Shown one piece after another: positions 1-62,241 of a stretch of DNA of 62,241 bases. The DNA is taken from positions 1 to 62,241 of the IMG/VR virus record IMGVR_UViG_3300031857_000175. The stretch is one strand, 5' to 3'. How positions within the stretch are numbered: the stretch's first letter is position 1; each line of letters opens with the position of its first letter. This stretch comes from a virus. The notes beneath the pieces were generated by a model, which made no database searches, was not told the origin of the DNA, and saw nothing but the letters and a program-made list of their open reading frames with translations. Both the position numbers and the translations under genes were made by a program.

Positions 1-7
1 TAAGATC

Positions 8-2233
8 ATGAAGGCCATGGACACGCTTGAAGGCCTTATGAACAAGCAGGACGCTGGCGCCGCCACGGCCTACGCGTCCATGGTCACAGGTCATCGCCCT
101 AACATCTTCACGTCTCTGACGCCCGATAAAATGCGGGTCTATCGCGGAGATATGAAGAAGTCGCACTCCCTCGATTACTTTATCGAGAAGGCTGACTCGC
201 GTGACGCGATGCACCCCAACCGCTTCCACTTCATGGTGGAGCACCCCTCACAGGGCGCCTTCATCTCGAATATCTACGATCCAGCCCTTGCGGACTACGC
301 TGCCAACGGAGGCTCTTTCGCCGAGCCTACCGAGGCTTTCGCCACGGTTGGTCTGAAAAATGTTGATTTTAGCGTAATACGACATCACGCCAACCTTCGC
401 AGGGCTGCGGACGCGATGTCCAAGAGCGTCCCGGTTAAGATGACGGACTCCGACTTCCATCAAGGGATGTCTGCCGTTAATCAGGTGATCATGAACGTCT
501 CGGACGCCGTTGCCCGCAACTACGGGCACGGAAAATCCCCGGACGGAATGGTCTACATGCCAGTTCCCATGTCCGTTGCCGCCGTGGACGAAGCTGGTGG
601 GCATCAGTACTGGCCCGACACTTTCAAAAAGCGCGAGGACTACATCGAAAATCGGGGGCTGGGCATGGATCTTGATCAAGAGGTGGATGAGGTCCTCAAC
701 GAGGCGGGCGACATCGCCGAATCGTCTGGAGATGAAGGCGAGGAGGGTGCCGACAGCGAAGAAGCGGATGTCGAATCCGATTCTGACGATGAATCTGAGG
801 CCGAGTCCGATCTCGAAGAGTCCGACACGCGCGGAGAAGATCTCAAAAAGTCGTACGATGGTATTAACTTCACACCTCCCGCAGGTGTCAGGTCCGCCTG
901 CCGCGCTGGCTTGAAGCTCAAGGAGCAGGGTCACGGTGGAGAAGGTCTTGTCAGCGCGACTGTGGCTTGGGCTCGCCGCCTCGCGGCTGGCCAGAAAATT
1001 TCACCTGCCAAGGCTCGCAAGATGAACGCGTGGTTCGCCCGCCATTCGGTTGGCAGCAGCTCGCGGACGCTGGGAGACAAGACCTCCCCCGCTTGGGTCG
1101 CTTGGCAGCTTTGGGGCGGAAACGCCGGAAAGTCTTGGTCTGCTAAACTCGTCAAGCAGATGGAGTCCCGTGGCAAGGTGAAGAAGTCCGAGACTCCTCC
1201 GCCTGTGCCGGAGGGCATCGCTATCTACATGACGCCAAAGTACCTTAAGGACGTCGCACCTGACGTTCTGAAAAGCCTTACGCAGCAAGTCTCTGCTGCT
1301 GTAAACAAGGAGCCTAGCGAATGCGGAACCTCTCTCAGCGTGGAAAAGATCTACTCCAGCGAGCCCTTGCCTACCCACTCCCCGAGCCAGACCGAAAAGT
1401 CTGTCTCGACGACGACGATTGCGGAAGCGAAGTCGAAGACTGCTTCCCCCTCCCCCGGGCTTTCAGCGCCCCTGGAAAGCTCAAAAAGGACGGAGCCCCT
1501 CCAGCAGCTCCCAGAGCGTCCGGAGCTCCCCCGCGACCTTCTGGCCGACCCCAAAGTCCGGCAGGTTCTGGCAGCCAGCGTTCTCGCCAGCTTGCGCGGG
1601 ACAATCCGGCCGCAATCAGTCGTTGAGGCCCTCGGGCTCGCCTTGACTTGCGACGGTAACGGGATGCTTCGAGCCCTTGAGGCTGGAATTATAAAGGCCG
1701 GTGACAAGCCGGGCCCTCAGGCCGCTCCAGAAGGAGCGGTGTCTCGCTACGCTGACGGTACCGTCGTCGAGAAGCGCGGCGGTAAGTGGCATGAGGTTGA
1801 GAGCGATAAGGGCAAGCCAGACGAGGATCGCTCTCAAAGCGGAAAGGGCAAGAAGTCGGACCCAAAGACCAAGCATCGTCAGGCTAAGGCCCTCGTCGGA
1901 AAGCTTCGCGAGCGCCTCAGCCAGATGAAGAACAAGGGTGCCTCTGAGAAGGAGATGAGCGTCGTCCGCTCCAAGATCAAGCAGGTCAAGCAGCGTATGC
2001 GCTCGATGAGCAAGTCCTACGATCCTTTTGCTGAGTGGCAGCGTGGGCGAGCGGTCGAGCAGCTGAAGAAGTCTGCGGACTATTGCAAGTACATGGGGTA
2101 CAAGCGAGCTGAGCAGCTTCTGTACGCCGTCGCAGCGGACGACACTCCCTCCGAGATCACGGTCGCGGTTAAGGCCGCAACGCGCACCCTCGGAACTCGG
2201 TTCAGCACCCTCTTGGAAAAGGCAATCAAGTGA
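8..2233 (+). CDS. Multidomain phage protein upstream of portal (possibly 5'-partial)
   Basis: I cannot name this 741-residue protein. From the N-terminus it has an unrecognised region of about 215 residues and a strongly acidic Asp/Glu/Ser stretch (about 220-275). Next is a compact domain (about 290-385) with the pattern GVRSACRAGLKL ... ISPAKARKMNAWFARH ... AWQLWGG; similar segments occur in phage proteins encoded near portal and capsid genes. A Pro/Ser-rich linker, a short DGTVVEKRGGKWHEV element (about 582-596) and a Lys/Arg-rich helical tail follow. The reading frame is open to the left edge, so the ATG at 8 may be internal. Its stop overlaps the portal start by 4 bases (GTGA), implying translational coupling. 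A virion or head-assembly role is inferred from position only. Confidence 0.6.
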   Translation: MKAMDTLEGLMNKQDAGAATAYASMVTGHRPNIFTSLTPDKMRVYRGDMKKSHSLDYFIEKADSRDAMHPNRFHFMVEHPSQGAFISNIYDPALADYAANGGSFAEPTEAFATVGLKNVDFSVIRHHANLRRAADAMSKSVPVKMTDSDFHQGMSAVNQVIMNVSDAVARNYGHGKSPDGMVYMPVPMSVAAVDEAGGHQYWPDTFKKREDYIENRGLGMDLDQEVDEVLNEAGDIAESSGDEGEEGADSEEADVESDSDDESEAESDLEESDTRGEDLKKSYDGINFTPPAGVRSACRAGLKLKEQGHGGEGLVSATVAWARRLAAGQKISPAKARKMNAWFARHSVGSSSRTLGDKTSPAWVAWQLWGGNAGKSWSAKLVKQMESRGKVKKSETPPPVPEGIAIYMTPKYLKDVAPDVLKSLTQQVSAAVNKEPSECGTSLSVEKIYSSEPLPTHSPSQTEKSVSTTTIAEAKSKTASPSPGLSAPLESSKRTEPLQQLPERPELPRDLLADPKVRQVLAASVLASLRGTIRPQSVVEALGLALTCDGNGMLRALEAGIIKAGDKPGPQAAPEGAVSRYADGTVVEKRGGKWHEVESDKGKPDEDRSQSGKGKKSDPKTKHRQAKALVGKLRERLSQMKNKGASEKEMSVVRSKIKQVKQRMRSMSKSYDPFAEWQRGRAVEQLKKSADYCKYMGYKRAEQLLYAVAADDTPSEITVAVKAATRTLGTRFSTLLEKAIK

Positions 2234-3720
2234 AAGAGCAACCCACCAAGCCAACCTCTACCGAAGTGAAGAAGGTCGGGCGCCGGTGGGTTGCGGTTTC
2301 CCCCCCGCGATCCGCCAACGCTGATTTTATCAACGACGCGCACCTGATGGCCCGCACCGGGTCGACGGGGGACTATCACTACGGAACGCTCAGCATCACG
2401 TATGACATGCTCGAGCAGATGGCCAACGTTCCGCAGATCGCAGGCATCCTGCAGACGCGGACAAACCAAGCTACTGACTGGGCGCGGGCGCAGGAAAATC
2501 CGATCGACATCGGATGGCGCCTGCGGATGGAAAAGCGCCAAGCGCTCCCCCTCAGAAAAGATCGCGTGGCGATCGAAAAGGCCGCCGAAGTTATCTCGCG
2601 CGCCGGCGCAGAGTGGCTTCCGGGCGGTTTCGAGCAGTTCCTGCGCGTCATCGTCCCGGACACCCTCACCTACGATCAGGTGAACTTTGAAATCATCCGG
2701 GAGAAGGACGGGACCCCGTACGCCTTTATCCCAGTCGATCCAAAAACTATTCGCCGAGCTATCCCTACCCAAGAGATTTATGGCGGAGAGCCTGCTCCAC
2801 GCTACGGTCGCTGGGACTTCAACGAGGGCTTCGTCCAGGTCATGAACTCTGGCGAGATCGTGAACTACTACGAGCCTGGGAACATGGCTTGGGGTATTCG
2901 CCGTCCGCGATCGAACATCAAGTTTTCCGGCTATGGGCACCCTGAGCTTGAGCAGCTGGCTACGATCATCACTGGCCTTGTGAACGCTCAGACCTTCAAT
3001 CAGGTCAACTTCACGACCGGTATTCACGCCCACACGGCCCTCGTCTTGAAGTCCGCTTGGGACCAGAACCGATTTAACGAGTTCCGGCGAGAGATTCAGA
3101 CTTCGATGGCGGGCGGTCGCAACTTTAAGCGAGTCCCAGTTATTCAGCTCTCCAACCAGCTTCAGGAAGAGCTCGAGGCCATCACCCTCGGTAAATCGAA
3201 CGCCGAGATGGAGTTCGCCGAGTGGATTAACTGGCTCCTGAAGGTCGCCTGCTCGCTTTATGCGATCGACCCCTCTGAGATGGGTTACATTTTTGGAGCT
3301 GAGGGCATGCGCTCGCAGCTGATAAATGCGTCCCCCACGGATCGAATTCTTCAGTCGAAGGAGCGTGGCCTTCGACCCTTGCTCAGGGCAATCCAGACTT
3401 GGATCGACTACTACGTCATCAAGCCTACGTGGCCCCAGCTTAAGTTCGAGTTCGCCGGTTTCGATGCGAGTAACGAGCGTGAGCGCCATGACATGGACAT
3501 GTCTGCGATCACTACGTACCGCACGCCAAACGAAATTCGTGCAGAACGAGGTCTCGAACCTCTAGCGACACCTATTGCTGACCTGCCACTTAATGCGTTT
3601 TTCTCACAAGCAGCCCAGAAGATTTTGGAAAATGAGGTCGCGCCGCCGCAGTTCGATATCGATACTGTTGGGGCTTTTGTTGATGGAAGGCGACTTCCAC
3701 CGTTGACAAAGCCCGCGTGA
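2230..3720 (+). CDS. Portal protein
   Basis: The 496-residue product fits phage portal proteins in length, sequence character and place. Portals form the dodecameric ring at the head vertex through which DNA enters and leaves and to which the neck attaches. An N-terminal segment rich in positions typical of portals (ANVPQIAGILQTRTNQ, then a WLPGGFEQFLR helix) is followed by a central wing/stem region and an acidic helix (NAEMEFAEWINWLLKVACSL) before IDPSEMGY, a combination common in HK97-like and T4-like portals. The GTG start at 2230 overlaps the upstream stop by 4 bases. It is followed directly by the prohead protease, the usual order in this type of head module. Confidence 0.85.
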   Translation: MKEQPTKPTSTEVKKVGRRWVAVSPPRSANADFINDAHLMARTGSTGDYHYGTLSITYDMLEQMANVPQIAGILQTRTNQATDWARAQENPIDIGWRLRMEKRQALPLRKDRVAIEKAAEVISRAGAEWLPGGFEQFLRVIVPDTLTYDQVNFEIIREKDGTPYAFIPVDPKTIRRAIPTQEIYGGEPAPRYGRWDFNEGFVQVMNSGEIVNYYEPGNMAWGIRRPRSNIKFSGYGHPELEQLATIITGLVNAQTFNQVNFTTGIHAHTALVLKSAWDQNRFNEFRREIQTSMAGGRNFKRVPVIQLSNQLQEELEAITLGKSNAEMEFAEWINWLLKVACSLYAIDPSEMGYIFGAEGMRSQLINASPTDRILQSKERGLRPLLRAIQTWIDYYVIKPTWPQLKFEFAGFDASNERERHDMDMSAITTYRTPNEIRAERGLEPLATPIADLPLNAFFSQAAQKILENEVAPPQFDIDTVGAFVDGRRLPPLTKPA

Positions 3721-3765
3721 ACGCATTTTATAGCTTCGGGTTTCGGAGAATCTTAAAGTTAACGC

Positions 3766-4476
3766 ATGTCTTCGTACGTAGCACTTCAGTCCTCAGGCGA
3801 TTTCTTGGCTTGGCTTCCTGCCGACATTACGGTGTCGTCTCCGATAGCCAAGTCAGGCAGTGATGGAGAAACCAAGCTGCTCGCTCCGATCAGCGGCGTC
3901 GCTTCTAGCGAAGCTGCCGATGCGGATGAGGACGAGATCGACCAGACCGGACTGGACTGGTCGTTCTGTCTGAACAAGGGCATTTTTACGTACGAGCACC
4001 CAGTCGACATCAGTCGCCTGGCAGGCTATCCGGAGAAGGTCGAGCAAGTTCGACTCTCTAGCGGCAAGCTTGCGACCCGCGTTAGCGGACAGCTCTATCT
4101 CAATCGCCCCTTTGGGAAACTCGTTTACGACACCCAGAAAGCAATGGCCGAAGCTGGTGGACGTCGCACACTGGGCTTTTCCATCGAAGGGCGAGTCCTC
4201 CCTGGCGGCAGAAAGGGCAAGCGAGTTACTAAAGCGCAGGTCATGTCTATCGCTATTAGCCCTGTTCCTAAAAATCCGGATACGTGGATGGATATCGCAG
4301 CTTCTATGTTCGCTCGCGGACATAGTCGTTCGACTGTTAATGCAGTTATGGCTGCAGTGGACGCAGATCCTACACTTCTGAATAAGGATCAGGTCACCAA
4401 CCGGCTTGTTAGAGAGTTTCGACACCTGACCTGGGAGCAGGCCGAGAAGCTCGCAGATGTTATCATGGCTGGCTGA
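3766..4476 (+). CDS. Prohead maturation protease (HK97/S78-like)
   Basis: The 236-residue product carries the hallmarks of phage prohead serine proteases, which cleave scaffold and capsid N-termini before DNA packaging. A probable catalytic His lies in TYEHPVDIS (His78), and the probable catalytic Ser is in LGFSIEG (Ser139), followed by the conserved AISPVPKNP segment (about 168-176). It sits between portal and scaffold/capsid genes, as expected. The C-terminal 60 residues are helical and may be a removable assembly tail. The 45-base gap before the gene has only a weak, distant GGAG, so the start is less certain than for its neighbours. Confidence 0.8.
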   Translation: MSSYVALQSSGDFLAWLPADITVSSPIAKSGSDGETKLLAPISGVASSEAADADEDEIDQTGLDWSFCLNKGIFTYEHPVDISRLAGYPEKVEQVRLSSGKLATRVSGQLYLNRPFGKLVYDTQKAMAEAGGRRTLGFSIEGRVLPGGRKGKRVTKAQVMSIAISPVPKNPDTWMDIAASMFARGHSRSTVNAVMAAVDADPTLLNKDQVTNRLVREFRHLTWEQAEKLADVIMAG

Positions 4477-4501
4477 CCCAGCTACACCCTAAGGAGCAAT
4501 C

Positions 4502-5158
4502 ATGAAAGCAAGCGAGCGACTCGCGAAGCTTCGGGACCTTCAGGTCCCCGAGGCGCAGGCTATGGATCTGGTGAAGTCGGCCATCTCGGCTGGCGAGGTT
4601 GAGAACGATCTCGAGCAGGCCTCGACGATCGACGTCAAGAAGCTTGAGGGCATCCTCGAAGAGCTGCGCAAGTCGCAGGCGGCGGTCGCTGAGCCCGTCC
4701 AGCCGATTATCCCGGCGACCGCCGGTCTCGAGCTGACCGGACTCTTCAACGCCACCGTTGCTGAGGTCAAGGCCGAGACGAGCAAGCTTTCGAAGGCGCT
4801 CGTCAGCATTGGCGAGATGATTTCGGAGCTGACGGTTCACCTGACGTCGCTCGACCAGCGCAACGCTGAGATCGCGAAGTCGCTCAGTGGTGCGCCGCGC
4901 GCGGCTGCCACGCCCGTCCCCCAGTCGGTCATCGGCGCTGTCACCAGCGCTCCCTCGCCCCACGATCAGCTCGCCGCTGGCCACTCGCCGGACGACATTG
5001 TTCGTCTGCGCAAGAGCCTCGTCGGTAAGCTGACGACCGAGCTCCGTGCTGGTGGCACGAATGACGCTCGTCGTCTTGAGCTTGCTACCGCCCTCGCCAA
5101 CGCCGCCTCGGCCAATGACCCCGCCGCCTTCGCCAAGAGCGTCGGCATCAGCCTGTAA
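4502..5158 (+). CDS. Probable scaffolding protein
   Basis: A 218-residue, almost wholly helical, charged protein without Cys. It starts at an ATG with a clear AAGGAG site and ends 11 bases before the major capsid gene. It shows predicted coiled-coil character (about 1-65 and 85-125), an Ala/Pro linker (about 130-155) and a small helical C-terminus. Position between protease and capsid, helical composition and codon use like the capsid gene all suggest the internal scaffold that guides head assembly and is degraded by the protease. There is no diagnostic motif, so the call rests on context. An alternative is a capsid-associated decoration protein. Confidence 0.55.
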   Translation: MKASERLAKLRDLQVPEAQAMDLVKSAISAGEVENDLEQASTIDVKKLEGILEELRKSQAAVAEPVQPIIPATAGLELTGLFNATVAEVKAETSKLSKALVSIGEMISELTVHLTSLDQRNAEIAKSLSGAPRAAATPVPQSVIGAVTSAPSPHDQLAAGHSPDDIVRLRKSLVGKLTTELRAGGTNDARRLELATALANAASANDPAAFAKSVGISL

Positions 5159-5169
5159 GGAGAAACCAC

Positions 5170-6720
5170 ATGTTTGATCTCGAGTCGCTCAAGGCCGACG
5201 CTCTTAATGGCGGCGGACTCGTTTCCAAGATGGCCCATGCTCTTGCCGAGGCTGAGGTTGGTAACCTCGAGCCGATGGTGAAGTCGGGTCTTTTCAATGC
5301 CGACCTCCAGCGCGCGGGCGTTTCGCTCTCGAAGGCTGAGGGCGTTAACTACCCGCTGCAGGGCGTTCCGTTCGGTTCGCAGGACCTGCCGCAGGGCCAG
5401 TTTGCCCCGCTCGTTCCCCAGTCGATCGACAACGTCCTCACCTCGATCACCTTCAGCGACAAGCACCTGAAGCTGTTCAAGATGATCCCGCGTAAGTCGT
5501 GGGGCTCGACGGTTTACGAGTACGCGCAGATCGTGACCAACGGTTCGGAAGGCCTCGACGGCTTCGTCGGCGAGGGTTCGGTCGGCGGTCTGAGCGAGGC
5601 GTCGTACCGCCGCGCCGTGGCGCAGATCAAGTACCTGACCGAGTACTTCGAAGTCACCGACGTGGCGACGATGATCACGGGTACGCTGGCCAACCAGAAC
5701 CTCCTCTCGATGCGCACGCAGCAGGCTACCCTGCACCTCGCGCGTAAGATCGAGGAGCAGGTCCTCTGGGCTGACAGCTCGCTCTCGCCCAACCACTGGG
5801 ACGGCATTATCTCGCAGGTGAAGAAGGAGGCCCCGGCCAACTTCCTCAACTCGAATGGTGCTCGCGTTGACGCCGACCGCCTTCAGCAGCTCGCCGCTCT
5901 GATTGAGCAGGGACCGCGCTGGGGTACCCCCGAGGTCTGCTTCGTCACGTCCGAGCACTACCGTAACCTCGCGCAGGAGCTCGACCTGTACGCCCGCGCG
6001 AAGTACAACGAGGGCACGAAGAACTTCCGCCTCGGCGCGGATGGCATCGAGTTCGTGACGCCGTTCGGTAACGTCGTCAAGCTCATGCCCCTGTTCTTCC
6101 TCGATCGCGGTCGTAAGACCCCGATCCCGACCGCCGTTGGCGACGGGGCTCCGGACCCGGTCCTCCCGTCGGTCAATGCCACGGTTGCTCCGGTCGCCGG
6201 CAGTAACTTCACGGCGGCTGACGCTGCTCGTGACTGGTACTTCGCGTTCGAGATCGTCGGTGACGAGGGCACGACCCCGACTGGCATCATCGGCCCTGTC
6301 GATGACGTCATCGAGGGTGGCGCGGTCACCTTTACGATGGCCGATGCGCTTGTTCCCCGTCAGGGTTCGAAGTCGATCCGCTACGTCCGCGTTTTCGCGG
6401 CGTCGGTGGCTTCCGGCGCGGACGCTCCGGACATCTCGCGCTTCCGCCCGGCTGGCTCGTTCCCGCGCAACTCGGCGGGCATGGGCGGCAGCACGTCGCA
6501 CGACATGCTCCTCGAGGTTCGCCCGGACGCGGCCCCGATCATCATCTCGGAGTGGAACTCCAGCATCGTTCAGATGCTTGAGCTCCTGCCGATGATGCGT
6601 CGCCCGCTGCCCGTGCCGCGCGCCCTGAAGCAGCAGTTTGCGCTGCTCTACTTCGCGGCCCCGGTTGTTATGCAGCCGAACAAGATGATCATCGACATGA
6701 ACGTCGAGTCGCGTACCTGA
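5170..6720 (+). CDS. Major capsid protein, with probable Ig-like insertion
   Basis: The 516-residue protein follows the scaffold candidate with an AAGGAG site and precedes a strong terminator. It has the look of HK97-fold capsids: a helical N-arm, a spine-like segment KIEEQVLWADSSLSPNHWDG (about 196-215) and a C-terminal A-domain ending near MKPN-type residues. Between about residues 324 and 430 there is an insertion rich in Val/Thr/Gly (VNATVAPVAGSNFTAADAA through RYVRVFAAS) that resembles an immunoglobulin-like beta-sandwich; such insertions are known as surface domains in other capsids. Codons are strongly restricted to C/G-ending forms, consistent with very high expression. Confidence 0.85.
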   Translation: MFDLESLKADALNGGGLVSKMAHALAEAEVGNLEPMVKSGLFNADLQRAGVSLSKAEGVNYPLQGVPFGSQDLPQGQFAPLVPQSIDNVLTSITFSDKHLKLFKMIPRKSWGSTVYEYAQIVTNGSEGLDGFVGEGSVGGLSEASYRRAVAQIKYLTEYFEVTDVATMITGTLANQNLLSMRTQQATLHLARKIEEQVLWADSSLSPNHWDGIISQVKKEAPANFLNSNGARVDADRLQQLAALIEQGPRWGTPEVCFVTSEHYRNLAQELDLYARAKYNEGTKNFRLGADGIEFVTPFGNVVKLMPLFFLDRGRKTPIPTAVGDGAPDPVLPSVNATVAPVAGSNFTAADAARDWYFAFEIVGDEGTTPTGIIGPVDDVIEGGAVTFTMADALVPRQGSKSIRYVRVFAASVASGADAPDISRFRPAGSFPRNSAGMGGSTSHDMLLEVRPDAAPIIISEWNSSIVQMLELLPMMRRPLPVPRALKQQFALLYFAAPVVMQPNKMIIDMNVESRT

Positions 6721-6736
6721 TCAACTTGTGATAAAT

Positions 6737-6769
6737 AAAAGGGGAGGGTCGCAAGGCCCTCCCCTTTTT
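6737..6769 (+). terminator. Rho-independent terminator after capsid gene
   Basis: AAAA is followed by a 10-bp G/C-rich stem (GGGGAGGGTC with GGCCCTCCCC, one G-T pair), a GCAA loop of the stable GNRA type, and a run of five T. It lies 16 bases after the capsid stop and would end or attenuate transcription of the head genes, fitting a high capsid-to-connector ratio. Confidence 0.93.
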
Positions 6770-6782
6770 GTTTGGAGGAATC

Positions 6783-7277
6783 GTGAAAGTTTACGCACAT
6801 AAATGGTTGAAGAATAACGAGCGAGTCTGCATCGGATCTTTCCGCACTATCTGCTCCTCGCCCTTTGGAATCCTTGAGCCACAACCCACGGACCCTAAAG
6901 ACATCCACATTATTGTGATCTCACGCGCCTGTGAGATGGTTGACGGCAAGCCCAAGGCAGAGCCTGGGGCAGATCATGTCGAGTCCACCGTTCTTAAGCA
7001 GAATCCCGTTGTCGAGGTTTTCGCCATCGAAGACGTCACGAAGGACGTGGATCTAGGCGAGATGGCCGAGGCCGCTGAGCGCATTTCTGCCGAAAACGAG
7101 GAAGTTTCGACGGTAGTTTCAGAGCCAGTTTCGGCTGTAGTCGAAGAGCCAAAAGACTTCGCGAACTATAGTACTTCTGAGCTCATGAAGCTGTGTGATA
7201 GCTTGGGTATTAAGGCGAGGAAGAACGCTACTCGCGCTTCCCTCGTAGAGAAGTTGGTGGCCGCTGCGCGAGGTTGA
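6783..7277 (+). CDS. Small protein with C-terminal SAP/HeH-like domain
   Basis: A 164-residue protein starting at GTG, chosen because GGAGG lies 4 bases upstream; an upstream TTG would fall inside the terminator. The N-terminal 65 residues are unrecognised. The middle is an acidic linker. The last 40 residues (YSTSELMKLCDSLGIKARKN ...) look like the helix-extended-loop-helix SAP/HeH motif, which in phages often occurs at the end of small connector-region proteins and can bind DNA. It follows the capsid terminator and is 1 base from the next connector gene. Possible roles are head completion or DNA contact at the portal; not established. Confidence 0.6.
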   Translation: MKVYAHKWLKNNERVCIGSFRTICSSPFGILEPQPTDPKDIHIIVISRACEMVDGKPKAEPGADHVESTVLKQNPVVEVFAIEDVTKDVDLGEMAEAAERISAENEEVSTVVSEPVSAVVEEPKDFANYSTSELMKLCDSLGIKARKNATRASLVEKLVAAARG

Positions 7278-7278
7278 C

Positions 7279-8217
7279 ATGGCCCTTACAGATATTGTTA
7301 CGCCAGCCTACCTTCGCACCTACCTGTCAGGTGTGGAGTTTTACAATCGCTCCAACGTCCCATACATCCCCGACGATGTGTTTACGATGCACATCAACGC
7401 GGCGGTGTCTCAGCTTGAGTCAGAGCTGAGCCTTCCGCTGCGCGGGGCTGTCGGAGCCAGTTCCACGCAAAGCTTGGACGTAGTCGATTGGGACATGAGC
7501 CGGTGGAACCTTCACCGCCTTCCGGTTCGACCAGTCAACAGGATTACAGCAATCCGCCTGCAGTACTCTAACTACCCGTCGTGGGAACTGCCCAAGGACT
7601 GGGTTGTCATTCGATCTCGCGAACAGGGTGCCATCCAAGTACTTCCCGGTGCTGGTAACATTCGTTACCTGCAGGGGCCTTGGGTAAAGTACGCTTACAT
7701 CAACTTCAACAGCGTAACGCCTGCGTACCTGCACATCGATTACGACACCGGGTTTGAGCAGGTTCTAGGGACTGGAGAGGTAGATCCTCTCAGCTCCACC
7801 TTGTCCGTCACGACAACAGACGGCAAGCCCATGGCCAACAGGATTATCCCAGGCTCTTGGGTGCTATTGGACGGGGACCCGTACCAGATCAGCAAGGTGC
7901 GCAACACCAGCTTAGAGCTCTCTAAGCCCGTGACAGCAGGCTACACGGGGGAGGTCCTACTGGCCGATTACGACAGCCTTGTCATCAGCGCTGTCTTAGC
8001 CTCGTCTGCCCAACCCATATTGGAAATGCTTGGCACGTTCCTGTACGGGCCTGGTGTCACGTCTAGGAACATCGGCATCGATGGATTGGTCCAGAGCAAG
8101 GGTATCCGAATCGACGGACCTTTCGGTGGTTGGATCAAGCTAAACCAAGACCGCTACGACAAGGCACTGACTGCACTCAGGGCTAAGTGGGGCGCCATCA
8201 ACATGTTGGTGATGTAA
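7279..8217 (+). CDS. Probable head-tail connector/adaptor protein
   Basis: The 312-residue product opens with a helical region (VFTMHINAAVSQLESELSLPL, about 34-54) like the start of gp6-type head-tail connector proteins, which form a ring under the portal. The rest is beta-rich and unrecognised. It lies in the usual connector position, one base after the SAP-like gene, and its stop codon shares one base with the next start. Confidence in a structural role is good; the exact ring is inferred. Confidence 0.55.
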   Translation: MALTDIVTPAYLRTYLSGVEFYNRSNVPYIPDDVFTMHINAAVSQLESELSLPLRGAVGASSTQSLDVVDWDMSRWNLHRLPVRPVNRITAIRLQYSNYPSWELPKDWVVIRSREQGAIQVLPGAGNIRYLQGPWVKYAYINFNSVTPAYLHIDYDTGFEQVLGTGEVDPLSSTLSVTTTDGKPMANRIIPGSWVLLDGDPYQISKVRNTSLELSKPVTAGYTGEVLLADYDSLVISAVLASSAQPILEMLGTFLYGPGVTSRNIGIDGLVQSKGIRIDGPFGGWIKLNQDRYDKALTALRAKWGAINMLVM

Positions 8218-9056
8218 TGAGATTTCCATCCCTTCAGCCTTTTACGCGAGATAACTTCAGGGTCGACCTCATTGAGGAGGATTTTCGTAATCGCGTTTGG
8301 GAGAAGGGGTCGAAAGTAGACTGGCAGCAGGTCTGCGACTGCCCATGCGGTACCACGTCCACCGTGGGCGGGAACACGTCCTCGGTACGTGATTTTCCGT
8401 TGGACTGTCCGCTCTGTTTTGGGCGCGGCAAGGTTTATACCGATCCGCAGGAAATAACGGTCATGATGACCTCCTCGTCTTCTAGCGAGGAGGTCTACAA
8501 TGTCTGGGGTGAGTTCAGCAGCGGGACCGTCTACATTACCTTCCTGCCAGAAAACCTTCCCTTGGAGTGGGACAAGATTGTCCTGAAGGAAGGCTCGCGC
8601 CTTTATTCTGAATCTAGGATCCGAAAGAACACGATAGAGCCGCTCAGGTACCCAATAATAAAGCGCAAGATCGTCTCTGGCTCAGAGAGCAGCTCGACCA
8701 CCCCGGTAGAATCAGAAGTAGGGGTTACGCTTTGTTACCGAGGCATCGATCGAGGTATCTCAAGCACCATCCCCTTGGTGGAAGGTGTAGATTTCTCCGT
8801 GACGGCGGACGGCAGGATAGACTGGACTCTCGGAGTTACATCAGGGAAGGCACCTAAGGTCGGAGAGCGCTACTCCGTCAGGTACTTCTCCAGACCTGTT
8901 TTTGTAGTTCGCGATTTCCCCTACGTCAGAAGAGATTTTTACGAAGAGGTGCGCCGTGAGCTTGTCTACCAGAACTATCCCATAAAAGTTCTCGCCGTTC
9001 TCGAGCACCTTGGCGCCTTTACGACGCAGAACCCGCCACCAGGAGAGAGTCCGTAA
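8217..9056 (+). CDS. Neck/connector protein with Cys-rich zinc-ribbon-like motif
   Basis: A 279-residue protein read from the ATG at 8217, which shares one base with the preceding TAA; an in-frame upstream start would overlap the previous gene by 30 bases and is less likely. Near the N-terminus a Cys cluster (CDCPCG, then CPLCFGRGK about 27 residues later) looks like a zinc-binding ribbon with a DnaJ-like second half. The remainder is beta-rich. Its place between connector and sheath genes suggests a neck protein. The function of the zinc motif is not known to me. Confidence 0.5.
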   Translation: MRFPSLQPFTRDNFRVDLIEEDFRNRVWEKGSKVDWQQVCDCPCGTTSTVGGNTSSVRDFPLDCPLCFGRGKVYTDPQEITVMMTSSSSSEEVYNVWGEFSSGTVYITFLPENLPLEWDKIVLKEGSRLYSESRIRKNTIEPLRYPIIKRKIVSGSESSSTTPVESEVGVTLCYRGIDRGISSTIPLVEGVDFSVTADGRIDWTLGVTSGKAPKVGERYSVRYFSRPVFVVRDFPYVRRDFYEEVRRELVYQNYPIKVLAVLEHLGAFTTQNPPPGESP

Positions 9057-10558
9057 TGGCTATTCTTCGCAGAAGCGGCGTGACGATAAAGACTACGTAC
9101 GAATCATCTTCCCCGACGACGTCTGACTCGGCTTCAAGTTCTGCGTCTAAGAAAGGGAAGGCACAGACTCCCTCCGACAAGAGCGTGGACCTCACAGAGA
9201 ACGTTTCTATCTTAAAGAACCTTGGGCTTCTAGTTGACGCAGCCACCTCTACTGAGTCCACGCCTGGTAAAAATAAACCGTGGTTTAACAAATCAACAGT
9301 TACTAAAGTTGAACCAACAGCGACGTCCGCAGTTTTACCAGCGGCCTCTCAGCCCACACCTGCTATTAGCGGTCCTGTCCCTAAGTTCCACGTCGGCAAG
9401 ACAGCTTATGGCCTAGGCGGCAACATATCGAAGTTTTTCAGACCTGGCGGCAGTTCCTTTACGGAAAATACTAACAATTCAGGCGGCTTTGGTGCTGCTC
9501 TGAGTTTTAGGTCTAAAGACTTTGAGATACCTCAAGCAGTAGGTGAGCGGCTGGCTGAGGAAGTTAAAAAGTATTGGGATAAGCAGGCTGCACACCTGTT
9601 TAAAAACAACAGCCAAGGCCTTGCTGATTACGTAAGATGCTCAAAAGTCGAGTTCACTAAGCAGTCCTTAAAGCTCAGCTTGGTTGGCTGGGAGGCGCTC
9701 TCCCATGATAAGGGCTGGGCCCCAGTGAGCGGGGGCTTGGTAGCCGGACTTGGTAAGTACGACGACACAGTCCATGACATGAAACCTATGATCTTGAATG
9801 GCGCTAGGCGCAAGGTAGTACCGATCCCGATGCAGGGGACGGAAGACGAGCTTAGGTCTAGGCTCACAAACATGGTCAAGTCAGGGGGCATGGCCCCGAA
9901 CATACCGGATAGGAAATTGCCTACGGTGATTTTCGATCCAAAGCTTAATGCACCCACGACTCGAGCCAAAATGGGCATCGAGGGTACGACTGGCGGCTTT
10001 AGAAACTTGGCCAAAGGCCGCTGGTCAGCTCACGCGAAGAGACGGTACCTGACCGAGGTGGCCTCTTCGGCCATCGAACAGCAGCTAGAAGAGCTCAAGC
10101 ACATTTCAGCTACCAAGCCAGGTGGTGTTATTTCGGAGCGCCTTTTCAAAGCCGGCGACGGAACCGCAGTGAAGGGAATTAGTCGTAACGAGAGGGGTCT
10201 AACGCCTTTAACCAAGTCACCCCTTGATCGAGCCAAGGTTATGACAGTTCGAGCAGCACCTTCCGCTGAGGGAGCACCGGCAAGGCTGAGCTTTTTGGCT
10301 ATTAGAACAGTGACGGACGGTTCACAGGCACCGTCTGAGGACACCTTCCAAGAAAATAGAGGAAATAGGACTGTGAGGCACACGCTCCACAAGCTCAGGG
10401 CCAGGGCCAGGCGGATGGAAAAGCGCTGGATGACTAAGGGTAGGAAGCCGATTAACCTGATGCATTCTATTCAGATTTACGCGCATCAGAAGATAAGCGA
10501 ACTCGCCGTTATGTTGGCTAAGAAGTCCGTCAAAAAAACAAGCACTGTTGGGAGCTAA
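9056..10558 (+). CDS. Unrecognised neck/tail-completion region protein
   Basis: 500 residues without a family I recognise. The N-terminal 115 residues are Ser/Thr/Pro-rich and probably disordered. A folded part follows (about 130-330, with TRAKMGIEGTTGGFRNLAKG), then a basic helical C-terminus (RARRMEKRWMTKGRKP, then MHSIQIYAHQKISELAVMLA). It uses more AGG, TTA and other A/T-ending codons than the capsid or sheath genes, suggesting low expression, as for a neck component present in few copies. It overlaps the previous stop by one base. A neck or tail-completion role is inferred from position alone. Confidence 0.4.
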   Translation: MAILRRSGVTIKTTYESSSPTTSDSASSSASKKGKAQTPSDKSVDLTENVSILKNLGLLVDAATSTESTPGKNKPWFNKSTVTKVEPTATSAVLPAASQPTPAISGPVPKFHVGKTAYGLGGNISKFFRPGGSSFTENTNNSGGFGAALSFRSKDFEIPQAVGERLAEEVKKYWDKQAAHLFKNNSQGLADYVRCSKVEFTKQSLKLSLVGWEALSHDKGWAPVSGGLVAGLGKYDDTVHDMKPMILNGARRKVVPIPMQGTEDELRSRLTNMVKSGGMAPNIPDRKLPTVIFDPKLNAPTTRAKMGIEGTTGGFRNLAKGRWSAHAKRRYLTEVASSAIEQQLEELKHISATKPGGVISERLFKAGDGTAVKGISRNERGLTPLTKSPLDRAKVMTVRAAPSAEGAPARLSFLAIRTVTDGSQAPSEDTFQENRGNRTVRHTLHKLRARARRMEKRWMTKGRKPINLMHSIQIYAHQKISELAVMLAKKSVKKTSTVGS

Positions 10559-10563
10559 GTAAA

Positions 10564-11265
10564 ATGGAATTTGCTAATTACTTTTTCATCAGGGCTTTGG
10601 AGTACGGCTGGGAGGTCTTGAAGACCAAGGGCGACGAAACTTGGTCGAGGCTCTTCCCACGCTCCGTGCCTGAAATGGAGTGGAAGCGTGCGAGAGACAT
10701 GCTTCTAAAGACAGATATCCAATTCAGGCTGACCTACAGCGTAGGCATAACCAACGAGAACGCTAACGTCGTCTCGACCAGCTTGGACGGGCTCGTTCCG
10801 ATGGAGGGAAATCCGTACGCGATGGACCCGGAGGTCACGCAGGATTCTTGGACGATCGATGAGGGCGTAGTGAGCGTCTACATCATCACGTACAACGAAT
10901 TTCTGATGATGACTCTGTCTAACATCGTGCGCGCCATCGTGACCAGCCTCGTCGTTGACGGCTGGTTCGTCAAAGTAGGCTTTGACATGGTGAAGCGCGT
11001 CAAGTCTGAAGATCTTCGTCCGGAGGGTGGAATGCCTGAAAACGTGACGAAGTATATTAGACATCAGACTTGGGAATGCGCCATGACTACAAATCTTCCG
11101 CACATTGAGGGTCCTTTTGATTGGCCGATCAAACCTATCTTCGTGGCGGACTCATCTGTTGCAGCAAGTTCCATTTTGGACCCCACGACTGGAACAGAAT
11201 ATCAACTGGGTGGGACATATTTCGGCGGGGTTACCCCTGAACCGGACACTGACAAGGAAGGCTGA
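10564..11265 (+). CDS. Unrecognised protein immediately upstream of tail sheath
   Basis: A 233-residue protein with several aromatic-rich strands (SVYIITYNEFLMMTLSNIVR) and a central acidic segment. In myoviruses the gene just before the sheath is often the tail terminator or a neck protein, and the length here is compatible. No diagnostic motif was seen. It starts 5 bases after the previous gene, with GGGAG 8 bases upstream of the ATG, and ends 2 bases before the sheath gene, so these three genes are probably one transcription unit. Confidence 0.4.
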   Translation: MEFANYFFIRALEYGWEVLKTKGDETWSRLFPRSVPEMEWKRARDMLLKTDIQFRLTYSVGITNENANVVSTSLDGLVPMEGNPYAMDPEVTQDSWTIDEGVVSVYIITYNEFLMMTLSNIVRAIVTSLVVDGWFVKVGFDMVKRVKSEDLRPEGGMPENVTKYIRHQTWECAMTTNLPHIEGPFDWPIKPIFVADSSVAASSILDPTTGTEYQLGGTYFGGVTPEPDTDKEG

Positions 11266-11267
11266 TC

Positions 11268-13415
11268 ATGCCCGCAGGTTTTTTCGTTGACGGCAAGCTT
11301 ACGTACCGGCCGCTTGTCTCGGTCATTACCGAGTTCGCGGGTCGCTCCGGCCTTGGGCCGGCTAACAAGGTCCTCGCAGTTGTAGGGGAGTTTCCCTTCC
11401 TCGAGAAGGACGTCCCCTACCTCTTTACGTCGCAGACGTCGTTCCTCGGCACGCTCCCTGCCAATAAGGACATGCGCGAGCTGGCCAATATCATCTACAA
11501 CCCGAGCTCGTCCGCCCCGTTCGCCGGCTCGCCTGCTGGCGTTATCCTGCTCAACGCGCAGCCTAACTCGCAGGCCCTCGCGTACATCGGCAGCACTGAC
11601 GCTGTCACTCAGGCTGTTAAGCTGAAGTCGAGCGTCTGGGGTGAGGAAGGCAACTCGAGTGTCTTCAAGGTGGTCAAGGACGCAAACGGCGTTCCTACGG
11701 TCACGATCACTAACCGTGGGTACAGCGAGAACTTCAACGCCCCGAGCGGCTTGCGTGTTCTCAAGCTCGCCTACGCTCACCCTGACGAGGATGACGGCAT
11801 CCAGTACGGCTTCGGTAACGAGGGCGGCGGCACCGGCACCCTGACGCTGAAGAAGCTCACGGGTGAGGAGGAGGCCTCGATCAGCTTTACCCGGCGCGTC
11901 ACTGAAGCGGTTGACCGCACGTCGGACGCCGGCGATTACTCTTGGATCCCGAACGCCCCGATCGCTGGAAGCGTGACCGTCAAGCCGGTGGCTGGCGGGA
12001 CGCTCGACAACAACTCTGACAACCTCGTCGCCAAGGCTTTCGGCCTTGACGCGAACGGTGCAACCCTCGTGGCCACGGCGACGTTCTCCGTTGCTGAGGT
12101 TGAGGCTGTCTCGCCCGTCGCGAAGACTTTCCAGAAGGTCGGCGGGGGCGGCGGGGACGCGACTTTTAGCGCGATCCACGGCGTTCGCATCTACCCGACG
12201 GCCTCCTCTGGCTCGGTTGCGGCGGGCGACTGGACCGGCTCGCTTGAGTTCGCCGGCACCGTCCTCACGGCCTTGGGACCTGCGTCGGGGCAGGAGACTG
12301 TCGCTCAGGCAATTCAGTACCTGAAGTCGATCAAGGGCTTCGATGCTTCGACTGAGTCGTTCAAGGCTGCCACCACGCCGTTCGCGTCGCTCGACGCTAC
12401 CACCAGCATCGGGCTTGCGGTTGGCTCCGCACTTTCCACCACGACTGCTGTTCTGAACAGCACCCGTTGGTCGCTGGTCTCCGCCATCGCGGCTAACTCG
12501 AAGCTCGTGACGGTCGAGGACCTCTTCCCGGAAGGAGCGGCGCTCGATATCGTTTCGCCCTACGCTATCACCTTCGCTGGCGGCTCCAAGACGTCGACGA
12601 TCAGCACGGATTGGCTCTCGGCCTTTACCGCGCTCATGACGTCTCCGATCACGGTGCTCTTCCCGTACACCACGAATCACGACATTCACATGGCGGCCCT
12701 CGACCATGTTCGTCTGATGTGGGGTAAGGGTCAGCGCGAGTGCCAGCTCGTCATCGCCCCGCCTGACTATCAGACCCTGACGCAGCTCAACACGAAGCGC
12801 CAGGACCTGCAGGACTTCCGAGTGACGATGCTCCCGCAGTCGACTCGCGTGGCTCAGTGGGACGGCTCGACGTCCGTGTACAGCACGCTGAATACGGGCC
12901 TTGTTTTCGCTTCCATGCAGTGTGCGAACCCCGAGATCGGCCTCCCCATGGGCGGTGCTCGTCCGCGCGTCCTCTCGTTCGACGCTGACGCCTCGATTAA
13001 GGGTACCGACGCTGCTGACACCCTGCTCGCCAACAGCATGACCCCGCTCGAGGATCTCGGCGACGGCATTCGCGTGGCGCGTTGGGTTACGACCTACAGC
13101 GAGGACAACGACCTCGTCCGTACCGAGGGCTCCTCGGTCGAGGCGATCGGTTTCTCGAACATCGGCGTTCGTAACGCGGTCAAGCCGTTTCTCAACACGA
13201 AGGCCACGCCTGCGGTTGCCCCTGCTATCCGCTCCGCCATCGCGGCCGAGCTCTCGGATCAGGTCTACCGTGGCATCCTTCGGGCTTGGCAGCCTGATTC
13301 GCTGATCGTCGAGGAGGTCTCTAACGCGTACATCGCGCGGTACTCGATCTCGCCTGTTCTCCCCGTCAACCACATCGCAGTCACCTCCGTGGCGATTGCG
13401 TTCCCGATTGCGTAA
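11268..13415 (+). CDS. Contractile tail sheath protein
   Basis: The 715-residue product has the organisation of T4 gp18-type sheath proteins, which contract to drive the tube through the envelope. There is an N-terminal handshake region, variable surface insertions (about 60-330), and a conserved C-terminal core beginning around LMWGKGQRECQLVIAPPD (about 483-500) and running through VRTEGSSVEAIG, VRNAVKPFLNTK and the final VEEVSNAYIARYSISPVLPV. It is followed 12 bases later by the tube gene. Codon use is as restricted as in the capsid gene, fitting a high-copy virion protein. Confidence 0.88.
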   Translation: MPAGFFVDGKLTYRPLVSVITEFAGRSGLGPANKVLAVVGEFPFLEKDVPYLFTSQTSFLGTLPANKDMRELANIIYNPSSSAPFAGSPAGVILLNAQPNSQALAYIGSTDAVTQAVKLKSSVWGEEGNSSVFKVVKDANGVPTVTITNRGYSENFNAPSGLRVLKLAYAHPDEDDGIQYGFGNEGGGTGTLTLKKLTGEEEASISFTRRVTEAVDRTSDAGDYSWIPNAPIAGSVTVKPVAGGTLDNNSDNLVAKAFGLDANGATLVATATFSVAEVEAVSPVAKTFQKVGGGGGDATFSAIHGVRIYPTASSGSVAAGDWTGSLEFAGTVLTALGPASGQETVAQAIQYLKSIKGFDASTESFKAATTPFASLDATTSIGLAVGSALSTTTAVLNSTRWSLVSAIAANSKLVTVEDLFPEGAALDIVSPYAITFAGGSKTSTISTDWLSAFTALMTSPITVLFPYTTNHDIHMAALDHVRLMWGKGQRECQLVIAPPDYQTLTQLNTKRQDLQDFRVTMLPQSTRVAQWDGSTSVYSTLNTGLVFASMQCANPEIGLPMGGARPRVLSFDADASIKGTDAADTLLANSMTPLEDLGDGIRVARWVTTYSEDNDLVRTEGSSVEAIGFSNIGVRNAVKPFLNTKATPAVAPAIRSAIAAELSDQVYRGILRAWQPDSLIVEEVSNAYIARYSISPVLPVNHIAVTSVAIAFPIA

Positions 13416-13427
13416 GGAAGGTGACCT

Positions 13428-13895
13428 ATGTCTACTGAGCCCAGGCGTGCATTTACTTCGACACGAGCCCGCCTCACCGTTAACGGTACCGTCCTCGGCT
13501 GGGTCAACGACTTCTCAGCCTCCGAGTCGTTCGGTAACGTTCCGATCCGAGTTTTCGGCGACGCTGCTGTGCAGATCTTCGAGACCGTGGCGTACAACGT
13601 CAACGGATCGTTCGGTTACATGCACATCCTGACGGAGCCTCTTAACAAGGTCGGTAACGGCAAGACGTGGTTCCCACTCGACTGGTACGGCAACCGCGAG
13701 GAAGAGAACCGCAAGATCATCGACTACCTCCCCGGAACCATCGAGCTCCTCGATTGGTACACGAACAAGACCGTCCTTCGAATTCAGGGCTTCAAGCCCG
13801 AGGGCCGCGTCTTCCGTCTCTCCGAGGGTGCGATCACGATGGTCAACGCCACGTTCGTCGCCACGACTCTGACCGAGTACTCGACCGGAACCTGA
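13428..13895 (+). CDS. Tail tube protein
   Basis: 155 residues, beta-rich, the usual size for a myovirus tail tube subunit, and directly after the sheath gene with a GGAAGGTGA site upstream. The pattern of an N-terminal strand (ARLTVNGTVLGWVNDFSASE) and a central segment (IDYLPGTIELLDWYTNKTV) fits the Hcp/tube fold. It forms the rigid inner tube stacked in hexamers through which DNA passes. Highly biased codons and a terminator right after the gene fit its high copy number. Confidence 0.82.
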   Translation: MSTEPRRAFTSTRARLTVNGTVLGWVNDFSASESFGNVPIRVFGDAAVQIFETVAYNVNGSFGYMHILTEPLNKVGNGKTWFPLDWYGNREEENRKIIDYLPGTIELLDWYTNKTVLRIQGFKPEGRVFRLSEGAITMVNATFVATTLTEYSTGT

Positions 13896-13914
13896 TTTTC
13901 ATAGGTTAGGGTAG

Positions 13915-13947
13915 AAAGGGCGTCTGTCGTTGACAGTCGCCCTTTTT
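13915..13947 (+). terminator. Rho-independent terminator after tail tube gene
   Basis: AAAGGGCG and CTGTC pair with GACAG and CGCCCTTT across one T-T mismatch, with a GTT loop, followed by a T run. It begins 19 bases after the tube stop and separates the abundant sheath and tube from the tail assembly chaperone. Confidence 0.88.
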
Positions 13948-14000
13948 ATTGTGACCTTTCCTTTGTGGCTATTATTGCAGCACGAAGGAGTTACTGAATT

Positions 14001-14465
14001 ATGGATTCCGAAAGGCAGATTTTGGCAGCAGAGCGTGCTCGGCGCGAGATGGAAGAGGTCGAGCCCCCGCCAGAAAAAAAGACCAAGCCAGCTGTCGTCC
14101 CGATTACAGTCACGTACTACGAAGACGAAACGCCGAAGAAGGTCACCCTTACGATCCGGGTTCTGAATTTCGACGAGCGCAACCAGTCCAAGATTTTGGC
14201 TGCCACGCTCGCCAACGGCAGGTTCAACATCCTCCCGGATGCACACGCTGCCTTCCTGACGGCCCTCGCTACCATCTACGTGATGTGGCCTTCGCAAATC
14301 CCCGATGAGCTTCAGAACCAGCTCCACGAGGATGAGATGCTCGCCCTTGAGATTTACAACCTCATTGAGGGGCATCGCATTGCCCGATTTCACGGAGACG
14401 GAGGAGCGAGTAAAAGAGCGCAGGCAACAGTCAGACTGGCCGATCTACCGGAAGGCCGCAGCTGA
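14001..14465 (+). CDS. Tail assembly chaperone, upstream (unshifted) product
   Basis: A 154-residue acidic protein between the tube and tape measure genes, where tailed phages encode the chaperone that coats the tape measure during tail assembly. The N-terminus is charged and Pro-rich (about 1-35). A folded core follows (ITVTYYEDETPKKVTLTIRV, FDERNQSKILAATLANGRFN). The last 24 residues, after the proposed shift site, are low in conservation cues and may be only the unshifted tail. The frame overlaps a second open frame that continues to 14667, a layout typical of lambda G/GT-like pairs. Confidence 0.7.
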   Translation: MDSERQILAAERARREMEEVEPPPEKKTKPAVVPITVTYYEDETPKKVTLTIRVLNFDERNQSKILAATLANGRFNILPDAHAAFLTALATIYVMWPSQIPDELQNQLHEDEMLALEIYNLIEGHRIARFHGDGGASKRAQATVRLADLPEGRS

Positions 14466-14667
14466 CAGGAAGCCGCCCCCTTCGCAAACAGACCCGAACC
14501 ACCTCCTCTGGCCTTCATGCCAAGTCATGGAGTGGTTCCTTTTGTCCCTGAACGACGAGCAGTATAAGTCTCTGTACAAGGGTAGTAAGATCGAGGGTAC
14601 TGAGATCCTCGCTTCAGGCGACCCTGTTCTCGACGCAGAGATAGCTGCCTTTTACAACAAGAGGTGA
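14001..14667 (+). CDS. Tail assembly chaperone, predicted +1 frameshift fusion
   Basis: A second frame, +1 relative to the chaperone, encodes a credible protein segment (TETEERVKERRQQSDWPIYR ... through DPVLDAEIAAFYNKR) ending at 14667. It has no good start codon or ribosome site of its own. Joining the frames after Phe130 would give about 221 residues. Lambda-like GT products are made this way and bridge the chaperone to the tape measure. Lambda uses a -1 shift; here the frames require +1 (or -2, as reported for Mu-like phages). The fusion is predicted, not shown. Confidence 0.6.
14385..14393 (+). promoter_or_regulatory. Candidate +1 ribosomal frameshift site (CGA UUU CAC)
   Basis: In frame 0 the codons are CGA TTT CAC. 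A tRNA-Phe on TTT (14388-14390) can re-pair with TTC one base downstream, moving into the frame that stays open to 14667. TTT-C slips of this kind are known elsewhere, and CGA is often a slowly read codon. Frame-1 sequence looks protein-like only downstream of about this point. The purine-rich segment that follows may be relevant, but this is inference. Confidence 0.45.
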
Positions 14668-14670
14668 TTT

Positions 14671-14832
14671 ATGTCAGAGACCAGGTACGAGCGAGAAATC
14701 TTGGCCCCAGCCCGCGAGCTCAAGGCCGCTGGTAAAATCGAAGAGTCCGAGTTCGTTGCTAAGTTTTTAGGGCGCGCTCCGTTCCTTCCGTTCTCGCACC
14801 GCCCCAAGAAAGCTGCCTTACCCTCAGAGTAA
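14671..14832 (+). CDS. Small 53-residue protein between chaperone and tape measure
   Basis: The ATG at 14671 is preceded by GAGGTGA with a 3-base gap, one of the best ribosome sites in the window. The frame runs 53 codons to TAA: an N-terminal charged helix (SETRYEREILAPARELKAAG, then KIEESEFVAKFLG) and a short basic Pro-containing tail. It begins 3 bases after the frameshift frame ends. I do not recognise it. Its place suggests a third tail-assembly factor or an accessory chaperone subunit. Confidence 0.65.
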   Translation: MSETRYEREILAPARELKAAGKIEESEFVAKFLGRAPFLPFSHRPKKAALPSE

Positions 14833-14880
14833 GACTCGGTCTACGGCTCAACCCCTACTTTACTTTGAAAGGATCTCGAC

Positions 14881-17800
14881 GTGGCAAATAACGAGACAGT
14901 CAAAACTACCGTAGAGGTTGATCACGTAGCTAACGGCGTAGAGAACCTTAATCGAGCTGCGCAGGCCGTTAAGAATTACGAGGCTAACGTTAGGGGGCTC
15001 GTAAACGCCCTCTATCAGCAGGCTCAGGCAGAAGAGGCCGCCTCCAAGGCGGCCGGTAGCTCGGCAGGTGTCTCACCTAAGCGCGGGGCCGCGCAGCGCG
15101 AAGCGATGCAGCGCGGAAGGGCCCCATTTCTGCCGTCTTACGAAGCCTCATACACCCTTGAAGATCGCCAAGCCGCGTTTGACAGGTGGAAGTTTAAGGT
15201 ACAGGAGGACCGCGAAAGATTCATCGCGTCGCAGCGCGCTGCGATGTCGAGGGGCAAGCCACCCTTTCAGCAGTCTGTTAATTTCGAAGACCAAGACGGT
15301 CGAACTTTCCGTATGCCGACTGCGGAGGCATACACTGCGGAGGATAGGAAAAAAGCCCTAGAGCGATTCAAGAATAGAAATATTAGGGACAATGCTGCCA
15401 TTGAGTACGACAGGCAGAAATCCCTCGGAGCTAGCACGGCCGCGGAGGCTAAGGAAGCAGCGAAGAAAGCGAGGGAGGATGCAGCGATTCAAGCTCGCCT
15501 CATCGCTGAAGAAAATGCCAAGAAAGCTCAGCAGCTAGCCGACGAGGTCTCTCGACATAAGGCAGCCGCCAAGGCCTCCCGGGCAGCTGCCAGAGAGGCC
15601 GAAGAAGCTGGGGATCCTAAGGCTGCAAAGGCTGCTAGGAAAGAAGCCAAGAGCCGAAGAGTGCAGGCAGCCGCAGCAGCAGCAGCAGCGGCTACTCCTG
15701 TCGCACCCGCTGCACCTGCCCCTGCCCCTGCCCCTAGCACCACCTCATCGGGGTATTCTGACGAGATGGAGGCCTTCGGCCTAACCGAGGTCGAGGCAAG
15801 AGGTTTAGCCCATAGCGCGATCGGGCACCCCAAGGCGCAAACTCCGACTCCAACGCCTAGTCAGACAGCAGCGGCGGCTCAAGCCGTAGTGGCCGAGCAG
15901 CAGGCAGCCTCTGGGGCAAAAAGGAGGGCCATAACCCCTACTCCTGGGAAGGGTAGGCTAAAATCCGCACCTGGATCCCCTGCTAAGCACAGCTCTAAGC
16001 TGGCGGCGAGCGTAGCGCAGAATTCGGGTAAATTTAAAGGACGATCAGGGAGTGCTAAGAGTGCGCCTGCATCAAGTTCAGGATCAGGAATACTATCTAA
16101 ACTTTTAGGTGGAGATCTTGACAAGCTACAGTCCGTCCGATCGGATGTTGCGACTGTTGCAGCTGAATTACAGAAAAAGGTAGACGGAATCCTCAATTCC
16201 GGACGAGAAGTACCGCCGGAGTTTCTGGCTGAGGCTGAAGAAGTTCAGTCTCAAATTGCCACATGGTTGGATGGCTTCGATCAATATACGGCCTCAAGAT
16301 CCTCTCTTGAGAGTAAGTTGTCCGAAGTTCCTCCCGAGATGCTCGATCAATTTGCCAAAATCATCCCCCCACAGGTGCTGGAGTCTTTCAGAAGCGGCTA
16401 CTCCATGTTGTTGGGTACTGGCGATAAACTATTAGAAGCTGCTGGGATACCTCGTACCCAAGCCCCAACTCCTGCGACCACTAACGCTGCAGCCGCAGCC
16501 GTAGCCGCCGCCAACGGAGGAGGAGGAGGAGGAGGAGGAGGAGGAGGGGGAGGGGGAGGTCCGACCTCTGGTAGTGGAGGCGGTGGTAGGCGAAGGAAGA
16601 GGGGCAATAAGAAGCGGTTTCCGTGGAAGCCGCAGAGCATGGCGGAGGACCTGAAGCTCAAGCGCCGTTCGCCACGCGACCTTACCCAGAAGTTCGTCGA
16701 GAGAAACAGAAAGCTCTTGATGGAGATGGAGCAAGGCGTTGGCGGGCCAGGCATGGAAGCGGCCTATGCTGAAGCCGATAAGCTTCTTAAAGAGGGTAAG
16801 GCCTATCAGGCGATAGATGTCCTTAAGGTAGCTAAGGATCTCCAGCGAGCCCAAGGCTTGGCTCTCGGAGAGCAGGCTACCTCAAATCAAGCCATGTCCG
16901 AGCTGCCGGGCATGCAGGCCAGGTTTGAGAAGTCTATCAAGAGCATGCCTTGGTACCGGCAGTGGTCCGAGGGTGGCGGGCGTGGTGCCATACCCCCGTC
17001 AGCCATTCCGACCGGGCCTGCCAAGCAGGCTGCGCTTGCTCTAGAGCAGATGTGGAAGATGGCCTCCTCCGATAAGGGATTCAATCCCAAGGAGTACAAG
17101 GAGGTTCAGACCAAGTTCGAGTCCATCGCCAAGCCGATGGAGGAGTCTTCGAAGGCCGCGCTTGAGACCGGGCGCGCCCTCAGACTTTTGGAGAAGCAAG
17201 TCAAGTCACTCGGCCTTGCGATAGAAGGCACGGCGGCGACTGCGGTAAAAGACAAGCTGGAGCAGGCCAAGCAAATCCTCAGGCCAGGTGCGCGAGACTT
17301 GCTCCGAACTAGCGGTGGAGCAGTTGCCGAGTTCGCCAGTATCCAAGACGCAGCCCGACTCATTGATGAAGCGCGTGCAGGTGCGCGTCCGGGCGCAGAG
17401 CTTGCATCCGAATACACCGCGAAATTCAAGGCAGAGGCGGAGGGTATTCGGTCCAAGTATCGCAGCAGCCGCTTGGCCCGCAGGTTTGGAGCCAATAACC
17501 CGGTCGTCAAGCGCATGCTTGACGCGGAGAATCGCGCGAAAGACGCAGCGTCTCGTGGTGCAGACACCGAAGCGGAGATGCACCAAGCCAACGCTGAGGC
17601 GGCTTCTGAGGAGCTGCAGCAGATCGAGCGAGGTATTTACCGCAGCAGGTTCATCCGCGCTGGCGTTATCAAGGGCATAAATCGCGTTGCTGGGGCGGCT
17701 ACAGACGCAACCTCTCAGATTATCTCTGCCGATATCCAAGGCGGGGCACAGGGTGCCTTTGGCGTTGCGGGCGGGGCGTTCTCTGCTATGCGCGACATGA

Positions 17801-19230
17801 GCGCTGGGATGATTGTGCATAACGGCGTCAACCCGCTCACCGGGGCCCTTTACGGCGTCGGCTTGCTAGGAGCAGGCGCCGCCCAGCTTGGAATGGCCGC
17901 TTACGGGCGTGGCGCAGGCGTTCTCGACAGGGCGTCTGCTGCTAGAGGAAGGTTCCTCCCTCAGTACGAGGGAGTTCAGTCCGCTGAGAAGGCGTCCGGA
18001 ATTTTCTATACCCCTACAAGCGACCAGCTATTAAGGCACGCCTTTTCTCGGCAGGAAGGGTATAATCCTTACAATATTAACTTTCTTTATGACAGCGAAA
18101 AGAGGAAGGCTGCAATAGCTGCAGGGGGCAGCGCAGATTTTATGCAAGCCTCTGGAGATCCTAATGCTGTAAGAAGGGGACACGAGTATAACGCTGCTAC
18201 TGCTGCCCGTAGGGCACTTAGCCTCTCTACCGAGGAAAAAACAGTTCTTTACGAGGAAGATCGTAGACAGGCCGTTCAAAACCTTTTGGTAGATCGCTTC
18301 GGGGCTGGCACGGGTAACGTAACAATTGATGACGTTGGTGGGTTCTTATCCGCCACAGGTGGGCGCGGAGTAGGTACAGCATTCGGGACCTCCACAGCAT
18401 CCACAGCGTTCGGAAACGTCAATCAAGAGTTCATGCGCGCAGCCCATGGTGCTTCCTACGCTAAGGCGCGCGGCCTCTCCGTTCAATCTATCGGCACCTT
18501 GGCAGGTCTTGAGCCTAGGTTCGGCGTCACTGGCGTAGAGAAGCTGCCAGGGCTGGTCGGAGCGTACGGATTCGGTTTTAGAGGCGAGGGTCGTGACCAG
18601 TTTACGAATCAGATAGCAGGCGAACTTGCTTCGGCTGGTATGCAAGGTGCGACCCCAGACTTGGAGCCTACCGCTCGGTACTATCAAGGCGCCGTTGAGG
18701 CGGGAGGTAACCGAGAGCGCTTGGCCGCAGACTACAAGGCCTCTATCGGTGCTGGGGCGGGTTTGGCTAGCAGCCTCTTCGCCGGGGCAAGAGGATTTAC
18801 CAAGGCCCACATGCTGCAGCGGGCCTTGGTGAAGGGCAAGACGCCGGAGGGGGCTGCGAAGCTACTTCGCGAGGGTAAGGGTGAGTTTTCTTACGCAGAG
18901 TCAGAGAAGCTATCTAGGAAGGCTGCCCCGAGAATCTTCGGGTTTCAGGAGTTAGGTAAGGGCCTGACCGATATGGACTTGGCGGCAAAAATAGCCTCGC
19001 AGGATAAGGGCGGGACTGCTATCAAGGACGAGCCCGTTACGCCTCAACAGCTTAAAGTTGCCGAGGGGGATGCAGCGAAAGCCGGCGCTGCCACTAAGGT
19101 GGAGAGGGACATAACGGAAGAGGTTAAGATGGACACCGTCGCGGCGAAGTTCGACACAGCGACTGGAAACTTTGCCAACGCCGTGCAGCAGTTCATCACC
19201 GGTATGTTTGGCTCTGACTCTGTCTATTAA
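14881..19230 (+). CDS. Tail tape measure protein
   Basis: At 1449 residues this is among the longest genes, and it follows the tail assembly chaperone, as tape measures do. Tape measures set tail length and enter the host envelope on infection; by the usual rule of about 0.15 nm per residue the tail would be near 217 nm. Visible parts are: an N-terminal helical region; an imperfect duplication (about 71-116 and 117-165, pattern QR-AM-RG-PF then EDR--A--R-K); an Ala-rich coiled coil (about 180-290); a run of 15 Gly (546-560) followed by a basic patch; long helices; a Gly/Ala-rich hydrophobic segment near residues 978-1008 (GALYGVGLLGAGAAQLGMAA); and a helical C-terminus. The GTG start has AAGGA upstream. 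Confidence 0.85.
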   Translation: MANNETVKTTVEVDHVANGVENLNRAAQAVKNYEANVRGLVNALYQQAQAEEAASKAAGSSAGVSPKRGAAQREAMQRGRAPFLPSYEASYTLEDRQAAFDRWKFKVQEDRERFIASQRAAMSRGKPPFQQSVNFEDQDGRTFRMPTAEAYTAEDRKKALERFKNRNIRDNAAIEYDRQKSLGASTAAEAKEAAKKAREDAAIQARLIAEENAKKAQQLADEVSRHKAAAKASRAAAREAEEAGDPKAAKAARKEAKSRRVQAAAAAAAAATPVAPAAPAPAPAPSTTSSGYSDEMEAFGLTEVEARGLAHSAIGHPKAQTPTPTPSQTAAAAQAVVAEQQAASGAKRRAITPTPGKGRLKSAPGSPAKHSSKLAASVAQNSGKFKGRSGSAKSAPASSSGSGILSKLLGGDLDKLQSVRSDVATVAAELQKKVDGILNSGREVPPEFLAEAEEVQSQIATWLDGFDQYTASRSSLESKLSEVPPEMLDQFAKIIPPQVLESFRSGYSMLLGTGDKLLEAAGIPRTQAPTPATTNAAAAAVAAANGGGGGGGGGGGGGGGPTSGSGGGGRRRKRGNKKRFPWKPQSMAEDLKLKRRSPRDLTQKFVERNRKLLMEMEQGVGGPGMEAAYAEADKLLKEGKAYQAIDVLKVAKDLQRAQGLALGEQATSNQAMSELPGMQARFEKSIKSMPWYRQWSEGGGRGAIPPSAIPTGPAKQAALALEQMWKMASSDKGFNPKEYKEVQTKFESIAKPMEESSKAALETGRALRLLEKQVKSLGLAIEGTAATAVKDKLEQAKQILRPGARDLLRTSGGAVAEFASIQDAARLIDEARAGARPGAELASEYTAKFKAEAEGIRSKYRSSRLARRFGANNPVVKRMLDAENRAKDAASRGADTEAEMHQANAEAASEELQQIERGIYRSRFIRAGVIKGINRVAGAATDATSQIISADIQGGAQGAFGVAGGAFSAMRDMSAGMIVHNGVNPLTGALYGVGLLGAGAAQLGMAAYGRGAGVLDRASAARGRFLPQYEGVQSAEKASGIFYTPTSDQLLRHAFSRQEGYNPYNINFLYDSEKRKAAIAAGGSADFMQASGDPNAVRRGHEYNAATAARRALSLSTEEKTVLYEEDRRQAVQNLLVDRFGAGTGNVTIDDVGGFLSATGGRGVGTAFGTSTASTAFGNVNQEFMRAAHGASYAKARGLSVQSIGTLAGLEPRFGVTGVEKLPGLVGAYGFGFRGEGRDQFTNQIAGELASAGMQGATPDLEPTARYYQGAVEAGGNRERLAADYKASIGAGAGLASSLFAGARGFTKAHMLQRALVKGKTPEGAAKLLREGKGEFSYAESEKLSRKAAPRIFGFQELGKGLTDMDLAAKIASQDKGGTAIKDEPVTPQQLKVAEGDAAKAGAATKVERDITEEVKMDTVAAKFDTATGNFANAVQQFITGMFGSDSVY
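16516..16560 (+). repeat. GGA microsatellite encoding 15 consecutive Gly
   Basis: Ten GGA triplets are followed by GGG GGA GGG GGA GGT within the tape measure gene. Because the unit is a triplet, slippage would change length without shifting frame. It separates Ala-rich N-terminal helices from a basic patch (RRRKRGNKKRF) and may be a flexible hinge. Confidence 0.9.
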
Positions 19231-19243
19231 TTAAGGAATCATC

Positions 19244-22200
19244 TTGAGCTCCATAGATCCGCCCGCCAACGTCGTAGAGCTTCACAGGCACGACCGCGAC
19301 AAGATCGTTCTCAGGAGCGAGATCTTGTCGATGCAGTGGTCGTCTGCGGTCAACCCTCCGCACGGGGGCGCATCGGTCGTACTAGCACTGCCTGTATCTA
19401 AGTTCGACGTGGCTATGCCGGGCGACTGGATGGTTATTCGAGACGGTCGGGGTCGAGCGGTTTTCTTTGGCCACGTCGTTAATGTCACCGACGGCTTGAC
19501 GATCGGGTCTAACAGCGCTGTCGTAACCGCACCGTTTACGATTCAAGCAGAGAGCTGGCTCGACATGCTTACGCGCGTCGAGGTCTTCTCGCCTGTCGCG
19601 GCTGCTCTTTCAGAAAGCGTTGGGACCCTTTTCACCGTGGGCGACTGGGCCCAAATTATTGAAAGAATTCACAACGGCAGGACCTTCGGCTATCACGGAG
19701 AGGCCTTACAAGAGTATTTTTACGAACTAGCTAAAATACAAATTCCGACCTCCCTAGGGGGAGGCGGGTCTCTGAGTCACCTAATCCCCGTGGTGTGGAA
19801 TAGGAAAACTCAGCTAGATCTATCCCCTGATATTGTGGTGGAGCCCATACCGACCGCCGGATCACTTCCGACGCACCTTTCATCATGGGGTACGCGAAGC
19901 AACGTCCACCAGCTGCTGCGCGGCATGTTTGTCCCGGAGCCTCGGCTCATCGAGATGTACCCGCACATGGCTCCTCTATATGAGGATCTGCCAGGTGAAA
20001 ATCTCGAAGAGATCAAGATGCTTCCGATAGGCTCCGAGGAAGAAGGTCAGGTACCCCTAGCCGCTCCCGAGGTGATGGGCGTAGACGGTACGGGAGGTTC
20101 TTGGCGAGCAGTTGGTAGCGGATCTCAGGTGAAGACAAAGATCGTCCGGCCAGCCAGGCCGACCTACCAAGCGAGTCCCTTGGCCATGTACCTCAGAGCC
20201 AGGCCGGTGCTCGTTTATCGAGTTAAGCCGTGGCGCACGCGCCCCCTCTATCAAAGCCTATTTTCAGCAGTAAATGAAGAAAGGCGGTATGTTTCTACTG
20301 AGATCAAGGTAGACTCTAAGAACCCAGACGATCCGAATATCGTGGACTTCAGGCAAGAGCAGATCTTGCGTGAGATGTTTACGCAAATTACTTGGGACAA
20401 AGAGTACTACACCATCGTACCGACTGGGCGCACGATTTCGATCGACAGGACAAGGTCCGACGCCGAGCGCGTGAACTCTTCCTTCATGCACCTCTCAGTG
20501 ATCGACATTCCGGTCATCGAAGAGGCGGGACTCCCGGTTAAAATCTCAAAGGAGATAACGCGCCACGGGCTTAGAAGCTCCAATCCGACTTGGCCGTTTA
20601 TTCTTCCACCGAGCGACACCGCCGGAGGCCAAGACTTCGTCTTGTACATGCGAGCCATCGCCGCGCAGATCATGCAGTTCTACCATCGCGGGCACGCCTT
20701 CGGGTCAGGAACCGTATCGATTGCGGGCGGAGGCTCGATTTCTCGTTACGACTACGACCCAGATACTGCTGACTTTCAGTTCCCTCTTCAGGCTGGAAGG
20801 CCATTCAACATCTCGCTTCCGGGAAAGCCGTACACTGGGTACGCCGACTCGGTAACCAATGTAGTTCAGGTCCAGGGCACGAAGATCGTGTCTGACATCA
20901 AGATCAACTACTCACGCGGCGTCTTTGGCGAAGACGAAGACTGGTTGCGCGACTCCATGATCCCGATCGTCGACATCGAAAGCATCGAGGCTTCCAGGAA
21001 GAAAGCCGAGCTCCGAGCGACGGCCTCTAAAAAGACCTTGGAAGAGCCAGAAGAGGTTAAAGCCTGCGACCAAGGCGCCCCTGTTCCAAGGGCCAACATC
21101 ACGTGGAAGCTAAAAGACCTGACCACCCCGCCTGAAGAGCCTTACACATCCGAGTATTTCCAGCCGGCGTGGTTGAAGTCTTGGGCCTTGTCTAGGGTCA
21201 CCGACTCGGCCACGGCGAAGTCCTTGGAAGATGCCTTCGCCGGCTCCTTAGGAGAGATACCGCAAGAATTTTGGCAATCTAATAGCGAGCCAGTGTACCA
21301 CAAGCAGAACTGCTGGTTCGTGGCTGCGTGTTGCTACGTTATAGAGCGCTATTGGCGACAGATCTTCCCTGAGGCTACGATAGCTATCTCGTCCTGGCTT
21401 AGGACCAAGGATAGCGATAAATATCACCGCTACAGTTCGGCTATCGACTTTACAGTCAATACTAACTTCTCAGACATTGCTTCAATAAATGAAGTGCGGA
21501 TCACAGCCGGAGAGCTGCCCCTCACGGAAGACTGGGCGAATTTTATCTGGCCAAGCAAGATACCTGTGTTTCAAGCGTACGGGGCACTGACTCAGCTTAT
21601 CAACGCAGGGCGGATACCCTTGGGCGGGCGAGGTATCTACATAAATGCGAACCCAGACAGTGGTGTGAAGGGTGTAAACCCAGACCAAGCCGGTTCCTCG
21701 TCGAGCTCTTCGGGGCCACCTGGTGGCTCAGGTGGAACTCACTACGATATTCGAGGAGCGTTTGGCGTTAAGATCAAGCAGGGCACTCCTCAAAGCCAGT
21801 GGTGGGTGTCCGTTGACTGGACGGGCGACGGAAAGGATGAGGTACAGTCTGGCAGTAAGTGGGAGTACCCTTCGCAGCGCACTGGCGCGGCAGCCCAAAC
21901 TCCACCCGCTGGACTTACACCCGATCAGCTCAGAACTTGGGTTGCAAACAACGCCAATCAGACTGAGGACTCTGATCAAGGGACTATCATCGATAGCCTC
22001 ACCAACGTTTGGCTATTTATAGCAGACCCACGTAAGGAGCTGAAGGCGCTCTACTTGGATAACGCACCCCAACCGTCGGACAAGCCGTCGCGGATTAAGG
22101 AGATGTATTATCAGCCCCACGCTGGCTCAAGTAAGCGAACTCGAGATTCATACCAAATTTTTGAAGAAGCACTTCGTGTATTACTTCGGGACAATATTAA

Positions 22201-23017
22201 GAACTACGTCCTGACGGCAAACAGGTCTGCCGGTAATCTGCAAGACGTGGCCCTGCCCTTGGTTTCCGGGTCGGTCCCTAACGTTCTTCAAGTTCTAGGA
22301 TACGAGGAGTCTTGCTTCTACAGCAATGAGTCCGTCGCGGCTGCTCCTTCGAAAACCACGCTGATAACTGGCAGCACCCCGAATACGCCAGCAACTGCAC
22401 CACCTGCCAGCACGGCCTTGCCAACAGACCCTTACGGAACGTTCAACAAGTCGGACGTCAGAGCTCCGCTTGTCATGGTGTTTGGCGGTGCCGCTGAGAC
22501 GACAGGTCTTCGCAGAGAAAGCGGCGTTTACATGTACGATTACGTCAGGCCAGCGCTCACTGCGCGCAACAACGTGTTCGTTGCTCATCGGGCAGCCGAG
22601 GGTAGGCGGCCTATCGACGGATTAGCCGCCGACAAGGCCTCGGTATCTCAGTGCGTTTTACCTCTTCCCTCCAAAGTTCTGTATCTGTTTTCCGGGGGGC
22701 AATGGCCTGGCCAGTCGATAGTTTCTGATCCCTATCAGCTATCCACGTACACCAAGGTCTACTTGGTTGATCCTTATCTGAAAAATTCTATCGATTTTTA
22801 CGTCAAAGAGATAAAGGACGACCCAAGTAAGTTTGTTTACTTCTATGTCCTGCCACCGGCCACTGGCACAGACCCAGAAAACGGCCTTACGAGGGCGCAG
22901 GTTCAGTCCATCATCGCCATTCCAGGTCTAGAGTCCATTCAGTGTAGCGACCACTTTGGGGCTAATACTGAAGCCGTGCAGCACATGCTCGACAACAACC
23001 ACGCCTACCGAGGTTAA
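19244..23017 (+). CDS. Baseplate hub-like protein with embedded M15-type peptidase domain
   Basis: A 1257-residue protein read from TTG at 19244 with AAGGA upstream. Its N-terminus (PGDWMVIRDGRGRAVFFGHV, about 64-83) resembles hub proteins that sit at the tip of the tail tube. In the middle is a likely zinc DD-peptidase of the M15 type: YHRYSSAIDF supplies His728 and Asp735, and GTHYDIRG supplies His833, matching the family pattern HxxGxAxD ... GxYxxx ... HxDxR. A Ser/Gly-rich loop sits between these ligands. The C-terminal about 220 residues (from VMVFGGAAETTGLRRESGVY) form a further unknown globular domain. Inferred role: hub that opens peptidoglycan locally during penetration. Confidence 0.65.
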   Translation: MSSIDPPANVVELHRHDRDKIVLRSEILSMQWSSAVNPPHGGASVVLALPVSKFDVAMPGDWMVIRDGRGRAVFFGHVVNVTDGLTIGSNSAVVTAPFTIQAESWLDMLTRVEVFSPVAAALSESVGTLFTVGDWAQIIERIHNGRTFGYHGEALQEYFYELAKIQIPTSLGGGGSLSHLIPVVWNRKTQLDLSPDIVVEPIPTAGSLPTHLSSWGTRSNVHQLLRGMFVPEPRLIEMYPHMAPLYEDLPGENLEEIKMLPIGSEEEGQVPLAAPEVMGVDGTGGSWRAVGSGSQVKTKIVRPARPTYQASPLAMYLRARPVLVYRVKPWRTRPLYQSLFSAVNEERRYVSTEIKVDSKNPDDPNIVDFRQEQILREMFTQITWDKEYYTIVPTGRTISIDRTRSDAERVNSSFMHLSVIDIPVIEEAGLPVKISKEITRHGLRSSNPTWPFILPPSDTAGGQDFVLYMRAIAAQIMQFYHRGHAFGSGTVSIAGGGSISRYDYDPDTADFQFPLQAGRPFNISLPGKPYTGYADSVTNVVQVQGTKIVSDIKINYSRGVFGEDEDWLRDSMIPIVDIESIEASRKKAELRATASKKTLEEPEEVKACDQGAPVPRANITWKLKDLTTPPEEPYTSEYFQPAWLKSWALSRVTDSATAKSLEDAFAGSLGEIPQEFWQSNSEPVYHKQNCWFVAACCYVIERYWRQIFPEATIAISSWLRTKDSDKYHRYSSAIDFTVNTNFSDIASINEVRITAGELPLTEDWANFIWPSKIPVFQAYGALTQLINAGRIPLGGRGIYINANPDSGVKGVNPDQAGSSSSSSGPPGGSGGTHYDIRGAFGVKIKQGTPQSQWWVSVDWTGDGKDEVQSGSKWEYPSQRTGAAAQTPPAGLTPDQLRTWVANNANQTEDSDQGTIIDSLTNVWLFIADPRKELKALYLDNAPQPSDKPSRIKEMYYQPHAGSSKRTRDSYQIFEEALRVLLRDNIKNYVLTANRSAGNLQDVALPLVSGSVPNVLQVLGYEESCFYSNESVAAAPSKTTLITGSTPNTPATAPPASTALPTDPYGTFNKSDVRAPLVMVFGGAAETTGLRRESGVYMYDYVRPALTARNNVFVAHRAAEGRRPIDGLAADKASVSQCVLPLPSKVLYLFSGGQWPGQSIVSDPYQLSTYTKVYLVDPYLKNSIDFYVKEIKDDPSKFVYFYVLPPATGTDPENGLTRAQVQSIIAIPGLESIQCSDHFGANTEAVQHMLDNNHAYRG

Positions 23018-23019
23018 AC

Positions 23020-23835
23020 GTGGCTATCTCAAAGAAGAGCATTAGGGAGAGCATCTTCCGGGGCGGCAGCGACGTCATGACCGTCACGAGGCTGTACACG
23101 CTCGAAGAAAAGCTCGTTTGCGATCTTCGTAGCGAGCTCAACGGTGACTTTTTCTTCCGAGTCCCCGTTCTCTCTAACTTGGGGTCCGTGATCGACGCGC
23201 CGGAGGTCCCGTGGCATACGACAAAGATACCATTTTCGGACCTCCCCCGAGTCTTGGTGACCTATCGCTCTTCTCGCGAGCAGGCTATGCCGCTGCCTGT
23301 GGTGGTAGGCGTAGTCTCGAATAAGGCGAGTAAGGTAGCTGAAACCAAGGCCGACACGGCCGCCACTCAGAGGCCTTCTGACCCGGGTGCGCTAGACGCG
23401 AGCTTGGCTACCGCAAAAGCCAAGGTGATTGCGCGCCACCTCGGAGGCGTTGACATCATATCTTCGACAGAGTTCGTAGCCAGGGCCCAGAAGATCTTTC
23501 TGTCCGCCGGCTTGGATAAGTACGCTAGCGTAACTTTGGCAGAGGAGCTTGCTGACTCACTGAAGCCGCTTTACGAAGCCGTTAACAGCCTCTTGGTTTT
23601 CGCGTCTGGGTTTCCTACCCAGCTTGATCTGATTACAGATGCCGAAGTCACCCCAGGCACGGAGTCAGCAACCCTTGAGTATGAAGTTAAGGGACTGAAG
23701 CCGACGATTCCGCCTGAGCCAGTCCTCAAGCAAATTAAGTACCCATTTACACCTTACGACGGTCCGTCCAGTATTAGTCAGCCTCCATCTACGGAATACG
23801 ATTCTCCCAATGTGAAGGCGTCCACCCGAGACTGA
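23020..23835 (+). CDS. Unrecognised baseplate-region protein
   Basis: A 271-residue protein starting at GTG 2 bases after the hub stop. The N-terminal half is beta-rich (FFFRVPVLSNLGSV, then PRVLVTYRSS), the middle an Ala-rich helical linker, and the C-terminal 60 residues Pro/Ser-rich and probably extended. Tight spacing with the hub and the LysM-containing gene indicates a baseplate or hub accessory protein. No family was recognised. Confidence 0.4.
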   Translation: MAISKKSIRESIFRGGSDVMTVTRLYTLEEKLVCDLRSELNGDFFFRVPVLSNLGSVIDAPEVPWHTTKIPFSDLPRVLVTYRSSREQAMPLPVVVGVVSNKASKVAETKADTAATQRPSDPGALDASLATAKAKVIARHLGGVDIISSTEFVARAQKIFLSAGLDKYASVTLAEELADSLKPLYEAVNSLLVFASGFPTQLDLITDAEVTPGTESATLEYEVKGLKPTIPPEPVLKQIKYPFTPYDGPSSISQPPSTEYDSPNVKASTRD

Positions 23836-23850
23836 TGATCGGAGGTTTGT

Positions 23851-25881
23851 GTGGCTACCCCACCTGCTACTGGGACCTCGGTTCCCTCTGCCATACCGGC
23901 AGCAGCGCCAGCATCTCCGCCTGTGATAAGCAAGAGCGAGTGGCCGGAGGGTTTCCCAGCCTACTCCAAGCACTCCTATATCCTTGAACTTTTCAAGGGC
24001 GCTGGTAAGGGGGCCGAGCTCGAAGACTCGGTTACGCTTCAGTACGTCACTCGCTTGCAAATGCAGGCGCCGCATTCGCTAGATCGCAAGTGGACCTTAA
24101 CTCGTGTCTACGAGCAGTCTTCCGCTATTCGAGAGCGCACCTTTTCCATCTCCGGTAGAAGCGGGGATCAGCCTCTGGATATCACTCGCTTCTTTAAGAT
24201 GCGTAACTTCATCGAGAAGTACACGAATCTTAAATCTAGACAGGAAAACGCTTACACTAACTCTAAGAAATATACCTTAAGAATTAGCTTCACTTGGGAA
24301 GCAGAGTCCTTTGAGGCCTCTATCTTGAACTTCTCTTATCAGAGAGAGGCAGGTAACACGACGAACTCCTATATTTGGAGCATGACGATTGCGACAAACA
24401 ACGTCATCTCGGGGGAGAAGTCACCCACGGAAAATCTTAAAGAGGGTGCAGTTGCCGCAGAGAAGACGGTCGAAGAAGTGGCTGAGAAGGTGGATACTCC
24501 TGCCGTCAACGCAGGGGCTACTGAAAGCTCTTCCACTGCAGGGGAGGCGTCTGACATCCTGTACTCAATTGTCTTTGATGCCAACGGCAACGTTGTCTAT
24601 AGAGGTGGGGCATCAGACAGATACGGAAAAGAGGACGGAGTTGGAAGAGCTATTTACGACAAAGCTGGAAATTTAGTTTACCTCTCAGGAAGAAGAAGCG
24701 CCGTTTGGCTTGGTCAGAGCGACAACGCTGAGCTGGCAAACGCAGTGTTAGCCTACGGCAGGACGATCCCACCTTCCCACGCTATAGCCATACCTTCTCC
24801 AAACTCTAGAGATGAGTATTACAGGAATTTGATGGCCACTGCTTCAAAAGCAATAAGGCCGTCATCCTCGGCACCCGGCGGGAGATCGGTATCAACGTCT
24901 TGGTTTGACGATCTGACTGCAGCTGTTCACGCTTTCGAAACTTCCTATGTGCATTACTCATCAAAGATAGCTTCGATGAGGCTTGAGGAAGTCTCTGCAT
25001 ACCGGCATTACATAACTCCGACCGTTTCAGCAGCCTCCTCGCTGTCGCTAGCTACCTCTGCACTCGTAGGCTCGGTCGTAGGGCTTCTCCCGAGCTGGAA
25101 GAGGTCCGCTCTGATGACAGTCGACGCCATTACTGCTGCCGGAGCGAGTCTCAAAAATGCGTGGGACGATTTAGGGCAGCTAACTAGCCCTACCTATTGG
25201 GAAAACCTATTGGGAGGAAGCTCTCGCACCAGAGGTAGGCAGTTCTCTGTTCTCATAAATAACGTAAGCCAGCGCGTGATCGCGCACCCAGCCCCCTCAG
25301 GAAATAGTGGAGGCGGCGGTACTGGCACGCAGGATGCCTATAACTTGGCCTTTATCTTCTTGGGCGACCGCGGTCGTTGGCTTGAGATAGCTGAGGCCAA
25401 TAGCATGCCGGACCCCTACACCAAGGCGGACGGAACTCCGCTTAAGGTCGGAGACACAGTCCTCATCCCAGATGAGGACAACGGAACCCCTGTAGGTATA
25501 AATCAGGACAGCCTCTTCGGCTCGGACCTGATGGTAAAAGACGGGGACCTCGTCATGAAAGGTACGGGTGGGCTCCGAACCGTTTCGGGCGAGGACAACC
25601 TAAACCAGAGCATTGCACATCGGCTCAAGACGGTTCGCGGGACCAATCGAGCCTTCCCTAGCTTTGGCTTACGCTCTTTCCTCAGCGAGAAACAGACATC
25701 TACACTCACCGCTCAGGTATGGAGTGAGATTCGAATTCAGTTGATAGCTGACAGGCGCATCAGCGACATGCTAAAAATCCTTATCGACGAGGAGCCCTCT
25801 GTTTACAAGGTATGGCTCTCGATGCGCCTAATCTCGAAGACCGGACTGTCTGCGCAGTTCGAGTACTCACCGGAGATCTGA
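23851..25881 (+). CDS. Baseplate protein with LysM domain and gp25-like C-terminus
   Basis: A 676-residue protein from GTG with GGAGG 5 bases upstream. A Pro/Ala-rich start leads to a beta-rich domain (about 40-190). A long Ser/Ala region follows. Residues about 495-540 fit a LysM fold (FLGDRGRWLEIAEANSM ... LKVGDTVLIP), as found in T4 gp53-like and Mu-like tail proteins. Residues about 583-670 fit the gpW/gp25 baseplate wedge family (SIAHRLKTVRGTNRAFPSFG ... VWSEIRIQLIADRR). T4 carries these functions on separate proteins, so this appears to be a fusion. It is followed one base later by the baseplate J-like gene, the usual partner of gp25. Confidence 0.65.
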   Translation: MATPPATGTSVPSAIPAAAPASPPVISKSEWPEGFPAYSKHSYILELFKGAGKGAELEDSVTLQYVTRLQMQAPHSLDRKWTLTRVYEQSSAIRERTFSISGRSGDQPLDITRFFKMRNFIEKYTNLKSRQENAYTNSKKYTLRISFTWEAESFEASILNFSYQREAGNTTNSYIWSMTIATNNVISGEKSPTENLKEGAVAAEKTVEEVAEKVDTPAVNAGATESSSTAGEASDILYSIVFDANGNVVYRGGASDRYGKEDGVGRAIYDKAGNLVYLSGRRSAVWLGQSDNAELANAVLAYGRTIPPSHAIAIPSPNSRDEYYRNLMATASKAIRPSSSAPGGRSVSTSWFDDLTAAVHAFETSYVHYSSKIASMRLEEVSAYRHYITPTVSAASSLSLATSALVGSVVGLLPSWKRSALMTVDAITAAGASLKNAWDDLGQLTSPTYWENLLGGSSRTRGRQFSVLINNVSQRVIAHPAPSGNSGGGGTGTQDAYNLAFIFLGDRGRWLEIAEANSMPDPYTKADGTPLKVGDTVLIPDEDNGTPVGINQDSLFGSDLMVKDGDLVMKGTGGLRTVSGEDNLNQSIAHRLKTVRGTNRAFPSFGLRSFLSEKQTSTLTAQVWSEIRIQLIADRRISDMLKILIDEEPSVYKVWLSMRLISKTGLSAQFEYSPEI

Positions 25882-25882
25882 A

Positions 25883-27238
25883 ATGCCTTTCACACCCAGA
25901 ACACCGGACGAGATTCGACAGTCGCTCATCGCCTACTTCGTCAGCACCGGCGTGCTGACATCGATCGACGAGGGAGACGTCGCAGGAACTATTTTCGGTG
26001 CCTTTGGTACCGAAATCTCCGCGATCGAACACCGCTTGATGGACTTCATCAACGGCCACCTCCTTAACGTCAGCGGCGAGCTGCTGGATGATCGCGTAAA
26101 CCAGATACCGAACGTCCCCCCTCGTCGTGGTCAGCGCGCTAGCCGAGGCGGCTCTGTCACCCTGACGAAAGCCGAGGGCTACACGGCCTTGGTGTTTCCG
26201 CCGAGCTCGATTCGCATCTGTGACCCTAATCGCCCTGGGGTGTCCTACGTCAATCGCGATCAGATCAGTTTTTCCGAGACGGACATCGTCAAGGAAGACC
26301 TGTATTTTATCTGCACCACGCTCGGGGCCACGACCAACACGCCTATCGGTGTTGTCACCTACATCTTGGTCGGACCAGGTCTCGCATCCTGTACCAACAT
26401 CCAACCATTTACGGGCGGAGCAGACAGAGAGCCTGACGAGTTTTTGCGGCAGCGCGCCATAGCGATGATCCTCAGCTTGGCTAGAAGCCAGGCCAACGCC
26501 ATTGAGGGGCTCGCGCTCAACTTCACGGACTCCACTGGCGGGACGATTCTGCACGCTAGGGCCATCGAGTACGCTGACAATCACCGGGGCTATACCGAAG
26601 TTGTTGTTTCGGACGGTCAGGGATTGCCGGCGGCAACCCGACTAGCTAACCCAACGAGCGGGTACATCGCTGAGCTTCAGCCTGGGTCTAGGCAGACATT
26701 TTGGTTCGATGCGCCGGCTGCGGATCGACTTACGATCCGACTTACCGGGCCATTCATAGGCACCATCACGTCGACGACACCAACTGACTGGTGGATACCG
26801 ATCGAGGAAAAGGGCGTGGCTTGGACTCAGTCTCCACCCCCATCGTACATTACTCCCGGGGTGGCTTGGTCCATTTCAGGTCATCAGGTCTATCAAGGTT
26901 GGATCGCAGAATTTCAGGACTACGTGAACCGAACCTGCACTGCAGCGGGTACACGCGTTAGGGTCGTGAAACCAGAAATTCAGGTCGTCACCCTAACGGC
27001 TAACTGTATTGTTCAGACTGGCCTTTCGTTTCGAGAGGTCCACCTCGCAGTGAAGAACTTCATCATTGAGTTCTTCAATCGCTTGGCGCCAGGTCAGCCT
27101 GCCTTCATGCACAAGTTGCACGACTGGGTTGCTCAGGTTCCCGGGATCGTGAACGTTATTTTTGACCAACCAGATTTATACCCCGGCACGCAGCGGACCA
27201 AGCTTGTCGCCACGATCAACAGCGTCACCCTGAGGTAA
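25883..27238 (+). CDS. Baseplate J-like protein (gp6/gp47 family)
   Basis: 451 residues with clear resemblance to baseplate wedge proteins of the Mu gp47 / P2 J / T4 gp6 group, which with gp25 form the ring that holds the sheath and fibres. Recognisable parts are the N-terminal helical dimerisation segment (ISAIEHRLMDFINGHLL), the RGQRASRGGSVTL junction, the central FTGGADREPDEFLRQRAIA motif (about 174-192) and the C-terminal FREVHLAVKNFIIEFFNRL helix. Spacing to both neighbours is 1-4 bases. Confidence 0.85.
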   Translation: MPFTPRTPDEIRQSLIAYFVSTGVLTSIDEGDVAGTIFGAFGTEISAIEHRLMDFINGHLLNVSGELLDDRVNQIPNVPPRRGQRASRGGSVTLTKAEGYTALVFPPSSIRICDPNRPGVSYVNRDQISFSETDIVKEDLYFICTTLGATTNTPIGVVTYILVGPGLASCTNIQPFTGGADREPDEFLRQRAIAMILSLARSQANAIEGLALNFTDSTGGTILHARAIEYADNHRGYTEVVVSDGQGLPAATRLANPTSGYIAELQPGSRQTFWFDAPAADRLTIRLTGPFIGTITSTTPTDWWIPIEEKGVAWTQSPPPSYITPGVAWSISGHQVYQGWIAEFQDYVNRTCTAAGTRVRVVKPEIQVVTLTANCIVQTGLSFREVHLAVKNFIIEFFNRLAPGQPAFMHKLHDWVAQVPGIVNVIFDQPDLYPGTQRTKLVATINSVTLR

Positions 27239-27242
27239 TGAG

Positions 27243-28706
27243 ATGCCCACCGGAGACAAGGTTATTTTTCCGCTGATCAATCAGCGTGTCGACAAGAAAG
27301 ACATGGACGACATGATGGTTCTCCTCCAAGAGACCATCAGCCGCACGGTAGCGTCTCTCATTGGCGAGGGCGCGGGGGCTCTCACGGCGATCCCCAATAC
27401 TTGGGACTCTGGGGCAGACACAGTCACGTTTGGTGCCTGCATGCTGGCCTACAGTCGACCAAGGACGGGCAGCTCTGACGCCAACGCTTTCAATTTTCTC
27501 GAAGGCGGGGTCGTTATTCACGATCCCAACAGGCCTGCGCAGAACGGAAACTCCTACGTCACCTTGGGTGGACTCAACACGGGGCACTTCTGGTTCAAGC
27601 GAAACACTGTCGACGCTGACGTCGATAATCGCGCCCACTGGCCAGGCGCCAACAGCGGTGAAGTCGTCCAGAGCACTCCGACCAGAAATAGAGAGTACGT
27701 CAACTTTGCCGTAACCAGCTCTAGGAGTGGCGCCGCTTCGGTGAACGAAGCCACTGGTTGGGGAAGATTCGCCTATTTTCAGAAGCTCACCTTAGGCGGG
27801 GTAACGACTCTCCAAGTTGCCCCGCTGTCCGCTTTCGGGGACGACCGTGGTAGCGGTGGGACTGCTGAAAGCTTGATGGGTTTTTATGCTGATGCGTCTT
27901 CTAGGAAGTGGGGCCTCAACCGCCTTGCTCGCGACGTCATCAACACCATCCTTCAAATGAAGGACACCGACGTTACGACAGATGTCTCTTCCGGGGCGCT
28001 GACTGCAAACCCAAACAACACCATCTGGAAAAACCCGCCAGCCATCGGTTTGAGGCAGGCTAGTGCTCAGATCTCCACTCTTTTGCAACAGTTAGCTGCG
28101 GTTCAAGGACAGCTCACAACGCTGCAGCAGCAGCAGGCGCAGTTGATATCGTCTCTCGAATCTACACCTATCATCCTAGGGTTTATCTACGCTAGAGTAG
28201 AATTCGATCCGTATGAGTTGACTAACAGGTCTTATAATTACACGTTAACGGTAAACACTGGTACTAATTCCGCTGGAATTGGTAATAACTCTTTCTCCGC
28301 TTTTCTGTTAGACGACTTAATAATCCTAGAGCCCGTCGTTGGTAATAACGTTTACGCCCAGCTTGACATACAAATAAGGCCGAACACGGCTTTCATAGAT
28401 AATATTGTTGCCACCTCTTCGATGCGCCAAGATTGGGTAAACGATGGAGATTTGGATGACCCGCCGAGGCAAGTTATCGATCACAACACGCTACCAAGCA
28501 CGGTACTCATAAGTAGTATAAAGTTTCCGAAAGGGCCTAATACCCCCAGAGACCCCGGCGATATACCGGTTGGATTGTCCCCCCCACCGCTGTTCTCTTC
28601 AGACTTCATTCTTAGAGTTAAGATTTCAAGGCCGGACGGTAGCACGAGGCCCGACGCCTTCACTTTGGCAGTTTACGGCAGGAACGTCATCCCAGGTCTT
28701 GCTTAA
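27243..28706 (+). CDS. Unrecognised baseplate/fibre-attachment protein
   Basis: 487 residues. The N-terminal half (LNTGHFWFKRNTVDADVDNR, SLMGFYADASSRKWGLNRLA) is rich in aromatic and small residues. A Gln-rich coiled coil follows (about 275-305, LLQQLAAVQGQLTTLQQQQA), then a beta-rich C-terminal domain (about 310-487). Codon use turns noticeably A/T-richer from about base 28140 onward, so the C-terminal domain may have a separate origin. A coiled-coil trimer leading to a distal beta domain would suit a short fibre or baseplate spike. No family was identified. Confidence 0.4.
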   Translation: MPTGDKVIFPLINQRVDKKDMDDMMVLLQETISRTVASLIGEGAGALTAIPNTWDSGADTVTFGACMLAYSRPRTGSSDANAFNFLEGGVVIHDPNRPAQNGNSYVTLGGLNTGHFWFKRNTVDADVDNRAHWPGANSGEVVQSTPTRNREYVNFAVTSSRSGAASVNEATGWGRFAYFQKLTLGGVTTLQVAPLSAFGDDRGSGGTAESLMGFYADASSRKWGLNRLARDVINTILQMKDTDVTTDVSSGALTANPNNTIWKNPPAIGLRQASAQISTLLQQLAAVQGQLTTLQQQQAQLISSLESTPIILGFIYARVEFDPYELTNRSYNYTLTVNTGTNSAGIGNNSFSAFLLDDLIILEPVVGNNVYAQLDIQIRPNTAFIDNIVATSSMRQDWVNDGDLDDPPRQVIDHNTLPSTVLISSIKFPKGPNTPRDPGDIPVGLSPPPLFSSDFILRVKISRPDGSTRPDAFTLAVYGRNVIPGLA

Positions 28707-28727
28707 TTTTCTTCTTCGAGGTTCTAA

Positions 28728-30392
28728 ATGGGCGCACTTCCAATTGCTGTTATTGATCCTGTTGCTGACCGCGAGTTCAGCGACCTTCCGGTCGCTAGCA
28801 TCTCGCTGAATGGCTCAAGCAGCCTGCCATCAGACGGAGCATCCGGAATCGCGGCTTGGGACTGGGTGCTTCGCTCTAAGCCCCCTACTAGTGCAGCGTA
28901 CCTCGGCAGCGCTACGACAGCTACTCCTACACTTCTGGAAGTTGACGTTCCGGGCTCGTATCTTGTAAGCCTTAAGGTCACCGACAACCTTGGCATTGAA
29001 TCCTTTAGCGGAATCGAGCCCGTCCAAGCTAATACAGCTCCGTACGGTTTCACCTTTCCACCTGCCTCCTCCATGCTCGCTGTTCGGGTTCGAACGGCTG
29101 GTGGTCTTGTGAAGGTGGCGTACAGTGAGCGCGCTTGGCTTGAGAAAGGCTTGTGGGAGCTCGTAGATAAGATCGACGAGCACACTGCAGTTATTGATCA
29201 AGTTGAAGCCACGACTGGAAGCGGTCAGATTTACGCCGACGATATCTTTGAAAAGACCCTAGGACATGGAATTGATGTCCACCATTTGGTCAGGCTAAAC
29301 GAGCTTCAAAACCGAACCAGCGATCTTCTGATCCAGACCACCGGGGCGTCCAACGGCATCTCACTGCTCTCGGCAGATACGATAGATTTGAGCTCAGAAG
29401 GTGAGACCTCGCTATTGGCTAGCTCTGTGACGATCGAGTCGTCGGCTGGAGATATCGCGCTTGAAGCAGGTACGGCATCCGTCCTCGTGAGTGGCGGTGA
29501 TATTACAATCACTGCGTCCGAAGACTTCCTATGCGACTCCACTGGCAGCACTTCCATAACTTCAGGTGGGAATCTCGACGTCAGCTCTACCAGCGGTGAC
29601 ATCACCATTGAAACGCTTGGTAGCGACGGGGATATTACCATCAGTACAGATGGGACAACGGCAGCCATAAGTCTAACGACTGCTAACGCCGATATTTCCC
29701 TCTCGGCTCTTGGTGCTGACGGCGACATCACGCTCACGGCGTCGGGGGTCACCGGAAACATCAATCTGTCTGCAGGTAGCGATATCGGAATTACTGCTAC
29801 CGGCGGGTCCAAGTCTGTGACGCTGACTGCGTCTGGTACCGGTGGCACGGTAGTCCTAGCTCCGGTACTGCACACCACGTCAGTTTCCCCCGTCTTTGCC
29901 CCCGGGCTGCTTCAGAGTAAGACCGCCGAGGAAAAGCACACTGACCAGTTCTCGGGTAACGTCTTTACCTCTCCTCCTGTTTTTAGCCGTTACGAAGACG
30001 GCTCTGAGCTTACGGCCGACATGGTTCTTGCAGTTTATGACTCAAAGGCGGCTCCTGTTGAGGTGCGCGTCAAGCGCAACAGTACTGTACTCGCTACCTT
30101 CGAGATGCCTACGCCCTTGTTCGCAGGATGGCGCGTAGTTCGCATCAAGTGCTCGACACGATTTGGCCCCGACCAGATCTCGTCCAACTTTGTTGAGCAC
30201 CAGTACTCCGACGTCATGAGCACAGGTGGGTCGTCGACCTCGGATACACGCGGGGTGGCCTACCATGTGCTCAGCGAAAGCCCGCGCCCGAGCAGCATTG
30301 AATTTAACGTTGAGCTCGTTGACGCCGTCGATGAACTTCGCGCGCAGATGACGTGTACGCTTGCTAACCCGCACGGGCGAGAAGTTCTCTAA
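28728..30392 (+). CDS. Baseplate/fibre protein with PKD-like domain and Gly-Asp-Ile repeats
   Basis: 554 residues. An N-terminal PKD-like beta-sandwich (about 20-100, ending PGSYLVSLKVTDNLG) is followed by a helical segment (about 130-200). About twelve short beta-strand repeats come next (about 235-385, pattern GDITI / ADISL / GNINL spaced 12-18 residues), likely a beta-solenoid. A compact C-terminal domain (about 390-554) with Asp/Glu-rich strands ends the protein. The layout suggests a virion appendage anchored at the baseplate. No enzyme motif is visible. Confidence 0.5.
   Translation: MGALPIAVIDPVADREFSDLPVASISLNGSSSLPSDGASGIAAWDWVLRSKPPTSAAYLGSATTATPTLLEVDVPGSYLVSLKVTDNLGIESFSGIEPVQANTAPYGFTFPPASSMLAVRVRTAGGLVKVAYSERAWLEKGLWELVDKIDEHTAVIDQVEATTGSGQIYADDIFEKTLGHGIDVHHLVRLNELQNRTSDLLIQTTGASNGISLLSADTIDLSSEGETSLLASSVTIESSAGDIALEAGTASVLVSGGDITITASEDFLCDSTGSTSITSGGNLDVSSTSGDITIETLGSDGDITISTDGTTAAISLTTANADISLSALGADGDITLTASGVTGNINLSAGSDIGITATGGSKSVTLTASGTGGTVVLAPVLHTTSVSPVFAPGLLQSKTAEEKHTDQFSGNVFTSPPVFSRYEDGSELTADMVLAVYDSKAAPVEVRVKRNSTVLATFEMPTPLFAGWRVVRIKCSTRFGPDQISSNFVEHQYSDVMSTGGSSTSDTRGVAYHVLSESPRPSSIEFNVELVDAVDELRAQMTCTLANPHGREVL
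29440..29870 (+). repeat. Coding repeats for beta-solenoid segment
   Basis: Degenerate repeats encoding the pattern S-x-GDI-T/A-I/L and related forms, about a dozen units. The DNA is diverged between units, so this is a protein-level repeat rather than a recent tandem expansion. Confidence 0.6.
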
Positions 30393-30422
30393 TCCTAACC
30401 AGATCTGAAGGGTGGGGTACCT

Positions 30423-30965
30423 ATGTGGTCTGGGGCTGGAAATATCCTGTTCGGCGGGGCTGGTGACCTAGAAGGCATCCTCAGCATGGGGGCAGGTGAC
30501 CCTCTAGGGTTCCTGACCCTTCAGGCTGGCGTTAGAGTCATTGGAAGCGAATTTATCTGGGATATTCGAAACGCCACCAGCCGACAGTCCTCTCCCGTAG
30601 AGTACTCTCAGCAGGGCGGAGCCCTTATAGACGTTGTCAGCACCATTTCACCGTGGCCCGCTGGAACCTATAAAATCAGGGTCGCTTCAGTTCTAGGCCA
30701 GACCTTCCCGCAGGTTTTTCCAAACGCGCACAGCGGAATCGAGGGAAAGAACGACGAGATCGTTCCGATTCACGCGTCGGTTCTCAGGTTCGCCATGCCT
30801 AGGGTGCCGCTCGGGGTCTACTCGATAAGGATCACACACGACTCTCAGGTTATGGAGATACCCGACGCAATCCGAGCAGTCCCAGACCCATCCTCGCTTG
30901 AGGTGAACCGGTTTAGGGGTTTCTTCAATGTGGAGGTCTACTCCAAGCGCGGACCAGTCACGTAA
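30423..30965 (+). CDS. Unrecognised baseplate-region protein
   Basis: A 180-residue beta-rich protein with Gly-rich N-terminus (MWSGAGNILFGGAGDLEG). The core (ISPWPAGTYKIRVASVLGQ ... VPLGVYSIRITHDSQ) looks like an IPT/TIG-type or fibronectin-like sandwich. It is flanked by other unknown baseplate genes with gaps of 30 and 12 bases. Function is not recognised. Confidence 0.4.
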   Translation: MWSGAGNILFGGAGDLEGILSMGAGDPLGFLTLQAGVRVIGSEFIWDIRNATSRQSSPVEYSQQGGALIDVVSTISPWPAGTYKIRVASVLGQTFPQVFPNAHSGIEGKNDEIVPIHASVLRFAMPRVPLGVYSIRITHDSQVMEIPDAIRAVPDPSSLEVNRFRGFFNVEVYSKRGPVT

Positions 30966-30977
30966 ATCGAGGGCACC

Positions 30978-32057
30978 ATGACCATTTCGGTTATCGTAAA
31001 TAATTCTGAAGAGATCGATGTGGTCGGGTCTGGTGCCGTCACAGCTCCGCTCGATGTTTCAATCTGGCAGGTAGGTGCGTCCTCGCCAGATGTTAGATGG
31101 CGATCAATCGGTACGCAGTCTCTGCGCTACTCCGATCCAACTTTCTCACATTACGACATACCAGGGTTCCCAACCTCAGGAACAGTCACAAGCCAAGTCA
31201 TTCAAATATCTGATTCAAATCATACTTTTAATTTTGATATGATGCTAGATATTGAAGTCCCTGAACAGTATGACCAGTTCTCGCTGCAGATCTTAACTGG
31301 ACCGCTATGGTCACCTAATCTTGTTTTAACGAAGGAGTATTTTAGCGCGGCCTTAGGTCAGACCTTGGTGCCGTTCGCTATCGACCTTTCTAGTTATACA
31401 GGAAGTGAAATTAAGCTTCATTTCGCCTTTGACACCGTAGACGGTACGGGAAACTCCGCTACTGGAGTTACAATCACCAACACCAGGCTGTCTGGTATAA
31501 CCAATAATTATTTAGATGAATTTAAGTTCTCTAACAGGGGTATATACAGCAAATCTTTTGTGCTTAAGGTTGATCGCGTTGTGGCAGCACCTGCTGTGCG
31601 CCTAAAGGTGACACCCTTTACCCCAGGCGGGGACTACACTCTCAGCTGCAGGTCAGACGGCCTTCCTGTCTCAGATGATTTTGTTGTTCCCGCTGGCGTT
31701 GAGAATCCCGCAGGTGACACGATAGCACTCATCATGCCGAGAGAGCACGGCATCCTTGAGGCACTGACCTTCGCGGTAGGGCGAGAGCTCCAGACTACTT
31801 GGGGGCGCCCAACAACTCGCGTCGCGTTTGATTACAAACCAGGGGATGATGTCCTCCGCGTCAACAGCACGCTTGGATTCCCCAACAGCGGCTCTATCAG
31901 CGTGGACGGTATACTCATTCAGTATACCGAAAAGGCCGACACGGCTTTTCTCGTTGGAGACTATCGCTACGTCTCCTTTTCGATCGGAGATATCGTGACC
32001 TCCGATGTCAAGTCGATTGAATCCGGTTCCAGGACTTTCCTCCTGCCTGATGAGTGA
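30978..32057 (+). CDS. Unrecognised beta-rich virion protein
   Basis: 359 residues, start ATG with GAGGG upstream. The middle (about 60-195, LDIEVPEQYDQFSLQILTGP ... IDLSSYTGSEIKLHFAFDTV) resembles a jelly-roll or MAM/concanavalin-like beta-sandwich of the sort that binds glycans, but no defining motif is seen. This middle part (about 31140-31560) is more A/T-rich than the flanks, hinting at a module of different origin. The C-terminus contains FDYKPGDDVLRVNSTLGFPN. Likely a tail appendage component. Confidence 0.4.
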   Translation: MTISVIVNNSEEIDVVGSGAVTAPLDVSIWQVGASSPDVRWRSIGTQSLRYSDPTFSHYDIPGFPTSGTVTSQVIQISDSNHTFNFDMMLDIEVPEQYDQFSLQILTGPLWSPNLVLTKEYFSAALGQTLVPFAIDLSSYTGSEIKLHFAFDTVDGTGNSATGVTITNTRLSGITNNYLDEFKFSNRGIYSKSFVLKVDRVVAAPAVRLKVTPFTPGGDYTLSCRSDGLPVSDDFVVPAGVENPAGDTIALIMPREHGILEALTFAVGRELQTTWGRPTTRVAFDYKPGDDVLRVNSTLGFPNSGSISVDGILIQYTEKADTAFLVGDYRYVSFSIGDIVTSDVKSIESGSRTFLLPDE

Positions 32058-32065
32058 GGGCTAAA

Positions 32066-32911
32066 ATGCGCGGTCTCTGGTCTCAGATGGAGGAGAGCTG
32101 GCGGAACACCTTGGTTACTAGGGCCGAGGGCTTCGCCCTTAGGAACCTTTCCATCCTCTATGGGCTGCCGCAGCCTATAGGGGAGATCCCCGAGGCCAAC
32201 TGGCGCGGCGTCCTCTCCGCCTTGGCCTACGGGAAGCGTGGTACGTTCCAAGATACCTACGTAGCTATCCAGCGCTGCTTCGATTTTCTAGCCGACGCGT
32301 TTGTCGGAGATATTCTCCATGAGAATGGCTTGGTAGTGATCGAGAGCAGCGATATCGATCCCCTGTATTTGAACAGGCTGATTCAGATCGATAATAAGAT
32401 TTATTTCTCGAGGCGACTCCCAACCTCAACCAAAATGGAGTTGGTAGAAACCTCAACTCTTTATTGGGAGGGTGCTAAGCCCGCCAATATACCCGTTGCG
32501 CAGGACGTACCCGTAAAGGTTCTCGCGTTCGTCGTTTACGAGCGAAACCCCGGACGAGTCATAACGCTCAGTCCATCGGGGCAGCCTAACGGAACTGAAC
32601 TTTTTACGAAGGGCGAGGAGTGCCTCTTCGAGCTCGTTCTGTATAAGAATCAAGAAAATTTAATACCAAAGACGTGGTTACAAAATCCGGATTACGAAGT
32701 CCCTGGGACTATTACGCCACCACTTTATAACGCCCCTTACGGCGGAGCTATCCTGACGTCAGAGTTGGAGTTTGGAAATCCAAATGGTGGCGGCCCTTAT
32801 CCCCTGTATGCTTACAGCGGAGAAGTTTACTCGCAGGCTGAGCGTATTCTATCTTCGACGCTGGCGGCATCAGTTGAGCTCAGGATCTCGATGAACCCGC
32901 CCCCGCTGTGA
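32066..32911 (+). CDS. Probable tail protein I-like baseplate component
   Basis: 281 residues from ATG 32066, chosen because GAGGG lies 5 bases upstream; a GTG 12 bases earlier overlaps the previous stop but has no ribosome site. The N-terminal half (EGFALRNLSILYGLPQPIGE, then WRGVLSALAYGKRGTFQD) is helical with a pattern like P2 gpI-type proteins that link baseplate to fibres. The C-terminal half is beta-rich. It is the last gene before the fibre block. The assignment is based on place and gross pattern only. Confidence 0.4.
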   Translation: MRGLWSQMEESWRNTLVTRAEGFALRNLSILYGLPQPIGEIPEANWRGVLSALAYGKRGTFQDTYVAIQRCFDFLADAFVGDILHENGLVVIESSDIDPLYLNRLIQIDNKIYFSRRLPTSTKMELVETSTLYWEGAKPANIPVAQDVPVKVLAFVVYERNPGRVITLSPSGQPNGTELFTKGEECLFELVLYKNQENLIPKTWLQNPDYEVPGTITPPLYNAPYGGAILTSELEFGNPNGGGPYPLYAYSGEVYSQAERILSSTLAASVELRISMNPPPL

Positions 32912-32978
32912 CCCACACGGACGCATGGCGTTTCTGAGATCAAAAGTTATTGGTAGTTTGTCTTAAATCGGAGGCGCA

Positions 32979-33317
32979 ATGAGCGAGCTCACCACATTTA
33001 ACCGCCCCTTGAACTTCAAGGGGCTTCAGGTCACCGGGCCAATGCGCCCGAAGAACGGCGAGGTCGTGCTCGACGGTTCCAACACGGACTACGACCCGTC
33101 GCGGTTTTCGGCGCACGTTGTCCAGTGTGACGCGCCCTACACGATCGAGGTCCTCGGGCCTTCGCGCGTTTGGGCTTCTTACCCCGGGCAGGCCGGTGGT
33201 CTCAGCAACGAGATCGCGATTATTCGCGGTCGCTGGCTGGGCATCAAGATTCTCACTGAGGGCCAGGTTTGGTTCCAGTCCGACCGTCACGGCGACGCTT
33301 GGGCGGGCGTGTTTTAA
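32979..33317 (+). CDS. Small beta-rich protein at start of fibre locus
   Basis: 112 residues, start ATG with GGAGG upstream after a 67-base gap. Sequence is beta-rich with many Gly, Trp and Arg (GLSNEIAIIRGRWLGIKILT). Codon use is as restricted as in the capsid gene, so it is probably made in quantity and incorporated in the virion. Its place ahead of the beta-helix protein suggests a collar, fibre-base or decoration function. No family was recognised. Confidence 0.45.
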   Translation: MSELTTFNRPLNFKGLQVTGPMRPKNGEVVLDGSNTDYDPSRFSAHVVQCDAPYTIEVLGPSRVWASYPGQAGGLSNEIAIIRGRWLGIKILTEGQVWFQSDRHGDAWAGVF

Positions 33318-33326
33318 GGAGCTGCC

Positions 33327-34370
33327 ATGTACCCCGACGTTGTCACTGATCGTAAAAACTCGGATGTGTCAGAGCCCCTTACCGCCCAGCAGGCGGAGGT
33401 TCTCGACAAGCTCCTTAACCCCGCCGGAAGTCTCTTCCGCGTGGGTGGGCGCATCGCAAAGGCAGAGGCCACGCTTGCTGGCGCTCCCCTCATTGAGGGC
33501 AAGTCCGGCAACACCATCCTCATCACCAAGGAAGGTGGTGAGTATGCGAGCCTGCAGGACGCGATCGACGCCGCGGTCCCCGGCGACGTGATCGTCGTGG
33601 GTGCGGGCAACTGGGGTGACGTCGTGCTCAAGGGCGGCGTCAGCCTTATGGGCCTGCAGCCGCCCAAGGCCCTGCAGGTTGTCCTCAGCAGCCTGACCTT
33701 CGCACCTGACGAAGGCGACACCGCAGCAGACAACACGGTTTACGTGTCGAACCTGCTCATCAGCGGTGGTGGCAATGATACGCTGCTGGAGCTCGGCGGC
33801 AACGATCCCATCCGGGCTTACTTCAGCGGAGTGCGCGTCTACCGTGACGAGGCTCCCGCCACGACGGCCATGGTCGTGTGCGCGGGTGACGATGCAACCT
33901 CGACGATTGAGTTCGAGAACTGCCTCTTCACCCACGAGGGCGGTCAGGTCGCGTCCGCCCTCACGCTGCTGTCCACCTCAGTGCGTTACCTGAACTTGGT
34001 CGACTGCTCCTTTGCCAACGGCGGGCGCTCCCTCGACGTCACCGGTGGTGACCTCGTGGTGGCAGCCACCACGCGCTTTGAGACCGGCTCGACCGTCGCG
34101 GCCCTGCGCGTTGGTGCTAGCTGCACGCTGAGCCTCGGCAGTTGCTTGGTCACCAACTCGGGCACGAACTGCTCGGGTGTTGAGCTGGTTGCAGGCACGT
34201 CGACTCTCGTCGCGTCCAACACTGGCTTCAACGTGGCGGCAGGCACGGGCAAGGCCGTGCTCGCTACGGCTGGCGGAACGTTCCTCAAGGGCAACGTTGT
34301 GGCCAATTTTGGCAGCAACAGCTCGGTGTCCGGTGGCGTGACGCAGGTTCCACTGACTGCGGTCTCTTAA
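33327..34370 (+). CDS. Tail fibre with right-handed beta-helix (pectate-lyase-like) domain
   Basis: 347 residues. The first 45 form a small module (MYPDVVTDRKNSD ... LLNPAGSLF) that is shared with the neighbouring 71-residue protein and is probably a virion-anchoring or oligomerisation tag. The rest begins with the typical beta-helix opening EYASLQDAIDAAVPGDVIVV and continues with short repeated strands (IEFENCLFTHEGG, LNLVDCSFANGG, LSLGSCLVTNSG) spaced as in parallel beta-helices. Such phage proteins bind or cleave surface polysaccharide; no catalytic residues can be assigned here. Codons are highly biased, fitting a high-copy fibre. Confidence 0.65.
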   Translation: MYPDVVTDRKNSDVSEPLTAQQAEVLDKLLNPAGSLFRVGGRIAKAEATLAGAPLIEGKSGNTILITKEGGEYASLQDAIDAAVPGDVIVVGAGNWGDVVLKGGVSLMGLQPPKALQVVLSSLTFAPDEGDTAADNTVYVSNLLISGGGNDTLLELGGNDPIRAYFSGVRVYRDEAPATTAMVVCAGDDATSTIEFENCLFTHEGGQVASALTLLSTSVRYLNLVDCSFANGGRSLDVTGGDLVVAATTRFETGSTVAALRVGASCTLSLGSCLVTNSGTNCSGVELVAGTSTLVASNTGFNVAAGTGKAVLATAGGTFLKGNVVANFGSNSSVSGGVTQVPLTAVS

Positions 34371-34389
34371 TTTTTTGTAAGGAGTTTCT

Positions 34390-34605
34390 ATGTACCCCGA
34401 CGTTGTCACTGATCGTAAGAATTCCGACGCCTCCGTTCCCCTCACGGCCACGCAGGCGGACGTTCTCAGCAAGCTCCTCAACCCGGCGGGTACGCTTTTC
34501 GCCGTTGGCGAGCGCCTCGCGGCTCTTGAGGCCAAGGTTGCCGAGCTCGAGGCTGACCTCGCGGCTCACATGGCCGTCTCTGGTGGGGATGCGGCTCACC
34601 CCTGA
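34390..34605 (+). CDS. 71-residue anchor-module protein with coiled coil
   Basis: Residues 1-40 are a near copy of the N-terminus of the preceding beta-helix protein: the first 13 residues, MYPDVVTDRKNSD, are the same and the opening 20-odd bases are identical. Here the module is followed by a short heptad coiled coil (AVGERLAALEAKVAELEADL) instead of a beta-helix. The start has AAGGAG upstream. It may be a small fibre-base trimer that shares the same docking site, or a remnant left after loss of a receptor-binding domain. Strong codon bias suggests it is expressed. Confidence 0.65.
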   Translation: MYPDVVTDRKNSDASVPLTATQADVLSKLLNPAGTLFAVGERLAALEAKVAELEADLAAHMAVSGGDAAHP

Positions 34606-34629
34606 GTTCGTTTGAACCCATGAGATTGG

Positions 34630-34652
34630 ATGCCACGCTACCCGCGTGGCAT
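34630..34652 (+). other. Perfect 9-bp hairpin in fibre intergenic gap
   Basis: ATGCCACGC pairs with GCGTGGCAT around a TACCC loop, within the 79-base gap between two fibre genes. There is no T run after it, so it is not a standard terminator. It may be an RNA processing or stability element, or a weak terminator. Confidence 0.6.
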
Positions 34653-34684
34653 TCCTATATCCGCCACACGCCAAGCGAGGGATT

Positions 34685-35479
34685 ATGTCATCGCCTACTT
34701 CGACGATCCGCTTTGGGCGGTCCTACTACCCCTCGAAGCAGTTTGCTTCCGCCTCTGCTGAGATCGACCCCCACGAGTGGACGGGTACGATCGAGCCTGA
34801 TCAGATGGCGGTTTTCGGGCCTGGCGGAATTGGCGGGACCTGGGCGGAGTCCACGAATCCCTACGAAGACGGCGATCAGTACACCCCCTCTGGGTACACC
34901 TACCGCAACGTCGTCGTCCTGAACGTCTCTGACCCGTTCGCGGACAACTTCCTCTTCTTCGGGAAGAGCGCTCATGACGTGTACGACGGCCCTCGCCGGG
35001 CGATCGTGACGCCGCGTGGTCCTTGCTACTCGCAGGGCGAGTACGACCAGTTCATCGTCTACAACTACAGCGCCACCAATATCACGCTGAGTGTGCAGTG
35101 GGACCACGCCGGTACGCCCTCCTCGACCAACGCTGGGCACCCGGGCCACGGCCACGTCTCGATGGACGTCAGCGATTTTCTGATCGCGGGCGGCATCCAC
35201 GTTCTCTACCCTGCGTGGAAGCGGGCCCGCCAGATCACGGCGGTTCACCTCTACACGAAGTCCGGTGTCCCGGTCGCAGGGGGCGCCCTTGGCCTGCTCG
35301 TGAACAACTCCTTGGTTGGAGCTCCGATCACGATTTCGACCTTAGCGGCTGGTTACAGCACGCAGTCGGTTGGGCCTATCGACCTGACAATTGCTAGCAC
35401 CCTCCAAGTTGTCCTCGACGTACCGGCGCAACCCGCCGGTACCGACCTGATCGTCGAGCTCGAGTACGACTTCGCCTGA
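34685..35479 (+). CDS. Unrecognised fibre-locus protein, beta-sandwich type
   Basis: 264 residues from ATG 34685, chosen because GCGAGG lies 4 bases upstream; the frame is open 13 codons further but through the hairpin. Two beta-rich halves are visible, with VVLNVSDPFADNFLFFGKSA in the first and a C-terminal set of strands (GPIDLTIASTLQVVLDVPAQ ... LIVELEYDF). A His-rich loop (HPGHGHVSMDV) lies in the middle. Codon use is strongly biased. Likely a structural fibre or fibre-associated protein. Confidence 0.45.
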   Translation: MSSPTSTIRFGRSYYPSKQFASASAEIDPHEWTGTIEPDQMAVFGPGGIGGTWAESTNPYEDGDQYTPSGYTYRNVVVLNVSDPFADNFLFFGKSAHDVYDGPRRAIVTPRGPCYSQGEYDQFIVYNYSATNITLSVQWDHAGTPSSTNAGHPGHGHVSMDVSDFLIAGGIHVLYPAWKRARQITAVHLYTKSGVPVAGGALGLLVNNSLVGAPITISTLAAGYSTQSVGPIDLTIASTLQVVLDVPAQPAGTDLIVELEYDFA

Positions 35480-35487
35480 GGTGAGCC

Positions 35488-38400
35488 ATGTTTTTGCGCG
35501 GATGGCGGTGGCCTAGAAAACTTTGGTATTTTTCGGGCGGCATTCTTCCACTGAATGCCACGGTTACGCCTGTTGCAGCAGACGCTATCGGAACGTCCGT
35601 TGGTCGTCCGATGGTCGTCATCGACGACGGCCTCGTCCCTGAGGCCTTTGGGGCAATCGGAACCTCCGTAACGCCCGTCATAAGTATCATCGATACCTTT
35701 TCGCCGCAGACCTCTCCCGCCATCGGCACGTCTGCCTCTCCGACGGTACACGTCTCCGACGTCAGCGTTCCTGAGGTTTCTGACGCAGTAGGCGCACCCT
35801 CGGAGCTGACGGTTCACGTCTCTGACGTGGTCACCCCCGACGCCTCGGACGCAATTGGGTCTTCTGCTCAGGCTCAGGTCGTAGTTTCTGACACCTTCAC
35901 GCCTGACGTTGCCTTCGCGCTCGGCACAGTTTCGAACGTCTTTATCTCAGTCTCAGACTTCGTGGTGCCCGCAACAGCAGACGCCAAGGGTAGTGTGGCC
36001 TACCCGATCGTCATTATCGGCGATTGGATCACGCCCTCAAGCGAGCCCGCCGTAGGGACCGTTGCCTACGCCACGGTTCACGTCTCCGATTCGTTCGACA
36101 CTACCGTCGCAGACGCTATCGGCACCTCCGCCTTGGCTAGGGCCATCGTCGCAGTCTCGCCCGAGACCAGCGATGCCACCGGTACGGTGGCTGTGCCTCT
36201 GATTGCCCTTGCGGTTTCGCCCACCACTACAGCCGCTGTGGGGGCTTCGGGCGAGGAAGGTCTTTTCATCAACGTCACCCAGACGGTTGAGGGTACCCTG
36301 CTGTTCGCAGGGCCTACCCGCATCGTCTTGGGGGCGGCTGCCTTCGCGACCCCGGGCGAGTACGACCTCTTCCGGTACACACCAGGCTCGTTCCCCGGCG
36401 GCCAGGGTGCCCTCGACACGTACGTCACGATCGACACCTCTGCCGTCCCGAACTTCTTCGTCGCCGCCCTGACTGACGATCCTGCCACTGGGCGTGTGTT
36501 CCTGCGCCTGCTGCAGCGCTTGGTTCACGTCTCTGACAGCTTCACCCCTGCGACCTCGGCGGCCGTCGGAACCTCGGCAGATGCCTTGGTGGCCTCTGGT
36601 CTCTCCCCGCAGGCAAGCGACGCAGTCGGTACCGAAGCTACAACGCTGCCGAGCGTTGCCTACTCGCCCTTGGCTGCGGCAGCCCTCGGGACGGAATCCG
36701 TCACCACCGTACACGTCTCAGATGTCTTCCGACCTGAGGCGGCCCACGCTAGAGGAACAGAGTCTTACCCAGTCGTCATTATCGGCGATTGGATCACGCC
36801 CTCTAGCGAGTCTGCGGCCGGCACGTCTGCCAGCCCGACTGTTCACGTCTCTGACGCAGTTACGGTAGAGGTCTCCGACGCCGTCGGTACGGTATCTAAC
36901 ATTCAGATAGGCTCGGCCCTCGTGCCGGGCACGACAGACGCACTCGGCACCTCTACCTCGCCCACGGTGCACGTCTCTGACGTCTACGAGCCCGATGCGG
37001 CTGACGCAGTCGGCACGGTCTCGGACGCCCTTGTGGCGGCTTCCTTCGCGCCCACGGTGTCCGACGCCGTTGGCACGGCAGCCGGGGCAACCGCACACGT
37101 TTCGGATTCCGTAACGCCCGATGCGGTCAATGCCATCGGCACGAGCACTGATGCTAGCGTTGCGCTCGCTCCCACCCTTACGGCAGCTGACGCTTCGGGT
37201 ACGGCGGCCACGCCTGCGGTTCACGTCTCTGACGTGTTCCAGGTCACGACGGCCAACGCCGTAGGCACCGTTTCGTACCCAGCGGTCATCATAGGCGACG
37301 CAGTAACCCCCGAGAGCTACCCGGCGCTCGGCACTTCGGCAACGCCTTCTGTTCACGTCTCCGACGTGGTTACGCCCGATATTACCGACGCTGTCGGCGC
37401 GTCGGCGGATGCTCTGGTTGGAAGCGCGCTCAGTCCAAGCACGTCCGACGCGCTTGGAGTGGCGACTGATGCACTGGTAAGTCTGTTCTTCGTGCCGGAG
37501 GCGCTCGCCGCCGTCGGTACCTCGGCGGATGCTCTCGTGACGGTGTCGGATACCTTCGAGCCCACGGCTGAGAACGCTATCGGCACGAGCGCGAGCGTTT
37601 TCGCAGTTATCTCGTTTATTCCCGCCGTGCAGGATGCCCTCGGGACTGCTTCCGAGACCTCGGTCGTCGTGTCGGATAGCTTCACGCCGGCTGACGCTCA
37701 CGACGGCGTCGGAACGAGCTCTGACGCACAGGTTTCGATCTCTGAGGTCTTCACGCCCACCGTTTCCGACGCGATCGGTACGTCGGAGGACGCAACCTCA
37801 GTCACCTCGAAGACTTTCACGGTCTCCGCTTCCGACGCACTCGGTACTTCTGAATCGGCCATCCCAATGGTCGACGATGCGTTCTCGCCCTCGACTACCG
37901 CAGCCGTCGGTACGTCTGTCGACGCCGTAATCTCGATCTCCGACTCCGCGACCCCCGAGACCTCCGACGCAGTCGGCACCGTTTCTGACACGACGGTTTC
38001 TGTCTCGGTGCGAGTCACCCCCGGAGCTACCGACGCAGAGGGTATGTTTGAGGACGCCATCGTGGCGGTCTCTGACAGCTTCACTCCTGAAGCCCCGAAC
38101 GCCGTCGGAACGGCCTCAGAGGTCACAGCTCACGTTTCCGACAGAGTTACCCCCGAGATCTCTGACGCCATTGGCACCTCGGCCGCAGCGAATATTTCGA
38201 TCTCCAAGATTTACACCCCGAGCACGATGGATGCTAAGGGTACCGCGACCTACCCGGTGGTCATCATCGGCGACTGGGTCACGCCTTCCAGCGAGTCTGC
38301 CCTCGGAACGTCCTCGACTCCGACCGTCCACGTTTCCGACTTCGTCGTGCCTGAAGTCGCCGATGCCCTCGGGACCTCTTCGACGTCCGTGGCGGTGGTC

Positions 38401-40536
38401 TCGTTTATCCCGAGTGTCTCCGACGCGCTTGGTACGGAAGCCACCCCCGGCGTTGGTATCAGCACAGCGTTCACGCCTGTCGCCGTTGACGCCGTTGGGG
38501 CCTCGGGCGAGGAAGGCACCTTCGTCAACGTCACCCAGACGGTTGAGGGGGCGCTGGTCTTCGTAGGCCCGACGCGGATCGTACTCAACGCTACGGCGTT
38601 CGCGACCCCCGGCAGCTACGTCCTCTTCGACTACGGGTCTTTCTCTGGCGGCCAAGCCAGCCTCGACACGTACGTCACGATCGACACGTCCGCCGTGCCG
38701 AACCTGTTCGCCGCAGCCCTGACGGACGACACTGCGAACACGCAAGTTGTGCTGCACCTCCTCCAGCGCCTCGTCTATGTCTCTGACGTGGTGACGCCCG
38801 ACGCGGTCGACGCTGTTGGGACGGCGGCCAACGCACTGGTTGCGGTAGCCACTGTCCCAAGCTCCTCTGATGCAGACGGTACGTCGGCAAGCGCCTTCGT
38901 TGTGGTGGGCGTCGAGCCCACGGCACAGGACGCCGCCGGAACCTCGGCGAACGCCCTCGTCGCTCTGAGCGTTGCTCCGAGCACGTCGAACGCCCTCGGA
39001 ACCGTGGCTGACGCAGTGCCTGCTACGAGCGTGGCCTTGGTACCTAGTGTCAGTGACGCCGTGGGTACGGAGGCCACTGCGGTCGTCGTCATTGTCAGTG
39101 ATCGCTTCACCCCGACGGCTTTCGCAGCACTCGGTACCAGCACAAACGTGCTCGTTGCTGTCAGCGATAGCTCCACCCCGGATGCTCCGGACGCCGTTGG
39201 AACTGTGGCCACTCCTGCGGTCTACACGAGCGTTGCTCCCGGCACGAGTGCCGCGCTTGGCACCAGCGAGCCTGCGCTTATCGCGGTCAGCAGCGCAGCT
39301 ACTCCGCCTGCGTCTGACGCGCTCGGCACCAGCGCGAGCGCTAGCGTTGTTGTGAGCGCCAGCTTTATTCCGGGCGTCGCGGACGCCGTTGGAACTGCAG
39401 CCATCCCCGAGACCTTCCTGAGCGCCACTCCTAGTACAAGCGCAGCGCTTGGTACGAGCGAGGACGTGGTTGTAGCTATTGGCAGCGTTGTCACGCCGGC
39501 GACGAACAACGCCCTCGGTACGGTGGCTGCGGCACAGGTGGCCATGGCGTACGTGCCTGCGGCCACCAACGCCCTTGGCACGGCGGTCGACGCCATTGCC
39601 GCCACCACCAAGGTGGTGACGCCGGGCGCGACGGACGCCGTCGGCACGAGCGAGGCGGCACTGGTCGCCATCACCGCCTCGGTGACGCCGGTAGCCTCGG
39701 ATGCGGTGGGCACAGTGGCTGACGCCGTCGTTGCCTCGGCCTACACACCGAGTGCGGTGAACGCGCTTGGTACAGTGGCCGACGCGCCTGTCCTCACCGC
39801 TTACGCCCCGGTGGCTACGAACGCGGTGGGTACTAGCGAAGACGCGATCGCCGTGGTGGCCACAGACAAGATCGTCACAGCCACTGCGACGAACGCGCTC
39901 GGTACTGTGGCGAACGCCGCAGTGAGCCTCGCCTTCACGCCGACAGCGGTTGACGGCATCGGTACCTCTGAGGACGCCATTCCGTATCAGTTCATCCAAG
40001 TCTCTTGGAATGGTCCTGACCTGACACTGGCTGGCGGGTCGTGGTCGTGGTCGCTCATGGGTGACAGCTACGAAGGCGCGCAGTACGTCGACGGGGCGCT
40101 TGACTTCACCGGTGCGACGACGGTCTACCTTGACGAGAGCGTGTACGCCAAGGGTGGCAACTACGTCTTGTTTGAGTACGGCAGTTTCCCCGGTGGGCAG
40201 GCGGACCTCGACGCATACCTGACAGTCGACGCGTCTGACCTCGCGCTTTCATTCGTCGAGGTTGTCCAGGACAAGCCGCACAAGTCGCACGTCGTCATCA
40301 AGATCAAGAGCAACCCGACCAACGGCAAGCAGTTCGTCGACGGTGACTTGACCTTCAGCGGCGCGACGACGCTCTACTTGGACCCTGACCTCTACGCGAC
40401 CGATGGCACTTACGAGCTGTTCCAGGTGACGGGCACCGTGACAGGACTTGCCAACGTCACATGCGTCAGCGAGGCCGGCCTGTTCTGCGGCGCTCCGTTC
40501 CTTGACGGCAACCTCGTCAAAGTCACTATCACCTGA
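35488..40536 (+). CDS. Giant repeat fibre/adhesin (about 61 units of 20-22 residues)
   Basis: A 1682-residue protein beginning with a short basic/aromatic segment (MFLRGWRWPRKLWYF), possibly an attachment tail. Most of the rest is a tandem array with consensus roughly P-x-x-SDA-x-GTS-x-x-A-x-V-x-VSD-x-F-T. Units are 22 residues when SD is present and 20 when it is missing. Two copies of a globular domain of about 100 residues (NVTQTVEG-L-F-GPTRIVL ... LLQRLV-VSD) interrupt the array after units 11 and 42. Two degenerate versions of the same domain (VDGALDFTGATTVYLDE and VDGDLTFSGATTLYLDP) end the protein. It is probably a long rod with lectin-like knobs. No signal peptide or catalytic motif is visible. 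Confidence 0.75.
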   Translation: MFLRGWRWPRKLWYFSGGILPLNATVTPVAADAIGTSVGRPMVVIDDGLVPEAFGAIGTSVTPVISIIDTFSPQTSPAIGTSASPTVHVSDVSVPEVSDAVGAPSELTVHVSDVVTPDASDAIGSSAQAQVVVSDTFTPDVAFALGTVSNVFISVSDFVVPATADAKGSVAYPIVIIGDWITPSSEPAVGTVAYATVHVSDSFDTTVADAIGTSALARAIVAVSPETSDATGTVAVPLIALAVSPTTTAAVGASGEEGLFINVTQTVEGTLLFAGPTRIVLGAAAFATPGEYDLFRYTPGSFPGGQGALDTYVTIDTSAVPNFFVAALTDDPATGRVFLRLLQRLVHVSDSFTPATSAAVGTSADALVASGLSPQASDAVGTEATTLPSVAYSPLAAAALGTESVTTVHVSDVFRPEAAHARGTESYPVVIIGDWITPSSESAAGTSASPTVHVSDAVTVEVSDAVGTVSNIQIGSALVPGTTDALGTSTSPTVHVSDVYEPDAADAVGTVSDALVAASFAPTVSDAVGTAAGATAHVSDSVTPDAVNAIGTSTDASVALAPTLTAADASGTAATPAVHVSDVFQVTTANAVGTVSYPAVIIGDAVTPESYPALGTSATPSVHVSDVVTPDITDAVGASADALVGSALSPSTSDALGVATDALVSLFFVPEALAAVGTSADALVTVSDTFEPTAENAIGTSASVFAVISFIPAVQDALGTASETSVVVSDSFTPADAHDGVGTSSDAQVSISEVFTPTVSDAIGTSEDATSVTSKTFTVSASDALGTSESAIPMVDDAFSPSTTAAVGTSVDAVISISDSATPETSDAVGTVSDTTVSVSVRVTPGATDAEGMFEDAIVAVSDSFTPEAPNAVGTASEVTAHVSDRVTPEISDAIGTSAAANISISKIYTPSTMDAKGTATYPVVIIGDWVTPSSESALGTSSTPTVHVSDFVVPEVADALGTSSTSVAVVSFIPSVSDALGTEATPGVGISTAFTPVAVDAVGASGEEGTFVNVTQTVEGALVFVGPTRIVLNATAFATPGSYVLFDYGSFSGGQASLDTYVTIDTSAVPNLFAAALTDDTANTQVVLHLLQRLVYVSDVVTPDAVDAVGTAANALVAVATVPSSSDADGTSASAFVVVGVEPTAQDAAGTSANALVALSVAPSTSNALGTVADAVPATSVALVPSVSDAVGTEATAVVVIVSDRFTPTAFAALGTSTNVLVAVSDSSTPDAPDAVGTVATPAVYTSVAPGTSAALGTSEPALIAVSSAATPPASDALGTSASASVVVSASFIPGVADAVGTAAIPETFLSATPSTSAALGTSEDVVVAIGSVVTPATNNALGTVAAAQVAMAYVPAATNALGTAVDAIAATTKVVTPGATDAVGTSEAALVAITASVTPVASDAVGTVADAVVASAYTPSAVNALGTVADAPVLTAYAPVATNAVGTSEDAIAVVATDKIVTATATNALGTVANAAVSLAFTPTAVDGIGTSEDAIPYQFIQVSWNGPDLTLAGGSWSWSLMGDSYEGAQYVDGALDFTGATTVYLDESVYAKGGNYVLFEYGSFPGGQADLDAYLTVDASDLALSFVEVVQDKPHKSHVVIKIKSNPTNGKQFVDGDLTFSGATTLYLDPDLYATDGTYELFQVTGTVTGLANVTCVSEAGLFCGAPFLDGNLVKVTIT
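36001..36530 (+). repeat. Large block duplication, copy 1
   Basis: This block contains a VIIGDW unit, three or four repeat units and the GASGEEG...QRLV globular domain. A matching block lies about 2250 bases downstream (38251-38785). Conserved order and similar spacing point to duplication of a whole segment, not independent growth of single repeats. Confidence 0.7.
38251..38785 (+). repeat. Large block duplication, copy 2
   Basis: Counterpart of 36001-36530: VIIGDW unit at the start, then repeat units, then the globular domain starting at 38497 (copy 1 at 36241, an offset of 2256 bases). Differences between copies are mainly at third codon positions and in the surface loop after TPG. Confidence 0.7.
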
Positions 40537-40547
40537 GAGGCTGAGTC

Positions 40548-43100
40548 ATGGTTGCGATTACCAAGAACGCTACAGGGACAACGCTTACCACCGCTAGCAA
40601 CTGGACCCCTGCTCAGGTTCCAACGACTGCCGACGATGTCACATGGAATCTGGCGTCTGTTAGCGGCACGTGTACTGGTAGCTTCGGTGCGAACACCATC
40701 ACGTTTAATGGTGCCGCGAGCGGCACTCCGGTCACTCACACCGGCACACTCACGCTAATTAATGGGTACACGTTCACCTCTACGAACAACTCTCAGTGGA
40801 ACGTCGGTGGTACGACTGGTGTACTAGCAGTTGGCGCTAACGACCAAACGTGGGTACTGAACTCCTCTGCTTGGTCATCGGTTGCGTTCACGGGCTCAAG
40901 TGCCTCTGTTATGACTGGCACAGCCACTGTCAACGTGCAGAAACTGACCGGCGGTGCTGGCTCTGCTGACGTTTACGCCACCCGGAGTGTTGCAAACTTC
41001 ACCGGCACATTCATTGCAAACTCAGGTGTCTCGTTTAGCGCCGCCTTCGCTACCGCGACAGGGGCGTGGTCGGGCGCTAACTTTCAGTTTGAGACTGGCT
41101 CAACCTGCGGACCAGCCATCAACAATGCTTACTTTGGGGGCGTTGGAAAAACCCTTACGGTGACCGGTGACATGCGCTTTGGAAATAGCGCGTACACAGG
41201 ATTTAATGTAAATCCAAATATAGTTCTTTCCGGTGCTACCACGAGGACGCTGACGATCCATGGTGTTACCTCACTAGGTGGTGCAATCAGTTCTGCCACC
41301 GCTGGCACTGGCCTATCAGTCACCATGCCTAACGCTGGGAGCACGCGCCTTTCTGTTACAAACATGTACCTGTATGTGAGCGGCTCCAGTAGCGGCATTT
41401 CTGGCCCCTGTACGGTAAACAGCGGCAGGCTCATCATAACACCAGCCACTACGGCTGCTAGGTACACGCCCACCGCTATTTCAGTCGCATCCAATGCGAT
41501 TTTTGAATATTTTCCAATGTCCAACACGGACTTTACTTTTCCGTGCGCGCCAACTGGCACTGGGTTCATTGCTATTATTGGCAACCACACAGCTGGGGGT
41601 GGTGTAACATTCAGTGCAGGGCAGCTATCCTCATTTGGCGGTATTGTTCGCTGCTACCAAGCAGCATCAAATACTGCTTATTTAGCCCCACGTATCCGAC
41701 TTTCTGAGCTTCCTGCAGGGTTGGACTGGTTTGCGCAGGCAGACGGCGCGGTCGGTTCAATGACGGGGGAGATGACCTATCTAGGCACTGCCGCCACGTA
41801 TGCCACCAACCTAACTGTGGATAGCGTCGTAAACACGAACACGGCCACGCTCACAGGCGGCACCTACTCGCTCATCGTGCCCGATACCTCTGGCGCCATT
41901 AACGTCACGGGCACGGTGCAGCGCCTGAACACGGCAGGAACCGCGTCGGCTCGAATGTCCTTGACGCTCGGCGGTACGAACACCGGCAACAACACGCTGT
42001 CGGGCGACATCAGCGAAGTCGGCACGAACAGCGCCATCCTTGGCATCACCAAGGTTGGCGCCGGGCGCTGGGTTTTGAGCGGCGCCAACAGCAGCCACAC
42101 GGGCATCCATACCGTCAGCGCGGGCACGCTGTCGGCACAGTCGGCGAAGGCCTTGGGCAGTGCCACGTCGGCGGGTGGCGTCACTATCAGCGGGACGGGC
42201 AAGCTTGAACTGTCTGGGGGCATCACGCTCAACAAGTCGGCGACGGCCTTTACCATCCACCAAACATCGCCAATCACCAGCGTCGGAGACAACACGGTTC
42301 AGACGGCGGGCATTACGCTCGGCGGAACGACGACGTTTGACGTCACGACCGGCAACCGTCTTGCTATCGCGAACAGCGGCGCGATTACCGACGGCGCCAG
42401 CACCTTCGGCCTGACCAAGACGGGCGACGGCGAGCTTGCCCTTGCGGCCTTCGCCAACACCTACGACGGCGCGGTCACAGTCACGGCGGGCACGCTGGCC
42501 ATCGGCTCCGTCGGGGCGCTCGGCACTGGCGTTGCGACCGTTCAGTTGACGGGAAATCTCAAGTACACCGGCACAGGCGAGACCCTGTCCAGGGCGACGC
42601 TGCTCAACGGTTCGGCGCCGAGCTTTGAAGCCTCAGGCTCCGGAGCGCTGACGGTGTCTAACCTGTCAACAAGCGTGTCCACGAAGACACTGACTCTGAA
42701 AGGCAGTAACACGGGCGCCAACACGATCACGTCAAGCCTGACCGACAACAGCGGAATCCTTTCGCTGGCCAAGGAGGACGCGGGCAAGTGGGTTGTCACG
42801 ATCCGGACCTACAGCGGGTCCACGGCCGTCAACGCTGGCACGCTGCGGTGCGAGGCCACGAACAGCGCGACGACGACGGGCGCTGTGACCATCGGGGCAA
42901 GCGGCACGGTCGAGCTCGTCACGAATACGCTGGCCAGCTCGGGCACTGGCAACGGCGAGGTCCTTGGCACGGGCAACGTGACGTGCAACGGCGGCATCAT
43001 CAAGACGCGCGGCGGGACCACGCAGAAGGGTCAAGTGCGCTACGGTGGCAACCTGACCTTCGGCGCAGGGTCGTCTCTCTACATCGGCGCAGCAGCCTGA
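40548..43100 (+). CDS. Autotransporter-like beta-solenoid adhesin, paralogue 1
   Basis: 850 residues. N-terminal motif ATGTTLTTASNWTPAQVPTT followed by DDV is of the W--G/A-x-P-x-x-D/GD type also present in the two paralogues downstream. The C-terminal half contains passenger-associated repeats: GRWVLSGANSSHTGIHTVSA, then GELALAAFANTYDGAVTV, then KWVVTIRTYSGSTAVNAGTL. These occur in bacterial autotransporters and build right-handed beta-solenoids. The end KGQVRYGGNLTFGAGSSLYI matches paralogue 2. No signal peptide or autotransporter barrel is present, so this is a virion fibre rather than a secreted host protein. Confidence 0.65.
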   Translation: MVAITKNATGTTLTTASNWTPAQVPTTADDVTWNLASVSGTCTGSFGANTITFNGAASGTPVTHTGTLTLINGYTFTSTNNSQWNVGGTTGVLAVGANDQTWVLNSSAWSSVAFTGSSASVMTGTATVNVQKLTGGAGSADVYATRSVANFTGTFIANSGVSFSAAFATATGAWSGANFQFETGSTCGPAINNAYFGGVGKTLTVTGDMRFGNSAYTGFNVNPNIVLSGATTRTLTIHGVTSLGGAISSATAGTGLSVTMPNAGSTRLSVTNMYLYVSGSSSGISGPCTVNSGRLIITPATTAARYTPTAISVASNAIFEYFPMSNTDFTFPCAPTGTGFIAIIGNHTAGGGVTFSAGQLSSFGGIVRCYQAASNTAYLAPRIRLSELPAGLDWFAQADGAVGSMTGEMTYLGTAATYATNLTVDSVVNTNTATLTGGTYSLIVPDTSGAINVTGTVQRLNTAGTASARMSLTLGGTNTGNNTLSGDISEVGTNSAILGITKVGAGRWVLSGANSSHTGIHTVSAGTLSAQSAKALGSATSAGGVTISGTGKLELSGGITLNKSATAFTIHQTSPITSVGDNTVQTAGITLGGTTTFDVTTGNRLAIANSGAITDGASTFGLTKTGDGELALAAFANTYDGAVTVTAGTLAIGSVGALGTGVATVQLTGNLKYTGTGETLSRATLLNGSAPSFEASGSGALTVSNLSTSVSTKTLTLKGSNTGANTITSSLTDNSGILSLAKEDAGKWVVTIRTYSGSTAVNAGTLRCEATNSATTTGAVTIGASGTVELVTNTLASSGTGNGEVLGTGNVTCNGGIIKTRGGTTQKGQVRYGGNLTFGAGSSLYIGAAA
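43005..43100 (+). repeat. 3' end homologous to paralogue 2 (copy 1)
   Basis: The last about 95 bases encode IKTRGGTTQKGQVRYGGNLT and the following FGAG. They are closely similar at DNA level to 45624-45725, much more so than the N-terminal parts of the two genes. This suggests duplication with gene conversion or recombination at the 3' ends. Confidence 0.7.
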
Positions 43101-43112
43101 GGAGGATGAGCC

Positions 43113-45725
43113 ATGGTCATCAAGGCGGCAACGGGCACAAACCTCGCACTGGGTGCTTCGTGGGAAGGCGGGGTCGCACCTACGGCGGGGGACACCGCAG
43201 AGTGGTACGCTGCCGCACCGATCTCGCTTGGGCCAGGGCTGACAGGCAATCTGTCTATCTATGCGATTTATCAAGAGGGTGCCTCCTCCAACATCGCGCA
43301 CAGCGCCGGCACCATCACATTCTCCGACGGTGGCGGCTTCACGCAGGTCAGCACGAACACGCGCGTGTGGACTGAAAGCGGCACGTGGGCCATTGGCAGT
43401 GGCACCGTGTCATTTACGATCGCACGCTCGACCCCCAACACCACGGTCCTTGACACATCCGCAGCCAGCGGGCTCACGGGCGACAGCGCCAGCGTAATCT
43501 CGGTGTTCAACGGGTCTGATTTTGCAGATCCGATGTACGCCATTTGGACTGTACGCGGAGCTAACACTGGATTTTTGGGCCAGATCTACCTCAATCCCAC
43601 GTCAAATCTTCACGTGACTGGCACCGGCGTATTGGCAAATGCGTCTGTAGTCACGGATGCTTTTGGGGAGCCTTGGATCACGGCAGGTCAGGCTAGCGCC
43701 TCGCTCGGTACGCTAGGTACCACGACTTTGGAAGTCGGTGCCGACCTCAAGCTGGGTTGGTCTACCCGCACCCTGACCCTCAACAGCGCGACTTCGTTCA
43801 CAGGCTCGGTCCACAATGTCACGCTTGCGGATAATGTAACGTTCGCTGGGCCCCTCGGGGGGACTCCTGATTTTGTGAACTTTGCCAGCGTAGGTGCGAC
43901 TTGGCTTGCGCTGACGCTGGACAACACCGCAAACACCATCAGCGGTTCGCTCGACATCGGTAATTATGTTATCACTTACCTAAACTGCGCGTCAGGGTTT
44001 AACCTTCCAAACGTATCCGAGTTCACGATCACAGGCAACCTACGCCTCGCCGGGTCGGGAGGCAGTGGCTTTGTAGCGCCCCATACTTTCACAGGGGTGT
44101 CATTCTATGGGGATGGCGCGGTCGAAGTAGTTTTCAGCGCGACAAACCTTGTCTCTTTTCCAGCAGGCTCTCTTAGCGGGTTGACGGGCATCAACGAGCC
44201 CGCGCTCGGCTATGCGACGGCGGTACTAGCCCGCTCTGGGCTAGTACTTTGGACCAGTCCTTATACCGTAGCTTCGCGCCAATCCTACGTAGATGTTAAG
44301 GACCTGCCTAGCCGCGTGACCTTTCAGTGCACAGCGTCTGTTAACGCTACTTCCACGGGACGCCTTTACTACACCGGCCCAGGTACTTCGTACCCGAACA
44401 CGCGCATTGACATGGTCCTGCGCGATAACACCTATCCTGCCGTAAATGTTAATGAGATCTACGCCAACAACGCGTCCGGCATTGTGGAGATTGGCGAAGG
44501 CGTCAAGCGCCACGGGGACAGCGCGACGCAGACGCTGACCCTGCGTGGAACGGGCGCGGGGCGCATCAGCGGCACTATTAATCCCAACGCACGCGGAGCT
44601 CTCAATCTCTCCAAGACAGACCCCGGCACTTGGTACCTAAGTGCGAACAACACCAGCACCGGCACCACCACGGTCTCGCAAGGAATCTTGCAGCCCGAGT
44701 TGTCTACGTGTCTCGGTACGACGGGTGCTGTCACGGTCAACAACACCGGTACTATGGTACTAGGGAACGGCTTTACGCTGAGCAAGGGCTCGGCCGCGTT
44801 CACCTTCGCCAAGACCGACGGCACCGCGGCAATCACGCTGCCGACCAATGCTCAAGCCACGCTTGCCACAGCGGGTATAACGCTTGGTGCAGTCCTGCGC
44901 CTGGGTTTGGGTGCAGGCTCCAAGCTGACGATCGCGAACACTGGCGCCATTACCGACGGTGCGAGTTCTTTCGGCATTCACGCCGACTGCTCGTCGCTTG
45001 TTTCACGTGCCGAACTCGTACTGGAGCCTGCGTCCAACACGTTCGACGGCACGATCACTGTCGAAGCTGCCACGCTGACCGTCTATACCCTGAACAATAT
45101 CGGCGTGGCCGGGATTTTTGGCACCGGCAGCACCCCGCTTAGTTTTACGCACGGCACCCTGAAGTTCTCCGGCAACGCTCCTAACTCGACAAATCGCGGT
45201 ATTACCTCGTACACGTCCGGATGTACGCTCGAAGCGGCGGGTACAGCTGCCGCGACGTTCAGTGGCCCCATGACCAAAGTCGAAGGTACTGGTAGCTCCT
45301 ACACACTGACCATTACGGGCACGAGCACTGCCGCGAACACGCTTGCCTCCACGCTTGCGAACGCGACGGGTATCACCACGGCGCTGACCAAGTCAGGCAC
45401 AGGATATTGGCGTGCTACGGGGGCGCTGTCCTACACCGGGGCGACAACTGTCTCAACAGGCACGCTGCGGGTCGAGCGCCCCGACGGTAACACCATGGCC
45501 AGCACCGTGACCGTAGCCAGCACCGCCACCGTCGAACTGGCCACGGACACACTGCCGAGCTCTGGTGCTACCGCTGGGCGTGTGCTGGGCACTGGCTCAG
45601 TCATCGTCAACGGCGGCACCATCAAGACGCGCGGCGGCAGTAGCGTGCAGAAGGGACAAGCGCGCTATGGTGGCAACCTGACCTTCGGTGCAGGGTCAAG
45701 GCTTGAAATCGGCACAGCAGCTTAA
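43113..45725 (+). CDS. Autotransporter-like beta-solenoid adhesin, paralogue 2
   Basis: 870 residues, 12 bases after paralogue 1 with a strong GGAGG site. Start motif NLALGASWEGGVAPTAGDTA. C-terminal passenger-type repeats (GTWYLSANNTSTGTTTVSQG, then YWRATGALSYTGATTVSTGT) precede IKTRGG and RYGGNLTFGAGSRLEIGTAA. The N-terminal 500 residues differ strongly from paralogue 1 while the C-terminus is similar, the pattern expected when the receptor-binding part diversifies. It may form homotrimers or mixed fibres with the paralogues; this is not shown. Confidence 0.65.
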   Translation: MVIKAATGTNLALGASWEGGVAPTAGDTAEWYAAAPISLGPGLTGNLSIYAIYQEGASSNIAHSAGTITFSDGGGFTQVSTNTRVWTESGTWAIGSGTVSFTIARSTPNTTVLDTSAASGLTGDSASVISVFNGSDFADPMYAIWTVRGANTGFLGQIYLNPTSNLHVTGTGVLANASVVTDAFGEPWITAGQASASLGTLGTTTLEVGADLKLGWSTRTLTLNSATSFTGSVHNVTLADNVTFAGPLGGTPDFVNFASVGATWLALTLDNTANTISGSLDIGNYVITYLNCASGFNLPNVSEFTITGNLRLAGSGGSGFVAPHTFTGVSFYGDGAVEVVFSATNLVSFPAGSLSGLTGINEPALGYATAVLARSGLVLWTSPYTVASRQSYVDVKDLPSRVTFQCTASVNATSTGRLYYTGPGTSYPNTRIDMVLRDNTYPAVNVNEIYANNASGIVEIGEGVKRHGDSATQTLTLRGTGAGRISGTINPNARGALNLSKTDPGTWYLSANNTSTGTTTVSQGILQPELSTCLGTTGAVTVNNTGTMVLGNGFTLSKGSAAFTFAKTDGTAAITLPTNAQATLATAGITLGAVLRLGLGAGSKLTIANTGAITDGASSFGIHADCSSLVSRAELVLEPASNTFDGTITVEAATLTVYTLNNIGVAGIFGTGSTPLSFTHGTLKFSGNAPNSTNRGITSYTSGCTLEAAGTAAATFSGPMTKVEGTGSSYTLTITGTSTAANTLASTLANATGITTALTKSGTGYWRATGALSYTGATTVSTGTLRVERPDGNTMASTVTVASTATVELATDTLPSSGATAGRVLGTGSVIVNGGTIKTRGGSSVQKGQARYGGNLTFGAGSRLEIGTAA
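45624..45725 (+). repeat. 3' end homologous to paralogue 1 (copy 2)
   Basis: Counterpart of 43005-43100. Long identical stretches occur around the bases encoding GGNLTFGAG. The shared tract could serve as a recombination site for swapping adhesin ends. Confidence 0.7.
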
Positions 45726-45737
45726 AAGGATTGAACA

Positions 45738-46076
45738 ATGGCACTGATTCGTGACTTTACTGTCGAAGGCGTGAACTACCCCGAGGCGTACTCGCGCATC
45801 CTCGTGACGCGTTGCGACAAGGATTCGGCCTACGTGTTTGTCTTGACCTACGCCAGCTTCGACGACCGCATGGCGGGAGCCAATCCCGTCTGGACGGAAG
45901 AGCATGCGACGCAGCTCGCGACCGTGTCGGCGGATGTGTTCCCGGCCAGCTACGCGTTCTTGAAGACGCTGCCGGAGTTCGCCGGCGCAATCGACCACGA
46001 CAACCCGCCCGAGGCGCCTGCACCTGATGTCATCGACACGACGGCGGATGTGGTCAGCAACGACTTCGTCAACTGA
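45738..46076 (+). CDS. Small unrecognised protein in adhesin block
   Basis: 112 residues, AAAGGA upstream of ATG. It opens with strands (LIRDFTVEGVNYPEAYSRIL, VTRCDKDSAYVFVLTYAS), then a helix and an acidic C-terminal tail (VIDTTADVVSNDF). It lies between two adhesin paralogues. Proteins of this size at such sites are often fibre-attachment or fibre-assembly factors, but there is no direct evidence here. Confidence 0.4.
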   Translation: MALIRDFTVEGVNYPEAYSRILVTRCDKDSAYVFVLTYASFDDRMAGANPVWTEEHATQLATVSADVFPASYAFLKTLPEFAGAIDHDNPPEAPAPDVIDTTADVVSNDFVN

Positions 46077-46100
46077 CGCTGAAGACCCCAAGGATTCAAC

Positions 46101-46514
46101 ATGTCAATCACGGCCAAGTGGTACCCCTCTGCCGCGCAGCAGATGTTCCTGGGCAACCTGAACAGCACAACTAGTTCGTTCAAGATTGCCCTGCTCAACA
46201 GCAGCGGCAGCTACACGGCGTCGCACACCGCGTGGTCTGACGTGAGCGGCTTCGAGATTGCAGCAAGCGGTGGGTACACGGCAGGCGGCGAGGCGACTAC
46301 AATCACGCCCACTGCCAATAGCACCGCCTCCTACTTCACGCCGTCTGCAGTTTTGTGGACTAGTGCTACCTTCTCGTTCAACAACGCAGTCATCTACGAC
46401 ACGGTCTCTGGTAAACTGATGATGCACCTAGCGTTTATTACGACGCAAAGCCCTGTGGCGCAGGACTACCAGATCAACGTGCCCAGCACCGCGCCTTCTG
46501 CGACCCCGGCGTAA
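46101..46514 (+). CDS. Small beta-rich virion protein, possible fold paralogue of 48751-49230
   Basis: 137 residues. Pattern: WYPSAAQQMFLGNLN, then FKIALLNSSGSYTASHTAWS, a GGYTAGGEATTI centre, then AVLWTSATFSFNNAVIYDT and DYQINVPS. The order of elements parallels the 159-residue protein at 48751 (FYPKVFEKVLSG ... VKLLLLGDYATY ... NAIWGPDDGGAATFTTGHAIL). Members of this general family are common near phage tail-fibre genes. Role: structural, otherwise unknown. Confidence 0.45.
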   Translation: MSITAKWYPSAAQQMFLGNLNSTTSSFKIALLNSSGSYTASHTAWSDVSGFEIAASGGYTAGGEATTITPTANSTASYFTPSAVLWTSATFSFNNAVIYDTVSGKLMMHLAFITTQSPVAQDYQINVPSTAPSATPA

Positions 46515-46515
46515 C

Positions 46516-46541
46516 ACTGAGCACAACTGCTACACATCGAC
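46516..46541 (+). promoter_or_regulatory. Intergenic motif shared with 48635-48659 (copy 1)
   Basis: Nineteen of 26 aligned positions match copy 2, including CAAC and GCTA blocks and a terminal CGAC, and both copies are followed within 10 bases by GTTCTA. Both lie just after a fibre-locus gene and about 90-110 bases before the next start. It could be a phage late promoter, an RNA element or a remnant of duplication. Confidence 0.3.
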
Positions 46542-46628
46542 GGGTTCTACGCTGATCATGCACCCTAATCTTGGCTAAGATCACACCATCCATCGACCCC
46601 GCGTAACAAATTCGTAGCAGGAGGCCCC

Positions 46629-48632
46629 ATGGCAGACCGGTATTGGAGACTCGCAAGCGGTGGCGTTTGGACTTCAACGGCTAACTGGGCTGCGGTCTCA
46701 GGTGGGGTCGGAGGTTTTACGCCGCCAGGTACCGGCGACAACGCGTTCATCGCCCAGAACATTACCGCGACCGGCACGATCACCGGGATTGGCAGTAACG
46801 TCTCCACGATGCCGGCGTACCTTCGCATCGACGACTTCCCTACGTCGAGCCACGCTTGGATCATCGGAGCTGGCAGTGAATCAATCGTAGTCGCAAACGA
46901 CTTTACGTTTGACCTGCCCGGCGCAGTCGTCTCGGCTACACCTCACAGATGGAGCCCGCGCCTTAACGGAGCAGGGCGCACCATGACCAAGATAGGCTTG
47001 GGCTGGGTCGTGCTCAATGCGCCGAGCGTGGCCTCTCAGCTGGCTTTGATCGTGGTGCGAGATGGTCCGTTTGGCATGTTTCAGGGTTTCGGCGGCACGC
47101 TTGAGATGGGCCACGGGACAATAGCACCCACGGCCAACCTGATATTTGATACCGCTAACTCAACAACTGTCGTCTCCGCGCCGGTTAGGTTCAGGCGAAA
47201 CACGACGATTCAGAACACGGCTGCGACTTTCAAGACGGTCAACTTCACTCAGCCATGCACGTTTGAGCCAATCTCAGGGACGCTGGGGATTGCTCACGCG
47301 AACGGCACCTCGGTCACCTTTAGCGGCGGGTGTAGCTTCAAGGGCAACACTTCAATCGGGTATACCGCAGGAAGCTCGTTCTTTTTCTCCGGAGCCGTTG
47401 ACTTTACAAGCGCAAGCCCGTTCACTTTTGCGAACACAGGTAACGCGCTCACGATTTCTGGAAGCACGACTTTCAACACAAACGTGACGCTTTTTGGCGG
47501 GGGCGGCAGCCAGTTTTTTACCGGCTCGGTTGCACTTGGTGACGCCAGGTCACTAACTATCCAAAGCAACTCCGTCTCGATGTCTGGGACCGTGTCCGGC
47601 ACTGGTGGGATTACGACCTCGGCGACTCTTGGAAAGACTTACGGCCTGTTCCTTACTGGTAACTCATCAGGCCTTTCTGGGCCTTGCACAATCAATTCTG
47701 GGTCTTTGCAGGTTGCCGCAACAAACCGGTATGAGCCGACAGCACTCAACGTTGCGGGCTCCACCTCACGCTTCTTTTACACGTCCGGGTCGGCTGACTT
47801 TAACTTCCCAGTCAGCCCTACCGGGGTTGGTGGTGTCGTCATTCGGGGCAACTTTGCAGGGTCAGGGGTCACCTTTCCGGCGTCAGGTCCCGGGAGTGTT
47901 CAAGGGTTCGCCGGCTCGCTTCAGGCAATCGCCCTTTCAAACGCCACAAACAATAACTCCAAGCTCGTCACTCATCACTTGCCTCAGCAGTTTTGGTTGA
48001 GCGGCGCTGCATTTGCCACCGGCTTTTCTCTGACGCCTTCAATCACTTATGTCGGCGCAGGCGAGACGAGGAACACAGACGTCATCATTGACTCAGAGAA
48101 CAACGCTCAAACGGCTGTCTTGTCGTCGGGGGTGTACACCCTTGCGTCGTCTGGGGCTGACGCCATCGTCCTGACTGGGGGCGTTCAGCGCACTAACAGC
48201 GGGGTGAACGCGTCAGCTCGGATGACCCTCACGCTTGCTGGCACGAACACAGACGCTAACACCATCTCCGGTCCGGTTACTGAAGTTGGCACGAATAGCG
48301 CGACGCTGGGGTTGGTCAAGAATGGCACCGGGTACTGGGCCCTGTCCGGGGCCTTGAGTCACACGGGCCCTACCACGGTGGAGCAGGGCAGCCTCCGCCT
48401 TGAGGCGATGAGCCACGACAACACGAACACGGGCAACATCTCCGTCGCCACGGGCGCCGTGCTTGAACTGGTCACCTCGGCGGCGACCCCGCGCCGAGTC
48501 ACGGGCACAGGCAACGTCACCGTTAACGGTACGCTGCGCGCGGGTGCCTCGGGCACCGGCACGGGAACAGCCCGCTACGGTGGTGGGCTGACCTTTAACA
48601 CCAACTCGGTACTCGAACTTGGTGCTGCCTAA
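46629..48632 (+). CDS. Autotransporter-like beta-solenoid adhesin, paralogue 3
   Basis: 667 residues with AGGAGG upstream. The opening YWRLASGGVWTSTANWAAVS then PPGTGDNAFI is the same W...W...P-GD type as in the other two, and C-terminal repeats GYWALSGALSHTGPTTVEQG and TARYGGGLTFNTNSVLELGA match their ends at lower identity. Its middle (SGGCSFKGNTSIGYTAGSSF ... FTGSVALGDARSLTIQSNSV) is a run of short beta strands. It is the shortest and most diverged of the three. Confidence 0.65.
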   Translation: MADRYWRLASGGVWTSTANWAAVSGGVGGFTPPGTGDNAFIAQNITATGTITGIGSNVSTMPAYLRIDDFPTSSHAWIIGAGSESIVVANDFTFDLPGAVVSATPHRWSPRLNGAGRTMTKIGLGWVVLNAPSVASQLALIVVRDGPFGMFQGFGGTLEMGHGTIAPTANLIFDTANSTTVVSAPVRFRRNTTIQNTAATFKTVNFTQPCTFEPISGTLGIAHANGTSVTFSGGCSFKGNTSIGYTAGSSFFFSGAVDFTSASPFTFANTGNALTISGSTTFNTNVTLFGGGGSQFFTGSVALGDARSLTIQSNSVSMSGTVSGTGGITTSATLGKTYGLFLTGNSSGLSGPCTINSGSLQVAATNRYEPTALNVAGSTSRFFYTSGSADFNFPVSPTGVGGVVIRGNFAGSGVTFPASGPGSVQGFAGSLQAIALSNATNNNSKLVTHHLPQQFWLSGAAFATGFSLTPSITYVGAGETRNTDVIIDSENNAQTAVLSSGVYTLASSGADAIVLTGGVQRTNSGVNASARMTLTLAGTNTDANTISGPVTEVGTNSATLGLVKNGTGYWALSGALSHTGPTTVEQGSLRLEAMSHDNTNTGNISVATGAVLELVTSAATPRRVTGTGNVTVNGTLRAGASGTGTGTARYGGGLTFNTNSVLELGAA

Positions 48633-48634
48633 CT

Positions 48635-48659
48635 ATTGGGCGCAACAGCTATACGCGAC
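48635..48659 (+). promoter_or_regulatory. Intergenic motif shared with 46516-46541 (copy 2)
   Basis: See copy 1. Here the motif starts 2 bases after the adhesin stop and is followed by GTTCTA at 48667-48672. It overlaps the left arm of a hairpin (48656-48683). Confidence 0.3.
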
Positions 48660-48683
48660 ACGCCTTGTTCTAGCATCGTGTCG
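48656..48683 (+). other. Hairpin upstream of 159-residue protein gene
   Basis: CGACACG pairs perfectly with CGTGTCG across a 14-base loop, in the 118-base gap before the gene at 48751. A second weaker inverted repeat (GCAGCC/GGCTGC, near 48704-48728) follows. There is no T run. Together they may fold the leader of a highly expressed transcript. Confidence 0.5.
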
Positions 48684-48750
48684 ACAACAACCCCGCAGGC
48701 GGGCAGCCTGATTCACAACCGGGCTGCGGCCCATTGCTAGGAGTTTCCAC

Positions 48751-49230
48751 ATGGCCTCTTCGTTCTACCCCAAGGTTTTTGAGAAGGTCCTCTCTGGCGA
48801 GCTCGACCTGTCGGGCGGCGCTGGCTCTGACACCGTCAAGCTTCTTCTGCTCGGCGACTACGCCACGTACCCCCTCGACGTCACCCACGAGTTCGTTTCG
48901 AACCTCTCGGGTGAGCTTGTCGACGGCGCTGGCGGCGTCATCAACTACGCCCGCAAGACCATCCCGGTCACCCTCTCGTACAACAGCGAGGCTGGCCTCG
49001 AGGGTTGCGACCTCAACTTCGCGCTGACCACCAACGCCATCTGGGGTCCGGACGACGGCGGCGCTGCCACGTTCACCACGGGCCACGCGATCCTCTTCGT
49101 GGACAAGGGCGGCGCTGACTCGGCCAACCCGCTGCTCTACTACTTCGACCTGTCGGCCAACCAGGTCGTCAGCTCGGGTACCTTCGAGCTCCGCAATCCG
49201 ACCACGGCGCCGCGCGTCCGCCGCGCGTAA
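48751..49230 (+). CDS. Abundant small virion protein (unnamed)
   Basis: 159 residues with TAGGAG upstream and a terminator just after, so it can be expressed as a separate unit. It is beta-rich (VKLLLLGDYATYPLDVTHEF ... INYARKTIPVTLSYNSEAGL) with a basic C-terminal tail (TTAPRVRRA). Codon use is as restricted as in the capsid gene, which suggests one of the more abundant virion proteins, such as a decoration, collar or fibre-base protein. The order of structural elements resembles the protein at 46101. No name can be given. Confidence 0.55.
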   Translation: MASSFYPKVFEKVLSGELDLSGGAGSDTVKLLLLGDYATYPLDVTHEFVSNLSGELVDGAGGVINYARKTIPVTLSYNSEAGLEGCDLNFALTTNAIWGPDDGGAATFTTGHAILFVDKGGADSANPLLYYFDLSANQVVSSGTFELRNPTTAPRVRRA

Positions 49231-49259
49231 TTCGTAGGCCTAGCCTGCGGGTTGTTCTC

Positions 49260-49293
49260 AAGCCCTGTGAGGTTTATCCTCACGGGGCTTTTC
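49260..49293 (+). terminator. Rho-independent terminator before lysis genes
   Basis: A 13-bp stem (AAGCCCTGTGAGG with CCTCACGGGGCTT, one G-T pair), loop TTTAT, then T-rich tail. It ends 19 bases before the amidase ATG and separates the structural region from the lysis cassette. Confidence 0.9.
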
Positions 49294-49312
49294 CTTATCT
49301 ACGGAGGTCTAC

Positions 49313-50044
49313 ATGAAGCCCGTTAAGCATCAAGTCTGGTTCGCCGGGTCATCGCGCGAGCGCACGCAGGTCATCGACCGTATCATTTTCCACGAGTCGG
49401 CGGTCGCCACGCTTGACGGCACGCTGAAGGCGCTCTCGGCCAAGGGCCTCAGCGTTCATTACTGCGTCGACCGCGACGGCTCCGTTACCCAGCACGCCGA
49501 GGAACACCGCGCTTGTGCGCACGCAGGTGGAAATCCGCCCGGTACCAAGCACAATATTCGCTCGATCGGTATCGAACTTATTAATCGGTACTACGGTCAC
49601 CGGGTTAATCAGACGACCAGTCTCAAGCTCTACTCGGGAGAATTTTCTCCCGTCATCATCTCTGGAATCTTCGTCGACCGGGCTTGGAGCGCGACTGATT
49701 CTAAATTCTTGAATGCAGAACGCAAGTACATCATGCCTACACCTCAGCAGCTTGAGGCGAGCTGGCAGCTTCTTAATTCTCTGCTTCCTCGCTATAGAAA
49801 TATTGAGCAAGCAAGCTGGAGTGGCGTAACAAAAACGCTCACGGGCAAGAAGGTCTATAACTGGACCACGTTGTCCAATCATGATGGACCCGGCATTAAA
49901 TGCCATGCACAGTGGGCCCATGCCGACGGTCGTGTGGTTGATCACTACACGTATCTCCGTCACGCGGGCCTCGCCCCGGTCCAGGCTTACGACCTGACCG
50001 TCAAGTCCGCGAGCTCCATGCAAAAGCAAACCGAGGTACCCTGA
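49313..50044 (+). CDS. Endolysin: N-acetylmuramoyl-L-alanine amidase (Amidase_2 type)
   Basis: The 243-residue product cleaves the bond between N-acetylmuramic acid and L-Ala in peptidoglycan at the end of infection. Family signs are IIFHES (His27, first zinc ligand), the segment CVDRDGSVTQHAEEHRACAH then AGG, the SIGIELIN core, and NHDGPGIKCHAQW with His190 and Cys197/His198 as candidates for the other ligands, as in T7 lysozyme. A loop of about 70 residues (HRVNQTTSLKLYSGEFSPVI ...) is longer than in small amidases and locally A/T-richer. No signal peptide is seen, so release needs a holin. GGAGG precedes the ATG. The stop overlaps the next start. Confidence 0.85.
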   Translation: MKPVKHQVWFAGSSRERTQVIDRIIFHESAVATLDGTLKALSAKGLSVHYCVDRDGSVTQHAEEHRACAHAGGNPPGTKHNIRSIGIELINRYYGHRVNQTTSLKLYSGEFSPVIISGIFVDRAWSATDSKFLNAERKYIMPTPQQLEASWQLLNSLLPRYRNIEQASWSGVTKTLTGKKVYNWTTLSNHDGPGIKCHAQWAHADGRVVDHYTYLRHAGLAPVQAYDLTVKSASSMQKQTEVP

Positions 50045-50412
50045 TGGACCTGATCAACAAGCTCAAGAGCTGGATGACGTGGGGAAAGATCGCCTTCTCA
50101 GCGGTCATCGCCACAGCCGGCTTCGGGACTTTCGTGGCCGGCGAAATTCGCGGCGCTAATCTGCTTGAGCCCCGGGTCTCCGCCCTCGAAGGTAGGGTCG
50201 AGAAGATCGAGGAGCACTTGGGTGCGCAGGGTGACCAGATCCTCAAGATCGTTTCGGTCATCCCGGACAAGGTCCAGCTTTTGGAAACACGCGTGGCCGG
50301 CCTTGAGGTCGAGTTGCGAGGCAACACCAAGGACATGAGCGAGATCAAGGGTTACCTCCGCGCCATGGCCGACAAGATGGGTGTTGAGCACCACGGTGGG
50401 GTGGTAAAATGA
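50044..50412 (+). CDS. Small membrane protein with coiled coil (lysis cassette)
   Basis: 122 residues. One hydrophobic segment (about 13-33, WGKIAFSAVIATAGFGTFVA) is followed by a long heptad coiled coil (about 42-110). N-terminal anchor plus coiled coil is the layout of inner-membrane spanins, but also of some small phage membrane proteins next to holins. The ATG shares one base with the amidase stop, and its stop overlaps the next start by 4 bases. Role inferred from topology and position: spanin-like or holin partner. Confidence 0.5.
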   Translation: MDLINKLKSWMTWGKIAFSAVIATAGFGTFVAGEIRGANLLEPRVSALEGRVEKIEEHLGAQGDQILKIVSVIPDKVQLLETRVAGLEVELRGNTKDMSEIKGYLRAMADKMGVEHHGGVVK

Positions 50413-50735
50413 GCGACACCACCTACGCGCTGGTAATCCTGCTCGGTATCGGCCTCGCCTCGGTGGCGATTCGTAATATCGCCAAGAAGGGCGGGCGCGA
50501 GCTCTACTTCTATATCGGGGCGCTTGTTTGCGCCGGCGCTCTTGGCGCCCTCGTTGCGGACCAGAGCGACCAGCATACTTGGGCCGTTGGCCTCATTATG
50601 GGTATGGCTGCTGTAGAGCTCGGCGACGTGATGCTTGCCTCTACTGTAGAAATCGTGCGAAAGCTACTCGCTAAGGTTTCCGATAGGTTCGCCGATGACC
50701 GGCAGCCGGGCTACGGAAACGACGAGGAAGCATGA
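50409..50735 (+). CDS. Holin candidate
   Basis: 108 residues with three hydrophobic stretches (about 6-21, 32-50 and 57-78) and a charged, acidic C-terminus (DDRQPGYGNDEEA), the topology of class I holins that open the inner membrane to let the amidase reach the wall. Size and place directly after the endolysin support this. The start overlaps the upstream stop (ATGA) and its own stop overlaps the next gene (ATGA), giving a translationally coupled cassette. Confidence 0.6.
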   Translation: MSDTTYALVILLGIGLASVAIRNIAKKGGRELYFYIGALVCAGALGALVADQSDQHTWAVGLIMGMAAVELGDVMLASTVEIVRKLLAKVSDRFADDRQPGYGNDEEA

Positions 50736-51058
50736 GCGACGAACTTCTTAATATCCTGAGCAGCGCCGCTAGCGCGCTGGCCTTTTTCCTGTCCCTTCAC
50801 AATAAGAAGGCGTCCGACTCCTTCAAGCGGGAGTCGAACGATCGCCACCAGGCGCTGTCCCAGTCGCTTGAGGCGATCGCTAAGGCAGCCGCCGAGTCGA
50901 TCGCTGCCGCGACCAAGCCTGTTGAGGAGCCCAAGGCCAAGCGCCAGGCTCGTAAGGTCAAGGATTTGACGCTCGCCAAGGTCGAGACGCCCGTCCAGCC
51001 CGAGCCTGCAAAGGCTCCCGCCAAGCCACGTCGCAAGCCTGCCAAGGGGGCCATGTGA
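50732..51058 (+). CDS. Lysis-cassette protein with N-terminal hydrophobic segment and basic Pro-rich tail
   Basis: 108 residues. A short hydrophobic segment (about 5-22, LLNILSSAASALAFFLSL) is followed by a helix (about 25-62) and a Lys/Pro/Ala-rich tail (KAPAKPRRKPAKG). This is compatible with an inner-membrane spanin subunit, whose periplasmic part is often helical then Pro-rich, or with an antiholin. It overlaps both neighbours by 4 bases. No homologue was recognised. Confidence 0.45.
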   Translation: MSDELLNILSSAASALAFFLSLHNKKASDSFKRESNDRHQALSQSLEAIAKAAAESIAAATKPVEEPKAKRQARKVKDLTLAKVETPVQPEPAKAPAKPRRKPAKGAM

Positions 51059-51345
51059 AATTCGTCGCCGCGCTACTCATCGTTGCTCTGACTTCGTCCG
51101 AAGCACGCTCTGAGTGCGCGGACCCGGCGAAGCTTGAGTCTGACCTCAAGATCATGCGCGTGGTCCTTGATATCAAGGGCCGCGAGCACGCCGCTGCGGT
51201 GCAGGCTTACGAAGCCGCACTCGCGGCGGAGCGCGAGGCGGCTGTCAAGGCGATTGAGCAGGCTAGAACGCCTGCTTGGTGGTTGGTCGGTAGCGTGGCG
51301 CTCCTTGCGGGACTCGCCGGCGGCTACTTTATCGCCAAGGATTAA
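51055..51345 (+). CDS. Secreted membrane protein with u-spanin-like topology
   Basis: 96 residues from GTG overlapping the previous stop. It has an N-terminal signal peptide (MKFVAALLIVALTSSEARS), a charged helix (about 25-70) and a C-terminal membrane segment (about 73-92, WWLVGSVALLAGLAGGYFIA). Signal at one end and transmembrane segment at the other is the topology of unimolecular spanins, but the Cys after the signal (RSEC) does not make a good lipobox. It may therefore be cleaved by ordinary signal peptidase, or have another function in envelope disruption. Confidence 0.5.
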   Translation: MKFVAALLIVALTSSEARSECADPAKLESDLKIMRVVLDIKGREHAAAVQAYEAALAAEREAAVKAIEQARTPAWWLVGSVALLAGLAGGYFIAKD

Positions 51346-51581
51346 GGGTCGACGTCTTCGAAGACGTCGTCATCTTCGTCCTCGCCCTCGTCCTCGTCCT
51401 CGTCTTCGAGGGCGTCGTCATCGAAGCCGTCGCCGTCTTCCTCGCAGTCCTCGTCGTCGAAGTCATCTTCGTCGAGGTCTTCGTCGTCCAGCTCGTCGAG
51501 GTCGTCGAGGTCGTCGAGGTCCTCGTCTTCGGAAAAATCGAAGTCCTCTTCCTCTTCCGTAAAGTCAAAGTCCTTTCCCAT
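51342..51581 (-). CDS. Extremely acidic 79-residue protein
   Basis: Fifty-three of 79 residues are Asp or Glu and only one is Lys, giving a net charge near -52. Most of the rest are Leu, Phe and Gly at regular spacing (DDLDDLDELDDEDLDEDDFD). It is on the opposite strand from the surrounding late genes. Its reality is supported by a perfect AGGAGG site 4 bases before the ATG, an intact frame and a clean stop; the R-rich frame on the other strand has no such site. It overlaps the end of the spanin-like gene by 4 bases. A DNA-mimic role or a chaperone for basic proteins is possible, but neither is shown. Confidence 0.65.
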   Translation of the reverse strand: MGKDFDFTEEEEDFDFSEDEDLDDLDDLDELDDEDLDEDDFDDEDCEEDGDGFDDDALEDEDEDEGEDEDDDVFEDVDP

Positions 51582-51585
51582 AAAA

Positions 51586-51591
51586 CCTCCT
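51586..51591 (-). promoter_or_regulatory. Consensus ribosome-binding site for acidic protein
   Basis: AGGAGG followed by TTTT and ATG on the - strand. This decides which strand is coding in 51342-51581. Confidence 0.85.
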
Positions 51592-51647
51592 AGGCCTACT
51601 TAAGGTTCAAAGTTTTTGTCCGTAAAGTGGTTGCGGTAGGAGCGATC

Positions 51648-52280
51648 ATGAAGCGAATCAAAGAAAAGAAGCTCCCTAGGTGGTCCGCAGCGTTCAAGCC
51701 TAAGGACAAACGTAAGCGTACTAAATTTATTAAGACCTGCGCTAGATGCGGTAAAGAAATGGTAGGGACAAAGCTCGGGCTTACTGGCCGCGAGTTCTGC
51801 TCCTTTGACTGCTTTACCAGCCCGCTCGGCGAACGCTGGGAAAATCTCATCACCAAGACCGAGACTTGCTGGCTCTGGGCGGGTGCGAAAAATGAGGCGG
51901 GCTACGGAGTAATTCGCGATGGTGAAAAGCTCGCCCTAGCCCACCGCGTTGCCCTCCGCCTCAAGCTGGGCGTTGAGGACTTCGAGGGCTTCGCCTGCCA
52001 CACCTGCGACACCCCGGCCTGCGTCCGCCCCGAGCACCTTTATATCGGGACGCACGAAGACAACATGCTGGACCTCTCGATCGCCAATACAACGGCAGCG
52101 TCGAAGACGACTTGGGACCAGCGAAAAGAAATGGCCCGCCGATTTTTGACCGGCGAGCCAGCAGAGGTGGTGGCGGCTGATTACGACGTCTCACCACGGA
52201 CGGTACGGCGCTGGGCGGATTATCTCGGGCTAGAAGGAAAAATACCCGAGCGCCGCCCAGGCCTCACGTTTTCGGATTAA
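51648..52280 (+). CDS. HNH homing-type endonuclease
   Basis: 210 residues from ATG 51648, preceded by TAGGAG at 5 bases. A basic N-terminus leads to a zinc ribbon (Cys31, Cys34, Cys51, Cys55). The nuclease part has the HNH_3 pattern: AHRVAL (His99), ACHTCDTPACVRPEHL (His118 in the core, Cys117/120/125, His130) and GTHEDNMLD with Asn139. A C-terminal helix-turn-helix (about 165-200, AEVVAADYDVSPRTVRRWAD) probably sets DNA specificity. Such free-standing genes spread by cutting phage genomes that lack them. Its 3' end overlaps the convergent helicase gene by 17 bases. Confidence 0.85.
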   Translation: MKRIKEKKLPRWSAAFKPKDKRKRTKFIKTCARCGKEMVGTKLGLTGREFCSFDCFTSPLGERWENLITKTETCWLWAGAKNEAGYGVIRDGEKLALAHRVALRLKLGVEDFEGFACHTCDTPACVRPEHLYIGTHEDNMLDLSIANTTAASKTTWDQRKEMARRFLTGEPAEVVAADYDVSPRTVRRWADYLGLEGKIPERRPGLTFSD

Positions 52281-53667
52281 GGGTCGCCTCGATATCCAGC
52301 ACGCCGTCCTTCAGCGTGCAGATATTTACGGCGTGCCCTTCCTTCCTGAGGTGGTCGATCCGGGCGCGCGAGTGCTTGGTGAAAGTCTCCCAGCCCTCGT
52401 CGTAGATCGTCCAGATCTCGCAGGACTCTTTTCCTTCTGGGCGACGAGCCCCACGACCAGCCTTCTGGATCGTCTCGATATGGGACTTCCCACCGCCGGC
52501 ATCGATGACCGAGGCCGTGTACGGCATGTTAGCGCCTTCGTAAAATACTTTGGTCGCTACCAGAATATCGATCTTGCCAGAGTTCAGGTCTTTCTGGACC
52601 TGCTCGCGCATCGAGTCGTTGGACTTGCCAGTGACTTCCTTGACGTGAAAGCCAGCAAACTTCCGCAGCTTCTGGGCCATCGACAGCGCGTGGTCCATGG
52701 TCTTGCAGAAGAGGATCGCGGGCTTCTCGGCCACCCTGGCGCAGTCGATCAGCAAAAGGTCGCGCTGCGGGTTGGCCCCAATAGCCTTGTCGTAAAGGTG
52801 CGCGTACGAAAAGGCCGTCCGCTTCGAGGTCTCAGGGTGGTAGAACTTGACGGCGTACACCTTGAAGCGAGCAACGCGCTCCAGCTCCATCAGGGACTCC
52901 GTAGAGACCTCGCACAGCATCTGCCCGAGCAGCGCCTCAACCACCTTTCCAGAGCCGTCAGAGCGGCTGTACGGGGTGGCTGAGAGGCCATAGCGGTAGA
53001 CGGCGTTGGTGGCAGCCTCCAAGCAGCGGCGGTAGCCGTCTCCACCCGACGAGTGGCACTCATCACAGACGATACCTTCGACGCTCTCCAAGAACTCTCG
53101 GTAGTCGTCTTCGTGCAGGTGCGAGCGAAGCGTCGTCTGCATGACGAACGTGACCCGCTTCGGATTAAAGACGCCTGCCTTGATCGTGCCTGGGTCCCTG
53201 CCTCCCATGCGGAGGTAGGTCTTCTTCAGGTCTTCGAGCAGGTTCTCGCGATGGACGATAACCATCCACCGGACGTCCCGATTAAGGACGAGGGCGTTAG
53301 CCAAGATCGACTTGCCCGACCCCGTCGAGGCTTTGATGACCCCAACGGGCTTCTGCACCAGCTTCCGGATAGCCATCAGCTGGTCAGGGTAGAGATTTAT
53401 TTCCCCGTACGAGCCGGAGATGAGGTCTGGGTCGATAGGATCCCAGTCCCGCTCGTCCAGAACGTCGAGGTCGTACGAACCAGCCTGTTCGAGAATGGCG
53501 TCCAGCATCCCAATCGGGATGCGGGGGCCACTCCGAACAGACATGGTGACGTCCTTAAAGCGCCCCCGCTCGGTCGGCACCTTCATCTTGTAGCTGCAGA
53601 CAGCGCTGGCAATGAAGTCAGCGATCTCATCGTCGACCAAGATCTCAGAGGGCTTTACTCTAATCAC
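52264..53667 (-). CDS. Superfamily 2 DNA helicase (UvsW-like)
   Basis: 467 residues from GTG at 53667, which overlaps the resolvase stop by 4 bases; an upstream extension would lie within that gene. Motifs in order: KASTGSGKS (Walker A, about 112-120), VCDECHSSG (DExH, about 202-205), YGLSATP (SAT, about 229-231), then ATKVFYEGANMPYTASVIDA and QKAGRGARRPEGK (motif VI). The N-terminal 90 residues resemble the UvsW/SSL2-type DNA-binding region. UvsW in T4 unwinds R-loops and recombination branches. As the last gene of the operon, next to a RuvC-like resolvase, a role in branch processing is likely. Confidence 0.85.
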   Translation of the reverse strand: MIRVKPSEILVDDEIADFIASAVCSYKMKVPTERGRFKDVTMSVRSGPRIPIGMLDAILEQAGSYDLDVLDERDWDPIDPDLISGSYGEINLYPDQLMAIRKLVQKPVGVIKASTGSGKSILANALVLNRDVRWMVIVHRENLLEDLKKTYLRMGGRDPGTIKAGVFNPKRVTFVMQTTLRSHLHEDDYREFLESVEGIVCDECHSSGGDGYRRCLEAATNAVYRYGLSATPYSRSDGSGKVVEALLGQMLCEVSTESLMELERVARFKVYAVKFYHPETSKRTAFSYAHLYDKAIGANPQRDLLLIDCARVAEKPAILFCKTMDHALSMAQKLRKFAGFHVKEVTGKSNDSMREQVQKDLNSGKIDILVATKVFYEGANMPYTASVIDAGGGKSHIETIQKAGRGARRPEGKESCEIWTIYDEGWETFTKHSRARIDHLRKEGHAVNICTLKDGVLDIEATLNPKT

Positions 53668-54179
53668 AGGAGACCACCCACCAGGCGATAAGCAGTACCG
53701 ACCAGAAGCGCGTCGGCCTCGTCGTCGCACGAAGGGGCGAAGCCGTGAATCTGCTCCGCGATGCGGAGGCTTAGCTTCTTCCCCTCTTCGCGGTCACGGG
53801 GCCAGTTGGCGATACCAACGTGCTTGCAGATCGCCTCGCGCCACTCGGAGATCTCAAGGATGCGGTGGTTGACGGAGAGGTGGGTAACCCACCCCTTCAC
53901 CATCCCACGCATCTCAGCCAGGACCATAGCGGTCTTGGCGGACTTTCCGAGGTAGAGACCCTCGTAGACGAAGGTCGGAAAGTTCTGGCCCAAGAAGCAC
54001 CAGAACGAGGGTGCGCTGCTGTTGTCGAACTCGACGTCCCCTTGCAAGGAATAGGTACACTTGAAGTTCGGGCCTTTCTTCCCCTGCTTCACGATACCGG
54101 ACCAGAGAAGCTTCTCGCCGTCGAACGCGGCGAGGCCAGTCGTTCCGACCTTGGCGAGATCGATGGCGAGGTACTTCAT
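53664..54179 (-). CDS. RuvC-like Holliday junction resolvase
   Basis: 171 residues with an RNase H fold pattern: AIDLAKVGTTGLA with Asp7, VYEGLYLGKS with Glu73, and SCDDEADALLVG with Asp152, Asp153 and Asp156, the acidic set that binds two metal ions in RuvC. Length matches RuvC. The enzyme would cut four-way junctions left by recombination-dependent replication. It overlaps neighbours on both sides by 4 bases. Confidence 0.75.
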   Translation of the reverse strand: MKYLAIDLAKVGTTGLAAFDGEKLLWSGIVKQGKKGPNFKCTYSLQGDVEFDNSSAPSFWCFLGQNFPTFVYEGLYLGKSAKTAMVLAEMRGMVKGWVTHLSVNHRILEISEWREAICKHVGIANWPRDREEGKKLSLRIAEQIHGFAPSCDDEADALLVGTAYRLVGGLL

Positions 54180-54460
54180 GCGGGCGGCCCCTTAACCGAG
54201 TTGATCTGGGTGAAGAAGTGGCGCGCGTCCTCGCGCTCCATCGAGAGCATCCCGCGCATGGCCTTCAGCAGCGACTCGAAAGCCTCAAAGTTAGAAGCTC
54301 CAGTCGCGAGCATGACCATGAGCCCGTGAACGATCCCGGTCGGGATGAGCGTGGGGTCGAAGCTCTCTTCCTCGCCACCAGCGCTGAAGAGATACTCGCG
54401 CATAGACGCCAGAACCGCGTTGGAGACCTCACCGATCACCTTTGCCTTCGCATCATCCAT
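54176..54460 (-). CDS. Small unrecognised protein in recombination operon
   Basis: 94 residues from ATG at 54460, which has GAGG 5 bases upstream; GTG at 54466 lacks a usable site. Mostly helical (AKVIGEVSNAVLASMREYLF, FEAFESLLKAMRGMLSM), acidic at the N-terminal half. It sits between the SbcD-like nuclease and the resolvase, overlapping the latter by 4 bases. It may be an accessory subunit; no homologue was recognised. Confidence 0.6.
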   Translation of the reverse strand: MDDAKAKVIGEVSNAVLASMREYLFSAGGEEESFDPTLIPTGIVHGLMVMLATGASNFEAFESLLKAMRGMLSMEREDARHFFTQINSVKGPPA

Positions 54461-54469
54461 AGACACCTC

Positions 54470-55522
54470 TCAGACAGTCCCCTTGAGGTAGCCAAGGACC
54501 CGTTCCATGACTTCCTTCTGGAGCTCAGCAGGGACCTTGGCGGTAACCTGCTCGTACACGACCTTATCAATAAGATGATCACTTCGCAGCTGAACAGCCG
54601 CTTCAGTGACCTTCGAGCTCGTGACCTTAGCACGATTCTGAATAAAGTTGCTGCAAGGAGCAGCCTCACCGTACTCACCGTCAAACTTTACAAAAGGCTC
54701 GCAGCCGCTGAGCTCGCATTGCGCGATGAACTCGTCAGCCACACCCCGGCTCTCAGTGCGAAGGAAGCGCGGTCCAGACACGACCTTGAGGTTAGCCTTG
54801 AGCCCCTGCGCGTCCTTCTTGAAGAGCCACACGCTGCCGTACCCAAAGCCCTGATTATCGAACCCAGTGGGCGCAAGCGCTCCGATCTGGATAGTCCGGT
54901 TACCCGTGACCCTGGACGATACGGTAGCTTCAGTGACGTGCTTACCGTCGATCCAGCAGACCCGGGTGTGCCAGTCACCGGAGAACACGAAGGGCACGGC
55001 CTGCTTCGTCTGCCAGTTGTTCAGCTTGTGGATGTCGAGCGTCTTTTCAGAAAGCAGGTACGCAGGCGTGCTGCCATCTGAAATTCCCGCGTGAGCGATC
55101 GCAGCGTCTGCGCGGTTGATCTCTTGGTCCGGCAGGTGGGCCGGGTACGGGCACAGAAGCACCCGCAGGTTCTCCACGTTGATGTACGTCGCCTCAGTCA
55201 CGAGCTCGACCAAAGGGTTGGCGCAGAGCGGACTAAAGGCGAAGTCGTACTCCAAGCTGGAGTTGTGATCGTGGTTGCCCATCATGATGTACGTGGGCGT
55301 AGAACGCCCGCGCAGGAGGGCAGCTACCTGTCCTACCTGCGCGGGCGGGGGCGACGACTTATCGAACAAATCTCCGGCGATCACCACGGCTTCGCGCGGA
55401 TGGTCATCAAGCACCTGCTTCAGGACCTGAAGCGTCTGCATGAACCGCGCGTTGACGCCGCCCATGACGGCGCCACCATTCTGCTTATGGTTCCCGAGGT
55501 GAACGTCGGAGATAATCAGCAT
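54470..55522 (-). CDS. SbcD/Mre11-like (T4 gp47-like) nuclease subunit
   Basis: 350 residues from ATG at 55522; the frame is open further but inside the recombinase gene. Calcineurin-type metallophosphoesterase motifs: ISDVHLGNH (Asp6, His8), AGDLFDKSS (Asp51), GNHDHN (Asn83, His84), IAHAG and SGDWHTR. In T4 gp47 works with gp46 to resect double-strand ends for recombination. The gp46/SbcC ATPase partner is not in the window. The start overlaps the recombinase stop by 7 bases. Confidence 0.82.
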   Translation of the reverse strand: MLIISDVHLGNHKQNGGAVMGGVNARFMQTLQVLKQVLDDHPREAVVIAGDLFDKSSPPPAQVGQVAALLRGRSTPTYIMMGNHDHNSSLEYDFAFSPLCANPLVELVTEATYINVENLRVLLCPYPAHLPDQEINRADAAIAHAGISDGSTPAYLLSEKTLDIHKLNNWQTKQAVPFVFSGDWHTRVCWIDGKHVTEATVSSRVTGNRTIQIGALAPTGFDNQGFGYGSVWLFKKDAQGLKANLKVVSGPRFLRTESRGVADEFIAQCELSGCEPFVKFDGEYGEAAPCSNFIQNRAKVTSSKVTEAAVQLRSDHLIDKVVYEQVTAKVPAELQKEVMERVLGYLKGTV

Positions 55523-56442
55523 GTCAGTTCTTCCTGAATCGCTGCGATGTCGGCGTCGCTTAGTGCGGCCAAGGCCGTCGGACGACCCTGACCTAGCTTC
55601 CGGTCTCCGATTGAAAACCAAGAGCCGGAGCGTTTGACCTTACCCTGCTCGACGGCGATGTCGAACACGGTGCCTCGGTTGTCGTAACCGAGGCTGTAGA
55701 CCAGCTCCACGTCCATCTGACGGTAGGGCTCGGCCATCTTGTTCTTGACCGCCTTGACTCGAACGGTGTTCGAGATCGGCTTGTCGTTCGTGTCTTTGTT
55801 GGTCGAGATACGAGTGACCTCAACGCGCATGGACGTGTAGAACCGGAGGGCGTTGCCACCAGGCGTAGTGTTCGGCGAGCCAAAGGTCACGCCGATCTTC
55901 TGCCTGAGCTGGTTGGTGAAGATGACGCAGGTACCCGTCGACGACGCCACGCCAGCCACCTTGCGGAGGCCAGTCGAGAGCAGGCGAGCCTGCAACCCGA
56001 CCGTGTGCTCCCCAGCGGACTTCTCGAGCTCAGCGAGCGGCGTCAGCGCTGCTGCGCTGTCGACGACGATGATCCCGTAATCCCCCGAGACGCACTCGTG
56101 GTAGAGCGTATCGATGGCGTCCTCAGCCGAGGACGGCTGATAGACGGCGAGCTTGTCACGCTGGCACCCGAGCTGAATAGCCCGCTCAGGCTCAAGCGCG
56201 TGCTCTGCGTCGATAAAGAGAGCGGCCTTGCCCATCTTGTTAGCCTGGGCACAGGCCTGAAGAACGAGGGTAGTCTTGCCGCCAGACTCCGCACCGAAGA
56301 CTTCGGAAATGCGACCGCAAGGAAACCCTCCAATACGGAGGGCTCCCTTGTCGATAGCCCAGTTGCCCGTCGGGATGACGGGCACCTGGCTAACCTCAAC
56401 CTGCGAGAGGAACTGCGGCCGTTCACGCTTTGGAGCGGCCAT
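55516..56442 (-). CDS. RecA/UvsX-family recombinase
   Basis: 308 residues, close to bacterial RecA: Walker A GAESGGKT (50-57), Walker B YGIIVVDSAAAL (Asp128), loop L1 region GLQARLLSTGLRK and L2/motif FTNQLRQKIGVTFGSPNTTP then GGNALRFY. It lacks the long C-terminal domain of cellular RecA and so is about 45 residues shorter. It would form filaments on ssDNA for strand invasion and, with the UvsY-like and gp32-like neighbours, start replication forks. Confidence 0.9.
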   Translation of the reverse strand: MAAPKRERPQFLSQVEVSQVPVIPTGNWAIDKGALRIGGFPCGRISEVFGAESGGKTTLVLQACAQANKMGKAALFIDAEHALEPERAIQLGCQRDKLAVYQPSSAEDAIDTLYHECVSGDYGIIVVDSAAALTPLAELEKSAGEHTVGLQARLLSTGLRKVAGVASSTGTCVIFTNQLRQKIGVTFGSPNTTPGGNALRFYTSMRVEVTRISTNKDTNDKPISNTVRVKAVKNKMAEPYRQMDVELVYSLGYDNRGTVFDIAVEQGKVKRSGSWFSIGDRKLGQGRPTALAALSDADIAAIQEELTC

Positions 56443-56450
56443 GTGTTACC

Positions 56451-57194
56451 TCAGCGGGGCAGATTGTGGGTCGAACGGTTACCGAGGGCCTTACCGCCAC
56501 GGGACGGCGCAGGGGTGAGGTGCGCGAGCTTGGCCTCTATCGAGTGATAGGGCTCAAACACGAGCTTCTCGGCTGCGATGTCGGGAATGGCACGGTAGGT
56601 CAGCCAGTCACTGTTGAACGGGCCAGCCTGACGCGGGTCAGCCTGAACCGAGTACGAGGTCTTCGGACCCTCGATGGTCTTGATGATGTGGACCTCGTAG
56701 CCGTTCTTCGCCGAGGCATAGTTGCCGTAGAGCGAGAAGAGGCCGGTCGAGGGGTCATCAGCCTTGCCGTTGAGAGCCTCGTAGATCGTCTTCGTGCAGG
56801 AGAGCATCTGAGCGCCGAGGCTCGGATTCTTCATGTCGACGACGAGCGCGACCCAGCGCTTCGACGGGTACATCTCGTCAGCGAGATCGAGCATACCAGC
56901 CGCCTTGAGCTGGGAAGCCTTGTCGCAGACAGGGCAGTCCTCGCCCATGTGAGCCTTGCGGCACGCCACGGGGAAGCGCTTGCCCTCGACGTTGGTGCAC
57001 CAGTGCTCGACGACCTGCTGGAACAGCGGGCGGTCCTTCATCTTGGGGACGAAGCGAACGATGTTGCGACCCTTCTCCAGACGCAGGTTGGAGGAGTAGG
57101 TACGCGGAACTTCGATCTCAGGGTTCTCAAGGGCGGCGGTGGTGGGGTCGTACTCTTCGAACTGAAAGTCAGGAACAGCAATAATGTCACGCAT
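56451..57194 (-). CDS. Probable gp32-like single-stranded DNA-binding protein
   Basis: 247 residues. An N-terminal acidic region leads to a beta-rich OB-like core and a zinc cluster (EHWCTN, FPVACRKAHMGEDCPVCDKA; Cys at about 66, 78, 87 and 90) like the zinc-binding site of T4 gp32. The C-terminus here is basic and Gly/Pro-rich (PSRGGKALGNRSTHNLPR) rather than acidic as in T4. Location between the UvsY-like and recombinase genes supports the call. Identity is inferred from the Cys pattern and context. Confidence 0.6.
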   Translation of the reverse strand: MRDIIAVPDFQFEEYDPTTAALENPEIEVPRTYSSNLRLEKGRNIVRFVPKMKDRPLFQQVVEHWCTNVEGKRFPVACRKAHMGEDCPVCDKASQLKAAGMLDLADEMYPSKRWVALVVDMKNPSLGAQMLSCTKTIYEALNGKADDPSTGLFSLYGNYASAKNGYEVHIIKTIEGPKTSYSVQADPRQAGPFNSDWLTYRAIPDIAAEKLVFEPYHSIEAKLAHLTPAPSRGGKALGNRSTHNLPR

Positions 57195-57220
57195 GTGAAT
57201 ACCTCAGGTGGTGAAAAGGA

Positions 57221-57613
57221 TCAAAGGCCCGCGTCGATCTGCTTCTTGACGTAGGAGGTGAGCACCTTCATGCCCATCGCCCGGTCAGCGAGTGAGTCCA
57301 GCTCGGCCTTCATGAGCTGATACTCGCATTCTGCTTCGATGTACAGCTCCTCGGCGAAGACGACGTCCGGGTGCGTCGTGACCATCGCGTTGAGCGTGGC
57401 TTCCGTAGGCTTAGAGCCAGACATGGTCATCTCCTCGCGGAGAGCCAGGTAGGTGCGAGCCTCGGCCTGCTTCAGGTCCCGCTTGGTACGCAGCGACTTG
57501 GCCTTGGCCTCGGCGTGCTTGTAGGCGGCCGACGCAACCTCGGCGGTAGCGCGAGGAGTGAGCTCAACAACTTGGTCAAGGTCGAAAAGGTAGCGCTCGT
57601 CAGCTTCAAACAT
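57221..57613 (-). CDS. UvsY-like recombination mediator (probable)
   Basis: 130 residues, all helical and charged, near the 137 of T4 UvsY. The pattern AAYKHAEAKAKSLRTKRDLK, then LALREEM, then KPTEATLNAMVTTHPDV, and a final AELDSLADRAMGMKVLTSYV resembles UvsY helices, including the last helix (ALDAIKSRGFAIKHI in T4). UvsY loads UvsX onto gp32-coated ssDNA. It lies 26 bases upstream of the gp32-like gene. Confidence is moderate because the match is judged by eye. Confidence 0.5.
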   Translation of the reverse strand: MFEADERYLFDLDQVVELTPRATAEVASAAYKHAEAKAKSLRTKRDLKQAEARTYLALREEMTMSGSKPTEATLNAMVTTHPDVVFAEELYIEAECEYQLMKAELDSLADRAMGMKVLTSYVKKQIDAGL

Positions 57614-57621
57614 TGTGAACC

Positions 57622-60279
57622 TCAGAAGGGTTGCAGGTTACCCCAAGTGAATCCGTATTCGAAGTCAGCTTTCAGGGTCAGGGGTCCGACCTTCTGTGCG
57701 GTCATACACCGCTCCATCAGGTCTTTTACTTCATCGCGGTACTTGCTCTTGCACTCGACTAGAATCGAGTCGTGAACTGAGAGCACTATACGTGCAGGAA
57801 GCTTCTTGTCTAGTAGTTCCTGTTCGATTTTTACACAAGCTGATAGACAGATATCAGAAGCCCAGCCCTGAATTGGTGAATTTTGTGATCCACGCTCTGC
57901 ACCACCACGCCTGTAGTCGTGATAGCCGATGGACGGGAGCTCGCGCCGGCGAGCCGGCTTGCCGTCCCACGGGATCCAAACTTCGCCCGTAAGCTGGGTC
58001 TTGATGCGCGCGTCTTCCATGGTCCGCACTAGGCCAGCGAACGCCTTCTCGAAGCCCTCTACGAGCTTCTCTGCGGCCGGCAGGGCGATGCCAAGGGTAG
58101 AGCTCAGGCCCTTCGCCGAGGACTTATAGATGGCGGCGAAGTTGGCGGTCTTAGCTTGGTTACGGTAGGGCGACTCCTTACCCGCAGCCTTCTGCTCCCT
58201 GATGATGCGAAGGCACTCCTCGCTCGTGATGCCCCAAGCATCAGGCGCGATCTTGGCCGCCGTCATGGCGTGGAAGTCAGCTCCGCTCAGCAGGATAGAG
58301 AGCATCTCTTGGTCCATTGACCAAGCTGCTGCGATGTAGATTTCGAGCGTCTTGTAGTCAGCCTGGATAATAATCCAGTCGTCGTCGTGCCAGTCATTAC
58401 CGAACGTGCGGCCGTCAGCCTGGAACAGGTTCTTCACGACCTTTGCGTCAGGACCGCCCTTAGACGGGATGGTCTGAGCCGCCGGCTCAGTCATCGACAG
58501 ACGACCCGACCGAGCGCCGACGATGTCAGCCCTCGGGTGTACGCGCCCGTCTTTGCCGATGTAGTTCGGCAGGGTCGTGACGTAGCTGCCGTACAGCTTG
58601 ACTAGCTTTCGCCAAGCCAAGAGGTTGTCGATGAGCGGGTCACCCTTCAGGAGCTCTAGAGCCTTCTGGTCAGTCGAGATAGCCCCAGTTTCAGTACGTC
58701 GAATCATGTCAGGGGCAGCGACAGCCTGGATGTAGTCGCCCACGCTCGCGTTGCTCGACGGGCTGACACCGCTGTTCTTGAGAACGATGTCGAGCTCTGA
58801 GATGCGCGAGCCGAAGTAGTGCCCGGCCTGCCTGATCGAGTCACGAGAGATGTAGAGCCCGACGCGGGACATGCGCCCGAGGAAGCCGTACGCCGGGTAG
58901 ATGAGGCGTTTGCCGTGCTCCCGGACAGGCTGGTACTGGTCGAGCTCCTTCTGCTGGTGCTCGTGGACTGCCAAGGTGACCCACGAGTCGCGCGCGGCGT
59001 AGCGGTGCAGGACGTCAGGGTCGATCCCGCGATACATGTACGCCTTCTTGCGCTTCTTCAGGTACTTCTCGCGGTCGGCCGTGGTCTCGGACTCTTCTTC
59101 ACTCAGCAGGCCACGGGCCGCCTCTTGGATAATCTCCGCTTGGTCCATGTCCTTCTGGGCAGCGTCCATCTCACGCTTGGGAGACGGGATGCCGACATGG
59201 AAGGCTAGCTGAGCCAGGCTAGCGTCGCACTCACCGTGGATGAGCTTGGCGTTGACGCGCGTGTCCCAAGCGATCGGACCAGGTCGGAAGGCAAAGCGCG
59301 GGTCTACGTCAAAGGCCGTGATGTCGTAGTCGATGTTCTGGCCGCCGTACTGGATGTGCGGCTGCGTCAGAGCCTTCCTGAGCCACTTGCGGACCTCAGG
59401 GCTCTCCAAAGACTTCTCGTCAAAGACGAGCGTTGGGTCCTCGCTGCGCAGGGACTTCGTCATCGTCACCTCGACGATCATGAAGTCCTTCTGGTGCTGA
59501 AGCCCGTAGGTCTCGGTGTCGAACGAGATGATCTTGGCGTCTTCCAACCACTCGTCCGCCCAGTCTAGCTCGTACGGGCTGACGAGAACGGCGTGCGCCT
59601 TCGGCAGGTCGTTCTTCTTGGGATTGCGGTGCAGGTCGAGCAGCAAGCCGACCTCGTTGGAGAAGTGGCGGTGGAACATCTCGTTCATCAGCACGTCGCT
59701 AGCGCGGTGTGTGCCGACGATAGGAATCCGCCGCTTGAGGTTGGTGCTGTACACGTTAAAGTACGAGCCCCGATTCGAATAGGTGGCGATGGGGAAGCCG
59801 GCGAACGACTTGGCTGCCTGGCTTCCCATCAGCAGGACCATCTCAGGCTTGAAGGTATCCCACGAGTGCGAGAGATACGGGCGACAAGCCGAGATGTCGG
59901 AGTCCTTTAGCGGTGCGCCTCCGCGCGGGCTCAGCGTCCCGCAGCGGAAGGCGAAGTCGTAAAGGATGTGACCCTCGTAGCCGAGGTTACGGATCGTCGA
60001 GGTGACGATCCGCTCCGTAGGTACGTCGAGGGTCGACTGCGAGAGCACGACGAGCATGCGCTCGGCAGTCGTTCCCCGCACGAGGCGGGGCTTGGCAATG
60101 GTCGGCCCCTCCCTCAGATCACAACGCTTGCACAGGTTGCAGCCGTCACCCTTGGTCTGCATGACCTTAGAGCGCCCGCTCGCTGTCCATTTCCGGTCTA
60201 CGCTGCTCTCCCGAGGATTAAACGGGAAGGCTTCGTCAACCGCGATGGTGTCGAGGTAATCTGGGAAGAGGTCGATCAT
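57622..60279 (-). CDS. Family A DNA polymerase with N-terminal UDG-like domain
   Basis: 885 residues. Residues about 47-216 look like a family 4-type uracil-DNA glycosylase superfamily domain with iron-sulphur Cys (47, 50 or 53, 113, 132; FRCGTLSPRGG ... ACRPYLSHSW ... LLMGSQAAKSF). A 3'-5' exonuclease follows: SFDTET (Asp254, Glu256), Asp319 and YAARD (Tyr427, Asp431). The polymerase has motif A QADYKTLEIYIAA (Asp641, Glu646), motif B with Arg706, Lys710, Phe714, Tyr718 at exact Klenow spacing, and motif C VHDS (His836, Asp837, Ser838 in place of the usual Glu). All main catalytic Asp are present, so it should be the replicative polymerase with proofreading. Confidence 0.87.
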   Translation of the reverse strand: MIDLFPDYLDTIAVDEAFPFNPRESSVDRKWTASGRSKVMQTKGDGCNLCKRCDLREGPTIAKPRLVRGTTAERMLVVLSQSTLDVPTERIVTSTIRNLGYEGHILYDFAFRCGTLSPRGGAPLKDSDISACRPYLSHSWDTFKPEMVLLMGSQAAKSFAGFPIATYSNRGSYFNVYSTNLKRRIPIVGTHRASDVLMNEMFHRHFSNEVGLLLDLHRNPKKNDLPKAHAVLVSPYELDWADEWLEDAKIISFDTETYGLQHQKDFMIVEVTMTKSLRSEDPTLVFDEKSLESPEVRKWLRKALTQPHIQYGGQNIDYDITAFDVDPRFAFRPGPIAWDTRVNAKLIHGECDASLAQLAFHVGIPSPKREMDAAQKDMDQAEIIQEAARGLLSEEESETTADREKYLKKRKKAYMYRGIDPDVLHRYAARDSWVTLAVHEHQQKELDQYQPVREHGKRLIYPAYGFLGRMSRVGLYISRDSIRQAGHYFGSRISELDIVLKNSGVSPSSNASVGDYIQAVAAPDMIRRTETGAISTDQKALELLKGDPLIDNLLAWRKLVKLYGSYVTTLPNYIGKDGRVHPRADIVGARSGRLSMTEPAAQTIPSKGGPDAKVVKNLFQADGRTFGNDWHDDDWIIIQADYKTLEIYIAAAWSMDQEMLSILLSGADFHAMTAAKIAPDAWGITSEECLRIIREQKAAGKESPYRNQAKTANFAAIYKSSAKGLSSTLGIALPAAEKLVEGFEKAFAGLVRTMEDARIKTQLTGEVWIPWDGKPARRRELPSIGYHDYRRGGAERGSQNSPIQGWASDICLSACVKIEQELLDKKLPARIVLSVHDSILVECKSKYRDEVKDLMERCMTAQKVGPLTLKADFEYGFTWGNLQPF

Positions 60280-60280
60280 C

Positions 60281-61156
60281 TTAGAACTTCCCCTGAACGA
60301 ACTTGCGGATGGTGTTCTCGCCCGGGTTCGCCTTCGGGAACGCCTTGAACTTGCCGGCGTTTTCGAGGATGAACGTGGTCACGTCGTCAATCGAGGCGCC
60401 CTGCTGCTTCAGGTAGGCGATCGCGTCTTCCATCGCGACGCCAATCTTCGGCGTCTCGTAGATCTGCGGGTCCATCCGGAAGTCCTTGGTCAGAATCTTC
60501 CGCTCGGGAACGTCGCTCGTCAGAGCTGCGAGCCCCTCTTCGACCTCACGCTCCTCTTCCTCGACAGTCGGCGTGATGCTGAACTGCACCTTGGGTGCAG
60601 GCGCCTTCACCGCCTCCTCGTCGTTGTCCGTCCCGACCTCAGAACCCTCGTCCTCGTCGAACTCGATCGGAACCATGCGCGAGGTCGTCGGCAGGTTCGC
60701 ACCACCCGAGATGACGTGCGCGTGCCCAGCCGGAATTTCCCGAACCTCAGGACGCTTGGACGGACCGGTGTCAGGGGCGTCCGCGAGCTTCTTCGGGCGA
60801 CCGCGCTTCTTCTTCTCACCCTCAGGCTCGGTCGCCGGCAGGACAAAGTCGCGCGGCTTCGCGGCGGGTGCGGGCTCGGCAACGGGTGCAGGCGCGACGT
60901 TGTTGTCAATGTGAACGATCGGGTCGGGGATGACGAAGCGCATGCCACCCAGAGCGGGCGTAACGCTGACGAACGCGTCGACCTGCTTCACAGGCTCGAC
61001 AGCCTTGATCTCAGGCTTGGTCTGAGGAGCAGGTGCGACCTCGGGTGCGGGTGCAGGTGCGGGAGTAGCAGAGGTAGCAGGAGCCTGTGCGCGGCTAACG
61101 AAAGCCGCGAAGGCGGCCATCTCTTCGAGGGAGTCGAACTGTACGCTGATGTTCAT
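60281..61156 (-). CDS. AT-hook protein of unknown function
   Basis: 291 residues. A short N-terminal folded segment (1-25), a Pro/Ala-rich linker (26-110), a clear AT-hook (KKKRGRPKK, 115-123), an acidic region (about 165-210) and a C-terminal folded part (about 225-291, IYETPKIGVAMEDAIAYLKQ). AT-hooks bind the minor groove of A/T-rich DNA. Between primase and polymerase genes it may recruit the replication complex or regulate transcription. It overlaps the primase stop by 4 bases and ends 1 base from the polymerase start. Confidence 0.6.
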   Translation of the reverse strand: MNISVQFDSLEEMAAFAAFVSRAQAPATSATPAPAPAPEVAPAPQTKPEIKAVEPVKQVDAFVSVTPALGGMRFVIPDPIVHIDNNVAPAPVAEPAPAAKPRDFVLPATEPEGEKKKRGRPKKLADAPDTGPSKRPEVREIPAGHAHVISGGANLPTTSRMVPIEFDEDEGSEVGTDNDEEAVKAPAPKVQFSITPTVEEEEREVEEGLAALTSDVPERKILTKDFRMDPQIYETPKIGVAMEDAIAYLKQQGASIDDVTTFILENAGKFKAFPKANPGENTIRKFVQGKF

Positions 61157-61995
61157 GGTTGATTACTCGCTTGTTGAATTGCCTGCAGGAACTCTTCGTG
61201 ACTCGCATCCCCGGGATCTTTCCCTGGTGCGACTGGGACATAGATGGCATCGACGCCACCTACTCTGAGTAGTGTAGCTAACGCCCAGCTTTCTGCTTTC
61301 GCGTCGCCGTCGAGCATTACGTACACACGCTTTCTACAAGAAGCTAGTAGTTTTTTGTGCTCGTGTGATGGTTTTCCTAATACCGCGACAGTGTGCGGGT
61401 AGTGAGGTAGTGCGTCGAAGACGCCCTCCACCACTACGATAGGATCGTCATCCCACAGCCTGTCCTTGTTGAACATGCTGATCTCGCGCTTGAAGCCCTT
61501 CTGGTATCGGTACGAGCGGTCGACAATGTTACGGGCGACGAACCCGCTGAGGTTGGGGCCATCCCACAACGGCACAACGATGCAGTCCCGGTAGAAGCCG
61601 AACTGGCAGTAGCCGATCCCGCAGTCGACGATTGTCTCAGGATGCACGCCTCGCCCTGTGACGTAGTTCCAGAACCTGATGTCCGTGCCCGCGACGGGCC
61701 TTTCGCTCAGGGGCTGAAACTCGTCTGGCAAGGTGATCGTAGGCTTAGGAATCTCCGACAAGGGGTTGTCGACGGGCGGTACGTACCACTCCTTCGCCTT
61801 GCTGCGCTTGTAGAACCCTTTCTCTTGGCAACGGTGGCAGTAGAAGTAGCCGGTCTTGAGGGCGACCGACATGTTGCGCTTTGACGTGTTCTCGTGCCCG
61901 CACCACGGGCACCCGACGCGAATCCAGTCGCGGTCGTCCCCGCCGTGCTCCTCCACGAAGCTTTCGACGATGTCAGCGATGAGCGACTTACTCAT
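61153..61995 (-). CDS. DnaG-type DNA primase (zinc-binding and TOPRIM domains)
   Basis: 280 residues. Zinc ribbon: Cys29, Cys32, Cys53, Cys56 (GCPWCG ... YCHRC). TOPRIM: VVVEGVFDAL (Glu190) and VMLDGDAKA (Asp229, Asp231), the metal-binding acidic set. It is shorter than bacterial DnaG and lacks the helicase-interaction domain, as in many phage primases. It makes RNA primers for lagging-strand synthesis. The ATG overlaps the upstream gene's stop by 8 bases. Confidence 0.85.
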   Translation of the reverse strand: MSKSLIADIVESFVEEHGGDDRDWIRVGCPWCGHENTSKRNMSVALKTGYFYCHRCQEKGFYKRSKAKEWYVPPVDNPLSEIPKPTITLPDEFQPLSERPVAGTDIRFWNYVTGRGVHPETIVDCGIGYCQFGFYRDCIVVPLWDGPNLSGFVARNIVDRSYRYQKGFKREISMFNKDRLWDDDPIVVVEGVFDALPHYPHTVAVLGKPSHEHKKLLASCRKRVYVMLDGDAKAESWALATLLRVGGVDAIYVPVAPGKDPGDASHEEFLQAIQQASNQP

Positions 61996-62241
61996 CCTCG
62001 AACTCCCACTTCGTGCTGCCGGTGTAGGTAGTGGCTGGAATCTCTAGCTCCTTCGAGACGGGGATGTGGATGAAGTAAGGGTTAGGGAGCACGCACCCGT
62101 AGCTAGAGTTGAACGTGAACGAGGGCGTTCGCTTACGGGGCTGCCCAGTACGGAACTTGGCCAAGTAGGCGTAGACCGCCTCACTGCCGTCGTCCTTAGC
62201 TTCGATGTTGACCGAGATGACGTTGTCGGAGACGCGGGACT
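61988..62241 (-). CDS. 3' part of a truncated replication-operon gene
   Basis: The frame enters from the right edge and encodes the last 83 residues of a protein ending KWEFEDE. The visible part (VISVNIEAKDDGSEAVYAYL ... SYGCVLPNPYFIHIPVSKEL) is beta-rich and not recognised. It is cotranscribed with the primase, whose start it overlaps by 8 bases. Confidence 0.6.
   Translation of the reverse strand, partial: SRVSDNVISVNIEAKDDGSEAVYAYLAKFRTGQPRKRTPSFTFNSSYGCVLPNPYFIHIPVSKELEIPATTYTGSTKWEFEDE

Follow-up and report, generated by a model that had tools for sequence, protein, structure and literature searches.

A Repeat Protein in a Phage Tail Module as a Probable Long Fibre Subunit with an Exchangeable Tip

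Introduction

Short sequence repeats are a known building material of viral fibres. In the triple beta-spiral shafts of adenovirus and reovirus, the fibre shaft consists of short repeats and ends in an exchangeable head. Tail proteins made of short repeats are also known in phages, among them the mycobacteriophage proteins of PHROG 13352 (prophiGD08-3 gp66, Raela gp96, and McProf gp72), in which tandem units of 20–23 residues share an A-[VF]-G-T-P core and unit length switches by 2–3 residues, and the hypothetical protein CDS0201 of Phage C48C1 (3347 aa; L019:1-10044), in which a very long array of short repeats lies beside the tail genes. Repeats of the autotransporter-type beta-strand class (PATR, TIGR02601) are longer, at about 30 residues. 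Moreover, it has already been described that phages of different types exchange host-recognition modules, and the Alteromonas phages A5, V22, and P24, which are morphologically distinct, have in common a small protein and a fibre that is best conserved in its C-terminal part (PMC10579305).

The phage protein analysed here, with a shaft of repeats of 20–22 residues (shaft A) and a C-terminal tip, resembles each of these systems only in part. Its units share length, core, and length switching with PHROG 13352, although the core itself was used to find those arrays, and the mycobacteriophage proteins have a different consensus (GIPSAEAFGTP..), in arrays of several to ~10 units that are attached to other domains. 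The array of C48C1 is built of units of roughly 10 residues (Y/F-x-G-x-Y-S/T-R), rich in Y/F and R, and has no homology to shaft A, while the repeat pattern of the triple beta-spiral, compared by sequence pattern alone, is also unlike it. The PATR repeats are represented by neighbouring genes and not by shaft A itself. Finally, whereas the Alteromonas module shares a fibre and its chaperone (DUF4376; PMC10579305), here a C-terminal tip is transferred to a different shaft along with a PATR protein and a 112-aa protein, and no DUF4376 or repeat-array relationship to that module was found. The shaft A consensus and the arrangement of shafts and tips seem to be new.

Genomic Setting of the Repeat Protein

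The window, that is, the whole stretch of DNA analysed, is an IMG/VR virus record of 62,241 bases that carries the ORF of the repeat protein on the + strand. Its recognizable phage genes encode a portal, an SU10-type major capsid protein, a tail sheath, baseplate J, sheath-initiator-like proteins, DNA polymerase A, and an amidase. As judged by this gene content, the virus is contractile-tailed, and its hosts are bacteria. Cultured phages are distant, the best match to baseplate J, from Thermus phages, showing 29% identity across half of the protein. The sheath, sheath-initiator-like, and baseplate J genes lie upstream of the repeat-protein gene and the amidase endolysin lies downstream, which places it within the tail module, as is expected of the tail-fibre class. 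A tRNA-Phe called by ARAGORN inside the tail sheath gene (11984-12078, - strand) is probably a false positive.

Table 1. Coordinates of the repeat protein, its parts, and the adjoining genes in the window.
Feature	Position	Strand	Basis or remark
Three genes preceding the fibre gene	32979..35479	+	95-99% aa identical to 3300008459_000053 (also sliding DNA identity)
Repeat protein, 1682 aa, proposed fibre subunit	35488..40536	+	complete ORF; 92% aa identical orthologue
N-terminal 34 residues, including partial first unit	35488..35589	+	nearly unchanged in orthologue
Shaft A block 1, 10 units, residues 35-251	35590..36240	+	
Unit split by inserted domain D1, residues 252-360 (D1 about 253-345)	36241..36567	+	
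Shaft A block 2, 30 units, residues 361-1003	36568..38496	+	
Unit split by inserted domain D2, residues 1004-1110 (D2 about 1004-1098)	38497..38817	+	
Shaft A block 3, 18 units, residues 1111-1491	38818..39960	+	
Relic shaft B-type unit (SWNGPDLTLAGGSWSW..) at shaft-tip junction	40003..40062	+	shaft B HMM
Tip 1, two D-like domain copies, exchangeable C-terminus	40027..40540	+	89.7% identical over 514 nt to 3300034102_002172
PATR (autotransporter-type beta-strand repeat) protein, 850 aa	40548..43100	+	PF12951 E 2e-17, TIGR02601 E 2e-16
Second PATR protein, 870 aa	43113..45725	+	PATR profile matches
112-aa protein accompanying tip 1	45738..46076	+	phrog_18037

Architecture of the Repeat Protein

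The ORF of the repeat protein (Table 1) is preceded by a Shine-Dalgarno-like AGGTGA at 35479-35484, 4 bases before the ATG. A preliminary description from the sequence had placed an array of about 61 repeats at 35560-39984, with the cores A-x-GTS and VSD-x-F-TP and the loss of an SD pair in the shorter units, and these features are borne out. The array was measured at 35590-39960, an HMM derived from the units detects 61 copies in the protein, and the unit consensus is GTsAdAlVavsdafTPsasDAv, the 20-residue units lacking the two residues at the S-D columns. When the array is cut at the A-x-G-T core, 58 whole units are obtained (34 of 22 residues, 20 of 20, 3 of 23, and 1 of 24), in blocks of 10, 30, and 18, and 2 more units are each split by a domain of ~90 residues. 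Two parts of that description have to be corrected, since the 20- and 22-residue units were said to alternate and are instead irregularly mixed along the array, together with the units of 23 and 24 residues, and since the protein, said to be nearly all one array, is interrupted twice by the ~90-residue domain and ends in a separate tip of ~180 residues.

The periodicity is evident in the residue autocorrelation, which peaks at lags 22 (0.26), 42 (0.196), 44 (0.191), 64 (0.187), and 20 (0.18), whereas in 500 shuffles the highest value at any lag was 0.143. Identity between units averages 36%, and the G/T/A/P positions are invariant in the block alignment. No long DNA tandem array was detected in the repeat gene by TRF, so that a recent tandem expansion of shaft A was rejected, and self-comparison revealed older multi-unit duplications that are 68-80% identical (for example, residues 172-200/427-455, 421-456/916-951, and 408-466/578-636). 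The array is, thus, a diverged one with older multi-unit duplications. The two inserted domains, D1 and D2, are 77% identical in amino acids and 74% in DNA, show 43% amino acid identity to the tip, and have D-like sequence counterparts that appear twice more in the last ~180 residues. Long antisense ORFs of up to 627 aa, for example at 38116-39999 (- strand), lie beneath the repeat gene and show weak self-similarity in six-frame comparison; the repeats and the codon composition are likely to have produced them incidentally.

The repeat protein has no sequence match in Pfam, NCBIfam, PHROG, or the PDB chains, in agreement with the earlier statement that no named family has this consensus, and none in the phage GenBank and plasmid collections; no profile of a known fibre family matches it either. 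The specific unit DNA pattern RTNWSNGAYN(7)CNCCN(10)RAYGCNNTNGGNAC, which matches only 6 units of the window and would miss more diverged relatives, was scanned over all IMG/VR and matched only one other phage contig, 3300008459_000053, and one further site (L157), a chance occurrence with stop codons around it and no array.

Conservation of Shaft A in the Orthologue

Contig 3300008459_000053 is the only other phage in IMG/VR in which the shaft A repeat was found, and it encodes an orthologue that is 92% identical in amino acids, with an overall dN/dS of 0.36. Unit number, spacing, and positions are identical in both proteins, and the difference begins at about residue 1500. In the shaft A segments, dN/dS is 0.13-0.51, which indicates that the shaft sequence is under purifying selection, and dS is 0.04-0.16 in the shaft versus 0.61 in the tip. 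The tip of this relative, also carried on shaft A, is 64% identical to that of the window.

Both genomes are mosaic with respect to each other. The replication genes are 98-100% identical, the capsid is 99% identical in amino acids, and the fibre region is 92-99% identical, whereas the tail and baseplate genes are only about 33-70% identical (baseplate J 70%, other tail proteins about 33-60%). Since the fibre genes are so much more similar than baseplate J and the other tail genes, the fibre module moves as a block.

Exchange of Tips and Shafts among Phages

A search of IMG/VR with the insert domain D led to contig 3300034102_002172, in which a protein of 929 aa consists of about 37 units, each 20 residues long, that follow another consensus, W/Y-x-G-P-D-x-A-L-D-G-G-T-F-T-A (shaft B), and then of a tip nearly identical to that of the window. 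The DNA match begins at window position 40027 and extends beyond the stop codon, and upstream of this position no similarity between both contigs was found within the gene. A search with the 929-aa protein led in turn to contig 3300032220_000857, whose fibre (8001-12395) carries the same shaft B, 96% identical in amino acids over 750 columns without gaps, and then a different tip of ~690 residues with DUF5122 beta-propeller repeats (tip 2). In a whole-contig comparison, both shaft B phages are 94% identical in DNA on either side of a replaced block that comprises the tip, a PATR protein, and the 112-aa protein, and in 3300034102_002172 this block resembles window positions 40027-46021. Homologues of the window's sheath, portal, capsid, and baseplate J proteins were not found in either of the two contigs, both of which are partial records, and 3300034102_002172 encodes its own terminase, portal, and tape-measure-like protein. 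In bacterial genomes, searches with the insert domain and the shaft B protein gave nothing that could be confirmed.

Four combinations are therefore represented, namely, shaft A with tip 1, shaft A with the 64% identical tip, shaft B with tip 1, and shaft B with the DUF5122 propeller, and the C-terminus is exchanged while the N-terminal part is kept, as in fibres and receptor-binding proteins. These comparisons show that recombination joins one tip to different shafts and different tips to one shaft. Moreover, the shaft B HMM finds one stretch at the shaft-tip junction both in the window protein (E 3.6e-5) and in its orthologue (8.8e-5), and two independent assemblies therefore preserve, in this relic unit, a trace of a former attachment of tip 1 to a shaft of type B. 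All four contigs are metagenomic assemblies, with one genome per contig type, and could contain chimaeras, although the relic unit occurs in two separate assemblies. A homology between the N-termini (PRKL..) of the shaft A and shaft B proteins was rejected, as 386 of 2000 shuffles reach the score. The suggestion in the preliminary description that the length could vary between isolates is not supported by the two available pairs, as the unit count is equal within both the shaft A pair and the shaft B pair.

The neighbouring genes partly share the history of the tip. The C-terminal part of the 850-aa PATR protein (41946-43100) is 88% identical in nucleotides to 3300034102_002172 and travels with the tip. 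Homologues of the 112-aa protein are 95% identical beside tip 1 in 3300034102_002172 and 78% identical in 3300008459_000053, and no match was found in 3300032220_000857, the sibling with tip 2, a distribution that makes this protein a candidate accessory or assembly protein. A third PATR protein is encoded at 46629-48632, and the set of PATR genes is not the same in the window and in its relatives. Two small phrog_644 proteins (46101-46514 and 48751-49230) flank this third PATR gene, and in each of the two shaft B phages a 55% identical homologue of the first of them follows the fibre cassette.

Interpretation of the Shaft and the Tip

The repeat protein is probably a tail-associated subunit of a long fibre, whose shaft is made of the repeats and whose exchangeable tip most likely makes contact with the host. 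The assignment as a phage fibre, already made in the preliminary description, is supported indirectly by where the gene lies in the tail region and, most of all, by the exchange of shafts and tips among the four phage contigs; by analogy, the minor-tail annotation of the mycobacteriophage repeats of similar length (type II) also counts in its favour. In such a fibre, the short N-terminus, the proposed attachment end, would join the protein to the virion, about 60 repeats of 20-22 residues would form the elongated shaft, the two inserted domains might be knobs along it, and the last ~180 residues would be the tip. The whole would be a virion component in the form of an elongated, probably trimeric, beta-rich rod that would bind its receptor through the tip. 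Selection would hold the number of shaft units, while recombination replaces the tip together with the neighbouring genes. Two results count against this reading, namely, that no profile of a known fibre family matches the protein and that the AlphaFold2 monomer of the shaft has low confidence.

The architecture of the shaft could be different, and a doubtful but still sizeable possibility is that, as in the PATR proteins encoded next to it, one chain forms a beta-solenoid by itself, with one coil per unit, instead of an intertwined trimer. A length of 20-22 residues suits one coil, the loss of two residues keeps the strand phase, and PATR genes adjoin the repeat gene. The AlphaFold2 monomer of 8 shaft A units, which sets short strands regularly in each unit, would also agree with it; however, the model, from an alignment of 12 rows, has a pLDDT of 37 and a pTM of 0.32, at which a fold search is meaningless, and solenoids usually model better than this. 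Furthermore, the PATR profile has no match in the shaft A array. The tip shows a resemblance to PATR/TIGR02601 that stays below threshold (13.1 bits, cut-off 19.85, E 0.063). The AlphaFold2 model of tip 1 is all-beta (pLDDT 75.6), and a fold search with it in the PDB and BFVD gave no match at E<=0.001. Both architectures predict different dimensions, since a triple beta-spiral advances about 13 Å per unit, with a shaft near 80 nm expected, and a solenoid about 4.8 Å per coil, with a shaft near 30 nm.

It is somewhat less likely that shaft A belongs, as a divergent member, to a broad class of phage tail repeats that have units of 20-23 residues and share an A-[hydrophobic]-G-T core, with phrog_13352 and the TGVxATGAVGTV arrays of marine phages as its representatives. 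A looser pattern of three spaced A-x-G-T motifs retrieved 120 contigs, many with arrays of two other repeat types, and one of these, type II (GIPSAEAFGTP), belongs to PHROG 13352, minor tail protein, and is present in about 50 mycobacteriophage records; tblastn with a GIPSAEAFGTP test query gave no match, and the natural examples come from the pattern scan. Core and unit lengths are equal, and length switching by 2-3 residues also occurs in the mycobacteriophage proteins. Nevertheless, the core served as the search motif for these arrays and is therefore not independent evidence, and neither the HMM nor the profile tests with permuted columns supported a homology of shaft A to PHROG 13352 or to the TGVxATGAVGTV arrays. 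The shaft A HMM does not match those arrays, 29 of 60 permuted-column controls reach the score against the type I profile, and the weak hhalign score against type II (9.2, over 4 columns only) is reached by 4 of 60.

A role outside the tail, as a head fibre or decoration or as a non-virion protein acting at surfaces, is distinctly improbable. By the definition of their family, PATR repeats are elsewhere characteristic of proteins that bacteria secrete, which would fit such a role, but the gene lies in the tail module and the tip is exchanged with the tail module of an unrelated phage. Least probable of all is that the array serves as a linker of low complexity that is mostly disordered and lacks a regular fold, since the abundance of A, V, T, S, and D and the low AlphaFold2 confidence that would suit it are opposed by strict unit spacing, the invariant positions, and the absence of unit gain or loss at the dN/dS of the shaft segments.

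Modularity of the Proposed Fibre

With the assignment as a tail fibre, the comparisons suggest a mixing of stalks and host-gripping tips among such viruses. A more tentative extension, which is possible but has less than an even chance of being right, would be that unrelated phages of different tail type share cassettes of tip, PATR protein, and 112-aa protein, which could be fused to unrelated repeat shafts with similar unit lengths (20-22 residues), that the shafts are generic, interchangeable spacers, that the shaft-tip border is a site of recombination, and that the shaft represents a new fold family. The locus is, in any case, a natural experiment in fibre modularity, in which one shaft occurs with two tips and one tip on two shafts, with junctions defined at the sequence level, and in which, in the available cases, tips change while unit number stays fixed. 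It makes testable whether unrelated short-repeat shafts are interchangeable spacers and whether the tips alone carry host specificity, and it adds a repeat sequence that is absent from Pfam, NCBIfam, and PHROGs.

Arrays of the TGVSATG kind are encountered in other viral sequences as well. A 1777-aa viral protein (L111:1536-6866, - strand) consists largely of 22-residue TGVSATGxxGxxTV repeats, and a dozen further viral contigs, L137, L138, and L040 among them, contain similar arrays, often followed by NVWGxID..QTPNW segments.
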